A DNA stretch of 64,000 nt from Odiellus spinosus (Eukaryota; Arthropoda; Arachnida; Opiliones; Phalangiidae): assembly GCA_963920705.1 (NCBI GenBank), contig OY987226.1, forward strand, positions 18,199,600 through 18,263,599. Reading direction: 5' to 3'. Under the pieces are notes generated by a model. That model saw only the letters and a program-made list of their open reading frames with translations. It had not been told where the DNA came from and ran no database searches. How positions within the stretch are numbered: the first letter of the stretch is position 1; each line of letters begins with the position of its first letter. The position numbers were made by a program, and so were the translations under genes. Positions 1-64,000 of this stretch are shown here, one piece after another.

Positions 1-2928
1 GGTTACCCCGCTAAAAAAAAAAAAAAAAAAAAAAAAAAAGCGATAGTTTTTGCCCTCTGGTGTAAAGCAGCGCGGCGGCGGTCCAATCTGATTAAAGATC
101 ATAATTGAAATTCACCCACACATTTTTTTTTTCTTTCTCCAGTCTGAGTCGACCTCTTTCCTCCCACGAATTCCTTTTTTCTGGTTTCTTTTCATCCGCA
201 GCTCACCCCGTTCTTGATCTTAGAAGTGGATGATTGGTTGTATATCGGATTATTATACCACCCCTTTTCCTTAGCTATGTATGGTAGTGTACGCGGTAGT
301 TGAAAAACAACAATTCTAATGAAAATATGCCCAGAGCGCATCCAATTTATTTTTTCACTTCTTCAAACTATTCACGCGACTATAGAACGAACTTTAACCC
401 CAATACCGTGGAATCATTCGCGTATATAATTGACCCGTTCTCAAATGATCTCTATATACAAGGTTGCAGTTATAATCTTAGAAAGAAACTTAATACATTC
501 TTATTTGAATTCTGGTTTTCTCTGGCAATTTAGGACTCTGCTAAGGTTCTAATTAGGCTTGTTTCAAGGGACTGATCACTTCACTAAAAAAGCACAAGCC
601 TGTAGTTTTGACAGCACTAAAGTAGTTATGTAACTTAGCATAATCATAGGCGGTAATCAGTTACGTAATCGCGGGTGTAACCATCGGCTTATATGTCTTG
701 CTTGTTCTAAATCTCAATTTGCAATTATAATCGTATATGCACTTCAGTACACCTACACCAAATCTTTCAACCGTAAGCAAAAAATAATACCATCGTGTGT
801 TGTGTCAGTCACTGCGTGATGTCCGCCTATTCGATAGTTGTTTCGTCATGTCACGGTCATCGTAACAGTTAATCAATCTTATATTCAATCGTGAGCTATA
901 GGGGGTGGACCAAATACGTTTTTTTAAGGAAAACCGGACGTAGGTTATATAATTTCCAAGGTGGTATATGAGAGAGCAAGGGCACTTTTGACTGGTCATT
1001 ATGGTCCGCTTAGAGGCGCCCATTAGGTAGATCTAACCCTCCTTCCCATACCCACGTTGGCGTCAATTGATTACCCAGACGCCCAGATCCGAAGTATTAT
1101 ACTCGTGGTGTGTGTGGAGTAATGGTGCAGGGGGCAGTTACTGCCCCGACTCTCTAATATACAAGGATACAATTGGGGGGAGCCGGCGATTGCTGCTGGG
1201 CTAACTTAACCGTTCTTAATTAAATTTAGGTATCACTTCAGGTAACGGCTCTAAGATTGATGACTTCGAGCCAAGATTTTGTCGATACGAGCCGTGTGCC
1301 CGGGAGTTCCTTCCCCTTACGTAGTACGTTCTCTGAAGTCGTGTTGGGCTCCCTGCATCCAATAACCCCGACCTTTCGCTCTCTTAGCTTTTTATTTCTT
1401 ATCCTCTTTGCCCCTCTCCCGACCATATATATGTTGGTACAACCCTGAAAGGTTTGTAAATTTCCATTAAAAATCGGTTCTTCTACCCGATTTTGAGTGG
1501 CTTCCAAGTTTGTAAATGATTACAGCGTCTTATTTGCGCTTATTTGGTTGACTCTGGCTGACCGTGATGGGTCTGTAACGAGGGAACAAACACGCGCTTT
1601 TAGAATTCGGGTATATAAAATGTTTGAACTCTTCGTATCACTCTTAGGCCTTGGAGTCGATTCCAACAGTTTCAAAAGGTTTCGCTGAAGTCGTGAGAGA
1701 ACTTTAAACCGTTTATCTTGAATCGATTTCTCCAAACTGCTTCGGGAACTGATATAGCTACAATATCCTATGCAGATGAAACTGTAATTAATCGTGTATG
1801 AAGATGGCGCTTAAACGATTCCAAGCTATTAAGCAAAACTTGAATTTAAGTGTGTCGTTGCTCTTTATCCAAAATCAGTTTAAATCTTCAACTAATTTAT
1901 GCAATCAAAATATGTAGGAAGATAGTCTTTATTAACGTTAATTTTCTAAAATTAAAATCTATGGCGGAGTAATATTTTTTAAATTTTTATAAAAGGAAGA
2001 AACGCATGGAGTTGAAGTTTTTATTGTTAATTGTGACGAGAAACATAGCTGCATGTAGTACTCTTTTATCTCCTCCCTAGAGATCAAGCTTATATAGCGA
2101 CTTCTATCGCGCCTTTGACATAACGTATAACCTATTCTAGTATTTTACTGAAATTTAAGGACCGAAAATTTGGGGTGGATCACGTAGCGATTGTTATGTT
2201 CGGAAACAAGTCGCCACGTGAGTAACGGTGAGTTTGACTTTTTTTTTTGGCTAATACGCCCTTAACTTGATATTTTTATCTCAATTTAGTTCTTCGTATA
2301 GATTTTTTTCTCAAGTGTACTATTTTATAAAGCATAAAACTGAGCCCTGACTATTTGTATCTGTTAAAAAAACTGTGAACATTATGACTTTTTATGAAAA
2401 AATGATATCTATTTGTGGAGAGACGTAACACTCTACGGGTTCTTTGACAAGAAAGCTTTCAGATGCCTTGGGCCTAGGTTAGTAAAGGGAAGGGTTAAGC
2501 GAGTTGCGACGTCAATCAATTCCAAAAGAAAGGGATTTTTCGAAATACGGACGTGATTTTTTTTTGGAAATTAATGAACTACAGCGGCTACTGAGGCTTT
2601 GACGTAAGCTCTATACAATTGACGTTTATACTGTTCGGGGACAAAACAAGACGAAGACACTCAAAAACACATAACTAGAGATGCTTTAAGCGACTAAACA
2701 ATAACTTTACCCGGCAAAAGGTCGAGAGAAGTCTGTGTTTTAGTTTCCATAGTGAAGCCATTTAAAGGGACTATCGCCTTCTTTTTCTAGCTTAGCAGAC
2801 GACGTTGACCATAAAAAACAGTCAAAGCTAGGCTGTGAGCATATTTAAAAGGGCCAATTTCAGAGAAGCTATGACCTTTAAAGGCTTTCTGAAAATCAGT
2901 AGATGGTGCGAGGAGAACATATTGGCCG
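1..2928. other. Gene-free host DNA
   Basis: I see no supportable gene here. Positions 13-39 are an A-run. Open frames of 60-90 codons exist around 800-1740 but show no recognisable domain, lie antiparallel to each other, and lack convincing splice borders. Around 1647-1765 is a decayed fragment of the dispersed MITE-A family (compare 46594-47202), which explains part of the open frames there. Confidence 0.6.
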
Positions 2929-3068
2929 GGTTCACACTAGAGATTTTAAAAAGCGTTTTCATCCGTTTTGGAAAGGTCAAATTGTATATAATTATTATCT
3001 TGAAACGATGATTTGAAGATTCAAAACGGTTTGTAAACGGTTTCGAAGTTACTAGTTTGAACGTAGCT
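2929..3068. mobile_element. MITE-B copy (GTTCACACTAG-type ends)
   Basis: A ~140-bp element starts with GGTTCACACTAG and ends with its imperfect complement (CTAGTTTGAACGTAGCT). The interior repeats AAACGGTTT-like stretches on both sides. It resembles the element at 62815-62996 and the fragment at 45162. It has no coding capacity. A target duplication is not obvious, so the exact ends are approximate. Confidence 0.5.
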
Positions 3069-3938
3069 CTGGTGTAGCGTTGAATATGACTGCCACGTAT
3101 TGATTATAAAGAAAATTCTTTTGTAAGATATGTTTCTCGTTCTCTCTATCGCACGCTCTCGACTAAATTGTAAATAGTCGCTTACTCAACCTCTGTGTTT
3201 TAATATGTCACGTTTTAATTTATCGATGGGTTGTTTAAACACTTTCAGTCTGTTAGTTAATCGTTTCTTATTTAATGAATTTACTCGGCGTACACACACG
3301 TACAGAAGTGTATTGTACCCGAAGGAGCCACGATGACCTTACCTAAGGCACCTCATTACGTAATTAATTTATTTTACCTTTTTACTCTCAGGCATGCTTA
3401 AGCTACGTAGTGATGCAAGCGGGAAGCATTGGATTGGTCCAAATATTATTGTTTCCTAACGTTGTTTCTTTCGGGATGGCGAATCTCGCTTAAAAAATTC
3501 AAGCGAGCTTCGGCATCCTGTAAGAAACCACAACGTATTAGGAGACAAAAATACTCTTAACGCCCCAATGCTTGCCAGACTATGTGGCTCAAGCATGTAT
3601 GCCCGAGAGGAAAGCAGGTTAAGTAAGTTAATTACACAGTGAGGTTCCTTAAGAAAGGTCAGCGACGTGGCTAATTTGGGTATCACGTGTGTGTACGCGA
3701 ATGATGTAGTAAAATCATTAAGAAAGAAGACATCAAAACTCTAATAATTAAAGAAAATGTCGCGACCCATGGTCAAAAATTACTGAATGCGCTGAATTCA
3801 CGCATTTCCTTTTGTTTTGAGTGTCAAATACTGAAAGCGATAGCTTTTTATTATTCATCCAAGTTGTAACTTTTGAGCTCGGCCAGCCCGACGAAACTCT
3901 GTTATTGAAATTCGCGATTTAACAACTACCTCCTTAAA

Positions 3939-4040
3939 CCCTCTTCAGACGAGGCATAATTAGCCGGTTTAATCAGATTTAACCGAGGTTTATATAACCT
4001 TCTCAGTTCCATAGGTTAATTATGCTTCGTCTGAAGAGGG
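3939..4040. mobile_element. Small 102-bp hairpin MITE
   Basis: The left end CCCTCTTCAGACGAGGCATA is complemented at the right end (TATGCTTCGTCTGAAGAGGG) with one mismatch, giving terminal arms of about 27 bp around a short AT-rich middle. The length and structure fit a miniature inverted-repeat transposon. No clear target duplication is visible. Confidence 0.6.
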
Positions 4041-6369
4041 TATTATAATACTTCTGGTAATTAGAGATTTTAAACATTATTAATCCATGGTAATAATGAA
4101 TTACAAAGGGAGATAGGGGTTAAACTTAAAAGAGGGCAACGGGGATGCGATATTGTGTGGGGGGGGGGGGTGTTATTAAAATACAAGATCTCGGTTTGCA
4201 AAAAAATTAAATGTTTCAATTACATCACTGATTCTCTAATTATTTCACTCATTGTGCCTGAAGAAGATCGCTTAGTCGGTCGAAAGCCATCTAATATCAA
4301 TTGGCTTGTTAAGTAATTGTATAATAATAGTTTTCTCTATGAGACCCCTTTCTTTCTATTTAACTTCGTGTAATATCGAATTCTTCTCGCGAGATTATGA
4401 AATCGACTGTAGCGTTATTGATTTTTGTCGCAGCGAAACTACAAACTTTTATTATCGATTGCTTCTATTCGTTCGATATTTTCTAGAAACACTTTCTTTA
4501 CTCCATCTTGAAATGAATCAACTGGCATTGTTCTTAATTTGATGATTGGAATTATATTGGGTTTGGTTTTAATACTTAAATGTAAACTCGCTAATTCTAA
4601 TATTATTCATAGGGAACCAGTTCTTTTTTCTTAAGGTATTAATTTTTTTCCCATAAGGAAAGTTTCGAATCACTATGAATGTTAAGCCTAAATGGAATTA
4701 ATTAGTTTTCACATTAACTTCCCAAAGACTAAATGATTTTTGGTTTTGGGCAAACTCATATCGGGAATGGCTTTAAAGGGATGTCGCCACAATTGCTGTC
4801 GTCGGAAATAAAGGGAACTAGTTTGGATCGATGGATACACGATTAGCTGCGTTCGTACCAGACACGTAGACGATTGAAACAGATCGATTTCTGCTTCGGG
4901 AACCAGTTTTATACCGATCAAACTTAGTAAAAATTACTAAAATAAGAGTGACAAAACCTATTAAAAATAACTAAAATAAGAGTGACGAATATTAGTAAAA
5001 ATTACTAAAATTAGTGAAAAAAAAAATTAGGAAAAAATTCAATTATATCCCTCCCCCCTCACCCTTTTCTTACGCAGTCAAATTACAGAAACCGAAGAAA
5101 GCTGATTTTGGGCTGCAATGTTTTACAGTCAAATGCAGCCCAAAAACCAGACATTAACACCTTGTTGTATCTCGAAAACAGCCCAAATTGTTTTATTTCG
5201 CGAATTGAATCGATATTGTGATTTTTATTTGGGGTTTCTGAAACGATAGGTGGCGATGGTGTTTTGAATTTTGAAAGTTAAAAATTGAAAACCTAATTGT
5301 GTAGAGCAATATGGCTATAGAACTTTTGAATTCAACAAATTTAAACTTAAATTAAACAGAAGACGTACACTGTGGAGTACGTTGTATACTTGAGTTCACT
5401 GAGTGAAAAAAGTACAAAAATTGTTTACACGCTAGCTCTTGAGTGGTTTCCACTCGAGCTACTGTCATTGCAAACCGTTCATTTTTGACAGGGAAGTTTC
5501 CATTAATTGGAAAGTTTTCTCTTCCGGTGACTGCTATCTAAATCAAAAGAACCGTCGCGAATAAGCGAATTACCAAAACCAGATGTAGATACTTAAAACT
5601 TAGTCATCCTTTTGAATTGTTTTGAAATATGCAAAGATTTTTACTCCATTCGCTAAATCCTCCGTGGTACTATTTCAAGTATTATATTCTAAGAATGTGT
5701 GAAATGATGGAGGGACATTTTGATTAATTTCGGTTGTTATTTAGTGGCTTTCCCTTCTCAGTTTCAATTAGGTGGTAAGGTATAGGCTTGAAATCCTCTT
5801 AGGAGCGTATGTTTCGATCGAAAAAGTAGCTCCAAACCAATCAAATTAAAGAATATTTAGTAAAAAATAAGTCGACTTTGTCCCCGTTCTTATAGTAGTG
5901 CCTCTGATTTTTTGGCGAGCTATAAGGACGAGAGGGCTTTCAAGTTCACGCTCCGGGGAAAGGATTTTGATTGGTTTCTTCTTATATGCTCTTATTAATT
6001 ACACGACATTTAATTAGTTGTTTCTTCTCGTTTATTATACCTCGATTGCTACTGGCAACTGCTATATAGAGAATTAATTTAAGCGAATTGACAAGAAAAA
6101 GTGAACCAGCGCGTCTGTTTTGAATTAGTGCTTTGACCTTTGATAGCTTTGTATTTCCGGAAATAGTTCTCGAATTTCTTATAGCCCGTTTTAAAGGGAG
6201 GGAGAAGAGGAAGATAGATTTTTTTCATTGATTCAAAAAATAATTAAGACATGTTTGACGTATAGTACAACATTCAGGAAGTGTCTTTGAATTCTACAAA
6301 AAATCCCAAACCTTGTAATTTGACATTCAATTTAAGTTTTAACTATTTATGCAATAGAAAACGTTTTTC
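4041..6369. other. Gene-free host DNA with repeat fragments
   Basis: No gene is supported. There is a G-run at 4159-4170, a short MITE-A fragment at about 4873-4922, two or three copies of an ACTAAAATAAGAGTGAC motif at 4935-5010, and a perfect 12-bp hairpin (TTTTGGGCTGCA, arms 5106-5117 and 5134-5145). The remainder shows nothing I can name. Confidence 0.5.
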
Positions 6370-6520
6370 ACAATTGTCTGACTCCGAGTTGTCACGGTCA
6401 CACAATTTTCTGAAACGGAATTGTCGTAGTTACCCAATTGTTTGACACCAAATTGTTGTCCACCGAGTTGTCGTTCTCCGAATTATCATTCATTCAATTG
6501 CCGTGATCCCATTTTACCCA
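6370..6520. repeat. Degenerate ~18-bp repeat (AATTGTC-type)
   Basis: Seven or more diverged copies of a unit like CCGAATTGTCGT follow each other with spacing near 18 bp. The array lies about 200 bp outside the left end of the palindromic element and is not repeated at its right side, so it belongs to the host flank. Confidence 0.55.
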
Positions 6521-6711
6521 TTATCTTCAGGAATAGGATAATTATACTCAAATTACATTTGTATCGCGTGAGAAATTGGTGACAGTGTCAATTTAAAGTA
6601 TGTTTTTCTGGAAAGATATAAAGACTCTTCAAAAGAATGTGACGCGGATTTATTTCCAGTTTTAAATCCCGTAGAAATAAAAATAGTAATTGACAACTCA
6701 TCTCGAACACG

Positions 6712-6717
6712 AATATA
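6712..6717. other. Target-site duplication, left (AATATA)
   Basis: The six bases AATATA directly abut the left end of the palindrome and recur exactly at 18491-18496 next to the right end. Palindromic symmetry stops precisely at the duplication. This is what an integrase or transposase with a 6-bp stagger leaves behind. Confidence 0.85.
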
Positions 6718-6741
6718 AGTAGTATGAAAATGAGCGTTTAA

Positions 6742-6800
6742 GCACAGGAGGTGCCAAGAGGTGCCGGAGGTGCCGGAGGTGCCAAGAGGTGCCGGAGGTG
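6742..6800 (+). repeat. Terminal AGGTGCC subrepeats, left
   Basis: About seven copies of an AGGTGCCGG / AGGTGCCAAG unit of 9-10 bp lie just inside the terminus, followed by a T-run. The mirrored set sits at 18408-18466. Subterminal direct repeats are common binding sites for transposition proteins, but nothing here proves that role. Confidence 0.7.
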
Positions 6801-6829
6801 CCCAATTTTTTTTTTTTTTTTTCAAAATT

Positions 6830-6902
6830 TTTTCATCCGGGTTTCGAACCCGGTACCTCATGTATGTGGGGATGACGTTTCACACCACTACACTACGTCT
6901 TC
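6830..6902 (-). ncRNA. tRNA-like SINE head / pol III promoter, left
   Basis: Read on the minus strand, there is a box A match (TAGTGTAGTGG, 6885-6895) and a box B match (GGTTCGAAACC, 6840-6850), 45 bp apart as in a tRNA. A perfect T-arm (5-bp stem CCGGG/CCCGG around TTCGAAA) follows. Flanking acceptor-stem halves do not pair and an anticodon arm is not convincing, so it is not a working tRNA gene. An A-rich run follows on the same strand, as in a tRNA-derived SINE. Transcription would run toward the terminus. Confidence 0.6.
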
Positions 6903-7354
6903 TGATCAATTATTAAACTATTTTCCATCCTTATCTATATTCTCGGTTCTTCTTATCTCTATGTTCATATATCACGCGATTGAAAGTTTAAATGATAAGG
7001 CGCGAAATCAAATGTGAATCTATAACTAATACTGAACCTATACTGAAACCTTATCTCTGCGTTTGTCTTTATCGAATTTCGCGCGGTTCTCATATCGCGT
7101 TATCACCTATGTCAGGTCTTATCTCAAAACGCACGAGGAAAAATATAAAACTTGTCAAATATTTAAGATGAAGAATTTCACATAGTAAATATAACTATAA
7201 AATGGAACTGTAAATATACGATTATTTGCATAAACTGATATATAAATGTGGAAAAATACTTAAACAAGTTGGTGAAGACCATATTTAAAACAAAATATCT
7301 ATCGTTAGGCCTAATTACCACGTGTATGAAGATTCGAAATAAATCAATAATACG

Positions 7355-7540
7355 CGGCATTGGTAAAACGTATTTCCCAAGTTCAAGTACTGATATGACG
7401 CTTGGTAAAAACCTACGCGTCATTGGTAAAACCTATTTCCCAACTCAAGTACTGATTTGACGCTGAATCGCTTAGTAAAAACCCAATACGTCATTGGTAA
7501 AACCTATTTCCCAACTTTAAGTACAGATATGACGCTTATT
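7355..7540 (+). promoter_or_regulatory. Triplicated promoter-proximal repeat, left arm
   Basis: Three copies of a 63-71-bp unit begin CATTGGTAAAAC at 7358, 7421 and 7492. Each contains TATTTCCCAA, AAGTAC and a TGACGCTT-type word. The last copy ends about 10 bp before the gene 1 TATA box, so they look like tandem activator sites for gene 1. This is inference from position and conservation. Confidence 0.55.
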
Positions 7541-7546
7541 TATGGG

Positions 7547-7610
7547 TATAAAAGCTAGGATATATTTTAGATAAGTCATTTAAAGCTGCCATCAACCGTA
7601 TTCAAGTCAT
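7547..7610 (+). promoter_or_regulatory. Gene 1 core promoter (TATA, Inr, DPE), left arm
   Basis: TATAAAAG starts at 7547. An initiator TCATT has its A at 7578, which puts the TATA box at -31. AGTCAT at 7605-7610 falls exactly at +28 to +33 and fits the DPE consensus RGWYVT. All three elements in register, of the arthropod/animal type, make a strong pol II start about 50 bp before the split start codon. Confidence 0.75.
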
Positions 7611-7627
7611 CCACAAGAACACTAAAA

Positions 7628-8501
7628 ATGTAAGTAGCATTTTACTCTAAAATTAACTTATAAATTATTTGTGCCACCCTAAATAACTTAGAAATTATTA
7701 ACCTAACCCTAAATAACTTTGAAATTTTCACTGTCCTCTTAAATAACTTAGTAATTTTTATTCCTGACATCTTATTATTAGTATAAAACCTCAATTAACT
7801 TAGCCGTTTCTATCATTTACAGGGACAACACGAACGTATTCGAAATCTCATCGAGAAAATCGGTCACAGTTACTCCCGAATGTGAAATTAGACTTGGATT
7901 TACTGATGGATCCACTGGAATTAATCTCAGCGAGGATGAGTACTTTCAAATATACCGAATGAGGGAAGAAATCACGCAATACTTCCAAAACGAGGGTGCA
8001 AGTCCTTCGTCAGTTTTCTTGGAAGGGTCAAACAATAAACGGGTGGAACTCAAGTCATACCAGGACCGGAAGATGCTTAATATCCGTGAAATGACGACGG
8101 GAAACGGGAAGAACTATGGGATGTTATTTCCCACTAAAAATGGATTCGCCATCGGAGGAGTTCTATGGGAGAAACTCTTGGAAAAGCATCAACAAGTTGA
8201 AATCATACTTAACGAAACTAAGAAAGTCTACCAAGCTATAAAGGACATAGTAGTTTCACAGCTAACGGAACTTATTAAAAACTCGTGTAACGGGTGTCTC
8301 ATTGACCATCCATCGCAATTACAGCACGATTGTTTAACCTATGATTGGGCTGAGCGTGTAGAAATGAATTTTTCAACTGCGATTAATAATTTAAATATCC
8401 AATTAATTACAGAAATTTTTAATAATTCAACTTTTTTAAGTTTCGAATTTTGTAAGCAAATGGTGACTAGAATTATTTACATTTCGAAACAATATTTGTA
8501 A
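7628..8501 (+). CDS. Gene 1: tandem PC4-like ssDNA-binding protein (spliced), left arm
   Basis: I propose coding exons 7628-7629 and 7823-8501. The 193-bp intron (7630-7822) has GTAAGT and TTACAG borders. Exon 1 supplies only AT of the start codon and exon 2 the G, giving 226 codons; without splicing the first ATG is at 7959 (180 codons). The protein shows two copies of a PC4/SUB1-like pattern. Residues ~15-50 have IR...G..TGINLSEDEYFQI. Residues ~82-121 have NIRE...PTKNGF...WEKLL. PC4 domains bind single-stranded DNA and assist transcription or repair. A possible zinc motif C-x2-C-x3-HPSQ-x2-H-x-C follows at residues 156-171. An AATAAA signal (8508-8513) comes seven bases after the stop. The core promoter, intron and poly(A) signal make this the best supported gene of the element. 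Family assignment is by pattern only. Confidence 0.72.
7650..7790 (+). repeat. ~30-bp tandem repeat inside gene 1 intron, left arm
   Basis: Four diverged units of about 30 bp, each containing TAACTTAGAAATT-like and CCCTAAAT-like words, fill most of the 193-bp intron. They also supply the AT-rich composition of the intron. The mirrored copy is at 17418-17558. Confidence 0.55.
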
Positions 8502-8507
8502 ATACAA

Positions 8508-8513
8508 AATAAA
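8508..8513 (+). terminator. Poly(A) signal of gene 1, left arm
   Basis: AATAAA lies seven bases after the gene 1 stop codon, a compact 3' end like that of a virus or small mobile element. Confidence 0.6.
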
Positions 8514-8655
8514 ATTCCGACTTTCAAACTGTTAAATATGACATTTCTTAATATTGATATCAAAAGTAGGCAAATAAAACTTTCATATTCTGTTCATATC
8601 AAATGGGTAAGGATAATTTCCCCAGAGTGGAAAGGGTGAGAAAGAGGACTTAGAA

Positions 8656-8678
8656 TTAATCAGTGACTCATTGTTTAA
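8656..8678 (+). promoter_or_regulatory. AP-1-type upstream motif, gene 2, left arm
   Basis: A 23-bp stretch with the core TGACTCA (AP-1/TRE site, 8664-8670) followed by TTTAA recurs with two mismatches at 10137-10159, in front of another promoter of the same arm. It lies ~80 bp before the gene 2 ATG. A TCATCATC stretch at 8708 could hold the start site; a clear TATA box is absent. Confidence 0.55.
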
Positions 8679-8758
8679 TTATCAAAGTTTAAGTTCTCAC
8701 CAAGCATCATCATCTCTTCCGGTAATACTAAAAGTCTTTAACTTAAGTTAGTTACATT

Positions 8759-9169
8759 ATGGTCATCTGTCGCAATTGTGGGGCTAAGTTTTCCCAAGTT
8801 GGAAGCTTACTTCAACATGCTCGAGAAAAACACGAGTATGAAGAATTCCCGTGTAAATTTTGCAACGTATACTTCACAAAGAAGGAGCACCTCACCATCC
8901 ATAGTCTATCCCGCCATAAGGAAGAAACGAGTCGTGAATCCATCCTGAAACGAGCTCGATCCATGGAATCTATCGAGAACGTTAAGAAGACGAAGATGAA
9001 CGAGACTACATCCCAGACTATCGCCATAATCGCATCTATCAACGATGTCCCGTCATCCTCCAGCGATGTCCCGTCCACTTCTACCGATGGTCCATCATCA
9101 CCCAACGATGTCTTATCACCTTCCAACGATGTCCCGATCACTTCAGCTGATGGTCCGTCCCCAACGTAG
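8759..9169 (+). CDS. Gene 2: two-finger C2H2 zinc finger protein, left arm
   Basis: This is a 136-aa protein. Two classical C2H2 fingers occupy residues 4-25 (C4-x2-C7-x12-H20-x4-H25) and 32-53 (C32-x2-C35-x12-H48-x4-H53), so it should bind DNA or RNA. A basic stretch around residues 64-80 could act as a nuclear signal. The tail (residues 95-136) is exactly six heptads of the pattern [NSTA]-D-[VG]-P-S-x-x, encoded by 21-bp tandem repeats at 9041-9166. The frame stays open after its single TAG (9167-9169) for another 244 codons into gene 3, and no AATAAA occurs between them. The mRNA probably continues through gene 3, so readthrough or a shared transcript is possible. Zinc finger identity is firm; its target is unknown. 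Confidence 0.75.
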   Translation: MVICRNCGAKFSQVGSLLQHAREKHEYEEFPCKFCNVYFTKKEHLTIHSLSRHKEETSRESILKRARSMESIENVKKTKMNETTSQTIAIIASINDVPSSSSDVPSTSTDGPSSPNDVLSPSNDVPITSADGPSPT

Positions 9170-9320
9170 CTCCAGACGTTTCATTTACCACATCATCAAA
9201 CATCCAACCCACTGAGAACCTTAACAACGACAGGAAGAATTTACATCAACCCTTCCGGCTATATGTATGTGCGAAGAACGAAATTTATTCGATGTCGGGT
9301 CGTGAATTATCACTCCACGA

Positions 9321-9348
9321 TATATATAAAAATACTGTCAACATTCAT
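9321..9348 (+). promoter_or_regulatory. Possible TATA promoter of gene 3, left arm
   Basis: TATATATAAAAA at 9321-9332 is followed by TCATC (9345-9349), about 26 bp downstream, like the starts of the other promoters in this arm. It lies inside the upstream extension of the gene 3 frame, which favours the later ATG at 9386. Confidence 0.4.
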
Positions 9349-9385
9349 CGTCCAAGACTTGGAAGAAATATTCGTAAAAAGTACA

Positions 9386-9904
9386 ATGGAGTATTACGAA
9401 GATTTTATAGATGTATACGAGGATGATGAGGACGAGTGGGATGACGTGCTGAATGATTCCTTAAACATAATTATAGATCCGAGCGTCAAGTTATCATGGT
9501 TTCAATACAATAGAGTGTTGAACACAGAATACAGTGACCCACCCCCATACTTCATAACAGGTAATCACATTATCACATCGTACTCTTCGGTGCGTAGGAA
9601 ATATTTTGAGAAGTATCGAAGATTACGTATGTGTAGCGATTGCTTCCAGCTTGAAGGCGTTATATCTTCCGAAGACGACGTTGATCACATTCAATACCAC
9701 GGATACATAAACCCCGAAAACGTAGGAGAAATAGTCACCAACGTGTTTGCTACATGGTGTAACAATTGTTTACGTACGCCCTTATTTAAATTTTTGGATG
9801 ATGTACGTTGTAAAGTATTAACTAAGTTTCATGTTGATAAAATTAATTTATTTACTACCGAAGAGAATGACGACGTACGAACGGTTATAAAACGTAGCAA
9901 ATAA
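9386..9904 (+). CDS. Gene 3: acidic CxxC/CxxC protein, left arm
   Basis: From the ATG at 9386 (context ACAATGG) the protein has 172 residues. The frame is open upstream to an ATG at 9263 (213 aa), but that extension covers a TATA-like box, so I prefer the internal start. The N-terminus is strongly acidic (residues 5-20 mostly D/E). Two cysteine pairs, C83-x2-C86 and C125-x2-C128, with histidines between them could form one zinc ribbon. I do not recognise the family. Small acidic proteins with paired CxxC motifs are frequent among accessory genes of DNA viruses and their relatives, but that is only a hint. AATAAA overlaps the stop codon and recurs at 9961. Gene 2 lies immediately upstream in the same frame. 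Confidence 0.6.
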   Translation: MEYYEDFIDVYEDDEDEWDDVLNDSLNIIIDPSVKLSWFQYNRVLNTEYSDPPPYFITGNHIITSYSSVRRKYFEKYRRLRMCSDCFQLEGVISSEDDVDHIQYHGYINPENVGEIVTNVFATWCNNCLRTPLFKFLDDVRCKVLTKFHVDKINLFTTEENDDVRTVIKRSK

Positions 9905-10136
9905 ATTTGCCATTTTCATGTATAATTTTCATATGTATAATCAATAATAGTGTTTAATTCAATAAAATGGGATATATTAATCTTTCTACTGAAAATCTCT
10001 TATTTTTTTCTAACTTCACCATCCTACGAACATTATCGCGTTTATCTCTACAAATATTTACTTATAACGAGAAAAGTTTCTTTCCTTTCATCATTTAAAA
10101 ATAAACAAGATTCAACTCAAACGTTGTTTCCCCATC

Positions 10137-10205
10137 TTAATCGGTGACTCATGGTTTAAGGTAATAGGAGGGTATAAATAGTGAATTTTTCAAATCCTAA
10201 TCATC
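10137..10205 (+). promoter_or_regulatory. AP-1 motif plus TATA promoter 4, left arm
   Basis: The shared motif with TGACTCA (10137-10159) is followed by TATAAATA (10173-10180) and TCATC with A at 10203, i.e. TATA at -30. A good 5' splice site (CG/GTAAGC, donor at 10283) follows about 80 bp downstream. No matching open frame is seen on this strand, so the transcript may be non-coding, or its coding exon was not found. Confidence 0.5.
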
Positions 10206-10309
10206 ACAACCTACAACCCCATCCTCGTCAAAAGGAAGAGAAAAAATAAATCTTCACCTACATCTCCAGAAAATTTCTATCGGTAAGCATGAAATATATT
10301 TTAACGCTG

Positions 10310-10600
10310 TTAAAATAGGTATTTACGTTAACTCTTAGTTGAAATATAAAATAGCTTTCTACACTAAACTTTAGTTTAAATATAAAATAGCTTTCTACAC
10401 TAAACTTTAGTTTAAATATAAAACAATATATTTTAACGTAGTATTTAAAGTAGTTATCTTCGCTAACCTTTAGTTTAAATTTAAAATAGTTTTCCACGCT
10501 AAACTCTAGTTTAAATATACAATAGTCTTCTACGTTAACCTATAGTTTAAATATAAAATAGATATCTACGTTAATCTTTAGATAGGGTATAGAAATTGAT
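10310..10600 (-). repeat. 36-bp tandem repeat, left arm
   Basis: About eight diverged units with the core AGTTTAAATATAAAATAG are spaced 36 bp (or nearly so) apart. Because 36 is a multiple of three, the minus strand stays open as 12-residue repeats (79 codons, 10258-10497). I treat that as a by-product of the repeat, not a gene. Confidence 0.65.
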
Positions 10601-10642
10601 TCATAGTATTCCCAAGTCAATCCATATTTAGTTGAGAATTCA

Positions 10643-10912
10643 TTATTGGGCATCAATTAGAGCGTATAGTTCAACTTTTTCAAAATCGTTATTTATCTCC
10701 AAAGTGATCATATATTTTGTCTTTAGATCAATCAACAATAGCCGAATGATGTGAAGTACACCGCAATTATCAACTCTCTTGCCCGAGATGTGATAACGAT
10801 CTCGCGTCAGTTCCAGCTCTCGGGAAACTGCTACACTTTTACATGTCCCGTGATTGCTTTCAACATAGGAAGTGTGTATTGATTCAACAAAAGAAGTATT
10901 ACCGTCTGTCAT
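10643..10912 (-). CDS. Possible small ORF 4 (89 aa), left arm
   Basis: This is an ATG-started frame of 89 codons in the only higher-complexity stretch of the inner arm, on the strand opposite genes 1-3. I recognise no domain. It contains a mixed charged, non-repetitive sequence. There is no clear promoter or AATAAA, and a 6-bp hairpin (CAGGCA/TGCCTG) lies just upstream of the ATG. It could be chance. Confidence 0.3.
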   Translation of the reverse strand: MTDGNTSFVESIHTSYVESNHGTCKSVAVSRELELTRDRYHISGKRVDNCGVLHIIRLLLIDLKTKYMITLEINNDFEKVELYALIDAQ

Positions 10913-11137
10913 TATCGAGTGAACAGGCAGTAATGCCTGATGAGCGGTTGTTCTGCCGGTGGTGTTCAGAGTTTAAATATACGATAAAAAATATTTGTGA
11001 TTGCATAAAAATAAATTGTTAATTAAAATTTGTATCGTAAATGAATCCAATCTCTGAAATTATTTATACTTAAGCCTACTATATTTAGTAAAGCCTACAA
11101 ATAACGTCGGATATCTAAGTTAGCCTATACCAATGTA

Positions 11138-11139
<2 letters not shown>

Positions 11140-11173
<34 letters not shown>
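11140..11173. repeat. AT microsatellite, left arm (34 nt)
   Basis: A 34-nt AT dinucleotide run. The matching run in the right arm (14025-14068) is 44 nt, the largest visible difference between the arms. Confidence 0.9.
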
Positions 11174-11175
<2 letters not shown>

Positions 11176-11263
11176 CAATATTCAAGCTAATCGAAATAGA
11201 ATAATAAAGGGGTATTATGAAATTGTTCGAGATAAATGAGTAAAAATGACTAAACACCGTCAT

Positions 11264-12490
11264 AAAATGTCCAAACGTCGAGAAAAAATCGTGTGAAAAA
11301 GACGAAAAATCTCAATCTTTAAGCGTGACACAAATTAAAGGCGCAAGAAACGTCTAAGTATCGGGAGAGTCTAACTAACTAGATTAAGTAACAAAGACGG
11401 AAGTGTAAGCGTCGAACGAATTGATAAAAATTGTAAATAGAAAATATGATAAATCAAACTGAAAAAAAGTACGTTGAAATAGATTAGCGGTGGGACAAAT
11501 TAATTAAACCGTGAAAAACGTCTAAATATCGATAGAAGATAATAAGGTTGTGAAAGAAAATTGTTAATGTAATGAAAACATCAAAGACGCAGATAAATGA
11601 TTGAAACCGGTGTAATATATTAAAAAGACGGGAGTAAAATTGTCTAAAGACGCAGATAAATAATTGAAACCGGTGTAATATATTAAAAAGACGGGAGTAA
11701 AATTGTCTAAGAGCCGTCATAAAATGTATAAGCGTCGAACAAAATGATCTAAAATTAGGGAAAACGATAAAAATGTTTAAGTAGTGAAATAGTTTAACAA
11801 AGTTGGAAGATAAAACGTCCAAGTGTCGGGAAAATAACGAAGATGCGGATATTAATGTCGGAGACTCAAAACTAAATAGGAAAGGAGAGGGATTTTAATA
11901 TTGAAATACCGAAAGAAGTTAACACTTGATTCGTAAAAATACAATGTTTCTGTAAAATAACAGATACTCGACAAAAGCATTATTACTCTTTGGGTTAGTT
12001 TCTTGTACGTATTTTCTACGAATACTATGCCGCGACGTGATGATAATTTAACCGCGCGTGTTTAAAATTTGAATCGCACACGTGAACCGCTTAACATAGA
12101 GATAAGCAAAAACACGACTACAGTTTCTGGAACGTTTTTAGCAAGGCTCAATCGTAAAAAGAAGCAAAATCCGCTTTCAACCTTTTCACCAGTATACGAT
12201 AAAACGACGAAAAATTTGTTTATTCGGTAAAACAAATTAACATAACCGTGAAAAAAGTCTAAATATTGGAGAAGTTAATATAAAGCGGAATGAAACGTCT
12301 AAGTTTCGGCATAAACAACAGCAATGTCGAAGAAGCGAAACAAAATAACAGGTCTAAATCAAGGGAGAAATTAACAAAGACGTAAGAAAAACATCTAATT
12401 AACGCGATAAGGAAGCGAAGACGGGAATGAAAATGTGAAGGTACGTCATAAAATATCCAAGTGTCGATTCAAATTAACAAAATCGTGGGT
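11264..12490. repeat. Degenerate GTCTAAGTGTCG repeats, left arm
   Basis: A dozen or more diverged copies of a GTCTAAGTGTCGG-like word are interspersed with ACAAAGACGGGAGTAAAA-like words, spaced roughly 50-60 bp. The exact tandem pair of 63 bp at 11583-11645/11646-11708 is the clearest case. A 112-codon open frame on the minus strand (11484-11822) is made of this repeat and is not called as a gene. The stretch at about 11870-12190 lacks the words. Confidence 0.55.
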
Positions 12491-12578
12491 AAAATTGTAT
12501 TTGTCACCATCCTCATCGTCGACGATTCTAACCTAACCTAACTTCGCGAAATTACATCAGGATGAATGGCGGGGCGCC

Positions 12579-12616
12579 TCTTTTCAATCTCCTTGGCGGA
12601 TCGCCAAGGAGTTGAC
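12579..12616. other. Asymmetric central spacer with small hairpin
   Basis: The 38 nt between the arms are not symmetric with them. They contain their own perfect hairpin: CTCCTTGGCG (12589-12598), a GAT loop, and CGCCAAGGAG (12602-12611). GC-rich arm ends (GGGGCGCC / GGCGCCCC) border it. Such a tip could be the turn-around point of a fold-back replication event. Confidence 0.8.
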
Positions 12617-12709
12617 GGCGCCCCGCCATTCATCCTGATGTAATTTCGCGAAGTTAGGTTAGGTTAGAATCGTCGACGATGAGGATGGTGACAAATACAA
12701 TTTTACCCA

Positions 12710-13935
12710 CGATTTTGTTAATTTGAATCGACACTTGGATATTTTATGACGTACCTTCACATTTTCATTCCCGTCTTCGCTTCCTTATCGCGTTAATTAG
12801 ATGTTTTTCTTACGTCTTTGTTAATTTCTCCCTTGATTTAGACCTGTTATTTTGTTTCGCTTCTTCGACATTGCTGTTGTTTATGCCGAAACTTAGACGT
12901 TTCATTCCGCTTTATATTAACTTCTCCAATATTTAGACTTTTTTCACGGTTATGTTAATTTGTTTTACCGAATAAACAAATTTTTCGTCGTTTTATCGTA
13001 TACTGCAGGTGAAAAGGTTGAAAGCGGATTTTGCTTCTTTTTACGATTGAGCCTTGCTAAAAACGTTCCAGAAACTGTAGTCGTGTTTTTGCTTATCTCT
13101 ATGTTAAGCGGTTCACGTGTGCGATTCAAATTTTAAACACGCGCGGTTAAATTATCATCACGTCGCGGCATAGTATTCGTAGAAAATACGTACAAGAAAC
13201 TAACCCAAAGAGTAATAATGCTTTTGTCGAGTATCTGTTATTTTACAGAAACATTGTATTTTTACGAATCAAGTGTTAACTTCTTTCGGTATTTCAATAT
13301 TAAAATCCCTCTCCTTTCCTATTTAGTTTTGAGTCTCCGACATTAATATCCGCATCTTCGTTATTTTCCCGACACTTGGACGTTTTATCTTCCAACTTTG
13401 TTAAACTATTTCACTACTTAAACATTTTTATCGTTTTCCCTAATTTTAGATCATTTTGTTCGACGCTTATACATTTTATGACGGCTCTTAGACAATTTTA
13501 CTCCCGTCTTTTTAATATATTACACCGGTTTCAATTATTTATCTGCGTCTTTAGACAATTTTACTCCCGTCTTTTTAATATATTACACCGGTTTCAATCA
13601 TTTATCTGCGTCTTTGATGTTTTCATTACATTAACAATTTTCTTTCACAACCTTATTATCTTCTATCGATATTTAGACGTTTTTCACGGTTTAATTAATT
13701 TGTCCCACCGCTAATCTATTTCAACGTACTTTTTTTCAGTTTGATTTATCATATTTTCTATTTACAATTTTTATCAATTCGTTCGACGCTTACACTTCCG
13801 TCTTTGTTACTTAATCTAGTTAGTTAGACTCTCCCGATACTTAGACGTTTCTTGCGCCTTTAATTTGTGTCACGCTTAAAGATTGAGATTTTTCGTCTTT
13901 TTCACACGATTTTTTCTCGACGTTTGGACATTTTA
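12710..13935. repeat. Degenerate GTCTAAGTGTCG repeats, right arm
   Basis: Mirror image of the inner repeat field of the left arm, including the 63-bp tandem pair at 13490-13615. Confidence 0.55.
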
Positions 13936-14022
13936 TGACGGTGTTTAGTCATTTTTACTCATTTATCTCGAACAATTTCATAATACCCCTTTATTATTCT
14001 ATTTCGATTAGCTTGAATATTG

Positions 14023-14024
<2 letters not shown>

Positions 14025-14068
<44 letters not shown>
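14025..14068. repeat. AT microsatellite, right arm (44 nt)
   Basis: Forty-four nt of AT repeat, ten longer than its partner at 11140-11173. Real divergence of the arms or a polishing error would both produce this. Confidence 0.9.
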
Positions 14069-14070
<2 letters not shown>

Positions 14071-14295
14071 TACATTGGTATAGGCTAACTTAGATATCCG
14101 ACGTTATTTGTAGGCTTTACTAAATATAGTAGGCTTAAGTATAAATAATTTCAGAGATTGGATTCATTTACGATACAAATTTTAATTAACAATTTATTTT
14201 TATGCAATCACAAATATTTTTTATCGTATATTTAAACTCTGAACACCACCGGCAGAACAACCGCTCATCAGGCATTACTGCCTGTTCACTCGATA

Positions 14296-14565
14296 ATGAC
14301 AGACGGTAATACTTCTTTTGTTGAATCAATACACACTTCCTATGTTGAAAGCAATCACGGGACATGTAAAAGTGTAGCAGTTTCCCGAGAGCTGGAACTG
14401 ACGCGAGATCGTTATCACATCTCGGGCAAGAGAGTTGATAATTGCGGTGTACTTCACATCATTCGGCTATTGTTGATTGATCTAAAGACAAAATATATGA
14501 TCACTTTGGAGATAAATAACGATTTTGAAAAAGTTGAACTATACGCTCTAATTGATGCCCAATAA
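14296..14565 (+). CDS. Possible small ORF 4 (89 aa), right arm
   Basis: Second copy of the uncharacterised 89-codon frame, identical in translation to the one at 10643-10912. It is followed by the 36-bp repeat field and has no obvious poly(A) signal. Weak support. Confidence 0.3.
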   Translation: MTDGNTSFVESIHTSYVESNHGTCKSVAVSRELELTRDRYHISGKRVDNCGVLHIIRLLLIDLKTKYMITLEINNDFEKVELYALIDAQ

Positions 14566-14607
14566 TGAATTCTCAACTAAATATGGATTGACTTGGGAAT
14601 ACTATGA

Positions 14608-14898
14608 ATCAATTTCTATACCCTATCTAAAGATTAACGTAGATATCTATTTTATATTTAAACTATAGGTTAACGTAGAAGACTATTGTATATTTAAACT
14701 AGAGTTTAGCGTGGAAAACTATTTTAAATTTAAACTAAAGGTTAGCGAAGATAACTACTTTAAATACTACGTTAAAATATATTGTTTTATATTTAAACTA
14801 AAGTTTAGTGTAGAAAGCTATTTTATATTTAAACTAAAGTTTAGTGTAGAAAGCTATTTTATATTTCAACTAAGAGTTAACGTAAATACCTATTTTAA
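14608..14898 (+). repeat. 36-bp tandem repeat, right arm
   Basis: Mirror of 10310-10600. Two adjacent units at about 14795-14866 are nearly identical, suggesting recent slippage before the arms were duplicated, since both arms share it. Confidence 0.65.
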
Positions 14899-15002
14899 CA
14901 GCGTTAAAATATATTTCATGCTTACCGATAGAAATTTTCTGGAGATGTAGGTGAAGATTTATTTTTTCTCTTCCTTTTGACGAGGATGGGGTTGTAGGTT
15001 GT

Positions 15003-15071
15003 GATGATTAGGATTTGAAAAATTCACTATTTATACCCTCCTATTACCTTAAACCATGAGTCACCGATTAA
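15003..15071 (-). promoter_or_regulatory. AP-1 motif plus TATA promoter 4, right arm
   Basis: Mirror of the left-arm promoter 4: TGACTCA-containing motif at 15049-15071, TATA box at 15028-15035, and start near 15005 on the minus strand. Confidence 0.5.
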
Positions 15072-15303
15072 GATGGGGAAACAACGTTTGAGTTGAATCT
15101 TGTTTATTTTTAAATGATGAAAGGAAAGAAACTTTTCTCGTTATAAGTAAATATTTGTAGAGATAAACGCGATAATGTTCGTAGGATGGTGAAGTTAGAA
15201 AAAAATAAGAGATTTTCAGTAGAAAGATTAATATATCCCATTTTATTGAATTAAACACTATTATTGATTATACATATGAAAATTATACATGAAAATGGCA
15301 AAT

Positions 15304-15822
15304 TTATTTGCTACGTTTTATAACCGTTCGTACGTCGTCATTCTCTTCGGTAGTAAATAAATTAATTTTATCAACATGAAACTTAGTTAATACTTTACAA
15401 CGTACATCATCCAAAAATTTAAATAAGGGCGTACGTAAACAATTGTTACACCATGTAGCAAACACGTTGGTGACTATTTCTCCTACGTTTTCGGGGTTTA
15501 TGTATCCGTGGTATTGAATGTGATCAACGTCGTCTTCGGAAGATATAACGCCTTCAAGCTGGAAGCAATCGCTACACATACGTAATCTTCGATACTTCTC
15601 AAAATATTTCCTACGCACCGAAGAGTACGATGTGATAATGTGATTACCTGTTATGAAGTATGGGGGTGGGTCACTGTATTCTGTGTTCAACACTCTATTG
15701 TATTGAAACCATGATAACTTGACGCTCGGATCTATAATTATGTTTAAGGAATCATTCAGCACGTCATCCCACTCGTCCTCATCATCCTCGTATACATCTA
15801 TAAAATCTTCGTAATACTCCAT
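15304..15822 (-). CDS. Gene 3: acidic CxxC/CxxC protein, right arm
   Basis: Second copy of the 172-aa acidic protein with cysteine pairs at residues 83/86 and 125/128, identical in translation. The same alternative upstream start exists at 15945 (213 aa), and the same TATA-like stretch lies in the extension. Both copies being intact argues that the duplication is young or that both are kept. Confidence 0.6.
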   Translation of the reverse strand: MEYYEDFIDVYEDDEDEWDDVLNDSLNIIIDPSVKLSWFQYNRVLNTEYSDPPPYFITGNHIITSYSSVRRKYFEKYRRLRMCSDCFQLEGVISSEDDVDHIQYHGYINPENVGEIVTNVFATWCNNCLRTPLFKFLDDVRCKVLTKFHVDKINLFTTEENDDVRTVIKRSK

Positions 15823-16038
15823 TGTACTTTTTACGAATATTTCTTCCAAGTCTTGGACGATGAATGTTGACAGTATTTTTATATATATCGTGGAGTGATA
15901 ATTCACGACCCGACATCGAATAAATTTCGTTCTTCGCACATACATATAGCCGGAAGGGTTGATGTAAATTCTTCCTGTCGTTGTTAAGGTTCTCAGTGGG
16001 TTGGATGTTTGATGATGTGGTAAATGAAACGTCTGGAG

Positions 16039-16449
16039 CTACGTTGGGGACGGACCATCAGCTGAAGTGATCGGGACATCGTTGGAAGGTGATAAGACAT
16101 CGTTGGGTGATGATGGACCATCGGTAGAAGTGGACGGGACATCGCTGGAGGATGACGGGACATCGTTGATAGATGCGATTATGGCGATAGTCTGGGATGT
16201 AGTCTCGTTCATCTTCGTCTTCTTAACGTTCTCGATAGATTCCATGGATCGAGCTCGTTTCAGGATGGATTCACGACTCGTTTCTTCCTTATGGCGGGAT
16301 AGACTATGGATGGTGAGGTGCTCCTTCTTTGTGAAGTATACGTTGCAAAATTTACACGGGAATTCTTCATACTCGTGTTTTTCTCGAGCATGTTGAAGTA
16401 AGCTTCCAACTTGGGAAAACTTAGCCCCACAATTGCGACAGATGACCAT
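16039..16449 (-). CDS. Gene 2: two-finger C2H2 zinc finger protein, right arm
   Basis: Second copy of the 136-aa protein with two C2H2 fingers and six heptad repeats in the tail. The single in-frame TAG (16039-16041) before the open run into gene 3 is present here too, so the stop predates the duplication or was copied with it. A 109-codon frame on the plus strand is only its shadow. Confidence 0.75.
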   Translation of the reverse strand: MVICRNCGAKFSQVGSLLQHAREKHEYEEFPCKFCNVYFTKKEHLTIHSLSRHKEETSRESILKRARSMESIENVKKTKMNETTSQTIAIIASINDVPSSSSDVPSTSTDGPSSPNDVLSPSNDVPITSADGPSPT

Positions 16450-16529
16450 AATGTAACTAACTTAAGTTAAAGACTTTTAGTATTACCGGAAGAGATGATG
16501 ATGCTTGGTGAGAACTTAAACTTTGATAA

Positions 16530-16552
16530 TTAAACAATGAGTCACTGATTAA
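16530..16552 (-). promoter_or_regulatory. AP-1-type upstream motif, gene 2, right arm
   Basis: Mirror of 8656-8678 with the TGACTCA core, located about 80 bp before the gene 2 ATG. Confidence 0.55.
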
Positions 16553-16694
16553 TTCTAAGTCCTCTTTCTCACCCTTTCCACTCTGGGGAAATTATCCTTA
16601 CCCATTTGATATGAACAGAATATGAAAGTTTTATTTGCCTACTTTTGATATCAATATTAAGAAATGTCATATTTAACAGTTTGAAATTCGGAAT

Positions 16695-16700
16695 TTTATT
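16695..16700 (-). terminator. Poly(A) signal of gene 1, right arm
   Basis: AATAAA on the minus strand, seven bases after the stop codon of the second gene 1 copy. Confidence 0.6.
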
Positions 16701-16706
16701 TTGTAT

Positions 16707-17580
16707 TTACAAATATTGTTTCGAAATGTAAATAATTCTAGTCACCATTTGCTTACAAAATTCGAAACTTAAAAAAGTTGAATTATTAAAAATTTCTGTA
16801 ATTAATTGGATATTTAAATTATTAATCGCAGTTGAAAAATTCATTTCTACACGCTCAGCCCAATCATAGGTTAAACAATCGTGCTGTAATTGCGATGGAT
16901 GGTCAATGAGACACCCGTTACACGAGTTTTTAATAAGTTCCGTTAGCTGTGAAACTACTATGTCCTTTATAGCTTGGTAGACTTTCTTAGTTTCGTTAAG
17001 TATGATTTCAACTTGTTGATGCTTTTCCAAGAGTTTCTCCCATAGAACTCCTCCGATGGCGAATCCATTTTTAGTGGGAAATAACATCCCATAGTTCTTC
17101 CCGTTTCCCGTCGTCATTTCACGGATATTAAGCATCTTCCGGTCCTGGTATGACTTGAGTTCCACCCGTTTATTGTTTGACCCTTCCAAGAAAACTGACG
17201 AAGGACTTGCACCCTCGTTTTGGAAGTATTGCGTGATTTCTTCCCTCATTCGGTATATTTGAAAGTACTCATCCTCGCTGAGATTAATTCCAGTGGATCC
17301 ATCAGTAAATCCAAGTCTAATTTCACATTCGGGAGTAACTGTGACCGATTTTCTCGATGAGATTTCGAATACGTTCGTGTTGTCCCTGTAAATGATAGAA
17401 ACGGCTAAGTTAATTGAGGTTTTATACTAATAATAAGATGTCAGGAATAAAAATTACTAAGTTATTTAAGAGGACAGTGAAAATTTCAAAGTTATTTAGG
17501 GTTAGGTTAATAATTTCTAAGTTATTTAGGGTGGCACAAATAATTTATAAGTTAATTTTAGAGTAAAATGCTACTTACAT
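16707..17580 (-). CDS. Gene 1: tandem PC4-like ssDNA-binding protein (spliced), right arm
   Basis: Second copy of gene 1 with coding exons 17580-17579 and 17385-16707 on the minus strand and an intron at 17386-17578 with the same GTAAGT/TTACAG borders. The start codon is again split 2+1 across the intron, giving 226 codons. Both PC4-like repeats and the C-x2-C...HPSQ-x2-H-x-C motif are intact and identical. An mRNA from either arm would give the same protein, and the two genes point at each other across the palindrome centre. Confidence 0.72.
17418..17558 (-). repeat. ~30-bp tandem repeat inside gene 1 intron, right arm
   Basis: Mirror of 7650-7790; four diverged ~30-bp units within the intron. 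Confidence 0.55.
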
Positions 17581-17597
17581 TTTTAGTGTTCTTGTGG

Positions 17598-17661
17598 ATG
17601 ACTTGAATACGGTTGATGGCAGCTTTAAATGACTTATCTAAAATATATCCTAGCTTTTATA
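17598..17661 (-). promoter_or_regulatory. Gene 1 core promoter (TATA, Inr, DPE), right arm
   Basis: Mirror of the left arm: TATAAAAG at 17654-17661, initiator A at 17630, DPE-like AGTCAT at 17598-17603, all in register on the minus strand. Confidence 0.75.
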
Positions 17662-17667
17662 CCCATA

Positions 17668-17853
17668 AATAAGCGTCATATCTGTACTTAAAGTTGGGAA
17701 ATAGGTTTTACCAATGACGTATTGGGTTTTTACTAAGCGATTCAGCGTCAAATCAGTACTTGAGTTGGGAAATAGGTTTTACCAATGACGCGTAGGTTTT
17801 TACCAAGCGTCATATCAGTACTTGAACTTGGGAAATACGTTTTACCAATGCCG
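17668..17853 (-). promoter_or_regulatory. Triplicated promoter-proximal repeat, right arm
   Basis: Mirror of 7355-7540: three 63-71-bp units upstream of the gene 1 TATA box. Confidence 0.55.
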
Positions 17854-18305
17854 CGTATTATTGATTTATTTCGAATCTTCATACACGTGGTAATTAGGCC
17901 TAACGATAGATATTTTGTTTTAAATATGGTCTTCACCAACTTGTTTAAGTATTTTTCCACATTTATATATCAGTTTATGCAAATAATCGTATATTTACAG
18001 TTCCATTTTATAGTTATATTTACTATGTGAAATTCTTCATCTTAAATATTTGACAAGTTTTATATTTTTCCTCGTGCGTTTTGAGATAAGACCTGACATA
18101 GGTGATAACGCGATATGAGAACCGCGCGAAATTCGATAAAGACAAACGCAGAGATAAGGTTTCAGTATAGGTTCAGTATTAGTTATAGATTCACATTTGA
18201 TTTCGCGCCTTATCATTTAAACTTTCAATCGCGTGATATATGAACATAGAGATAAGAAGAACCGAGAATATAGATAAGGATGGAAAATAGTTTAATAATT
18301 GATCA

Positions 18306-18378
18306 GAAGACGTAGTGTAGTGGTGTGAAACGTCATCCCCACATACATGAGGTACCGGGTTCGAAACCCGGATGAAAA
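18306..18378 (+). ncRNA. tRNA-like SINE head / pol III promoter, right
   Basis: Box A is at 18313-18323, box B at 18358-18368, and the perfect T-arm at 18355-18371, followed by A-rich sequence with a long A-run and then the terminal GGCACCTCC subrepeats. It mirrors 6830-6902. The putative acceptor halves GAAGACG and ATGAAAA do not pair, so it is a tRNA-derived promoter, not a tRNA. Confidence 0.6.
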
Positions 18379-18407
18379 AATTTTGAAAAAAAAAAAAAAA
18401 AATTGGG

Positions 18408-18466
18408 CACCTCCGGCACCTCTTGGCACCTCCGGCACCTCCGGCACCTCTTGGCACCTCCTGTGC
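18408..18466 (-). repeat. Terminal GGCACCTCC subrepeats, right
   Basis: Mirror of the left subterminal repeats; about seven 9-10-bp units next to the right terminus. Confidence 0.7.
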
Positions 18467-18490
18467 TTAAACGCTCATTTTCATACTACT

Positions 18491-18496
18491 AATATA
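18491..18496. other. Target-site duplication, right (AATATA)
   Basis: Exact copy of 6712-6717. Removing the element and one copy restores a continuous host site. Confidence 0.85.
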
Positions 18497-21400
18497 ATCA
18501 GAAGCCGATTAAACCCTCCTTATTTGGGGAACTTTTTTCATTTCTTTTGAATATCTTTTTGGTTCCATATCAATTGTTATCGCGTACCGAGCGATTGATA
18601 TTATCTGATAGCAAATACGCTGTAACGACTACCCGTAACCTTACAAATTATATTTGGGTTTTTCTTTCAAATATCTCCATCTAGAGAGGTAAGGTTTTCG
18701 TATATTAAAAAATTGCCAGCTTCTAGATAAACTTCGGTCAGAAAGAGGTAAAAGAGTGTTGGGGCTAGGTTTAGGTTTACTATAAAGCGCCACCATATTT
18801 TTGGTTAATTAATCGCCCGAACCCCTCATTTCTTCCGAACGCCTGTTTCTTTTGTCCCCCAGTGGAAGCTAGAGTTTAGGGCAGAAAAGTGTGGGACGGA
18901 GAAAGAGATAGCCTCTGGGAAAAGGATTGAAAAACACACACGAGCCTGCATATTTTGTTACCATACCACCTACAATAAATATATCTGCCAAGTCTGTTCG
19001 AGGAAAGGAACGGAATAAGTGCGTGGCTAGAAGGTAAATATAGAATTAATATCGTACTAGCAAGAAACGATGTCAGCCATTCCCAGTTTTGGCGGGAAAA
19101 ATTTTGGCGAGACCGAAATTTATTTTTTAAACATTTTGGGCAAGAAAATGTAAACTAACGTTAGTAAGACGAGCCTGGTATTTCGACCATAACAATGTCT
19201 TATTCTTCCCCTCTGAGAGGTGAAAAAGGAAAATTTAATTACCCTCGTTATTTTCTCCCCTCCGACTCCTTACGCCACCTTGATTGCTCACGGATGCGGG
19301 CGCGTATGCATAACATTACAGATTGATACTCTTAGGGAGGATTTTCATCTTAAAGCTTTAATACAACTGATGCCATAACGTCATAAACTCTATCTGGAGA
19401 ATGTATCTTGTACGTTGTGTAAAAACCAAAAGATTATCAGATAATCTTAGAACTTTTCTGAAATCCAAATTTACAGCATTTCTTAGAAAAAGTTTTGAAG
19501 TTCGAAATTTTAAATTTATGTTCCACTCGATGAAATTTAAAATAGACAAATTTCAGTCAAAATCTAAAAAATGCTGAAATTGCATTCTGATATTTTTTTA
19601 TTTTCTCGAGGTTCGCCCACAAGCTTATTGAGTCGAGATAAAGCCTTTATCTGTTTTAAGCTTGCCTGGGTGGATATATTCTAGGTTTTAGGATAGATAT
19701 GGTGAGATATATTCGAGTGCGAGTGTTGGTGGCAGATGCTACGAATTGTCGTACTTCTATCTAGCTTCTTTCTCCTTCGTCCGAAACTTAATTGAAGATG
19801 TTACCGTTTTTATCCCTTCCAAACTACGTAGCTAGCTTTTTCTTCTCCAAGTGGGGTGGAAGCGTATGGTGGGGAATAAACCCCAGATATTTTTACTTTG
19901 TCTTTTTGCGACCGGGCTGCGCGACTCTAGATTGCGTTTCTTCTACGTCCCCATTATTTCTAGGAACAATTTTAACCATCCCCCGAAGCAACCCTATACT
20001 CGATTGCGGCATTCTTCTGATTAGATTAATTTGGGAGAAAGAATACGCGTTTTTTAAGGGTTATTTATACAGCTACTTCTATATGGAATTTTTCCAAGAA
20101 TTTTTCCATATTATTATTTTTTTGTTATATAAATATTAACCGTATAATATTCGTACGCGTTTCAATTTAGGATCTAAACACATTTTTTTTTTAAATCCTA
20201 TTAAAAAACTTTATTCAAAATTTTTACACCTCTGTATTATCGCGCGAAGAAGAAACTTAAATTAAAATGAAAAATATATATGGTCAGCCCTCCTAAATCT
20301 GAACGCTTCTATTTCTGAACACTTTCATTTAAAAATTTGTAACTTAACTTTGTTTGGGTCTATTTAAAGATGGAAGGGCTCATTTTGTAGATTAAGAATG
20401 GGGCTGTTCGCGGAATGCAACTTATTCACTCTGGGAAAAGACTCGAAAAAGATACGACGCTAATAAGCGTTCAGAGATAGGCAACCCTACCCATATAATA
20501 AAAACTATTTTTTATTTTCCCGCTTGATGAAGTAGTTAAAGTTACTGAAACCTCGATGCGTTTCAAATGAAAAGGTTGGACTTTCTGAATTAAGTACTTT
20601 CAGAAAGTGAAGCAACAGCTGACTTTATACTAGCCACGTTACCATAGTGCGATAGACTGTCTTGAATTTTTGGTTTTAAAAAATTTCGAAGTAGCCGATT
20701 ACAATTTTCTCCATTTTTGTTTCTTACATGAGAAATCAGTGACATGAGAAATTACATTGTATCACTCTTAGCCATATCATTGGATATTAAAGCAGGAACT
20801 TATATAATAATAAACGGAATGATCAACAATCTTTAGTAAATGCGCGTTATAGACCAGCTAACAGCCTTCAATGAGAGGGGAATTACGAAGAGAAGGCGGG
20901 TCTTATTATCCTTGACCCCATAAGTCATAAACTCGGAATGAATACTAGATATTTAGTCAAATACTAGATATTTTTATTTATATCTGGATTTGAAATCTCA
21001 TAGAAAAGAGCTGAAGGTTTAATTACGTCTTCGAGATGAAATTAAGTCGATAAATCTTTGGTAAGCGACAGGAGACCGGGGAGTTGGATGTGGAGAAAGA
21101 TGATAAGAGGTCTGATGAAGAATTCGGTTTGAAAACAAATGATCAACCGTCACATTACAGTCCGCGATAATCCATTTGAAAGATCCAATTGAAATAGCTT
21201 TAGCATCTCTTCCTCCCTCCCCGGCGTTGTAGTGATCCTTTACTCTTGAATTGGCGCCCGAGCGAAATAATAAGAAAATATAGAAAAGGGAAATGTATGG
21301 GTGTATGTATGGGGAAGAGAGTGCCCCCCCCCCTTCTCCAGTACATACACTGGGGATGAAAAGCCCCAAACTAATGAAGCGGTGATAGGCTGCGCGAATC

Positions 21401-23717
21401 ATCCATGCTGCACCCTTTCCGCGTGCATTCAGTAATGGCGCTAGCAATTACCCAAATTTCCAATGGTTGGATAAAATAGCTATTCTCCAATTTCCAAGAG
21501 AGAGAGAGAGAAAAACGTTCCTTCAATTTATTAGTCCCAAAACGTTGTATCTCAAATCTTATCCAGTTTCCGAATCTCGATATCGTGTTATCCGACAAAT
21601 TAATTTTGAATCCAGTGAAATACCCGTTTCATAAATTTCGTAATTTTTTTCTAATTAATTAGCTTAATCAATTAATTAGACTATATTTGTTTATTAATTT
21701 TTTCTTATTAAACCTATGTTTTCATGCAATTAATTTCGCCTATTTCTGATAATTACGCAAGCCTGATTCAGCTAATTGATTAAGCATACTTCTTTACTCA
21801 ATAATCCCTAATGAATAAAGTAGGGTTATTTCATCGTAATTAGACCTTTTTAGCTAATTAGGTATATTTCGTGTAATTACGCCTATTTCAATTTTTATGA
21901 ATTAATCGTAGCTCCATTTTTCACTCGAATGATTGTTATTTAATACTTATATATAATACTTAAATATTTATAATTTTGACTATTACTGATTGGAAAATAA
22001 TTAAATACCATTTTGCCAGTTGATCTCTTTTTTGTTGCTTAGACATATTTATGCTAATTGACCTCATTCTACAGATTTTTATTGATTAAGCCTATTATTG
22101 CTAATTGGGGCCTTCTTTTGCTATTTATTTAGGCCTATTTTTGCTAATTATTTGGGGTTATTTTCATTTCAATTAATCGATAAATTTCACTTTTTGTTAA
22201 CTTTATTTTCTCCATGAGAAAATAATATTTTGGGAAAATTTATAAACTTTGGGAATTTTGTGTTGAAACGCGATTTAGGGCGTTCTAGCATCGCTGTTAG
22301 TGAGGATGAATATTTCTCAGGCTACGTTAATTCCAGCTAGACCCTTCATCATTTGCCTATTTCTATTTTTGATCATATTTTTCTCCTAATGGCTAAATGA
22401 AGAACAGCTGTCGCGCGGCCTATCGCGTTTTTTTAACAATCCCATCCCTGCATACTCCTTCACTTTTTTTCATTCGAGCTTGGAGGGGGTACTAGCCCCC
22501 AAATACGCGGTGATTTCCCTCCCCCCCCGTTAGTTAGGCATCTTCTTATTCTTCTTCCGATGGCGATTAAGAAATTGAAAAGTACGCCCGTTTTTTTAAA
22601 TGAGAAGAATAGAAAGCTGGTTAAATTGCCCGATACTTTTTGGGGAACGAATCGCTAAGCCTTGGCTTTTATTTTTTATTTTATTTTTTTCTTTAAAAAA
22701 GAAATACCCTTTTGGCTTTAAAAGAAGGGGGGCAACTAAATTAAGGGCTAGAATAGGAGTTTGAAGAGGGCGTAGAAGGGGAAGAGAAGCTTGATTGACT
22801 GGCTATTTCTCTATCTTAATGGGCAAATTAATTCTGACATCTTTGTGATTTAAGAATCGTTTCAATCTCGCTAAGAAAAAAAAGCAACTTTAGGCTTAAA
22901 GGGTTACGCACTCAAAGTATTTATATATTCATTATTTCGTGGCTAACAATCAATTTCGGTCAAAGTCTTTTGTTAATGTTTGGCTCGTTCAAAATTCGTA
23001 GTTTATTTTATTTTATGTAATTTACAATTAATTTGTAACACTTTTCGTCGTAGGAACATTCGGCAAGGTTATCGCTTATTTCATCCAACCAAATTCACAT
23101 TATATACTGTATATATACTGTAAATTTACTAATATTTAAAACCTAGTCAAATCAACTCGATTATGGAATTGTTTTTCGGGAAACTCTTAATGATGACACT
23201 ATCGGATGGCACCAACCAGAACGCGGTCGCTAATAGGGAGGTTTTAACTCGTCTTAGACCAAACTTTCGTGGTCAAAATATATCACTCTTCCTCAAGGCT
23301 GCTTAGTGGGTGGTTTTCGTCCAAATTGGGCTTCTTTTCGTTTTCTATTGTGGGAAAAGTCGTTGGGTGAAAGGCGATTTTTGGGTTAGATTATTCAAAA
23401 TTGGTCGTTTTTGAAAACCGGGTTACTAGCCCTTTAATTCGGAGGAGGAGAAAGTGTCTTCTGCCGTAACGACTTTAGGTCATTTTAAAAGTTATTCTTC
23501 TATTTTTTTCCACTAAATGGGTTTCCGTTAAAATTAATTCCATAAATTGTTCGTTTTCTTCGAATTGCGCTCGAAGTATTAAATTATCAAAATACGTCTA
23601 GTAATTGTATTTTTTATAAGATAATTACTATTGGATTATCCTATCACTTAGTCCAAGTGTAATACCACCTATTATAGTCAGAATTTCTAGAACTCCTTAT
23701 TCGGATTATTTAATGTA
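18497..23717. other. Gene-free host DNA
   Basis: I find no supportable gene. A frame of 115 codons at 19792-20139 and ones near 21019-21600 lack any recognisable domain. A weak inverted-repeat element lies at about 20283-20490 (ends share TCTGAACGC). From 21600 to 22200 the DNA is a field of degenerate AATTAATTAGGCCTATTT-like words. A short GGGGGTAC/GCCCCC hairpin occurs near 22490. Confidence 0.5.
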
Positions 23718-23934
23718 GGGCAGCCAAGGTCTGATTATTCAGTAATTTAGCCTCTTGTAAAAAGAAAAAATCAATTATTTTTTTACAAGGGGTACCCCTT
23801 GTAAAAAAAATTAATAATTATTTTTTACAAGGGGTACCCTTGTAAAAAATTAATTATTAATTTTTACAATGGGTACCCTTGTAAAAAATAATAATTAATT
23901 TTTAAATTACTGAATAATCAGACCTTGGCTGCCC
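23718..23934. mobile_element. 217-bp MITE with KpnI-site palindromes
   Basis: Perfect 32-bp terminal inverted repeats (23718-23749 and 23903-23934, ends GGGCAGCCAAGG / CCTTGGCTGCCC) enclose three tandem AT-rich hairpins, each centred on GGTACC and bounded by CTTGTAAAAAA. No coding capacity. The target duplication is unclear. Confidence 0.8.
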
Positions 23935-24210
23935 TTGTAAAAAAATCAATTTTTTTTACAGGGGGTGTATTTATTATTTTTTTAACAGGGGGTGTATTTA
24001 TTATTTATTTTTTTTTTTTTTTTACTGGGAGTGTATTTATTATTTATTTTTTTTTACAGGGGGTGTATTTATATTTTATTTTTTTTACAGGGGGTGTATT
24101 TATATTTTATTTTTTTTACAGGGGGTGTATTTATTATTTTTTTTACAGGGGGTGTATTTATTATTTTTTTTACAGGGGGTGTATTTATTATTTATTTTTT
24201 TACAGGGGAT
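23935..24210. repeat. ~29-bp tandem repeat (ACAGGGGGTGTATTTA)
   Basis: Eight or nine units of a T-run followed by ACAGGGGGTGTATTTATTA directly adjoin the MITE and reuse its TTTTTTACA-GGGG word. Two long overlapping open frames (96 and 146 codons) here are produced by the repeat and are not genes. Confidence 0.75.
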
Positions 24211-27200
24211 TATAAAATATTAAATTACTTTTCTTGTAATTTTTACTGTGTCAGATGCATATATTTATATACCACAAGTAAATCATTCTTCAAGTTTATT
24301 AGACGACGTACTGCAGGTGACATTGAAGCGAGTGCGATTTTCTCAGTCAATGGTTTTACCCTAAGTATTCTGAAATTTGTACAGAAAGGCGGCTCGGTCC
24401 AGTATATTCTTTCTAGAGTAAATCCAACTTGAAATGGCGACGGCCGGGTGAGACGCGCTCCTTCGTTTCGCGAGAGAGAAAAGAGTTGTTTTCCGTCGAT
24501 GCATTTTCACCCACTTATACGTCTAGAAAGTTCAGTGCAATATTAGCACCGCCTACTTAATTCCAATCTCAACCGCTAGAGAGGGCAATTTCGAATTTCT
24601 TAGCTCGACCGTTTAGAGTTTTTGTATTTTATCCTCTCTCCTCGGGCGCAAGCTCTGACGAAAAAACTTTCAGAACCACATACCTATCATAAAATGCCTT
24701 GTTGAAAACTTGAAGCATATGATTTGGTGTATAATTTAAAATCCTTGACATCGAAAATGTTTTTTCCCAATTAAAATTTTTTGGCAGATCTTATTACTTT
24801 CCTTTAATGGAATTTACTCCCTAATCCTTGAAAAACTGACAGATAATTTGTGAAAACTTCGAAAATTCTCTGCAGGCTTTATAATATTTCGAGTGAGATA
24901 TTCACTGGCAGGGTTTTCCCAAAATGGCAAAATAATATTTTTATATCAAACCGTCATAGATCACGGGCTCGCGGGAAGATTCCGAAGAGGGCCAACTCAA
25001 TATTGTATAACCGCAAATTTTATCAGTTTTTGGAAATTATAGAGTTGAAATTCAAGTTGACGTCAGCTCCCGAGGAGGTTTAGAGTCTGATATTCGATAT
25101 TTTTGAAGCAATATATATGTATATACAATATTTACTCGTCATTTCTTCAATCTAACCGCTTTCGCATCTTCCCCCTAATATCGTGTCATTGGCTGTAGTA
25201 ATTCAAACGTATATAAATATACCGTATAGTTTGTGAGAGTGGAAGGAGGAGGGGTTTAGTTTCTCCTATAATTCGATTCGACACCAATGATTGATTAGAA
25301 ACGGTTGGGCCTTGGCTTCAACGTAATGTTCGGGCTACGTACCCCTTAGTTTGCTCTGTCCCTTCGCGCGCAACATACACCGAAGAGAACTTCGAAGGGG
25401 GACGCGAACCTCTAAGCTCATTAATCTTAGACCTGCCAATCTTAAGCAGTTGACAAGTATTTGGCTGCGGGGGGTTTAACCCACCCCCCTTTAAGCCCCG
25501 CCCCTTTCTAAATTACAAATCCCCACCACTATAGACTTTTTTTAGGTTTTAAAACCATAAATAAAGCCTCAAAATTAAGTGCGCTACCATAAACTTGAAA
25601 TCTTCATACGAATTTGATTCTTTTAATTATTTCGAAATATTCAATAATAACAATTTTAAAAGAAACACTAGTTACCCTTACCCACTTCTGAAATTACATT
25701 TATACGCAATTAGACGGAAATAAGAACGTATTATTTATATAGCTTACTTATTTCAAATATTTCACTTAGGATAAAAATAAATCGGTTTTATTGGCAAATG
25801 TAAAAAATTTCATTTAAAATTTTGCCGGCGTAGCCTGAATCGCTAGAATTTCCGACGATTTTCTCCAGCTTTTTGTGCGTTTTAGAAATCAATACGCAAA
25901 ACAGATTCCCTGTACATTAAGTACCACTTTGAAAAGTAAGGTTCGTAGATGGTAGATAGATACCTTATAGTACAGAATTTTTCGACTGGAACGAATTGTT
26001 CTTTTTTTGGTTGAGATGTCAGATGGGAGGGTGATGAATTATATCTGGAAAAAATTTAATTTCCAAAAATCCAAATAAAGAAACGTATACTAAGAAAAGC
26101 TTTGAATTTTTTCCCCTTCTAGTATACTTTTATACTTTCTAGGCTTTGCGATTAATCAATTTATACTAGCTGACCAACCGAAAGAGTGTCTTAATTTATT
26201 TTCTTTTCAAATATTTAAATTAACTTTATTTCGAAAGAATATAGTTCTTGCGATTTACTTAAAAGTATTGGTGGAAAATAAATGATACTCTGTTTATATC
26301 GAAATTTAAATGGGACAGTAAAGTTTCAACAGAGGATTTTTTAATATAACTTAGAGTCGTAATGGATTGAAATTATTGTGTAATTCTTGAGTTGCCTACA
26401 GTTTTGATTTTTTTTTTTTTTTTTTTTAATTCCTTCTACACACGATATTACTAACTTCAGGTTTAACAGTGAATTGGGCTGCCCCGTTTCCAATCCAGGT
26501 TTTCAAGCTTCTACTTTCGCTTTTCCAAGAGAAACTTGTCTGAAAATTCATTTAGATATCTGCTTTTCTGTGATAACGTGGATTAAATGAAAAGCTTGAT
26601 TTAAGCTTCAACTTTGATTTGACGCAACTGCTCGATTCTTGGCCAAAAAAATCTTGATTGAAAACGCGTCAATAGTTTGAAATTTGATGAGCTCTCAGTT
26701 CAGCCAGAACCTTGAAAGGTAGCGTTGTACCTCGTACCACCTATAGGTCTTTCTCGAATCGATTTGATTCGATTTCTCGAAACTGCTATGGGAACCAGAT
26801 TCAAACCGATTCGGTATCAACAACCAATAGATGAAACTTCAATAACTCGATTTACAAAGCAAATGCGTGAACACGTGCCGCTTGAAACGATTCCTGGCGA
26901 TTTGAATATCGGTTTGATTTCATCGTTTCAAATCGATTAAGAAATACTAGCGTGACCGTAGTTATACAGACACTCGGACACTCCTGGCTGTATGCATGTA
27001 CCGTATTTCATTGGCGTAAGATAGATTGTAGGCTGGGCCTAACTGAAAGTATTTTGCTCAGGGGTTCTCTTTAACAAAAGAAATACCGTTAGAGCTATAG
27101 GATTCTGCCAGTTTTTCATTAATCAAACGCGTTGCAATTAATTTTTTCTTTTTCCTTAGACTCGGTTCTCTCTTCCGTTCTCTGATTAGAATCTGACTAA

Positions 27201-28149
27201 AGCTGAATGATCGTTTCGTCTTTTTTATACTTCAGAAACTACCCCTAAACTCTCTCCTCCTCGATATCTAATGGTTTTTTATATCCAAACTTAAAAAAAT
27301 AGAATTTTATCCCCTGTTCGCTAGCTTTTTCTCGAACATTGACGCGTGACGGTTTATACGCTATTACAGGGGCAGAAATATTTTGAGCCCGGAGAAATAC
27401 ATTCAATTTCGGCACCTGGTTTCGGTTTTGGGTTTCGACCACCTGTGGGGTTTTTAAAAAATGAATTTTTGCCTCTCTAGGATTGAAATAATCGATATTT
27501 TTCATCTGAAGTACACTAGGATACGAGTTTTAAAGGTGTTGCGAAACGCGCACATATTAACACCGGGGTTTTCGGGGTTAATGTTTACATTGTGGTCTTG
27601 AATTCTGGCAGTGGCCTGACAACGATTTTTAAGACATTGAGAGTAACTCAATCTACCCACCTATTTGAAAAGGCGGCGTTATTGAAAAAAGTGTGGGGAC
27701 AAAATGGCAAGATTAAAAAGAGAGCAGAATAATTTGTCCCCATGGTTGTCACGTCCCTAGATTTAATTTATCACCGAAAAAATGTATTTTTTCGCACTAT
27801 TGACCGAATTATATTTTTCCCATTGGGTTAACGCCGTTTCGGTTGCGAATTGGTTCTTCTGGCAATATTCCTTAAGTCTAACCATTTTTAAGAACTGTTT
27901 GAAAGCCAAACTCTATTTTAAATCTTCGGTTCGTATTTGGAATTGATCTTTACAAGTGGGCTTAAAATTTGAGCTAATCCATTCAAAATTTCAGCCATAA
28001 TTTTAAAATCAATTAGTCATATGATTTTAAAATCATTTAGTCATAAATTTATCCATTTTTTTTTTTTTTTTGGTCTTTGTGAAATGAAACTTGTACTTCC
28101 AGTATCGCTTTTCAACTTCCCTTTAAAGCGGGAGTTGATTTGAAACCGC

Positions 28150-28151
<2 letters not shown>
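24211..28151. other. Gene-free host DNA with T-runs and MITE-A
   Basis: No gene is supported. A minus-strand frame of 86 codons (27245-27505) reads as mixed, protein-like sequence but has no known domain or splice support. Homopolymer T runs occur at about 26408-26427 and 28058-28070. The MITE-A copy is listed separately. Confidence 0.5.
26690..26985. mobile_element. MITE-A copy
   Basis: This copy shares the family interior (CGAAACTGCT, CAACCRATAGATGAA, GATTTGAATATCGGTTTGAT) and the right end AAATACTAGCGTGACCGTAG with the copies at 46594, 62490 and 63850. The left end is diverged. A 71-codon open frame spanning it is incidental. Confidence 0.6.

Positions 28152-28194
<43 letters not shown>
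28152..28194. repeat. 43-nt poly(T) run
   Basis: An uninterrupted T-run lies ~270 bp beyond the REC114 stop codon. On the REC114 strand it is a long A-run, but no AATAAA precedes it, so a retrogene tail is only a possibility. Confidence 0.85.
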
Positions 28195-28195
<1 letters not shown>

Positions 28196-28461
28196 AATAA
28201 TGCGCAAACACCATTAAAACTACAAGCTAAAATGGAAAAGTACTTGTAGATCGAGCGTACTTCATGACAAAAAAGACTGGGTGTTCAAACACTTTCTCTC
28301 TGTAATGTAATGGCAGTTTTATTTTACAAGGGAACGCAAATTTTTTTAAAAGCCGATACGTGTTTAGTTAAGCTTGCTATTGAAATACGAAACCGCGTTA
28401 TTTTAAAAAGCTTTTAATGTTCTTTTACAAATATATTTTACATTTCAAACGAAAGTTAAGT

Positions 28462-29073
28462 TTATAACGCGAGGTCCTCGAATGCTCGTTCAACTTGGGC
28501 GACGAACGAGGGAAATGAGTTGTCCGACAGACAAACCAGAAGCATCTTTTGAATATCTTCCTTCGACATTGTAGCTCGTGTTTCGTCACAATCGATTAGA
28601 TTTGAGGGATTTATTATTTCTCGAGCCCTCGTAATTAAAGTGGGGATTGGATCAAATCGATTGGAAGTTTCGGTATTGCCGTTTGTTTCTTTAACGGGGA
28701 AATAATTGTTTAGGAGTATGCAACATTCCTTGCATTTTGAAGTTCCATTTGTGTTTGGTTCATCTCCTTTGAATTGCACCCGAAATTTGCGGATTTTATT
28801 AGCCTCGCGTATGATAATCATTAAACTATCGCCTCTAGATAATCCTTTGACCCAATTTCTTGCTAATAGGGCCGAAAATGACTCCATAACGTTGCCGTTG
28901 TATACCATCATCAATTGATGCGAATCCGTAAATAGCATTTTCAAATCGGAATTTTTAGAATCGTACAATTTCCAGTTAGTGTTAGAGTTGAATAACTCTA
29001 CGGAATCATCTTCGAAGTCGTTCATATAACGACCGTATTTTTTAAGTAACCAAACTTTGTTAGAAGTATCCAT
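28462..29073 (-). CDS. REC114: Meiotic recombination protein REC114
   Basis: This 203-aa protein starts at the ATG in good context (AAAATGG); the frame is open 12 codons further up without another ATG. In animals REC114 works with MEI4 (and IHO1 or ANKRD31) on chromosome axes and contacts the SPO11-TOPOVIBL complex to license meiotic double-strand breaks. The family signature WLLKKYGRY opens the PH-like domain (residues 8-16). The conserved core NGNVMESF...NWVKGL (60-78) and FRVQFKG (97-103) follow, then a low-conservation linker. The C-terminal MEI4-binding helix pattern DNSFPSFVAQVERAFEDL sits at 184-201. Length is somewhat below the human protein (~266). The whole protein is in one exon, whereas the vertebrate gene has several. 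It lies divergently to TMEM33. A retrocopy that replaced the parent cannot be excluded, but the frame is intact. Confidence 0.85.
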   Translation of the reverse strand: MDTSNKVWLLKKYGRYMNDFEDDSVELFNSNTNWKLYDSKNSDLKMLFTDSHQLMMVYNGNVMESFSALLARNWVKGLSRGDSLMIIIREANKIRKFRVQFKGDEPNTNGTSKCKECCILLNNYFPVKETNGNTETSNRFDPIPTLITRAREIINPSNLIDCDETRATMSKEDIQKMLLVCLSDNSFPSFVAQVERAFEDLAL

Positions 29074-29587
29074 TTTAAAATCGTTCCGTCTAGGCTTGTT
29101 TGAATGCACCCGCCAATTAGGCCTAAAATCCTAGCATAAAAAAATGCTAGATGTCACTGAGGGAGCGATCGATCTCTGATTGGCTAATATAGTAGTGTTG
29201 CAAAATCATTGTTCGTGGAGTCGTGAATCGGCTTACTAAAGCCGTTCTTTTTGCGATAATAGTTAAAACAAAGCTTCGTTTGTAAAGATTTAAATAAGTT
29301 AGTCTTTTATTTGATATTTTTAAACAAGTTTTTTGAGTTTATGCCATCGAAGTTGCCTTATATATAAAACTACAATTTAAAATTGAATATACTAGGTAAG
29401 CCTTGGTTGGTTTAATTTTAAGGCTTATTAAAATAAGCAATTAAGCATACAAATTTCACACGAATGACGAATCACGATGATTTTTTTTTTTTTTTTTTTT
29501 TTTTTGGAAATTTCAAATAACCATTATGATTAAGAAATCTCTGAATAAGGGAAATATATAACTACTTTAAAAGTGAATTAAGTAAGA
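29074..29587. promoter_or_regulatory. REC114/TMEM33 divergent promoter region
   Basis: These 514 bp separate two start codons on opposite strands. They contain an inverted CCAAT box (GATTGG near 29179), a perfect hairpin (CTAGCAT/ATGCTAG, 29131-29150) and a T-run near 29480-29505. No TATA box is placed clearly for either gene, as expected for a housekeeping bidirectional promoter. UTR exons may lie inside. Confidence 0.45.
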
Positions 29588-31762
29588 ATGAGCTCCTCGC
29601 AACCAAACACTGACGAGGGTTCAACTGCCCCTCCGACGTCGCCGTCTATTTTTCAAAATGTTGTGGTGAGAGAAATCTTCGATTCACTCGATCCCCCCAT
29701 TGTAAATATAACTTAAATCCCACGCCCCACTTAATCAATTTCAGAACCACATGACTGCGAAAAAAGTTGATGCGCTGTTATGGATAACTCGACTCTCGAC
29801 GTTGATCTTCTCGATACTTTATCTCATTCCAATAGGGTTTGCGAGCTTTATTATTCGAAGTTTCGGGTTGTATCAAACTAAATATTTAAAAATGGTACGC
29901 AAATTTCAGAGTTAATCCATACAGTTGCTATCAAAAAGCTTTGGTGGCGAACGCCGCAACTAGCGCCTTGCGATTACATCAACGTTTACCCAATGTTCGT
30001 TTGACGAGAGAATTTCTCGGCCGTTTATTGATCGAAGACAGTTGCCATTACTTGTTCTTCTCACTCATTTTTCTCTATACTTATCCCATAACCAGTAAGC
30101 GACAATTTTTATATCAGTTATATACAAGGTTTAAAACCATTATTTACATTTTCGTACCTTAGTTTGTCTCGTCCCGATATTTTTATTCGCGCTACTTCAC
30201 TCAGCCAGTTACACTCTGGCATTATTGGGGGTAAGTTCGATAGTGTCTTTTTAAATTTGAATATTACCCTGAGTTTTGGCCCTTTTACCAGAATAAGGCG
30301 CAATTAAATTGGTCTTTTTAATAGTATTACTCTGAATATTGGCCTATTTAAAGAATTGAGGTTAATTTAGAGTTAACTTTGGTCTATTAATGAGTATTAT
30401 CAAGGAGGATCAGAGAAGGAGAGGAAATGTGGGGCTGCGTTGAGTTAGAGAGAGAAGAGCCAACCTCCCACTCGGGTGGAAAGGGGGGATAGGAAATTCT
30501 CGAGGTAAACTGTTGTCACGTGGTCGCTAGCTAGCGCGTCTCATAAAGGATTCGTTTTACCCACGCGACAACATTTTACCACGAAACGTCTCTTCCCCCG
30601 TTCTCCCAGAGTGGGAGTTTAGGCCGACGCAGTAGGAACCGCGCCGTCCCCACATTTCCTCTCCTCTGATCCTCCTTGGTATTACGCTCAATTTTGGCCA
30701 CATTTATTTATGAAAGTATATATATAATTAAGCATTAGTAATAGTCTAAATTCTGACCAAAATGAAGCAAATTTTTGGAAATTTGGCTTAATGGTGGCTT
30801 CTGTTTTTCAAGTTGTTACACATGCAACAAAGTTACCTTTCTCGAATGGTGCTTGGAATTGTTGAGAATCATCAACGCAATATGTTGCGAGCCATCGCCT
30901 TGGCTGAAATATTTATTATGCCCATGACTGTTTTCATGATCTTTTCGTAAGTTTTCTCGCACATGGGTAGAAAATTTAATGGTAAAGCAAACCTTTGTTT
31001 ATAGGGGACGAGGTGGGTTGCTCGTACCGTTCGTTTACTTCAGATTTCTTACGTTGCGTTATGCCTCGCAAAGAAATCCTTACACGAGGTATATAAAATT
31101 TTTCTCACCTTTTCAAAAGGAGTAGGGTTTCTATAGAATTCTGGAACTATCGCTGAAATTGCTTCCGCAGATTTAATTCAATCAGGGAAGGAGTTAAATT
31201 ATTCCAGGCAGTTATTAGAGAAATTAATTTACCTCATAAAGTTAGGGAAACTTATTGGAGAAAAAACCAAACAGTTAATTATTTGGGAAAATAAGTTTAC
31301 GGGATAAAGTCAGGTAATTATGTGTTAATTTATGGGCTAAAATTTGGGATATTTATGGATTTAAGAAAATGGGGGAAGTATTAGGAAAGTTTAGGGGTTA
31401 AAGTCGTTTTAATTCATAGGTTGAATAATTACCTGACTTTTTCATTCATAAATTAGAGTTAGGGAAATTAAAACTTACGGATTAGCAATTTATTGAATTT
31501 AGCATAAAATAATAGAATAATAAATTTCCAAATTTGCGCTTGAAACCGTGCTTAAAACACAACAAAAAAAAAAGTTATATTATCGTGTAACGCTTGTTTT
31601 TAACTCAGAACGGCGTTTCACGAATTGCGTTTAATTGTGGAAAGTTTAGCCACGCATCAAAACTGTCCAATGGTGATCAGGCGATTACTGACGACCGTAG
31701 TGGCTTTCGCCTCTCGTTTGGCCCCACCTATGCCCCAAACGCCTCCACCCAACGCTAACTGA
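29588..31762 (+). CDS. TMEM33: Transmembrane protein 33 (Kr-h2 family), 7 coding exons
   Basis: I reconstruct coding exons 29588-29665, 29745-29836, 29910-30094, 30163-30230, 30813-30946, 31005-31088 and 31609-31762. They join in frame to 264 aa (human ~247). TMEM33 is an ER/nuclear-envelope membrane protein that shapes ER tubules with reticulons and modulates the unfolded protein response. Family hallmarks are clear: LWITRL in exon 2, SALRLHQRLP and LLEDSCHY-like LLIEDSCHYLFFSLIF in exon 3, AEIFIMPMTVFMIFSG across exons 5-6, FRFLTLRYASQRNPY in exon 6, and RRLLTTVVAFASRLAP near the C-terminus. Several hydrophobic segments fit the family's multi-span topology. Introns have GT/AG ends; the acceptor before exon 5 is an unusual AAG, and the donor after exon 2 (GTTTGC) is weak but the only one that fits the family alignment. 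Intron 4 holds a MITE. The proline-rich tail is longer than in vertebrates. Confidence 0.92.
30401..30678. mobile_element. MITE-C copy 1 in TMEM33 intron 4
   Basis: A 278-bp element starts CAAGGAGGATCAGAG and ends with the complement ...GATCCTCCTTG. Flanks GTATTAT (30394-30400) and GTATTAC (30679-30685) form a 7-bp target duplication with one mismatch. It is GC-richer than its surroundings and shares its interior (CCCACTCGGGTGGAAAGG) with copy 2. Confidence 0.85.
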
Positions 31763-33229
31763 TCAATCACTCGATCGTTCTTCATCACGATCGCCACGCG
31801 CACTCACTCACCACCGCCTATCATAGTTTATATTATAATTATAATTACATTATTATAAATGTACGTTTGAAAGAAAAAAAAAATAAGTAAAGTCAAAATT
31901 ACTCTCAAATGAGTCAAATTAACAACCACCTTTTTGTTCACCTAACTGAGACGAAAAACTCCAACAAAAAACACTCTGTGAATAAAAAAAAATTATGACA
32001 AAACTTGAGTTTAGAGGGAAGGATGAAGAATTAATTTCTATTAACAATTTAACCAACTGAAATATAAGGAAGGTTTCCAAAATTTGAGATTACCTCCGCT
32101 TTTTGATGATACAAACTTGTACGTAGTTCAGTTCGAACTTATAATGAAGGGGAGAACAGAAATGAACATGACGTTGAAGTCCTTCTAGCCTAAGTTCAAC
32201 CGAGACAAAAAAATCCGAAATACAATGTCGCATGGAGTAAATAGTACTTTTGAGGATTGTGGAAACATCCCATACCTGTTCTCCCCAATATCATAGGGAG
32301 GATGTTCCCAAGCGACTGATTTATTAATGTTTCCGCTTCTAAAAATAAGCCATTCAGGAAATGTTTCTGAACTGTACAAATAATCGGAGCCCTTCATATT
32401 TTGGCATTCAATAGTTTCAACTAAAAGGGAACCTTCGATTTATCAAAAAATACCCCACCGTTGGCTTAGTAAAATACTCTGGAGTCGTGACACACTCTTT
32501 GAATCGTGCTAAATCTCATTCTTAAGGAGTTTTTGATTAGTCGGAAGTTGAATGCCAAAATCAACGGTTTCTCATTTTTTTTGTACATTTCAGAGGCATT
32601 TTCCAAATGTTTTAATGTAGACTCGTAACCTCACTCGATTCAAACCTTTTAGAGTTGAATTTCACTCCAAGCTCATGAATATTTTAAAAATAATTCCAGT
32701 GGTTGTTTTTACGTACGCTAGATATCCATTTACTTCTTATTTCAATGAAGCGTTACGTGACGCTTATGGAAAAACAGCCTCGCAAACTTATTATTTTCTA
32801 AAGATTAAATTCACGAGCTTATCGAGAATCAATTCAGGTTGCGTGTTTACTTTAATATGGATGAGTTATTTTTTAAAAGTAGAATTGATAAAAAAAATTG
32901 ATTTTCCTCATCATCCTCCCTTTAAACGAAATTAATTTCAATTAAATATAAATATATTAAAGATTTAATTTATTTAGAGTTTCTGCAAATTGTCAGTTTC
33001 CGTTTCGATTGATTTCAAACGTATAATATTAAAGCGAAAGTGAATTAAACATTTTTTATTTCACGAAAGTATGGACTGGTTAATAAAAAACATTAAAAAT
33101 TTATAATCTTAAATCTTTCACCGTGAGAAATCTGAAATTGTAATATTTTAAAATTTGTTTTTGGCCTAAAAGTTTTTTTTTTTTTTTTTTTCCACTCTAT
33201 AAATGATATAAACTGGGTTGGCAAATGTT
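31763..33229. other. Downstream of TMEM33, no gene seen
   Basis: This stretch includes the TMEM33 3' end; a possible AATAAA lies near 31980. No further gene is supported; an 86-codon frame at 32675-32935 has no recognisable features. A T-run lies at about 33173-33191. Confidence 0.5.
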
Positions 33230-33565
33230 AGGGAAATTGAAAATCAGCCCAAATGATCGGGAAGAAGTCAGTAAATTTAAAAATTGGACCAAAAGGTCCG
33301 AAGAAGTTAATTGCTTTAATTAACACGGTAAAAGAAAGTCAGGAATTTCTAAATTATGCCAAAGGTTAGAGAGTCAGGAAATTTAAAATTATGAAGAAGG
33401 TCAGCAAAAAGTAATTCAATTAAAAAAAAATCCTAGAAGATTAGGGAAAATCGGGGAATTATAATTGTGCAAAAAGGTCGGGGAAAGTCGACAAGAAAGG
33501 TCAGGTAAAGTGGGGAAATTTAAAATGGCAATAGGTCAAGGAATTTAAAAATTATACTAAACGCG
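33230..33565. repeat. Minisatellite (AAAGGTCAGGGAAAGT type), array 1
   Basis: Diverged units of roughly 30-40 bp carry AAGTCAGGAAATTTAAAATT-like words. The same unit family recurs at 44700, 48255 and 60480, twice inside bounded elements with GTTCGTAC ends. Confidence 0.6.
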
Positions 33566-33567
33566 GT

Positions 33568-33705
33568 CAAGAAGGATCAGATAAGGAGAGGAAAAGTGGG
33601 GACGGCGCGTTACTACTGCGTCGGCCTAAACTCCCACTCTGGGAGAACGGGGGGTAGAGACGTTTCGTGGTAAAATGTTGTCACGTGGGTAAAACGGATC
33701 CTTTA
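33568..33705. mobile_element. MITE-C copy 3, truncated
   Basis: CAAGAAGGATCAGATAAGG begins a fragment in the opposite orientation to copies 1 and 2, ending abruptly after GGATCCTTTA. About half of the element is missing. Confidence 0.75.
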
Positions 33706-34920
33706 TTTTATTTTATTGTCAGGCTATTTAAATTTTATTTGGGCAACTTGCCAGAAACACTCACTCAAGTGCTCAAGTCGACCGTTTTTTCCAGTCCATT
33801 CCTGACCCTGACGACCCTAAAGTTTTTTCTAGCAGACTACAGTCATTATTATCAGCAAAAAGCAACGTGGTGAGGTTTTTACCCTTTTTCGGAAGCGTAG
33901 GCTAGGGATTTTATGATACAAAATTCGATAATTTCTGTTTCCTCGTTTTTAAAAAAACATCAAAATAAACTACTCAACATCTCTGCAGTTGTAATTATGA
34001 AATTTTTTAATCGGTTATTTTATTTTCACTCTGACGCTAAAGTTTACGAAACCGCGCTTTAATTTCAACCCGTTACTTTAGTCGTGTTCCCCCCAACCTC
34101 ATCCGGGACCTTAGCTAAAAAACGGTGTAAAGTAGGGCCTAGTCGAAACGAAAAGCAATCGGCGTTTATTCGGAATGAAATTATTTCAACTTATTGTTAA
34201 TACTAGTTGTGCACGTATCGAAAGTAAGATTGGACGCGGCCAGAAATTAAATTAGTAAACATTATTACGCGAATGCGAAACGTCAAGCAAACCACACCAG
34301 ATGCACTTCTCCTCGGAAAATTTTGGTTAACTGACGTAAGAAATTAAAACTATGCCCCTGTGAAGCCAGTCCTAAGCGGATTTGTAGTCGTGTAACGGAT
34401 TTTTTGAATCCGGAGTTTCTATGTATTACGTTTGTCGCGATAAGCCTCGGTCCGTAAGCTTTTTCGCTGTTATCCTTTGCGTTTGTATCGGACAGTCTTT
34501 CATCACCCCCTTCCCGGATGTCACAGTAAGTGAAATATTAATTGGTACTGTTATTTGTATTTCAAGGGTATTCTATCAGATAACCTGCCTTAATCGGGAG
34601 GGAATGGTCGAGAGTACGCAATTGCTTACTCGAGGTTTTGAAGTGGTGTACAAATTTGAGTCTTAATAGTGGAAGATTCACTAAAGAAATTGGTAGAAGC
34701 GATTGAAAAATGGCGTTTCATAAATTTCAAAATTTGCATATCTAGCTAATATGTATTGGCCGTAATAATTATGTTTCATTGGTTATATTTTGATGAATAT
34801 TGTAGAGGAGGGGGGTACTGTTAAGATTCAATCAAAAATGAGTGACAAAATTAAATAGTTGTTGAAAGTTTTAATAGTTATTCCAGGAAAATAACTCTTG
34901 GGAAAAATAATTGTCCAAGG
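33706..34920. other. Gene-free host DNA
   Basis: No gene is supported; a frame of 81 codons at 34421-34666 has no known domain. Confidence 0.5.
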
Positions 34921-35089
34921 CAGGGCCGGATGGGGGGGGGGGGCACCATATAGAGGCGCATCGACCTATCTAGGGGGCGCATTGAGTTTGTCTTTCCCCT
35001 GAGTGAAGGCGCCATTAATGTTAGATTTTCAAATTAGGGGGCGGGTATAATTTTTGCCCCAGGGCGCTCAATCGCTTAATACGGCCCTG
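34921..35089. mobile_element. 169-bp hAT-type MITE
   Basis: The ends CAGGGCCGGA and TACGGCCCTG are inverted repeats of the CAGGG type known from hAT transposons. Flanking 8-mers GTCCAAGG and ATCCAAGC share six central bases, a decayed 8-bp target duplication as hAT makes. The interior has a run of G and repeated GGGGGCGC words. Confidence 0.8.
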
Positions 35090-35269
35090 ATCCAAGCACA
35101 AAATATTTGGTAGTAATTTGCCTTGGCTTAGACGCTTTGAAATAAGATGTAATTGTTTCCATAAATCCCTAAGAAATATATTTCGAATTGAAATATTTTA
35201 TCGTGGCCCACCATTCGCTAAGACCTCCGGACCACCTGTTAGCCTACTTGTTATCTCACCAAAAAAGCA

Positions 35270-35390
35270 GTTGAATTGAAAATCGGGGGACTTAAATGAC
35301 GTGGCCCCCAGGTTTTTTCATTTAGTCTATTTTGACCAAATTTGACGCTATTACATAATTGGGAAAGCCGATTTCTTTGGTTATTCTATT
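35270..35390. repeat. MITE-D relic (AAGCCGATTTCTTT end)
   Basis: The stretch GACGCTATTACATAATTGGGAAAGCCGATTTCTTT resembles one arm of the fold-back element at 52133-52446. Copy 2 of MITE-C inserted directly next to it. Confidence 0.45.
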
Positions 35391-35686
35391 CAAGAAGGAT
35401 CAGACAAGGAGGAAAAGTGGGGCTGCGTTGAGTTAGAGAGAAGAGCCAACCTCCCACTCGGGTGGAAAGGGGGGATAGGAAATTCTCGAGGTAAACTTGT
35501 CACGTGGTCGCTAGCGTCGTTGGCTACTACGCTCTCATAAAGGATCCGTTTTACCCACGTGACAACAATTTACCACGAAGCATCTCTACCCCCGACTGTC
35601 CGCCGTTCTCCCAGAGTGGGAGTTTAGGTCGACGCAGGAGGAACCGCGCCATTCCCACTTTTCCTCTCCTTGTCTGATCCTTCTTG
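35391..35686. mobile_element. MITE-C copy 2 with exact 7-bp TSD
   Basis: A 296-bp element, CAAGAAGGATCAGAC...GTCTGATCCTTCTTG. TTCTATT is duplicated exactly at 35384-35390 and 35687-35693. It defines the family: CAAG/CTTG termini and a 7-bp stagger. Confidence 0.9.
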
Positions 35687-35693
35687 TTCTATT

Positions 35694-36739
35694 GAAGCAC
35701 ATGGACTAAATTAGCGTATGGTCAGGATGCTTGTCTTTTTTTATGACGTCATTAAAATTTCGCATCTGAATTGTGGATGATAAAGAAACTGTAAATCTCC
35801 CGACGTAACTCACCTACATATTTTAAACATACCACCTGCCATTGTCTTTAACATCACAACCCCCTAAAGGACTACGAGTTTGACGTCATACTTCGTATAT
35901 GTGACGTCATTATGGGCAGAAGCCCATGTGGGTTTCTTAGTTAATACTTTTGCATGCTCTGTCTACCGTTAGAGGTTTCGACATTCATGTGGTGTCTTTA
36001 TCTATTAAGATAGTGGTTCAATAGTTTAAGGTTAAACCGGCTTAGAAATCAAATTAGACAAATTCCAGGTTAAAATATTATGTATAATTATATAGTTTTA
36101 TTGATTTTTCCCAATAATAATTAGATTTACTATTTAACTTTTGAAGGAATAGTTTTGCGCATGAGTTATCCACTATTAAATTTCCCCCTTTGGATACGCT
36201 TCCGTACACGTACCTCCAAAAACCCATCGTTTATTTAAATAAAAAAAAATCAAATAAATTAAACGAAATGAAATTCTAAAAATTAATTTAATGAATATTC
36301 AAGTCGGTAGCGGCGCGTAACTAAAAATACTATGCCCAAGATATTTTTTCTTTTTGGGGTTTGAGTTTGGCGAGCATTATCCGTGGATCCTTAAAAGCGC
36401 ATCTCCTGGTTTTTGTTTCTTTAACATTTCCATAACTATCTTTTGACAAAGACTCAAATTAATTCAGTGCCAGAGAAAAGACTAGCCATACAGAGAGTGC
36501 GGGAGCTGATGAGAATGAGAGATTTTAGCTACCGCTTTTCCAAAATCACCATCTCTCTCTCTCTCTTAGTTTTCTCATCCTCGCATTCTCCGTTCATCCT
36601 TGTAACTTTTTGAGTCTTTCTCTCTCTCTCCTCCACCCACCTTATCCCCCTCTCTTCCCACTTGTTCCCTTCAAGTTTAAAGGGAAGATGAAAAGGAAAA
36701 TTTAAATGATTCTCTATGCAACTTCGACTTCTATTACGT
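35694..36739. other. Gene-free host DNA
   Basis: No gene is supported. A CT-rich microsatellite-like stretch (TCTCTCTC) lies at about 36550-36660. Confidence 0.5.
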
Positions 36740-37287
36740 GTAGAGCTCGGAATCGGATAATGAATGACTACTTAGGAAATCCATTGATAACTAGGCTTTT
36801 TCAGATGTTTTAATCTCGGATAAATTATTTGTTAATATTAATTCACAAATTACATAACAGACGTATCAATTGGATACGAATTATCAGGAGATAAAATTTT
36901 AAGCTTGATTAATAAACAAATTAAACCATTATTCAAACGGATAATGCAAAGATAAAAATAACAGGTTTCTCGAAATCCGCGTAGAATAAATTTAATAATT
37001 ATATTTTAATTTAAATTGAAAATAACCAACCAAATTACTACATTCTAGCTTAAAGATCTCTATCAATTTGGGTTAAAATCCGCGAAGAAACTTGAGTTTT
37101 AAATTTTCTTATCTGCGAATGATCGGAATGAATAACTCGTATAACGTATCAATTTCCTTATAACAATGAGTACGAATTAAAGGTTTACATTACATTCAGA
37201 TACGTTAACTCGAACAAGGAATGGATATTTTTTCGCGAATGGATAATATCATGATGGTCTTATACAATTAACAAAGTCCGAGCTCTA
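36740..37287. mobile_element. MITE-E copy 1 (~548 bp, GTAGAGCT ends)
   Basis: It starts GTAGAGCTCGGAATCG and ends GTCCGAGCTCTA. The interior is highly similar along its full length to 58037-58581, including ATACGAATTATC, TCTCGAAATCCG and ATAACTCGTATAACGTATCA words. It is non-coding and AT-rich. Subterminal words recur inverted, as in fold-back MITEs. Confidence 0.8.
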
Positions 37288-38250
37288 GTGGAGGGTGAAG
37301 AACGTCTTGTCGGAAAGCGCTTTCCAGCCCTCGTGCAATGGCGGTCAATGTCTGTCTGTCGGGCACTAACACCAAAGTTTACACAACGACGTTAGCAAAA
37401 TGAGGAAAGCCTATACGAATTGATACACAATGTTTAACTTCATTGGGAAAAAGTAGTCGATCCAAACTCCCCTAGATTTTAAGGTATTACTATCACACTC
37501 GCGTAAGACAACTTCGCGTTCGTGTACGCGTTATTCGTACAATTTCACAGCATGACTAAATTTTCATGGAATGAAACTATTTTCTTTTCCATTTTTCCTT
37601 TAAAACTTCATCTCGGGCCTCCCTCCTCCTCCTCTCGTCATCTTTTTGGAAGAGGAGAGAGCGAGTGAGATGAGAAAGAATAATAAGTGAAATCTCTCCT
37701 TTAAAATAATATCCGTCGCGCTAATCAGTCCTCATCCAGAAGGACCCTATCAACTGTACGTTTCAATCGCCTGCTCGGAACCTACCTAATCCTTTAGCTA
37801 AAAAGCTCTTTTTGATCGACAATTTTACTTCATTTTAAGGGTGAAAATAAAGATATTCGACCACGACGGGTTTTTTAATTTTTGCTTTTCAGTATAGCTT
37901 TCATTCTCGTATATTGAAAAGGCTAAGAGAGAATCTTTTGTTAATGCGGTTACCGACTTAGTACCACCAGATTTCCGGCCTGGCTCTTTATTTAATTTTG
38001 GGTTTTTTTATTATTATTTAACCCCTAGTTCCTGAAATACCCTTCCCTTCTGTCACGTGATTTGAAGTTGTATTTTCTCCTATCACGGGATTTCGCGAAA
38101 TTGAAGAGAACACTCGAAAGGGGTCGTAGTTATTAAATTTAATTAGATAAACGTAATATTTTTCTAGACAAATTTTTAGGGCGTTAGATTTAATTTTTAT
38201 TTGTAGTTATTATTTTTAATTGTTAAATTTATTATTATTATTTTTTTAAG
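37288..38250. other. Gene-free host DNA
   Basis: No gene is supported; GA/CT-rich stretches are near 37620-37680. Confidence 0.45.
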
Positions 38251-38332
38251 ACCAATGTTCTGGAGGCCAAACTCTTGTTTCTTGAACCACAAGAGGAGTT
38301 TATATTACTAACATCGCGTCGCTACGTAATGG
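38251..38332 (+). CDS. Possible internal exon of an unknown gene
   Basis: An 82-bp stretch is bounded by a T-rich acceptor (TTTTTTTAAG) and a strong donor (ATGG/GTAAGT), with one open frame of 27 codons reading NVLEAKLLFLEPQEEF in its first half. I do not recognise the protein and found no partner exon. The acceptor is AAG instead of CAG/TAG. It could be chance. Confidence 0.25.
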
Positions 38333-38531
38333 GTAAGTTTTAATTTTGTTAATATTTTAGTATTGATGCATCGACGTTAAAAATTGGTATGGTTATGACG
38401 TAATGTTACATTGTGAACTCGTTAATGGAGAAGATATAATTTATCGCCCGGGGACTATAGTTCCTCATTCCCTTAATCCAACCTTTATGATATCTTTGTG
38501 GAAACGCTGCAAATGCTTAGGGAACATTTCT

Positions 38532-38898
38532 AGAACTCAAAACCGTTTCGTAAAATTTCTACATACAAAAATCTTGAACACAAAGCTGTTTCGTAAAATT
38601 TCTAGATACAGAAATCTTGAACACAAAACCGTTTCGTAAAATTTATACATGCATAAATCTTGAACACAAAACCGTTTCTTAAAATTTCTAGATACATAAA
38701 TCTTGAACTCAATACAGTTTCGTAAAATTTCTAGATACAAAAATCTTGAACTCAAAACCGTTTCGTAAAACTTATAGAACATAAATCTTGAACTCAAAAC
38801 CGTTTCGTAAAACTTATAGAACATAAATCTTAGCTCAAAACCATTTCATAAAATTTCTAGATATATAAATCTTGAGCTCAAAACCGTTTCGTAAAATC
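38532..38898. repeat. 43-bp tandem repeat, ~8.5 copies
   Basis: Units contain CAAAACCGTTTCGTAAAATT and end with AAATCTTGAA. Two adjacent units are one base shorter. Open frames on both strands here are made of the repeat. Confidence 0.85.
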
Positions 38899-40047
38899 GT
38901 TCCCTTGACTATTCACCGTAGGATAAACATTGTAGTTTCCAGAGCCGCCAGAGAGAATCTTGAAATATTTTCATGGCTTTACCTATGCTAGACCGTGAGC
39001 CTTCAGACTTGAGATATTCCCAGGGAAAGATAACTTTATCGAAATTTATTTTTATTGGCTGCGGCTATATCACGTGTCTTCAAGAACGTATCTTCTACGG
39101 GCAGATGAAGGAAAGCCGGTCTTGCCCTAGACTTTCTAATTTCGTTACAAAATTATTTTATTTTTGATAGTAAAATTAGTTCTTTTGTAAGATAACTGCT
39201 CCAACGTTATTGGTAATATAGCTTTGAAACAGTAAAATATTTTTAATCGGCGCTCTTTTTCGTACTGCGCAGTTTCAAATTATTTTAATTCGAAAAGGCT
39301 TTTAAGAGGATACGTTTAGGTTAATACTCTCCTCATCACCTCCCATAGCGCGGCGCTCATCTATCCATTATTTTTCCTAGCAATTAAAAAATTCTCACCG
39401 GCACCCCTATGACTGCAAATAGCCTTTTAGAGTTACTATGTCCGAGGTGAACGTATTTTTTTTTTTTGTTTTTTTTTTTGTTTTAGTAATTAAGCGGGCT
39501 TCGAGAAAAAGCCTAATGAAAAAGAAAAGATACACATCCGTAGCCCCACGCAGATATATTTACAAAAATAATCTTTCTAATGAGAAAGGGCTCTATTTCG
39601 GGTGGGGGAAATTGTGGGTGGAACTTGGGTTTAAGGTAACTTGGAGGAATATGGTGAGGAATTCGCGGCACAATATAATTTTCACATCAACCTCGTTCAT
39701 ACTAGTAGCTTAGAAACCGTTATGGAAAGGTCAAAATGGAACATTTGATTGGCAATTGTAGAGGTCCTTTGTTTAAATATGACAATGGTTTCAAAGTGGC
39801 TCCTGTGGGTAGCTGTCGAAAACTCTTGTACATGTAGTAGCTAAACATTCAAGGTTGCCGCTTAAGCATAGTCCAAGCTTTAATAGATCGAAAACCGTGT
39901 TGTTTTTAGACTTAAATTAAAATTATTAATGATGGAAAAGAGTTTTCATCGTTTATTGTTTAGAAAAACTAAATCCAAAAGAGGCTAGCTAGTTTTTGTA
40001 TTGAAATACTGAGGCGAAGTTTTCTTTGGTAAACTATATTTTGAAAG
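38899..40047. other. Gene-free host DNA
   Basis: No gene is supported. A CTACCTATGCTAGACC-type stretch at about 38976 recurs near 44600, so a dispersed repeat is present at both places. Confidence 0.4.
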
Positions 40048-40191
40048 TTCCGCGAAGCGCTCCCCATCAAATATGCCCACAAAAAGACCGGCTGGCAGAT
40101 TTACGCAAAGGAGTTAGACTATGTAGCCAAACTTGCAGAAGCCATCGGTGATTCCTTCATCTCATACCTCCAAGAAGATACAATAAGATAG
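40048..40191 (+). CDS. Possible terminal exon or gene relic (47 codons)
   Basis: After an AG at 40046-40047 a frame of 47 codons runs to TAG. Its codon use and helical look (KELDYVAKLAEAIGDSF) are much more protein-like than the surrounding DNA, and GC content rises here. A stop codon lies just upstream, so it would have to be a last exon, a transposon gene fragment, or a processed relic. I cannot name the family. Confidence 0.35.
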   Translation, partial: FREALPIKYAHKKTGWQIYAKELDYVAKLAEAIGDSFISYLQEDTIR

Positions 40192-43100
40192 TTGGTGGAG
40201 TTCGCTTTTGCCCAGGCGCGATTAATGGTTGGCGGCTTCCCAGCCACGCATTCTCGCTAAGCAGTCGAGCGAATCCCGCCCAGGTATACTCCAGCGCCCA
40301 ATCTAACTCGCCCACCCTCTTCTTTCATAGTCTCACCTTTATTAGAACGCTTTTTATTTTATTTTTTATTTTGGTTATTCTTGGTCGTATTCGCACCAAC
40401 TCGTAATTTTTTATTCTTTGTTTAAAAATGGACATTTCATTTACTAATTATATTACAATCAAAAACCCCTTCCATTGACTAATTACTTAAAATGGCACGA
40501 ATAATTAAATATACTACTTTATTGTTTATCCATTTCACTCGGGATAATAAAGGACTGTAGATTCAGTTTGCGATAAAAGGTCCAATTTTAGCTTTTCAAA
40601 TAAGAATTCTGTTTAGGTTTTTTCAATACGTTAAAAGTGAAATAATTACAATATAAAAACCTCTTTTTGGGGTCCCTAACCCTATAAGAAATGGAACGGG
40701 ATACGTGTAGCGTACCTTCATAAATGCATTGGTGAACTTCGTAGTTCAATTCCCATTATCATCGTTTGACCCAAATATTATAATCTGAAACCATATCCGG
40801 ATATAAATTGAACGTGGTCGTTTGATATCGTACGAGATGCTGAGGGGTAAACCCATTATGCTTAGTAAAAATTCAAATTTTATAAAATTTAGAAAATCTA
40901 ATGCGAACTAGATTCATTTTCCATCTTTTTAAAAAGTCATTGGTTTTTTTAAACCTTGACGCGAAATTCATATTGGGGGGGGGGGGAGAGAAATCTCTTA
41001 ACAATTAGCTTCGGTAGCTCGCTTTCTAATAAGAGTTTCGCTCTCAAGAGGGAGATTGTTCCACCACTCCACCAATCCCCAATCGACACCCCCATACCCC
41101 CAACGTATCCTATGGATGGGTTTCTTCTTCCTCGAACCATCAACCACTTCGTCAAATCGAAGAATCCCTTTTTTTTTATCCCCCGCTCTCCAGCTTCTTC
41201 TATAGATGGTGATGCTTGATCCCTCTCCGCATCTTCTACTCCTTAGTTCTCTGGTTCCGCTGCAGGGCCCCACCAAACATTTTTTTGCCACATTGTAACG
41301 CTCTTCGTTCGCCACAGGGTGCGTTACCCTCGCAACTATAGAGTTCAGTAGAGACGATCATATCTATTTTTAAAGGGAGAATGAAAGAAATTTGATTTTC
41401 ATTATCAATGATTTTATTTCTCTGCCGTTTCGTAATATTGCTAAGCCTTAATGTATAAATACGAATTCTATCCTTATAAAGATTTCATTTTAGTTCATAA
41501 TTGTGAACTAAATTGTGTCTAGCATTATCTGAAAGATAGTTAAAGTGATCTGGTGTCAAATATTAAATATATATTTTAACAGTATGAAAAATATAATTAT
41601 TGTACTTTAGCCTTCGAAAAAATTTACTTTAGTTTGTTGAACCCTACTTAATTATTATTAATAATCACTATATTAATAACAAAAGCTTTTTATTCGGACC
41701 AAAAATTTCAATTCCTTGTAGGAATTATGGGATTATTTTTCTAACATATAGTATTATATAAGACACAAGATTAGGTTTAATAGGAGAATATACGACTTAA
41801 AATATCTCAAATAAAGGATTTTATAGGGTAAATATAAGGAAAAATACCTTTCAAAAAATAATATACCATTTTCCAGTTATACGGAAACGACTTCCTTGCG
41901 AACGTTGAATTTTTTTAAATATTGAAGTTGCCTGAAACCTTTAAGAATTTGGTTGGTTCCCCCACCTCTTTAGGTTGCTCTGGCTCTAATTGTGAAAAAC
42001 AATATATAAAACTCGGCTATCTGCTTACGCAAAACATTAAAGATTTTGAAGGTGCGTTTATATTTTTTAATCTCGAAATGTGTAACTTAAAATTATACGA
42101 TTTTATTGGAAATTTCTAGGAAACACAGGATAATATAGGTCATGTTTGAAAATATAGGATTTTATAGGAAAAATAGGACCACTGGGCTGCCTGTAATCTT
42201 ATATTCTTATCAGATAGTTTGAATTTGCAACTATATCACTAATCCCGATTTCCTAAGAGATTTTTTTACTGAAACCATGAACCAATAAAAACTAGAGGCT
42301 ATTTAAATATTATTGTTTAAATCTATCGCTTCACGATGTTATTGTTCAATGATAACAAAATATATTCCCAATGGAAAAACGGCATAAGATTAAATTACGT
42401 TAGCTTAATTTTGACTTTAGCCTAATTTCAATGATTTCGAGGCGTTATAAACCCGAAAAACAATATTTTTTTAATTCTATTTGATTCCTTTTTCATCTCT
42501 CTCGCGATAACAAAAGCTCTATAGATATAGTTGCTGCAAACTAAATTTGGGACCAACTGTTATTCAACCAAGAGTACGGAGTGAGAGTAAGCCTTGGAGT
42601 AAGCTAGGTCCTATTTATTACACGTAGGATTAAACATTAAAAAAAAAAGTAAGTTGGAGGGATCCGATGAGGAAAGCGGGTCGCTTAAAGCGCGGAGAAA
42701 CGGATGGCTGACTCTAAAAACCCTCTTGCTTGAAATAGGAAAAAAAAAAAAAAAAAAAAATCTTCTTTCTTCCGTTAGCTATACGTTACAAGTCTGCTTG
42801 GGGAACTGTATTGTTTGTTAATACAATTATTTGGCGCCCAGGCGAATAACTGAACCCTCCCCCTCTCCTTCACTCTATCTATACTAAAATTCACCCTAAG
42901 AATGCGTTGAAATTTCATAATTAGAATATCTATTTTCATTAGATTGTAATTGTAGCTACACTTTTGTTCGAGAAAAGTTTACATTCTTGTTTTAGTTGCG
43001 AAGGATGGGTACGAAGTGTTAATATCATAGTTTGGAAAATTCATCATGAACAAAATATAGCGAAATATAAATGGATATAACGAATTGAAAATTCTATAAC

Positions 43101-43254
43101 GAAATTTCGCTGACAACGAATTAATTTTAAATAAATTGACCCTGATGACCGAGATGTCTTGGAAAATTTAATAAATCAGTAACCATCACACTGGAGTTTC
43201 TTCCTAGAGGCTAGCCACTTCCTCAAAGAATGTACACCTGATTTCTGATTTTGC
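40192..43254. other. Gene-free host DNA
   Basis: No gene is supported. Overlapping frames at 40949-41315 lie in GC-richer sequence next to a G-run (40976-40986) and have no recognisable domain. An A-run lies at about 42740-42760. Confidence 0.45.
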
Positions 43255-43560
43255 AGTGAGTTTTTTTTTTTGGGATTTCCGAAATTCGCAGTGGTTTTTA
43301 TGATTTTTGAAATTCGCAGTGGTTTTTATGATTGAAATTTGCAGTGTTTTTTTCTGATTTTTCGAAATTTACAGTGATTTCTTTTTCTGATTTCCGAAAT
43401 TGTCAGTGATTTATGATTTTTCGAAATTTGCAGTAAACGTTTTCTGATTATCGAAATTTCTTACATCTGATATCTGGGATGATTTTGACATTTCTTCAGA
43501 TTTCTTCTGATTTCTAATATTTCTCCGATTTCCGATATTTCTTTGATTTCCGAAGGCAAG
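43255..43560. repeat. Degenerate ~34-bp repeat (GAAATTYGCAGTG)
   Basis: Eight or more diverged units alternate T-rich TTTCTGATTTT stretches with CGAAATTTGCAGTG words, and decay at the right into TTTCTGATTTC-type repeats. Confidence 0.65.
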
Positions 43561-44685
43561 CACTTCTTGGAATCGATTGGTGATACTAATTGGATTTCAG
43601 ACAAGCATTGAAGTTACTAAACTTTTCCATGGAAAACTATAGGTTCTTTTGAGTTTGTTGTTTTTCCGAGATTGAATCGAAATTCGAATATAATGTTTTT
43701 CCCTTATTTGAACAACTTCCAACCCTTTCAGCTTCTTTCTATCCGCGGAAAAGGGTTTAAAATTTTCGTTTGCGAGAGTTTCTATAAGAGCTATATCGGT
43801 GGGGTAACACCCCTTCTCCCTTTACCCCTGGAACCCCCTTGCAAAAAAAGTGATTAAAATTCTGGGATATCGAAAAACCTCTTCCTGGGATTTCTTCTCC
43901 GCTCTCTAGTAGCTGAATTGATTATCATTTACGGACCAGACTCTTCTTCTTAAAGGGCTAGCTCGCTGGCTGTAGAGAGAACGACTGCTTGAGCGGGCTA
44001 CCAGGGGCTTTGGGGGAAAAGGGATAGGCGCGGGTGCTCGCTTCACCCAGAAAGATCCATCAAGATTAAAGCCCTCTAAAAAGTTACCACTATATACGCG
44101 AGAGACTTGAAAAAGTCCCAACCTTTTTCACACACGTTTTAAATTCTAAACGGATGGGTTTTTTGGGTTCTTACTCTGACGATGTTTGGACAAGATAATT
44201 TGTATTATCTTTATTCATAATTTGAAATTATCCACGGGAAGTCTATGATAAATCCAATGAAATCTCGAATATTTAACTGATTATTATTAATAATTAACTT
44301 AATTAACCAAATATTTATTGATTATCTTGACAAAATCCCGACCTCTAGACGATGTACCCTACTATTGTGGTAGGAATTATTTTTCATTATGACGTGATAA
44401 TATTTTTAGAATTACAAATAGTACTAGTTACGAGAATAATTATTACACGCGGGGGTTGCTCTGCATTTTACATAATCGTTGTACAGACCTGTGTCTTACT
44501 CCCTTACCTTATTCAATGGAGGAAAAACGTAATAGTATCCAGAGTTGCTACATAATAGTTCGTGTCTACGAGCGCGGAGAGGAGAGATAGATTTTTTCCT
44601 CGCTCTACCTATGCTAGACCTTTGAGCCTTCATACTCGGGCTGGTCCCAGACTTTTTGCTATCTTATTTATTTTATTTATTCGAT
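43561..44685. other. Gene-free host DNA
   Basis: No gene is supported; short frames at 43672-44121 and 44352-44555 have no known features. Confidence 0.4.
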
Positions 44686-44689
44686 ATGA

Positions 44690-45095
44690 GTTCGTACACG
44701 ACCTGAAAAGTTATGGAATTTGGAAACTGACCCAAAAGGTCAGGATAAAGTCCTGGAATTTTGAAATTGATCCTGATGGTCAGGAAAAAGTCAGGGAATT
44801 TGAAAATGAACCCAAATGGTCTGAGAAAATAAAAATTTTGGTACATGTCAAGGAATTATTTATGATTGGTTGACCAATTAATTGTAACATAATTATTTTA
44901 AACTGGAAATATTTGACTAAAGAATTTTTTCTCGTATTCTGAGTTAACTATCGACCTCGATTGATAAATTATATCATTATTTAGGAATTGCCAAGAGCTC
45001 GCTCATAAGGTTAAATTCATTTAAAATATTAAAATTGGTCAGGGAAATACTAGAAAAATCAGAAATTAACATTTAAATTTTGTACGAACCATGAA
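44690..45095. mobile_element. MITE-F copy 1 with internal minisatellite
   Basis: The left part GTTCGTACACGACCTG and the right end TGTACGAACCATG are inverted repeats. Inside are several 40-bp units of the AAGGTCAGGAAAAAGTC type. The left terminus is more diverged than in copy 2 (48239-48607). Confidence 0.6.
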
Positions 45096-45161
45096 TTCTG
45101 AACCCTTTGGATCTTTACATCCCTTTGAAAATAACACAATTTATATAGGCTAAGTAAAGCT

Positions 45162-45230
45162 ACGTTCACACTAGGTATTTTGAAACCGTTTTCAAACCGT
45201 TTTGACTACTCAAATCAACTTTTCAAGCCA
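45162..45230. mobile_element. MITE-B fragment
   Basis: The end GCTACGTTCACACTAG followed by AAACCGTTTTCAAACCGTTT matches one terminus of the element at 62815. The other end is missing. Confidence 0.5.
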
Positions 45231-46593
45231 AAATTCTGTTGCAATGCTAAATATAATTAGACAATTCAGGCGTTTTTCACTATTCATGATAGATACAGAA
45301 TGGAGTGGGGAACTGAATAATATTTTGCTCTTTATATAATTTAAAATTGACTAATCTTACAATTTCCTGAAAATCAATTCTTTCCGGCAAGTTGTAGTGT
45401 TTATTAATTTAGTGTTGTCGTTCTTGTTAATTTTGTCCGTATATGGGATCTAAAGGTTTTTGGATAAAGTTAAGGTACTTCTCCAGCCAGAAATAAGCGC
45501 CGGGGGTTGTGAGATGAGGGTGGTTCGAGTTTTAAGTTGTTGAAGAGTGAACTATTTCTCGCGTCTCGCGCGATAAGAAAGAATTGGCTCCCTATATATT
45601 GGCGCTAGCTAGCTGCACTACGCACGTTTGCAGGCTGTATAGCTGCTCAACTCAGTTCAGCTCGCTCTTTGCTTAATCACTCCTTTCTATTGTACGTACA
45701 GGGATGATTTTTTCTTCTTCCTTAAATCCCCGAGTGGCTTTTTTTTTGCCAGTCAATAGGCTCCATATTCCTTTTTCTATCTCTTTTACTTATATAAGAT
45801 AGTTTCAAAATTAATCATTGAAAGAGTCGGAGGATTAAACAACATATACGTCCACCCCCCTTATCCTGACTTTACCCCAAAAAGGGATTTCTTTTCGCTC
45901 GCCTTAATTATTTTCAAGCTTTATTAATTTTCTATCAATTGCTGGGAAGGTTTTTATTTATTTTTAATTAAAGTGGTGATGCTACTGATTTTTTACACAA
46001 TCTAACTGAAATTAGAGTAGCCGAAGAAGAAAAATCTTGTAAAAACAATTCAAACGTGTATTTACATATTTCCTTAATTTCTCTATAAAAGTTACAATAA
46101 CAGTAAAAAAAAAAAAATTGAATAAGCATTGTGATCGAGTGACTATTATAAGCCAACAGGTGATTGTCACGCGATCCAGCTGGCTTCTTTCGCGACGTCT
46201 CTTTCGTGAAAGTACCTTAATTTAAGCGTTCTAGAAACATTTTACGTCATTAATTTTATTTCCCGTTTTACTGTTGAAGTTTCTTATTTACGCGTCCAGC
46301 ACCCACAGGTTTAAATTGTTGAAATTGGTTATTACTAAAAGAAAAGCATAAAAATAGAATATTTTCATAGGCCTTCGCTCTTCGAAGAAAAAAAAGTTAC
46401 AGCCTCATTTTTATTTGATTGTTGATTTGAATTCGCAAATTCGTTACTTTTGGTCATATTTCGAAGAGAAAATAGAATCAGTTTCCGATCGAGAGAGTTG
46501 AGAAATTAATGAAGAATGTTTAATTAATGAAGTGAGTTTTCCCGAGCTGTGAAATTCGAAACTCCCAAGTTTAAAATAATAGTAGATACAAAA
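45231..46593. other. Gene-free host DNA
   Basis: No gene is supported. Confidence 0.4.
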
Positions 46594-47202
46594 GCTGCGT
46601 TCGTACTAGGCCTTGTAATCGATTTAAATCGTTTCAAAACGTTTCGCTATAGTCGTGTGAACGGGAAACCTTAGTTTCTCTAATCGATTTGATTAGATTT
46701 CTCGAAACTGCTTTGCGAACCAGTTTCATACTGATTCGGTTTCAACAACCGATAGATGAAGCTACAATAAATCCATTTATAAAGATAATACCAAGAATCC
46801 ATTCAGGTTCCATAAGAATATGGGAGCATAGCTTTAGCCTCTGGTACCATCCTCCCAAACTTTGTAACAAAAGTTCGTCTGCAATTTTCGCAACATTTGT
46901 ACGCTACGCTTAGATCTTTTTTTGGTCGGCTCCATTTTTATTACCCAAAATGATGTCATGGTCGTTAGTGGCGCGTGTTAATAATATAATGTCAGGAGCG
47001 ATTTACTTGAAAAATCGATTCGAAGCAGACGAACTTTTGCTACAAAGTTTGGGAGGATGATTATTGAATCGCGGCCCTCCCATATTCTTATGGAACCTGA
47101 GTGGATTCTTGATAATACGTAATCAAATGACGCTTAAAACGATTCCTGGTGATTTGATTTTACCATTTCAAATTGGTTAAGAAATGCTAGTTTGACCGTA
47201 GC
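46594..47202. mobile_element. MITE-A copy split by a nested MITE
   Basis: Ends GCTGCGTTCGTACTAGG and CTAGTTTGACCGTAGC are inverted repeats. Interior words are shared with 26690, 62490 and 63850. The continuity of the family is broken exactly at the nested element 46792-47111, and the two halves match other copies when that is removed. A 74-codon frame here is incidental. Confidence 0.75.
46792..47111. mobile_element. 320-bp nested MITE (CAAG ends, 7-bp TSD)
   Basis: CAAGAATCCATTCAGGTTCC at the left is complemented at the right end, which closes with GGATTCTTG. ATAATAC is duplicated exactly at 46785-46791 and 47112-47118. A second, inner pair of inverted repeats (about 46847-46882 and 47026-47061) makes a two-step hairpin. 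Termini and stagger match MITE-C. Confidence 0.9.
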
Positions 47203-48238
47203 TATACCATACAATTTATAAGTGTAACCAAGGCTTAGGTAGGATTTTGTTTTTATTAATATTAAATATATATGTGTTTTCATCTTAGTCGAAGAATTAC
47301 AATCAAAAGGGAATTAGCTTAGGGATAAATATATCAGGGAGAATAAGACGACGGAAGTCCGTTGCCAATGACATAATGTACTTCTCCATAATATTACGCG
47401 TATTATTCATTGTTCGTATAAGATCTTCACAAAACACGATATTACACTCGAACTGGAGTGGTTTAAATGCAATGTTACATCACGTATATCCTACAATGGA
47501 TCGAGGTTTCAGTTTAATCCTGTATTAGCCCAAATACTAACTCGCTACGTTTAAAAAAAGAACCTATCGTGGCGTAAATCTAGTGGCCAAAATAAAACTC
47601 CATCGACGCGTCTGATGATTCCACTTCGAATTGGTAGCGACCCCCGAGCTATATCAATACCCGTATCTATTTGATTTTTTACACAGATCAAGCTAGCGAA
47701 CAGCTTCGTAGGCGCTATTCATTCAACATAGACTCGTAGAGAGAAAACTATCACGTCCTAAAACATTAAATACGCTCCATAAAATTCGAATTACGGGTCG
47801 AGAAGCGCTGTCCCCTTTTCAACTTCGGATTTCAATTCTATCGTTTAATAAAATACAATGTAAGGAACCCTCTTTAAGCCAGCTATTGCGTATAGGAAAA
47901 AATATATAATATAAAAACCTAGTTTCTGGTTTTAAATCCGACACCGGCATCATTGTACCACTCGAGAGTATCTCTTCTCTTCCCGTGATTTTCCAAAAAG
48001 GAAGAACTTTCCTTAAACGCTAGAAAACGACCCCACTATATCTGACAATTCGAATACCACGAATAAAAGACACACATTTTAAAGGGATAACCTCGTTCAA
48101 ATTCCTGTTTTATCATAAAGCGGGAATAATAAATATTGACTGAATATTTGTCTGGCTTTAGTGAGTGCGCATCAAGTCCACGACCACCTTCAATGGGAAG
48201 GGGGTAGGAAACAGAAGGCGAGTCTTATTTTCCATAGG
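47203..48238. other. Gene-free host DNA
   Basis: No gene is supported. Confidence 0.45.
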
Positions 48239-48607
48239 CATGGTTCGTGTGCGACCTGGAAAAGTCAGGGAATTTGGAAATTGTCCAAAAAGGTCAGGGG
48301 AAAGTGATTGAATTTGAAAATTGGCTCAAAGGTCAGGGAAAAGTCGGGGAATTTGGAAATTGGCCCAAAAGTTCAGGGAAAAGTCAGGGAGTTTGAAAAT
48401 TGCCAAGAAAGTTCAGGGAAAAGTCTAGGATTTTAAAAATGAACCCAAATGGTCAGAGAAATTGAATATTTGATATCGATAGCAAGGAACTGTTTGTCTG
48501 GTTGACCAATTAATTGTATAAACTGAAATATTTGCCTAAATTGGTCAGTGAAATTAATTATTTATAAATAGTCAGGGAAATTAACTTTAAATTTTGTACG
48601 AACCATG
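48239..48607. mobile_element. MITE-F copy 2 with internal minisatellite
   Basis: CATGGTTCGTGTGCGACC at the left and GTACGAACCATG at the right are inverted repeats. The interior is four to five units of about 38-40 bp with GGTCAGGGAAAAGTC. The repeat unit is the same as at 33230, 44700 and 60480. Confidence 0.75.
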
Positions 48608-48749
48608 TTACGCAAAACCGGGGTCGCAACCAGGTTAGCCAAATTTTTTGCCATTCGCGTCAGCAATTAGACACTTTTTTTTCGTTTAATTTCCTAAACG
48701 GTGCTTTTGGTACCCAATGTCTTAGCCATCAAACGCCCACCTATTCTTT

Positions 48750-48930
48750 TAATAATGTGATTGGCCCGAATTTAAATTTTTATAGAAATTTTACCAAACT
48801 TCATAAATTAATTTAAACACCAAAAAGGTGTCTTGACATGCTCGAATACATTTTTTGGTATGGGGGCTCCGAAAATAAATTCGAAAGCTGTTCCATTTTT
48901 AGTTCCAAGTTTTCCCTTTAAAGTAGAATT
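48750..48930. repeat. Dispersed repeat, copy 1
   Basis: About 180 bp are similar in the same orientation to 50595-50790 (shared words TTAATTTAAACACC and GCTGTTCCATTTT). Function is unknown. Confidence 0.6.
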
Positions 48931-49519
48931 GAAATGAGACTCTCTCTTTGTCGAACCCCCATCTCGTTCGCGAGTCGGACACGGCGCACTCGAGAACGGA
49001 GACAAGAAATTGGCCGTAAACAAGCGTTTTGATTTCCAACGCCCCGATGGAGATAAGCCCCCTCCCCTGTTACGTCGTTTTGTAACAATAGTTGGGGGAA
49101 GGTTCTCCTATCCAGGACTAGCTACATCGCGTCGCGAGCTTCGGATGATGCGCCACAAAATCTTTTTCCCTTTTTTCGATACTTTTGTATCACTAAACGG
49201 GAATAACCGACGAGGCTTTTGTGGCAACATCAAAACCGGAGGTCTTCCGCGGTACAGTTGTTCATTCTATTCTCTATCTTCGTATACCACGTTATATATG
49301 CCAATGACAATGAGTGCCGAGAAATACCGAGAGCAGCCAAAGAGATGGGTGACAACTTTTGACGAAGCCCAAAGCTTCTGTCATATCTGAACAGAAGTTG
49401 CCATACATTGACCTTCGACCCATCAATGTACTTACTGGGGGATTCATAAGACCTGTTCGCACACGCAATTTATTCAAATTATATTGAATTAAATTCAAAT
49501 TAGAGTTTCTTTTATTACT
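48931..49519. other. No supported gene
   Basis: A 126-codon frame (49010-49390) is open on the plus strand but shows no domain, signal or splice support that I recognise. It is the longest such frame in unique host sequence and could hide an exon. Confidence 0.3.
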
Positions 49520-49880
49520 GAATTGCAATTCCTTTATAAATGAATTGCAATTCCTTTATAAATGAATTGCAATTCCTTTATAAATGAATTGCAATTCCTT
49601 TATAAATGAATTGCAATTCCTTTATAAATGAATTGCAATTCCTTTATAAATGAATTGCAATTCCTTTATAAATGAATTGCAATTCCTTTATAAATGAATT
49701 GCAATTCCTTTATAAATGAATTGCAATTCCTTTATAAATGAATTGCAATTCCTTTATAAATGAATTGCAATTCCTTTATAAATGAATTGCAATTCCTTTA
49801 TAAATGAATTGCAATTCCTTTATAAATGAATTGCAATTCCTTTATAAATGAATTGCAATTCCTTTATAAATGAATTGCAA
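49520..49880. repeat. 22-bp tandem repeat, ~16.4 perfect copies
   Basis: Each unit contains the palindrome AATTGCAATT and the word CCTTTATAAAT. All copies I read are identical, so the array is young or actively homogenised. Confidence 0.95.
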
Positions 49881-50594
49881 ATAATTTTCTCTTCGAAAAT
49901 ACAATTTTTTATATTAATTATTAAATTTAGTTTAAAGAATAAGTCCATTGAGGCTACAAACTATAAAGGCACTTGTTAAAAACTTATTAATTGAATGGAA
50001 AAATAAGGCTTCCGTTTTGAATAAATTAAGATTGCGACTGTCACCAGTGATATAGGATTTTAACATTAGAAGCAGTGAGCTTGAATGTAGTATGATGGAA
50101 GGAGGATTATTTAAGGAAAGAAGCGACTAGCTCGCTAGCTAACAGACACGTGTGTTGATCGCGAGGGAGATGGAGGCTGATTAGCCTCGCAGCTAACCTA
50201 ATATCTAATTCTTCGAGGCGAGACTTCAAATCCCTCTGCCTACCGTATGGCAGCTGCGAACCCTCAACACCGCAGCTTATCAATTAAAAAAAAAAAAATC
50301 CTATTGGTTTCGTTTATTATCGTTAGATGGAGATGGACACTCCACCGAGAAGAGATTTTTTAAATTATATTAACAATTGGCGTGTTTTTAACAATTTAAC
50401 TTCAAATTAACATGCCAAAATTAAAATGGCTATGTTTCTCGAACTTGATTAACGATACGTTTAAAATGAAAGGTTTATGATTTTCTGAATTAAGTACTTT
50501 GACGAAAGAGATCGCGCGAAATTTAAGATAGCGTGTCTCCTATCAGAAAGCGCTGAATCAATTATTTGCTGTTACATGGATTACTTATTAGGTG
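49881..50594. other. Gene-free host DNA
   Basis: No gene is supported. Confidence 0.4.
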
Positions 50595-50790
50595 CGCTAA
50601 TAATATGAATTTTTATGATTAGCCCGAATTTATATTTACTTTTATTCAAACTTTACCAAACTTTAGAAATTAATTTAAACACCGAACATGTGTTTAAAAA
50701 TTTGTTTTGAAATTCTCAAATACGTTTTTTGGTAATTCCGAAAATAAATTCAAAAGCTGTTCCATTTTAGCTCCAGGTTTCCCTATATTA
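50595..50790. repeat. Dispersed repeat, copy 2
   Basis: Partner of 48750-48930; diverged by several short indels. Confidence 0.6.
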
Positions 50791-52132
50791 AACATCTTTG
50801 TTTTGACGCGATAGTTCGATTCTTGATTGAAAAAGCGCATTTATTAGTGTTTGACCGACAGACATAGTTACGCATATAGGTATATATAATTCATATATTA
50901 TATATACTTATGTCTCCTATATTAAATGTTTCGCGTAGCAAATACTAAGCAGCTAGCCAATGGGAGATCGTCCGTGTGTTAGGTACAGATGTTAACTCGC
51001 CATATTTTATTCGAACGGGGAGGAAAGATATATAATGTTAGAGTAGGACCACGATAATTTGGCCACTTTTAAAACCGAAAATTGGTTGGCATGACTGCGC
51101 TGGCGGATCCAGCACTCGCTGGTTGGGCGCGGAACACGTTTTTTACATCCATCCATATTATTAAAGTATACATATATTTATTTCATTTCGACATCGTGGT
51201 TTTATAGCCAGGTATAGGCTGTGCACCTCGGCAATCCTCACCCCGCCTCCCTTACTTATACCTGGCGAACCGTCTCACGGTTGGTTGGTGGTCCGAGATG
51301 ATGATACCCGCACCTCGCGACATCCAACACCCAAACCAAGTATCGTAAAAGCTTTGAAAGGTTCCTTTTATTTGTAGTTACTCGTTTTTTGCCTTTAAAT
51401 TGTTCTTGGAAATGAGCTATAGAATTAAAGGGAGCCTGACATGTCGTTGAAAATTATTTCACGTTAGTAAAAATTTCATAACCGATAGAAAAAAGATCCC
51501 ACTAATTAATAGTGTATATTTACTATATATTATTATTTTCTTGTAGCCAACGTGGAATGTATTTTTCGGGTTGAATTTGGGGATTTTACAATCAGATGTG
51601 CACCCGATGGTGCGCGCCACTAAGGTAGATTTAAATTGTATTTAGGCTTAACGCGCCCCTCTACAGATGTTTTTAACTCTTATTAGGTCTAGTTATCTTT
51701 GCCGAATTCAATCTTGCGCTATTAATTAGGTTTCCTAATGACTTAATTACAATTTCATTGCCGAGTGTTATGATAAGATGATTAGTAAAAGGTTTTCATA
51801 ACTCGTTAAATATTTTAAAATTAAAACTAGACGTGTTTAGGAAAATTGGTTCCTAACTCTATAAATAGCATTATTTTCATCTGGAAAGTGATAAAAATAT
51901 TAATATTTCGTATAATTTTCTATAGAAATATTTAAGCTTAAATTTAACGAGTTATTAAACAAAAGTAATTTTTGACAAGTAAAATAACAAATTTTAACGG
52001 TTCGTAATTAATCAGTCATTTTCCAACTTTCAAATTGCGAGTAATATTCTTTAAAGATTCGAATCTTGTCAAATTAATTACTCACCAAGCTCCCGAATTT
52101 AAGAAATTCAAAAACATTCGCCAAGCTTTTTT
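50791..52132. other. Gene-free host DNA
   Basis: No gene is supported. A GC-richer stretch at 51080-51340 holds a 9-bp inverted repeat (CCAGGTATA ... TATACCTGG); I could not match it to any known small RNA. Confidence 0.4.
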
Positions 52133-52446
52133 GTGACGTCGGTTTTACTTTTCCTTTCAACGACCTCCCATAGAATAACGTAATAAATTGGCTTAACCAA
52201 TGAGTGAACATCTTCTAATTTGGTGTAAAAAGGTATAAATCTGAAAATTCCAATAGGATTCAACGAAATACACCAAATGAAATAACTTGAATTCAACAAA
52301 GTTGAGCAAAATATAAAATAGCGTTGGTCGTATTTTGTTAATTTTCCAATTTAGACCAAATTAGAAGATGTGTACTCATTGGGTAAGCCGATTTCTTTCT
52401 TTATTCTATGAGAGCACATTGAGATAAAAAGTAAAAACGACGTCAC
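52133..52446. mobile_element. MITE-D: 314-bp fold-back element
   Basis: Terminal arms of about 100 bp are inverted copies: GTGACGTCG start, CATAGAATAA, AACCAATGAGT-type and CATCTTCTAATTTGG words on both sides, ending CGACGTCAC. Relics of the same family occur near 35270, 56350 and 56990. Confidence 0.75.
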
Positions 52447-54744
52447 GCGTATCAAAAAACAATCTCCAATTTTTTCAATTTCTAAAGATTATAAATGAAA
52501 CCTTAATTTATTCATAAATCCCACGATTTTTTTATTTCTATCGTTAACAGTTCTAGCAAACCTTGTAGTGTTTACTATATTATTCATTGTTTATTGGTAA
52601 CGATAATATTTCGAGGGAAATTTTATAATTACTGGGAACTTTTCGTTAAATTAATTGGTAGTAATTAATCTGAATTACGACGGAAAATTTGGTTCCATTT
52701 TTATAAATGCAACTTTTCATATACATCATACACCTATGAAATCTAAAGACAAATTTGTTATATTTTATCTTACCTTTAACTTTCGTTTTTCATTCGAAAG
52801 GTAATATCTGGGGCCAAATTTCGGGTGTTTCGAAGTAGGGGGAAGGGATAGGGATGGGTTCTCGAATAACGAATGAAATCGTGCATCGTAACCGACGATT
52901 AGGTTGCGTTTTTGGATGACACCTAGCCGTGATGAATTGAGTTTTGGCCGCGAACTCAAGAATCACGAGATACCAACCCTCCAAAAAACTGTAGATACCT
53001 TTCTCCGTCCACCGTGATAAACCGAATACTAAGAAAGCCAGTCGGAAAATATTGGTTAACCTACAGATACCATTTCGCGTTTTATTCAGCTTGATTTAGT
53101 GTAAAAATTGTTTTTCTATCCATTGAGATAGACGTAAAGATGGTTATAGGCTATTTTCGGAGAGAAATTGAAAGCTTTTCTTCTCCATCTCCTTAACGTT
53201 TCTTTATTGGCTCGTTTTTCTTAGATGTTTAAAATATTACGGATACTCGGGCTGTTAGCGTCTGTGGGGCTAACAACTAATCGCCCCCCCCCCCTTCTCG
53301 TAATAAGAAATATATTATTTCAGAATTAAATTTCTCTCCCTGTCTGTATAGAAATATGAGGGGGCATAAAATTTCATTTTTTTTTAATCCCGCCTTATGT
53401 TTAAAATAAGTAGAAATATTAACGTGCATTCGAATTGGGGGGCTAATATTTTACCTCAAAAGGTCAAGGCGGTTTATTTTTTCTCAGTATTAGTATATGT
53501 ATATATATATATGTATATATTTAGTAATTCGAAACGTCTATTTTTTAATCGGAGTCGAGTTCGCATTTGAGATTTTAAAATGATAAATTTAAGTAAATTA
53601 GAATTTTGGTCTTAAAATTAATATTTTTTGTCTAAAAGAAATTGGGTTTGTTTTATTTTTGAACTAAAATATGTTGCCTTTAAAGTCAAAATTAACATTT
53701 GTTGCCATCAACTTGTAAACCTACACAATTTTACTTCGACATCCACATATATCGAAAATATCTTCGCATTCAGAAACAAAGATCTGTTATGATTTCAGCT
53801 GTTTGAAGTGACAGATATTATATCAAAAATCTTTATTATCAAATATCCAGGAGTCCTTATGATTTCAGATAGCTGAATTGATCTAGAAGTTACTTTCTCT
53901 TTTAAAACTCTTAGATAATCGTCAAAAAGTAAAAGTTTCAATAGTTCCGTAAACTGAAATTGCATTGGTTACAATTGAGCTTAAACTTCAAGACTAAAAA
54001 TATTGTTTTCAATCGCCTGAAATGTAGTGAAATATTTTAAATTTTTGCGAGGATTTTCTAAATATTAAAATTCAATAAGAAAAAAATCGTGTTCTTAGGG
54101 CAGGGTCACCAATAATTAATAAACGAAGCAGTGTCATCGCGTAACCCAAGTGTTGTAGAAGGTACACTTATAAAAATAAGTTTCTTCAACCTATCTATAG
54201 TGCGAATTGGACTCGCGTGATAATGCGGCCTCTTCTAGATTTGGGGATGAGTGCGATTCTTGGGGAGCGAAAAAATGGTTTTTGGAAATTCTATAAGATT
54301 GTCTGGATGAAAAACGTAGATCAGAACTGGTCATATGCGTGCCTGGATTGGTACTAAGGGTTCCCCCAAATTAAGGCAGTTGTTATATCTCGGCTGCACC
54401 GGTAATTTGACGTAACCATCATTCTAATTGAGCGGACGGCAACCCAAGATGCGGATTCGTTTTCTGTTTTCGGGTGGAAGACCCAGAAAAAATATAAAAA
54501 ATAAAATAGGATGTCTGATTAAAGACTACAGATAAAATAATGAGAAATCGTGCAAACGTAAAGGAAGAAAAATGAAAGAAATTTTTTATTTCTGCCCGAA
54601 ATAAATTATTTGAAATGCATCCCAGCTCTCACTTTTTTGAGGATAGGGGGAATGGCTGTTATAGGTTTTGAACCTATTTTTCAAAACTATCCAAAGGTTT
54701 CGTCCAAAATATCTGTCCAAATTTTGGTTAAATATTTACATTTA
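52447..54744. other. Gene-free host DNA
   Basis: No gene is supported; a C-run lies at about 53284-53293. Confidence 0.45.
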
Positions 54745-54965
54745 CATTTATTTTTTCAAAATAATATAAACTACACTCTCTAAAGATATATTTCAAAATA
54801 ATATAAAATACTTTCTCTAAAGATATATTTCAAAATAATATAAAATACATTCTCTAAAGATATATTTCAAAATAATATAAAATACATTCTCTAATGATAT
54901 ATTTCAAAATAATATAAAATACATTCTCTAATGATATATTTCAAAATAATATGACGTATTTTCCA
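54745..54965. repeat. 37-bp tandem repeat, ~6 copies
   Basis: Units contain CAAAATAATATAAAATACAT and TCTCTAAAGATATATTT, with small variants, and grade into the next array. Confidence 0.85.
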
Positions 54966-55025
54966 AAGCTATTTTTAAAAATAATATAAAATAATCTATT
55001 ACAAAAAAAGTTTATTATATATACA

Positions 55026-55445
55026 CTATCCAAAGATATTTCTCAAAAACTAATATTACAAATATACTATCCAAAGATATTTCTCAAAAACTAATATTAC
55101 AAATATACTATCCAAAGATATTTCTCAAAAACTAATATTACAAATACACTATCCAAAGATATTTCTCAAAACCTAATATTACAAATATACTATCCAAAGA
55201 TATTTCCCAAAAACTATTATTACAAATATACTATCCAAAGATATTTCTCAAAAACTAATATTACAAATATACTATCCAAAGATATTTCTCAAAAACTAAT
55301 ATTACAAATACACAATCCAAAGTTATTTCTCAAAAACTAATATTACAAATATACTATCCAACGATATTACTCAAAAACTAATATTACAAATATACTATCC
55401 AAAGATATTTCTCAAAAACTAATATTACAAATACACTATCCAAAT
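55026..55445. repeat. 41-bp tandem repeat, ~10 copies
   Basis: Units contain CTCAAAAACTAATATTACAA and ACTATCCAAAGATATTT. The word order resembles the 37-bp array next to it, so both probably descend from one ancestral unit. Confidence 0.9.
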
Positions 55446-57049
55446 AAATACCTCGGTATCCGAATGTGATTAACAAATAAAATTGCAACAAATAATTAAT
55501 AAAAATGACGTACAAATAATATCCAATTTTGTAAAAGTTTGTTTCAAGTATAAAATTTCCAAATATTATTTGCGCTGAATATAATATAGCTGGATTGAAC
55601 CGCGAGTAAAGGTGCGTGAGTTTATTTAAACTCCACGCACTGTCTGTTGCGTTATAATTGACGTATTTAAAACATATTATTCATTTTAATTAGAAACGGA
55701 AATCGAAATATCGATACCCTGTAATTACAGCTTTTTTTTACCAAAAATAAGATAATAGATGTTTAAAGAGAGAATGCAGTTGCCAACATCCATGATTTTC
55801 CATCTTGACCTTCGTACATTCCTTATCGTTTAAATAGCCCTAATCGTCGCGTAAGGAAAAGCTTGAAAAACAAATAGTAAGCTAGAAATAAATTATTTTG
55901 AAAGTAGGCTTAACGAGGATCCAAGAATAGTTTCTTATATCTCGTCGAAAAGTGCTCTTTATTTCGAGAAAAATGTTTCCATAGGCTTGAGAGGCAGCCG
56001 CTTTCGCTTGTTGAGGGCGAGTATAAAATTAACCTCCCTATGATACTCGTTAAGCCTACTTTGCGCGTAAATGAAGCACCTTATTTCCTACTTAATATTT
56101 GTTTGTTCTTTTAACTAGCGGATTAGGCCCTTCTTAAACGATAAGAAATCTACGATACGATATAAAATAGTCGTTGTAGGGTTGCATTCTACCTTAAAAA
56201 GTATAGACACGCTATCTGACTCGTATCGGGCAGCTTGTCAATTTGATCTCTGGCCAAGTTGGATATTAAAAAAAATCCACAAGGCTATTTTTAACTAGCA
56301 TGACTTCTGTTTCTTTTCATTACAATGTGCTCCGAATGACGAAAGATAACGGCTTACCCAATGAGACAAAGTCGTTTAATTTTGTCAAAAATTGTCCACA
56401 TTGATAGAATTGTTGGAATTTTCCAAATATACCAAATAAAAACACTAATTCAACAAAAATGGACGAAAGTGGAAAATGCCTTCTTTTGTTGAATTCAGAT
56501 TTTTTTCATTTGGATTATGTGACGCTCCAAGATCCATTCTACCTTTACTCTTTACTAGGGACAATCTTTAACCTTTACCAAGGACAAAAACGCCAACCGA
56601 TAGATCTAGGTCATAATTAATTCCACTACAACTTCTACTTCTACTACACTTAACTATAAAGAAACAAGGACACCGCTTACCAAAGAACTATATTTAATTA
56701 ACACAACGCAACTCTACTAGAATTAACATAAAATTATAGTACTATTTTACATCAGTACTAAATATGCAACAGCTTTCCAATTTCGGCCATTTTCAACCAA
56801 AATATAATATTTTCCCGAGGGGTCCGACACTTTTGAATTCGCTGTATACCTGAGTTCCCTAAGTTTAGCTTTGACAGTGCATTGAGTTCGAACTCTTATG
56901 AACTCCGAGTTTAGCTTTGATAGTGCAAAGAGTTCAAAAATATTGTACACCTGAGTTCGCGAGTGCCTGCCCCATCGTATTTTCCTTATTGGATAAGCCG
57001 ATTTATTTCGTTAATTCTATGGGAATATATTGAAATGAAAAATTAAACC
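55446..57049. other. Gene-free host DNA with MITE-D relics
   Basis: No gene is supported. Stretches near 56350-56480 (GGCTTACCCAATGAG) and 56990-57050 (GGATAAGCCGATTTATTT) belong to the MITE-D family. Confidence 0.45.
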
Positions 57050-57420
57050 CGTTTTTTGTGTACACCCGAGTTCGAATTTTGCTGAGTTTGCCAAAGTTCA
57101 CTTGAGTTCCTCGAATTCGTTCCAATTTGCTTTGAGTTCTCCCAAATTTCTAAGAGTTCTCACAGATTCGAAAGATTTCAGGCGAGTTATTCTGAATTCG
57201 AGAGAGTTCTCGCGAGTGGAGTTCGTGGGAGTTCTCGAGATTTCGGGAGAGTTCCCAAGAATTCGCCAGAGTTCTCCAAAAATTATGAAAGTTAATGAGA
57301 GTTCGCGTAAGTTCCAGAGAGTTCTCGTAAATTTCCAAGAATTCTCGAGAGTTCGCGTAGTTCTGACGAATTCGTGCGAGTTCATTTCCACTTGTACACC
57401 AAGTTCCTTAAGTGTCAGCC
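57050..57420. repeat. Degenerate GAGTTC repeat
   Basis: Some two dozen GAGTTC or GAATTC words are spaced 10-18 bp apart, often as GAGAGTTCTCGCGAG. Long open frames on both strands (114 and 123 codons) are caused by it and not called. Confidence 0.7.
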
Positions 57421-58036
57421 CCCTAGGTAAAACAGGCGTCATATAATAATCAAAGACAGCATCGCGCATTTTTTTTTCAATTTCTAAAGATTAAATTCGC
57501 GAACTTGGTCGGAGATTAATTTAGCAAGCCCCTATTCAGATTGCATGTCTGTCTAGTTTAAAAAATACTTCGATGTCTAGTGGTACACCGTTTCTGATCA
57601 GACTACGTTATTACTCCTTGATTTAATAATTGGCATGCTTCTCGCTTCGGTATTGGCGGACGGCCTAGAGATTCAAGCATGGTGTGACGCTGTATGTAAT
57701 GGATGACCGTGCCAGATAATTAACCTAGCTATAGACGTCGAATGGGAGTGGCTGGGATTTTTGGTCGAACCATTCGTATATCGCTTCGCTCGGTTGAATT
57801 TAATTCGGCTTTCGAGACCATTAATACCCTCAGCAAGGTTTATAGCTAGCTACCCGGCGGGAAAGACTATCCTTGCGCATTATTTATATCATTTTCAAAT
57901 AGGAGGAGTCAATATAAAATACCGTCTAATATATATATATAGGTATACGCGAAGATACGATTTTTAATTTTTGATTATAGGTCGATAAATTCGGCTTGCG
58001 AAGTTAAAATTAAAACTGTAATTTAGTGTATTCGAT
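57421..58036. other. Gene-free host DNA
   Basis: No gene is supported. Confidence 0.4.
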
Positions 58037-58581
58037 GTAGAGCTTGGAATTGTATAATGAATAACTTCGCATATCCATTTTCAGATATTTTAATCTCGGA
58101 TAAATTGTTTCTTAATATAAAAGCTTAAATTATATAAACAGACACGTGTCAAATGGATACGAATTATCCGGGGATTAAATTTTAAGTTTGATTAATAAAC
58201 AAATTACGCGTTTATTCAAACGGATAATGGGAAAATAAAAATATCACGTTTCTCGAAATCCGTGTAGAATGAAATATAATAATTATATTTTAATCTAAAT
58301 TGATAGGAACCAACTAAATTACTACATTCTAGCTTCTAGATCTTAATTTGGGTTGAAATCCGCGAAGAAACTCGAGTTTCAAATTTTCTTATCGGCGAAT
58401 GAATAACTCGTATAACGTATCAATTTCCTATAACAATGAGTACAAATAAAATGTTTGCCTTTTCATTCAGATACGTTAACTCAAATAAGAAATTGAAATT
58501 TTTTCGTGAACGGATAAAATCTGATTGACGTTCACAATGGTCTTATTCAGTTAAAAAGGTTATATGAATTCCGAGCTCTAC
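58037..58581. mobile_element. MITE-E copy 2 (545 bp)
   Basis: It starts GTAGAGCTTGGAATTG and ends GAATTCCGAGCTCTAC, with full-length similarity to 36740-37287. No protein is encoded. Confidence 0.8.
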
Positions 58582-60469
58582 TTCGTTGTGCGATCACTGC
58601 CGAATATAATATTGCGTTTGTTGTATGTTGATTGAGAGAATTATGCTAATTTATTTAACATAATATTATTTGCTTCTTTACATTCCGAGTTTTAAATTCT
58701 ATCTGAATTTAAATAATCTCGCTTTTTCTCATTTCACAGATTAAAATCGCGTTTTACTTAAAAACCGTTATCTCTTTTTACGCAACATTGATTTTGTTAT
58801 TTTGAATTTCAAATAAATGTATAATATAATTTTGCTAGGAGGATATTATACATATCAGCTCTTTTTGGTGCTTTGGTAAGCCATCTGATGATATAAATGC
58901 CACGTGTTAAATTTAAATTCACGGAGCCGTACGAGTTACTTATCCAATACATTTATAAAACGGGTGGTCGAGTTGTTCCGTATTTTAATCTGATTTAGTT
59001 AAGGCGCTTTTGAATTCAATTAGATTTTATTTAAATTTTATACCTGAATTAGATTGTAGGAGAGCATTTTCCCAACGTTTATCTTCGGATAAACCAAACA
59101 CCCATTTATTATTTTACTAATATTAAAGTTGCTTTTTATTTGGTAACATTAATTCTAAAATAAAATCAAAACTAGTTTTAATTTTAATGGATGATAGTTT
59201 TATCCGAAAATATATTTTATTGAATTTTAGAAATGAAAGTGGCCGGTCTTTGGGAGAGGCCAAAAATTCGAAATTTGAAATTTGAGAATGACATGGGTTG
59301 AAATTCACTCTCCATCTCATTGCGAATAGATCCACGCTGTAGATGGAGAGGGAAAAGCAAGAATGGGAGGGAATTGGTAAGAAGAAAAAAAATTAATAGG
59401 ATAGATTGGCAATAGCCCCCCGAAAATATTACGCTTTTTAATTTATAAAGATGACGTGTTTGTGAATATTTGAAATAAGAGAGATATTAAATGCGTATAT
59501 AAGTTGAATAAAGATATCACAGGGGGAATAAGAAATAAGATGTAAAACCGGGACTTGGAAAAATCACCTCTTTGTAGCCTTTACTCCTTATTCATCTTTG
59601 TACCATGGACAGATTTTGATCCAAAGTTTACTGAAGTTACATTAGGAGTAGGATAAGTTCAAATACAAACCTCTTGATGGAAAATCATCAGGTTTTAGGC
59701 TTCCAGTACATTCGTGTTTTCACCTGGAAAATGTAGTTATTTAAGAGCGTGCTTCTCGCCGCCGTAGTCCTCGACAAATATAAACTTCGTCCCATCCGTA
59801 ATTTACATTTAGTTGAAAAGTTTGTCGACTTATCTTGTTAAGGCGATAGAAAAGGGTGGTAAATTGTTGTCAGTGTTGCATTTTAGGAATGGGTCCGAGA
59901 CGCGGAGAAGCTACAATTAGAAAATAATTGAGAATTAAACGCCTTAGGGGCCAAATAAGAAATTTTGGGAAACGCTGATGCGTCGCGCGGGTTTTTAGTT
60001 ATAATTCAGCTGCGTGTATATGTATATCTAGGAGCACGCCGTAAGAAATCCAATCTCTCGAAACATTAGCGCCGGAACGAAAATCATTCATTTGAAACTA
60101 CATCCCCCCCTTTCCCCATACATTTACATTTTAATATATTATTGAGATATTATTTCGGCCCCTCTCTATACGCTTTTATATTGAATAGAGCCAATGAACG
60201 CCGTGAAATAATTTACAATCCAAAAAATAATGGAGCTTCGTGTTCTTCGAGTTTAATTTATACTCAAGGTTGAAACTTTTTCTTTTTTTTTTTCTTTAAT
60301 TTTTATCAAGTGATAATAACACCTTAGAGTGTAGCGATAATTGAAAAATTACGAAATAAAATTAAATCAGTCGTAATTGCCTCTGTTTGGCGTATTTATA
60401 GATTTTTGGAAAACCTGATTAGAATGTCTAATTAACTCTTGGATACCCAATGCTTCACAAGTTTGTCCC
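58582..60469. other. Gene-free host DNA
   Basis: No gene is supported. Confidence 0.45.
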
Positions 60470-61440
60470 AGACCTAGAAAGAAAATTGCAAAGTCAGGGA
60501 ATTTTACGAAATTATCCTAAAAATATTAGGTATTAAAAAATGGAGTTTTAAAAAGTCTGGGAAACTTAAGAAAATTTCGGAATTCTCTCTGAATTTTGTT
60601 AATGTCCAAGAAGTCTGGGAAACTTAAGATAATTTTGGATTTTTTTTTTTAAACTGTCCAAATTTTCAGAGAATTTTGAAATTGTGCAAAAGTCTTTAAA
60701 TTTCGAAACTCCAAAAGGTCAGGGAATTTTGAAATTTTCCAAATAGTCATCGAATTTTGAAATTTTCCAAATAGTCATCGAATTTTGAAATTTTCCAAAT
60801 AGTCATCGAATTTTGAAATTTTCCAAATAGTCATCGAATTTTGAAATTTTCCAAATAGTCATCGAATTTTGAAATTATCCAAATAGTCATCGAATTTTGA
60901 AATTATCCAAATAGTCATCGAATTTTGAAATTATCCAAATAGTCATCGAATTTTGAAATTATCCAAATAGTCATCGAATTTTGAAATTATCCAAATAGTC
61001 ATCGAATTTTGAAATTATCCAAATAGTCATCGAATTTTGAAATTATCCAAATAGTCATCGAATTTTGAAATTATCCAAATAGTCATCGAATTTTGAAATT
61101 ATCCAAATAGTCATCGAATTTTGAAATTTTCCAAATAGTCATCGAATTTTGAAATTATCCAAATAGTCATCGAATTTTGAAATTATCCAAATAGTCATCG
61201 AATTTTGAAATTATCCAAATAGTCATCGAATTTTGAAATTATCCAAATAGTCATCGAATTTTGAAATTATCCAAATAGTCATCGAATTTTGAAATTATCC
61301 AAATAGTCATCGAATTTTGAAATTATCCAAATAGTCATCGAATTTGAAAACTGTCCAAATAGTCATCGAATTTGAAAACTGTCCAAATGGTCAGGAAATT
61401 TTGATAATATCCAAATACTCATTGAATTTTGAAATTGTGT
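60470..61440. repeat. Minisatellite, 28-bp unit, ~23 copies
   Basis: From about 60720 to 61395 the unit (GAATTTTGAAATTATCC then AAATAGTCATC) repeats every 28 bp with two alternating variants. The borders carry the older AAAGGTCAGGGAATTTTG type shared with the MITE-F minisatellites, suggesting that the array expanded from such an element. Confidence 0.9.
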
Positions 61441-61624
61441 ACAAGTAAGGGAATCTAGTTTACGTCTATTAAACCGAGGGAGTCTTACAAATACTGTATA
61501 TTATTAATTAAGGGACTTTAGGGCTTTTAATTTTATTTAATCTTTCACTACAGTTTCATAATCATACATTATTATATTCTTATCTTTGCATTATCTTGTT
61601 GAATAAACGCGTCATTGTTTATTA

Positions 61625-61790
61625 ATCAAGCTTAAAATTTTATTTTCGGATAATTCGTATCCTTTTGATACACGTCTATACTTTTTAGTTTTACATTAAC
61701 AACAAATTATCTGTGATTAAAATATCTGAAAAAAGTCTAGTTATCATTGGACGTTATTCGTTATCTGATTCCGATCTCTATTTGAACCCA
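61625..61790 (-). mobile_element. MITE-E fragment
   Basis: The reverse complement of the first ~170 bp of MITE-E (words GATAATTCGTATCC, AAATTATCTG, TCCGATCTCTA). The rest is missing. It explains the end of a 182-codon minus-strand frame (61761-62309), which I do not call as a gene. Confidence 0.65.
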
Positions 61791-62489
61791 AATCAATAAA
61801 ACTGGCGTTAGTGTCCCTTTATTTTCGTATGACAAACGATTTTCTATAATATATTTTTTTCTTTGTTTTTGGGTACCGGTACTGGTAATTAGTAAATTTG
61901 TATCTCTTAGAGAAATTGGAAATGTAGGATTATAAACGCGAAGCGAAGAATAGGACGCGCAACCAATGAAAATAAAGAAAGAAAAAATAAAAAAAAAAAT
62001 AGAAAGGGGTTCTTTAAGTCCAGACGCGTCCTCTGAATATATGAAGCGAGATTTGACTATTAATTTTATTTTACCCTCATATCCCTTCCCGCACAAAAAA
62101 GAAAGATGCATCAAAATAAGTATTGTTGGTCCTATAGAGGTTTTTTTTTTTTTTTTAACTCGCCTGAATATGAACGTGATTAGGGTCTCAAAATACCAAC
62201 CCCCTCTCCAAATACATTTTTTGTGCAACTCTATGTTAAGTTGTTTTATTTCTAAAGGGTGAATGAAATCTAAGTAATATAAATACTCTCCAATAAAAGC
62301 CAGATGCACACTGATCTATTTTCGGGAGATTCAAGCTTCCGCGCGCATAAGTAAAACGATTCAAAATATATATACATATGTATAGAATAAATTACCGCTA
62401 CCATAAAAAAATATAATTGCAATTTTTGAAATTTTTAAAATTATCATTTACCGCAATGCGAAGAGGTTCATAATCTCCATGATTCTAGA

Positions 62490-62760
62490 GTTGCTTTTAT
62501 ACTAGGCCTTGGAATTGATTTAAACCGTTTTAAAACGTTTCGCTAGAGTCGTCTGGACAGGAAACCGTCTATTCACGAATCGATTTGATTCCATTTCTCG
62601 AAACTGCTTCGGGAACCAGTTTCATACCGATTAGGTTTCAACAACCGATAGATGAAGCTACAATAAATCGATTTATAAAGATCGTGTGAGAACACATGAC
62701 GCTTAAAATGATTTCTGGCGGTTTGAATATCGGTTTGATTTTACCGTTTCAAATTTTTTT
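62490..62760. mobile_element. MITE-A copy
   Basis: Left end GCTTTTATACTAGGCCTTGG, the full family interior, and loss of the right terminus after TTTTACCGTTTCAAA. Its uninterrupted middle shows where 46792-47111 inserted in the sister copy. Confidence 0.65.
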
Positions 62761-62814
62761 ACTGGTGAATTATGCTTTATTTAAACGATAAGGGATTTAT
62801 TATAAAATCACTAG

Positions 62815-62996
62815 AGTTACGTTCACACTTGACACTTTGGAACCGTTTTCAAACCGTTTCGAATCATCAAATCGATTTTTAAGATTTTATAAATGTCTCT
62901 TGATCGAAGATCTTCACGGGTGACCCCAAAATTTAATAATTTGACATTTCCAAAACGGTTAAAAACTATTACAAAGTCTGTAGTGTGAACGCAGCT
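62815..62996. mobile_element. MITE-B copy (182 bp)
   Basis: AGTTACGTTCACACTTGACA and TGTAGTGTGAACGCAGCT are terminal inverted repeats; the subterminal AAACCGTTTT words are inverted as well. Confidence 0.7.
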
Positions 62997-63848
62997 TTGT
63001 TGTTAGGTTGCAATCTCCCTTTAAGCAGTGAACCAATTAGAATAATTCAATTCAAATTTTCAAAAATTGTTTAACTTTTTCTTTATATTCGATGATAAAA
63101 AATCAAAATTCCAATTTAAAGTAATTCTAAGTAGACAAAGGGTCTTAGTGTCGAGACTACTAAATTAGTATTATTTGATAAAAACTAAATCAATCTACTT
63201 AAAGTAGAAATTGTTTCAAGGGAAATCAAGCTTAATTCCTATCATATTAGGCTTAAAAGAGACGATCGTGGAATTATAACTAGATATTTTCCCCTAGATG
63301 GCCCACCCATAATTTTTTTAAGGCACATCACTACCGTAAAAAAATACGGACAACTCCCTATAAACTTAAGTATACCAAATCCCTCGCTTAGATGGTATTG
63401 AAAATATAGTAGAGAATAGGTTTTTCTTGGTAGAAATTCATTCATTTTAAGAGTGTTAAACTGGATTCTTTTTACTAGAAAAAAATGTTTTTTATTTATG
63501 AAGGCATATTTAGTTATTAATGATAATAATACGGTACATTATTGAAAGTATATTTTTTATACTTTTCTGGGAGTTGCCTATTCGCTAAGCCTTGGCCCTT
63601 AATACATGTTTTTTTTATTCTACGATATTTTTTCTTGGTAAAATATACGGTTAATTTTGTTAATATAGTTTTGGGTTAAATATTAATCCGTGTTACAGGT
63701 CATGACCTCTAATCACCCTTATGTAATTATCGGGTAATTGAATTTTTAATACTATACTTGGAGTTACAATCTTGGGAGTTGCAACTCGCATTTCGATGTT
63801 GTATAAATTTTCGTGCAAATTTTAGTGCAAGTAGCGAAATCTGTAGCT
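62997..63848. other. Gene-free host DNA
   Basis: No gene is supported. Confidence 0.4.
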
Positions 63849-64000
63849 GCGGTCACACTAGCATTTTTTAATCGATTTGAAACCGTTAAATCAAACCGAT
63901 ATTCATATCGCTTTAAAAGAATCCATCGGTTCTTGAAACCAAATCGGTACGAAACTGTTTCCCAAGCAGTTTCGAGAAATCGAGTCAAATCGATTCGAGA
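63849..64000 (-). mobile_element. MITE-A copy, cut by window end
   Basis: The right terminus in reverse (GTAGCTGCGGTCACACTAGC) is followed by the family interior up to the last base. The remainder lies outside the window. Confidence 0.7.

What the first reader, a model, noticed from the sequence alone, without database searches (positions are those of the whole stretch)
6712..18496. 11.8-kb all-TIR palindrome with Maverick-type 6-bp target duplication but no Maverick core genes
Seen: symmetry ends exactly where AATATA is duplicated on both sides; termini are 5'-AG/CT-3'. Known: Maverick/Polinton elements make 6-bp duplications and have AG-type termini. Unusual: the two arms make up all but 38 nt of the element, and it carries an unrelated gene set (PC4-like, C2H2, CxxC proteins). 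This looks like an undescribed non-autonomous or satellite-like relative.
Basis: partly seen in the sequence, partly recalled or inferred. Interest (0 to 1): 0.88.

Follow-up and report, generated by a model that had tools for sequence, protein, structure and literature searches.

The report
Giant palindromic offshoot of Maverick virus-transposon
A mirror-image 11.8-kb DNA element in an animal genome carries the ends of a Maverick (a virus-like jumping element) but none of its core enzymes, and half of the twelve elements in that genome whose two ends could be paired are giant mirror-image derivatives, as if defective virus genomes had folded back, copied themselves and kept jumping.

Summary
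The palindrome is real: 11,773 bp (6718-18490), arms of 5.86 kb differing by one SNP and two indels, flanked by AATATA. It starts AGTAGT and ends ACTACT, the commonest end motif of vertebrate Mavericks, which also make 6-bp target duplications (PMC8097293 passages). In its own genome the terminus has 48 matches; I could pair twelve elements. Eight of 12 have exact 6-bp duplications; the other four match crosswise in two pairs. Five are 14.6-15 kb with ordinary 0.2-0.3 kb repeats; the one of these read for genes (E1) has integrase, ATPase, polymerase-like ORFs and the same PC4-like gene. Six of 12 have arms of 4 kb or more: left-end type (E2, E3, E5, E11) and right-end type (E0 here, E10). E2, E3 and E5 share one exact junction, so the folded form itself moved. 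The PC4-like gene has dN/dS about 0.12 against E1. Best reading: a non-autonomous snap-back derivative of a Maverick, mobilised in trans (inferred). E0's centre is a dispersed repeat, so the fold-back site is unresolved.

The parts
6712..6717 (.). left target-site duplication AATATA
   Evidence: sequence
18491..18496 (.). right target-site duplication AATATA
   Evidence: sequence
6718..12578 (+). left arm, 5,861 bp; begins AGTAGTATGAAAATGAG
12617..18490 (-). right arm, 5,874 bp; ends ACTACT
12579..12616 (.). centre, 38 nt; folds with a 3-nt loop and an asymmetric bubble (TCTTT opposite C)
   Evidence: 100 nt folded, stem included: z -14
11174..14034 (.). inner 2.86 kb, absent from the 95% identical relative at C5 (L054); its 191-bp centre is a dispersed repeat
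7823..8501 (+). exon 2 of PC4-like gene (left copy); predicted intron 7630-7822 splits the ATG; TATA box 7547; AATAAA 8508
   Evidence: splicing predicted from sequence only
16707..17385 (-). PC4-like gene, right copy
   Evidence: symmetry
8759..9169 (+). C2H2 ORF; resembles the N-terminal zinc-finger region of the polymerase-like ORF of the full Maverick E1
   Evidence: tblastx 50% over 62 aa
16039..16449 (-). C2H2 ORF, right copy
9386..9904 (+). CxxC ORF 1; TATA 9321, AATAAA 9900; no family
15304..15822 (-). CxxC ORF 1, right copy
   Evidence: symmetry
10750..11022 (+). CxxC ORF 2 (probable later exon; start codon not placed); TATA 10173, donor 10283, AATAAA 11010
14186..14458 (-). CxxC ORF 2, right copy
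   Evidence: symmetry
8656..8678 (+). shared 23-bp upstream motif TTAATCRGTGACTCATKGTTTAA
10137..10159 (+). second copy of the 23-bp motif, upstream of CxxC ORF 2

Best explanation
The element is a non-autonomous snap-back (copy-back) derivative of a Maverick/Polinton. A Maverick replicates by protein priming at its AGTAGT ends; during that, a strand from the right half folded back and was copied into itself, giving a molecule with the same end, hence an origin and an integrase site, at both tips. Such a self-complementary genome is copied and integrated by polymerase and integrase supplied in trans by full Mavericks of the same genome, and integration makes the 6-bp duplication. Shown: the palindrome, the ends, the duplication, a full relative with the same ends, the recurrence of left-end and right-end palindromes, one junction at several sites, low dN/dS of the PC4-like gene. 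Inferred: protein priming, fold-back as the way of formation, supply in trans, packaging. The PC4-like product (predicted tandem ssDNA-binding-type fold) probably binds displaced single strands.
For: Ends AGTAGT//ACTACT and 6-bp duplication as in Mavericks. Twelve paired elements with these or near-equal ends: exact 6-bp duplications in 8 of 12, crosswise matches in the other 4. E1 carries rve integrase (2.4e-11), Adeno_IVa2-type ATPase (1.5e-4) and polymerase-like ORFs; a piece of E2 an adenovirus-type protease (7.4e-4, below cut-off). E0's first 635 bp are 98.4% identical to E1's right end and its PC4 region 83.6%. E2 reads as E1's left 4.77 kb followed by E1's left 8.1 kb inverted; the same 90-nt junction is exact in E2, E3 and E5. 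E10 is a right-end palindrome with PC4 region and polymerase-like ORFs, arms 6.94 kb at 99.83%. L054 is an E0-type palindrome: arms 99.7% alike but 95.1% to E0. PC4 dN 0.061, dS 0.496; PC4/PUR-like fold, best E 3.6e-3. AAV makes comparable snap-back genomes (PMC8235507 passages).
Against: E0's 191-bp centre occurs at nine full-length places (E0 included), four of them 100% identical, and L054 lacks the inner 2.86 kb: the present centre may be a later insertion into an (AT)n centre, so the hairpin need not be the fold-back site. No replication or transposition was observed. Arm identity could also come from gene conversion. The polymerase was recognised by recalled motifs only; no Pfam hit, and the PF03175 genome search did not complete. 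The CxxC ORFs have no counterpart in E1-E10.
Confidence: 0.72

Rival explanations
1. A Maverick-derived non-autonomous element with ordinary long TIRs whose arms were extended and homogenised by gene conversion or break repair after insertion, not by fold-back replication.
For: Arms nearly identical; TIR lengths among the paired elements vary from 0.2 to 6.9 kb.
Against: E2, E3 and E5 share one exact junction in different flanks, so the folded form existed before those insertions; duplications lie outside both arms; left-end and right-end palindromes both occur.
Confidence: 0.15
2. An integrated dimer (head-to-head replication intermediate) of a linear hairpin-ended virus of parvovirus type, joined at a telomere-like hairpin in the centre.
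For: Centre folds as an almost perfect hairpin with a 3-nt loop and asymmetric bubble.
Against: No NS1- or capsid-like Pfam hit in the ORFs scanned; Maverick ends and a full Maverick relative; L054 has no such hairpin centre; the hairpin is a dispersed repeat.
Confidence: 0.05
3. The centre (about 2.86 kb) is a separate palindromic repeat that landed in the (AT)n centre of an older 9-kb Maverick palindrome; the element is a nest of two palindromes. Compatible with the best explanation.
For: L054, 95.1% identical, has the (AT)n tract as its centre and lacks the block; nine full-length copies of the centre; (AT)n is itself self-complementary.
Against: 681 bp of the block lies in another Maverick-ended element, E9, and the hairpin in left-type Maverick loci L055 and L056, so it may belong to the Maverick family.
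Confidence: 0.45
4. Assembly artefact (fold-back read or chimera).
For: E3/E5 and E6/E7 have crosswise flanks, so near-identical elements may be mis-joined somewhere in this assembly.
Against: Different flanks, 6-bp duplication, three arm differences, a diverged sister palindrome (L054).
Confidence: 0.04

Closest known systems
Maverick/Polinton (adintovirus-like) elements
   Same: (AGT)2//(ACT)2 ends, 6-bp target duplication, genes pointing to the centre; shares terminus and right-end PC4 gene with the genome's full copy E1.
   Different: No polymerase, integrase, ATPase, protease or capsid hit in the ORFs scanned; arms of 5.86 kb against TIRs of 46-1,447 bp and 11.8 kb against 12.7-24.6 kb in intact vertebrate Mavericks (PMC8097293 passages).
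AAV snap-back genomes (5'- and 3'-SBG)
   Same: Self-complementary derivatives of either end of a viral genome, symmetric or with an unpaired loop, that replicate with helper-supplied proteins (PMC8235507 passages).
   Different: Those are packaged parvovirus genomes with Rep-dependent ends; here the forms are integrated in an animal genome with Maverick ends.
Adenovirus symmetric recombinants, and transpovirons (recalled, no call)
   Same: Palindromic or satellite-like linear DNAs dependent on a protein-primed or giant virus helper.
   Different: Not endogenous multi-copy elements; not compared here.
Foldback/Galileo elements (recalled, no call)
   Same: Arms make up nearly the whole element.
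   Different: Unrelated ends and duplication length, and no viral genes (all recalled).

Membership tests
Maverick/Polinton | (AGT)2//(ACT)2 or (AG)3 end motif | tested here: met
   AGTAGT 6718, ACTACT 18485-18490; definition
Maverick/Polinton | 6-bp target-site duplication | tested here: met
   AATATA; family: 8 of 12 exact
Maverick/Polinton | protein-primed PolB | tested here: not met
   none in the 16 of 31 arm ORFs scanned; the longest unscanned ORFs are short; blastn/tblastx of the arm against E1 finds only the zinc-finger N-terminus of its polymerase-like ORF
Maverick/Polinton | rve integrase | tested here: not met
   tblastx of the arm against E1's left half, which holds the integrase, printed no row over 60 columns; present in E1
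Maverick/Polinton | ATPase, protease, capsid genes | tested here: not met
   (same limits)
Non-autonomous derivative of this genome's Mavericks | shares ends and part of the interior with a full copy | tested here: met
   98.4% over 635 bp and 83.6% over the PC4 region with E1
Snap-back derivative | self-complementary copy of one end of the parent | tested here: met
   E0 arms match the right end for terminus, PC4 and C2H2 parts, not for the CxxC and inner parts; E2/E3/E5/E11 are of the left end
Snap-back derivative | arises and amplifies during replication with helper proteins | not testable with these tools
   no replication data
Parvovirus dimer | NS1 and capsid genes, hairpin telomeres | tested here: not met
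   no such hit; hairpin is a dispersed repeat

The most novel reading that the evidence does not exclude
Mavericks of this animal live with a heritable population of defective-interfering-like satellites: left-end and right-end snap-back genomes that are integrated, remobilised and, in the PC4/CxxC (E0, L054, L057) lineage, maintained as palindromes over long evolutionary time with their own constrained gene, possibly damping the full Mavericks by competing for replication or by giving hairpin RNA from transcripts that run to the centre.
Probability: 0.3. Interest if true: 0.88.

Novelty: new variant of a known kind. Interest (0 to 1): 0.74.

Why it matters
Viral particles of Mavericks had not been observed, says the abstract of PMC8097293 (2021; seen in the listing). 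Snap-back palindromes of either end are what viruses that replicate as linear strands throw off; finding them integrated, in several copies with one shared junction, is genomic evidence that Mavericks replicate outside the chromosome as such DNA and that defective forms can be inherited. It makes the replication mode of Mavericks testable in a living animal.

Tried and rejected
Searches for relatives outside the genome: the PC4-like protein found five relatives (P0001-P0005, 45-69% identity), all on contigs of 0.9-1.3 kb; CxxC ORF 1 none; viral-contig scans with PC4, its alignments, the C2H2 ORF, CxxC ORF 1 and a zinc-motif pattern gave pattern hits in some (76, 30, 6 and 6 stretches) but no confirmed relative; 18 exact matches of a 16-nt terminus there were not followed; genome contigs 17 pattern hits, none confirmed; phages none, queried with P0005. 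No Rfam match at gathering score. A tandem-PC4 repeat was not supported by profile comparison (E 0.16), but the predicted structure shows two sheet-helix units, and its best PDB matches are PUR repeats and PC4/Sub1, none at E 0.001 or below. CxxC ORFs 1 and 2 are not alike. Thioredoxin matches to CxxC ORF 1 (best 0.0072) were judged chance (no Pfam support). Weak Pfam hits below cut-off, such as COX14 in a repetitive reverse ORF (3e-5), were set aside. No listing of the paper searches showed a title or abstract on palindromic or non-autonomous Mavericks; held library only, most listed papers not opened. Unpaired terminus matches were fetched as 11 single pieces (L049-L059); they are incomplete and not counted among the twelve; further unpaired matches (C18, C183, C15, C274, C113) were not fetched. 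76 of the 116 first-look candidates were never scored.
Full report
Observation. The inverted repeat is as described: arms 6718-12578 and 12617-18490 around 38 nt, with one SNP, one (AT)n length difference and one 3-bp difference between arms. AATATA lies on both sides. Two 6-mers at fixed places agree by chance with probability about 6e-4 in this window, and AGTAGT has a frequency of 1.4e-4. If arms diverged freely since insertion, one substitution means roughly 8,500-30,000 generations at assumed rates of 1e-8 to 2.8e-9; gene conversion would make it older.

Gene content. Each arm carries, pointing to the centre, a PC4-like gene (Pfam PC4 8.1e-7), a two-finger C2H2 ORF, and two CxxC ORFs. The PC4-like gene has a TATA box (7547), a predicted 193-nt intron splitting the ATG, and AATAAA within 7 nt of its stop; the CxxC ORFs have TATA boxes (9321, 10173) and AATAAA at or within 12 nt of their stops. 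Two genes share a 23-bp upstream motif seen in the window only there and on the other arm. The longest stop-free stretches, 244 and 239 codons, exceed the largest of 500 shuffles (180); the third, 140, was reached in 21 of 500. No Maverick core domain was found in the 16 of 31 stop-to-stop ORFs (50 aa or more) that I scanned.

Family in its own genome. The window is G000:C2:18199600-18263599 of a 443-Mb, 286-contig genome; a REC114 gene at 28465-29130 marks host DNA; that the host is an animal, probably an insect, is my inference. The terminal 188 bp have 48 matches, with only 40 of 116 candidates scored. By position and orientation I paired twelve elements: E0 (this one), E1 C11:9293237, E2 C11:9368745, E3 C232:84681, E4 C11:11154826, E5 C2:11935003, E6 C2:12876353, E7 C5:12313864, E8 C17:997121, E9 C5:2256204, E10 C12:8005088, E11 C1:13991153. 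Ten begin AGTAGTATGAAAATGAG; E9 and E10 begin AGTAGATATAAAAGG.

Target duplications, read by eye from the printed ends. Exact 6-bp copies: E0 AATATA, E1 GGTTAT, E2 TATAAG, E4 CATTTC, E8 GGTCAG, E9 AGAGTT, E10 TGTATC, E11 AGGGTG, that is 8 of 12. The other four match crosswise: E3 has CTTGTG/CGCGGT and E5 CGCGGT/CTTGTG; E6 has TACATT/GTCGTA and E7 GTCGTA/TACATT: exchange between near-identical elements, or misassembly.

Full Mavericks. E1, E4, E6, E7 and E8 are 14.6-15 kb with TIRs of 0.2-0.3 kb at 85-96%. Of these five only E1 was read for genes: integrase (rve 2.4e-11, chromodomain 8.4e-6), ATPase (Adeno_IVa2 1.5e-4, just above its cut-off), PC4-like protein (1.8e-6), and ORFs that I take for capsid proteins by place and for polymerase by recalled DTDS and NNLYG motifs, without a Pfam hit. 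The C5-type protease hit (7.4e-4, below cut-off) is on a piece of E2. E1's polymerase-like ORF begins with zinc fingers like the C2H2 ORF of E0 (tblastx 50% over 62 aa). So the outer part of E0's arm corresponds to the right end of a Maverick: terminus 98.4% over 635 bp, PC4 region 83.6%. The CxxC part matches none of E1-E10; it was found only in L051 (its first 0.35 kb), L054 and L057.

Palindromes recur. Arms of 4 kb or more occur in 6 of 12: E0 (5.86 kb), E10 (6.94 kb, 99.83%), E2, E3, E5 (4.74 kb, 99.66-99.75%), E11 (4.04 kb, 99.43%). E9 has 0.6 kb at 99.35%. E10 is a right-end palindrome that holds a PC4 region (split over two frames) and polymerase-like ORFs. E2 is E1's left 4.77 kb followed by E1's left 8.1 kb inverted; the parents share a short word (TATCG) at the joint, and the 90-nt joint is exact in E2, E3 and E5. 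One joint and three duplications (TATAAG; CTTGTG and CGCGGT, the last two inferred from the crosswise flanks) mean that the folded form moved after it was made. Among 11 single pieces, L049 and L050 share another left-end joint in opposite orientation; L052, L054, L056, L057 and L058 hold inverted arms of 1.5 kb or more as far as fetched, L059 arms of 0.5 kb, L055 a 0.56-kb palindrome at 69%, L051 only weak repeats (59-62%), L053 none.

E0's lineage. L054 (C5) is a palindrome over 458-9234 with 99.68% self-identity, yet 95.1% to E0; its left tip is missing, so no duplication could be read. L057 (C9) has arms 92-99.6% alike, by scoring scheme and stretch, and matches E0 at 62-82% in parts. Arms thus resemble each other more than they resemble the other elements, as expected if arms are renewed together. 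L054's centre is the (AT)n tract; the inner 2.86 kb of E0 is missing there. E0's 191-bp centre is found full-length at nine places including E0, four at 100%, and parts of the inner block lie in E9, L055 and L056. I could not fetch the copies nor map their outer edges. Hence the hairpin may be a later guest, and (AT)n, which is self-complementary, an alternative fold-back site.

The PC4-like protein. Between E0 and E1, dN is 0.061 and dS 0.496 over 225 codons without stops (NG86, no test of significance; the BLAST alignment has 676 columns for 675 bases on each side, so a compensated gap was ignored): constraint. AlphaFold2 (6 sequences, mean pLDDT 86.2) gives two sheet-helix units and a helical C-terminal part; best PDB matches are human PURA repeats I-II (E 3.6e-3) and MoSub1/PC4 (6.8e-3 and weaker), all above 0.001. 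A single-strand binding role is likely, not shown.

Mechanism. Mavericks encode a protein-primed polymerase, and repeated end motifs are thought to serve jumping back (PMC8097293 passages). A displaced strand that folds and copies itself yields a genome with an origin at both tips whose displaced strands re-fold at once into duplex. AAV makes symmetric and asymmetric snap-back genomes of either end (PMC8235507 passages); E0/E10 and E2/E3/E5/E11 are the like of these two classes. Formation by fold-back and help in trans are inferences.

Status. It is not a Maverick by gene content; it is a non-autonomous derivative of one. Papers were seen as passages only: PMC8097293, PMC8235507, PMC12220804 (6-bp duplications by rve integrase), PMC4061559, PMC6431247, PMC6035795. 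Searches found no paper on palindromic or non-autonomous Mavericks in the held library (88 listed two papers on other subjects, 89 none); that does not show that none exists.

Noticed in passing
G000:C232:84681-97533 with C2:11935003-11947855; C2:12876353-12890911 with C5:12313864-12328447: Flanks of near-identical Mavericks match crosswise in two pairs: reciprocal exchange through the elements or misassembly.
   Followed up: partly
window 12540-12730: The hairpin centre is a dispersed repeat: nine full-length matches in the genome (this one included), four at 100%; identity of the repeat unknown.
   Followed up: partly
window 6837-6895 (-) and mirror copy: tRNA-like stretch with Pol III box A and box B look (motifs recalled), Rfam tRNA 11.1 bits, far below threshold, followed by A-rich DNA and GGCACC repeats; SINE head or Pol III gene near the tip.
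   Followed up: partly
window 28465-29130 (-): Host gene REC114-like (Pfam 6.8e-22).
   Followed up: no
window 8747-9904 (+): The C2H2 ORF and the next ORF lie in one frame, separated by a single stop codon.
   Followed up: no
window 12528-12542: Three CTAAC units (insect-type telomere repeat, recalled) beside the central hairpin; TAACCTAAC occurs in the window only inside the element.
   Followed up: no
window 52133-52446: 97-nt inverted repeat with 120 nt between arms, MITE-like.
   Followed up: no
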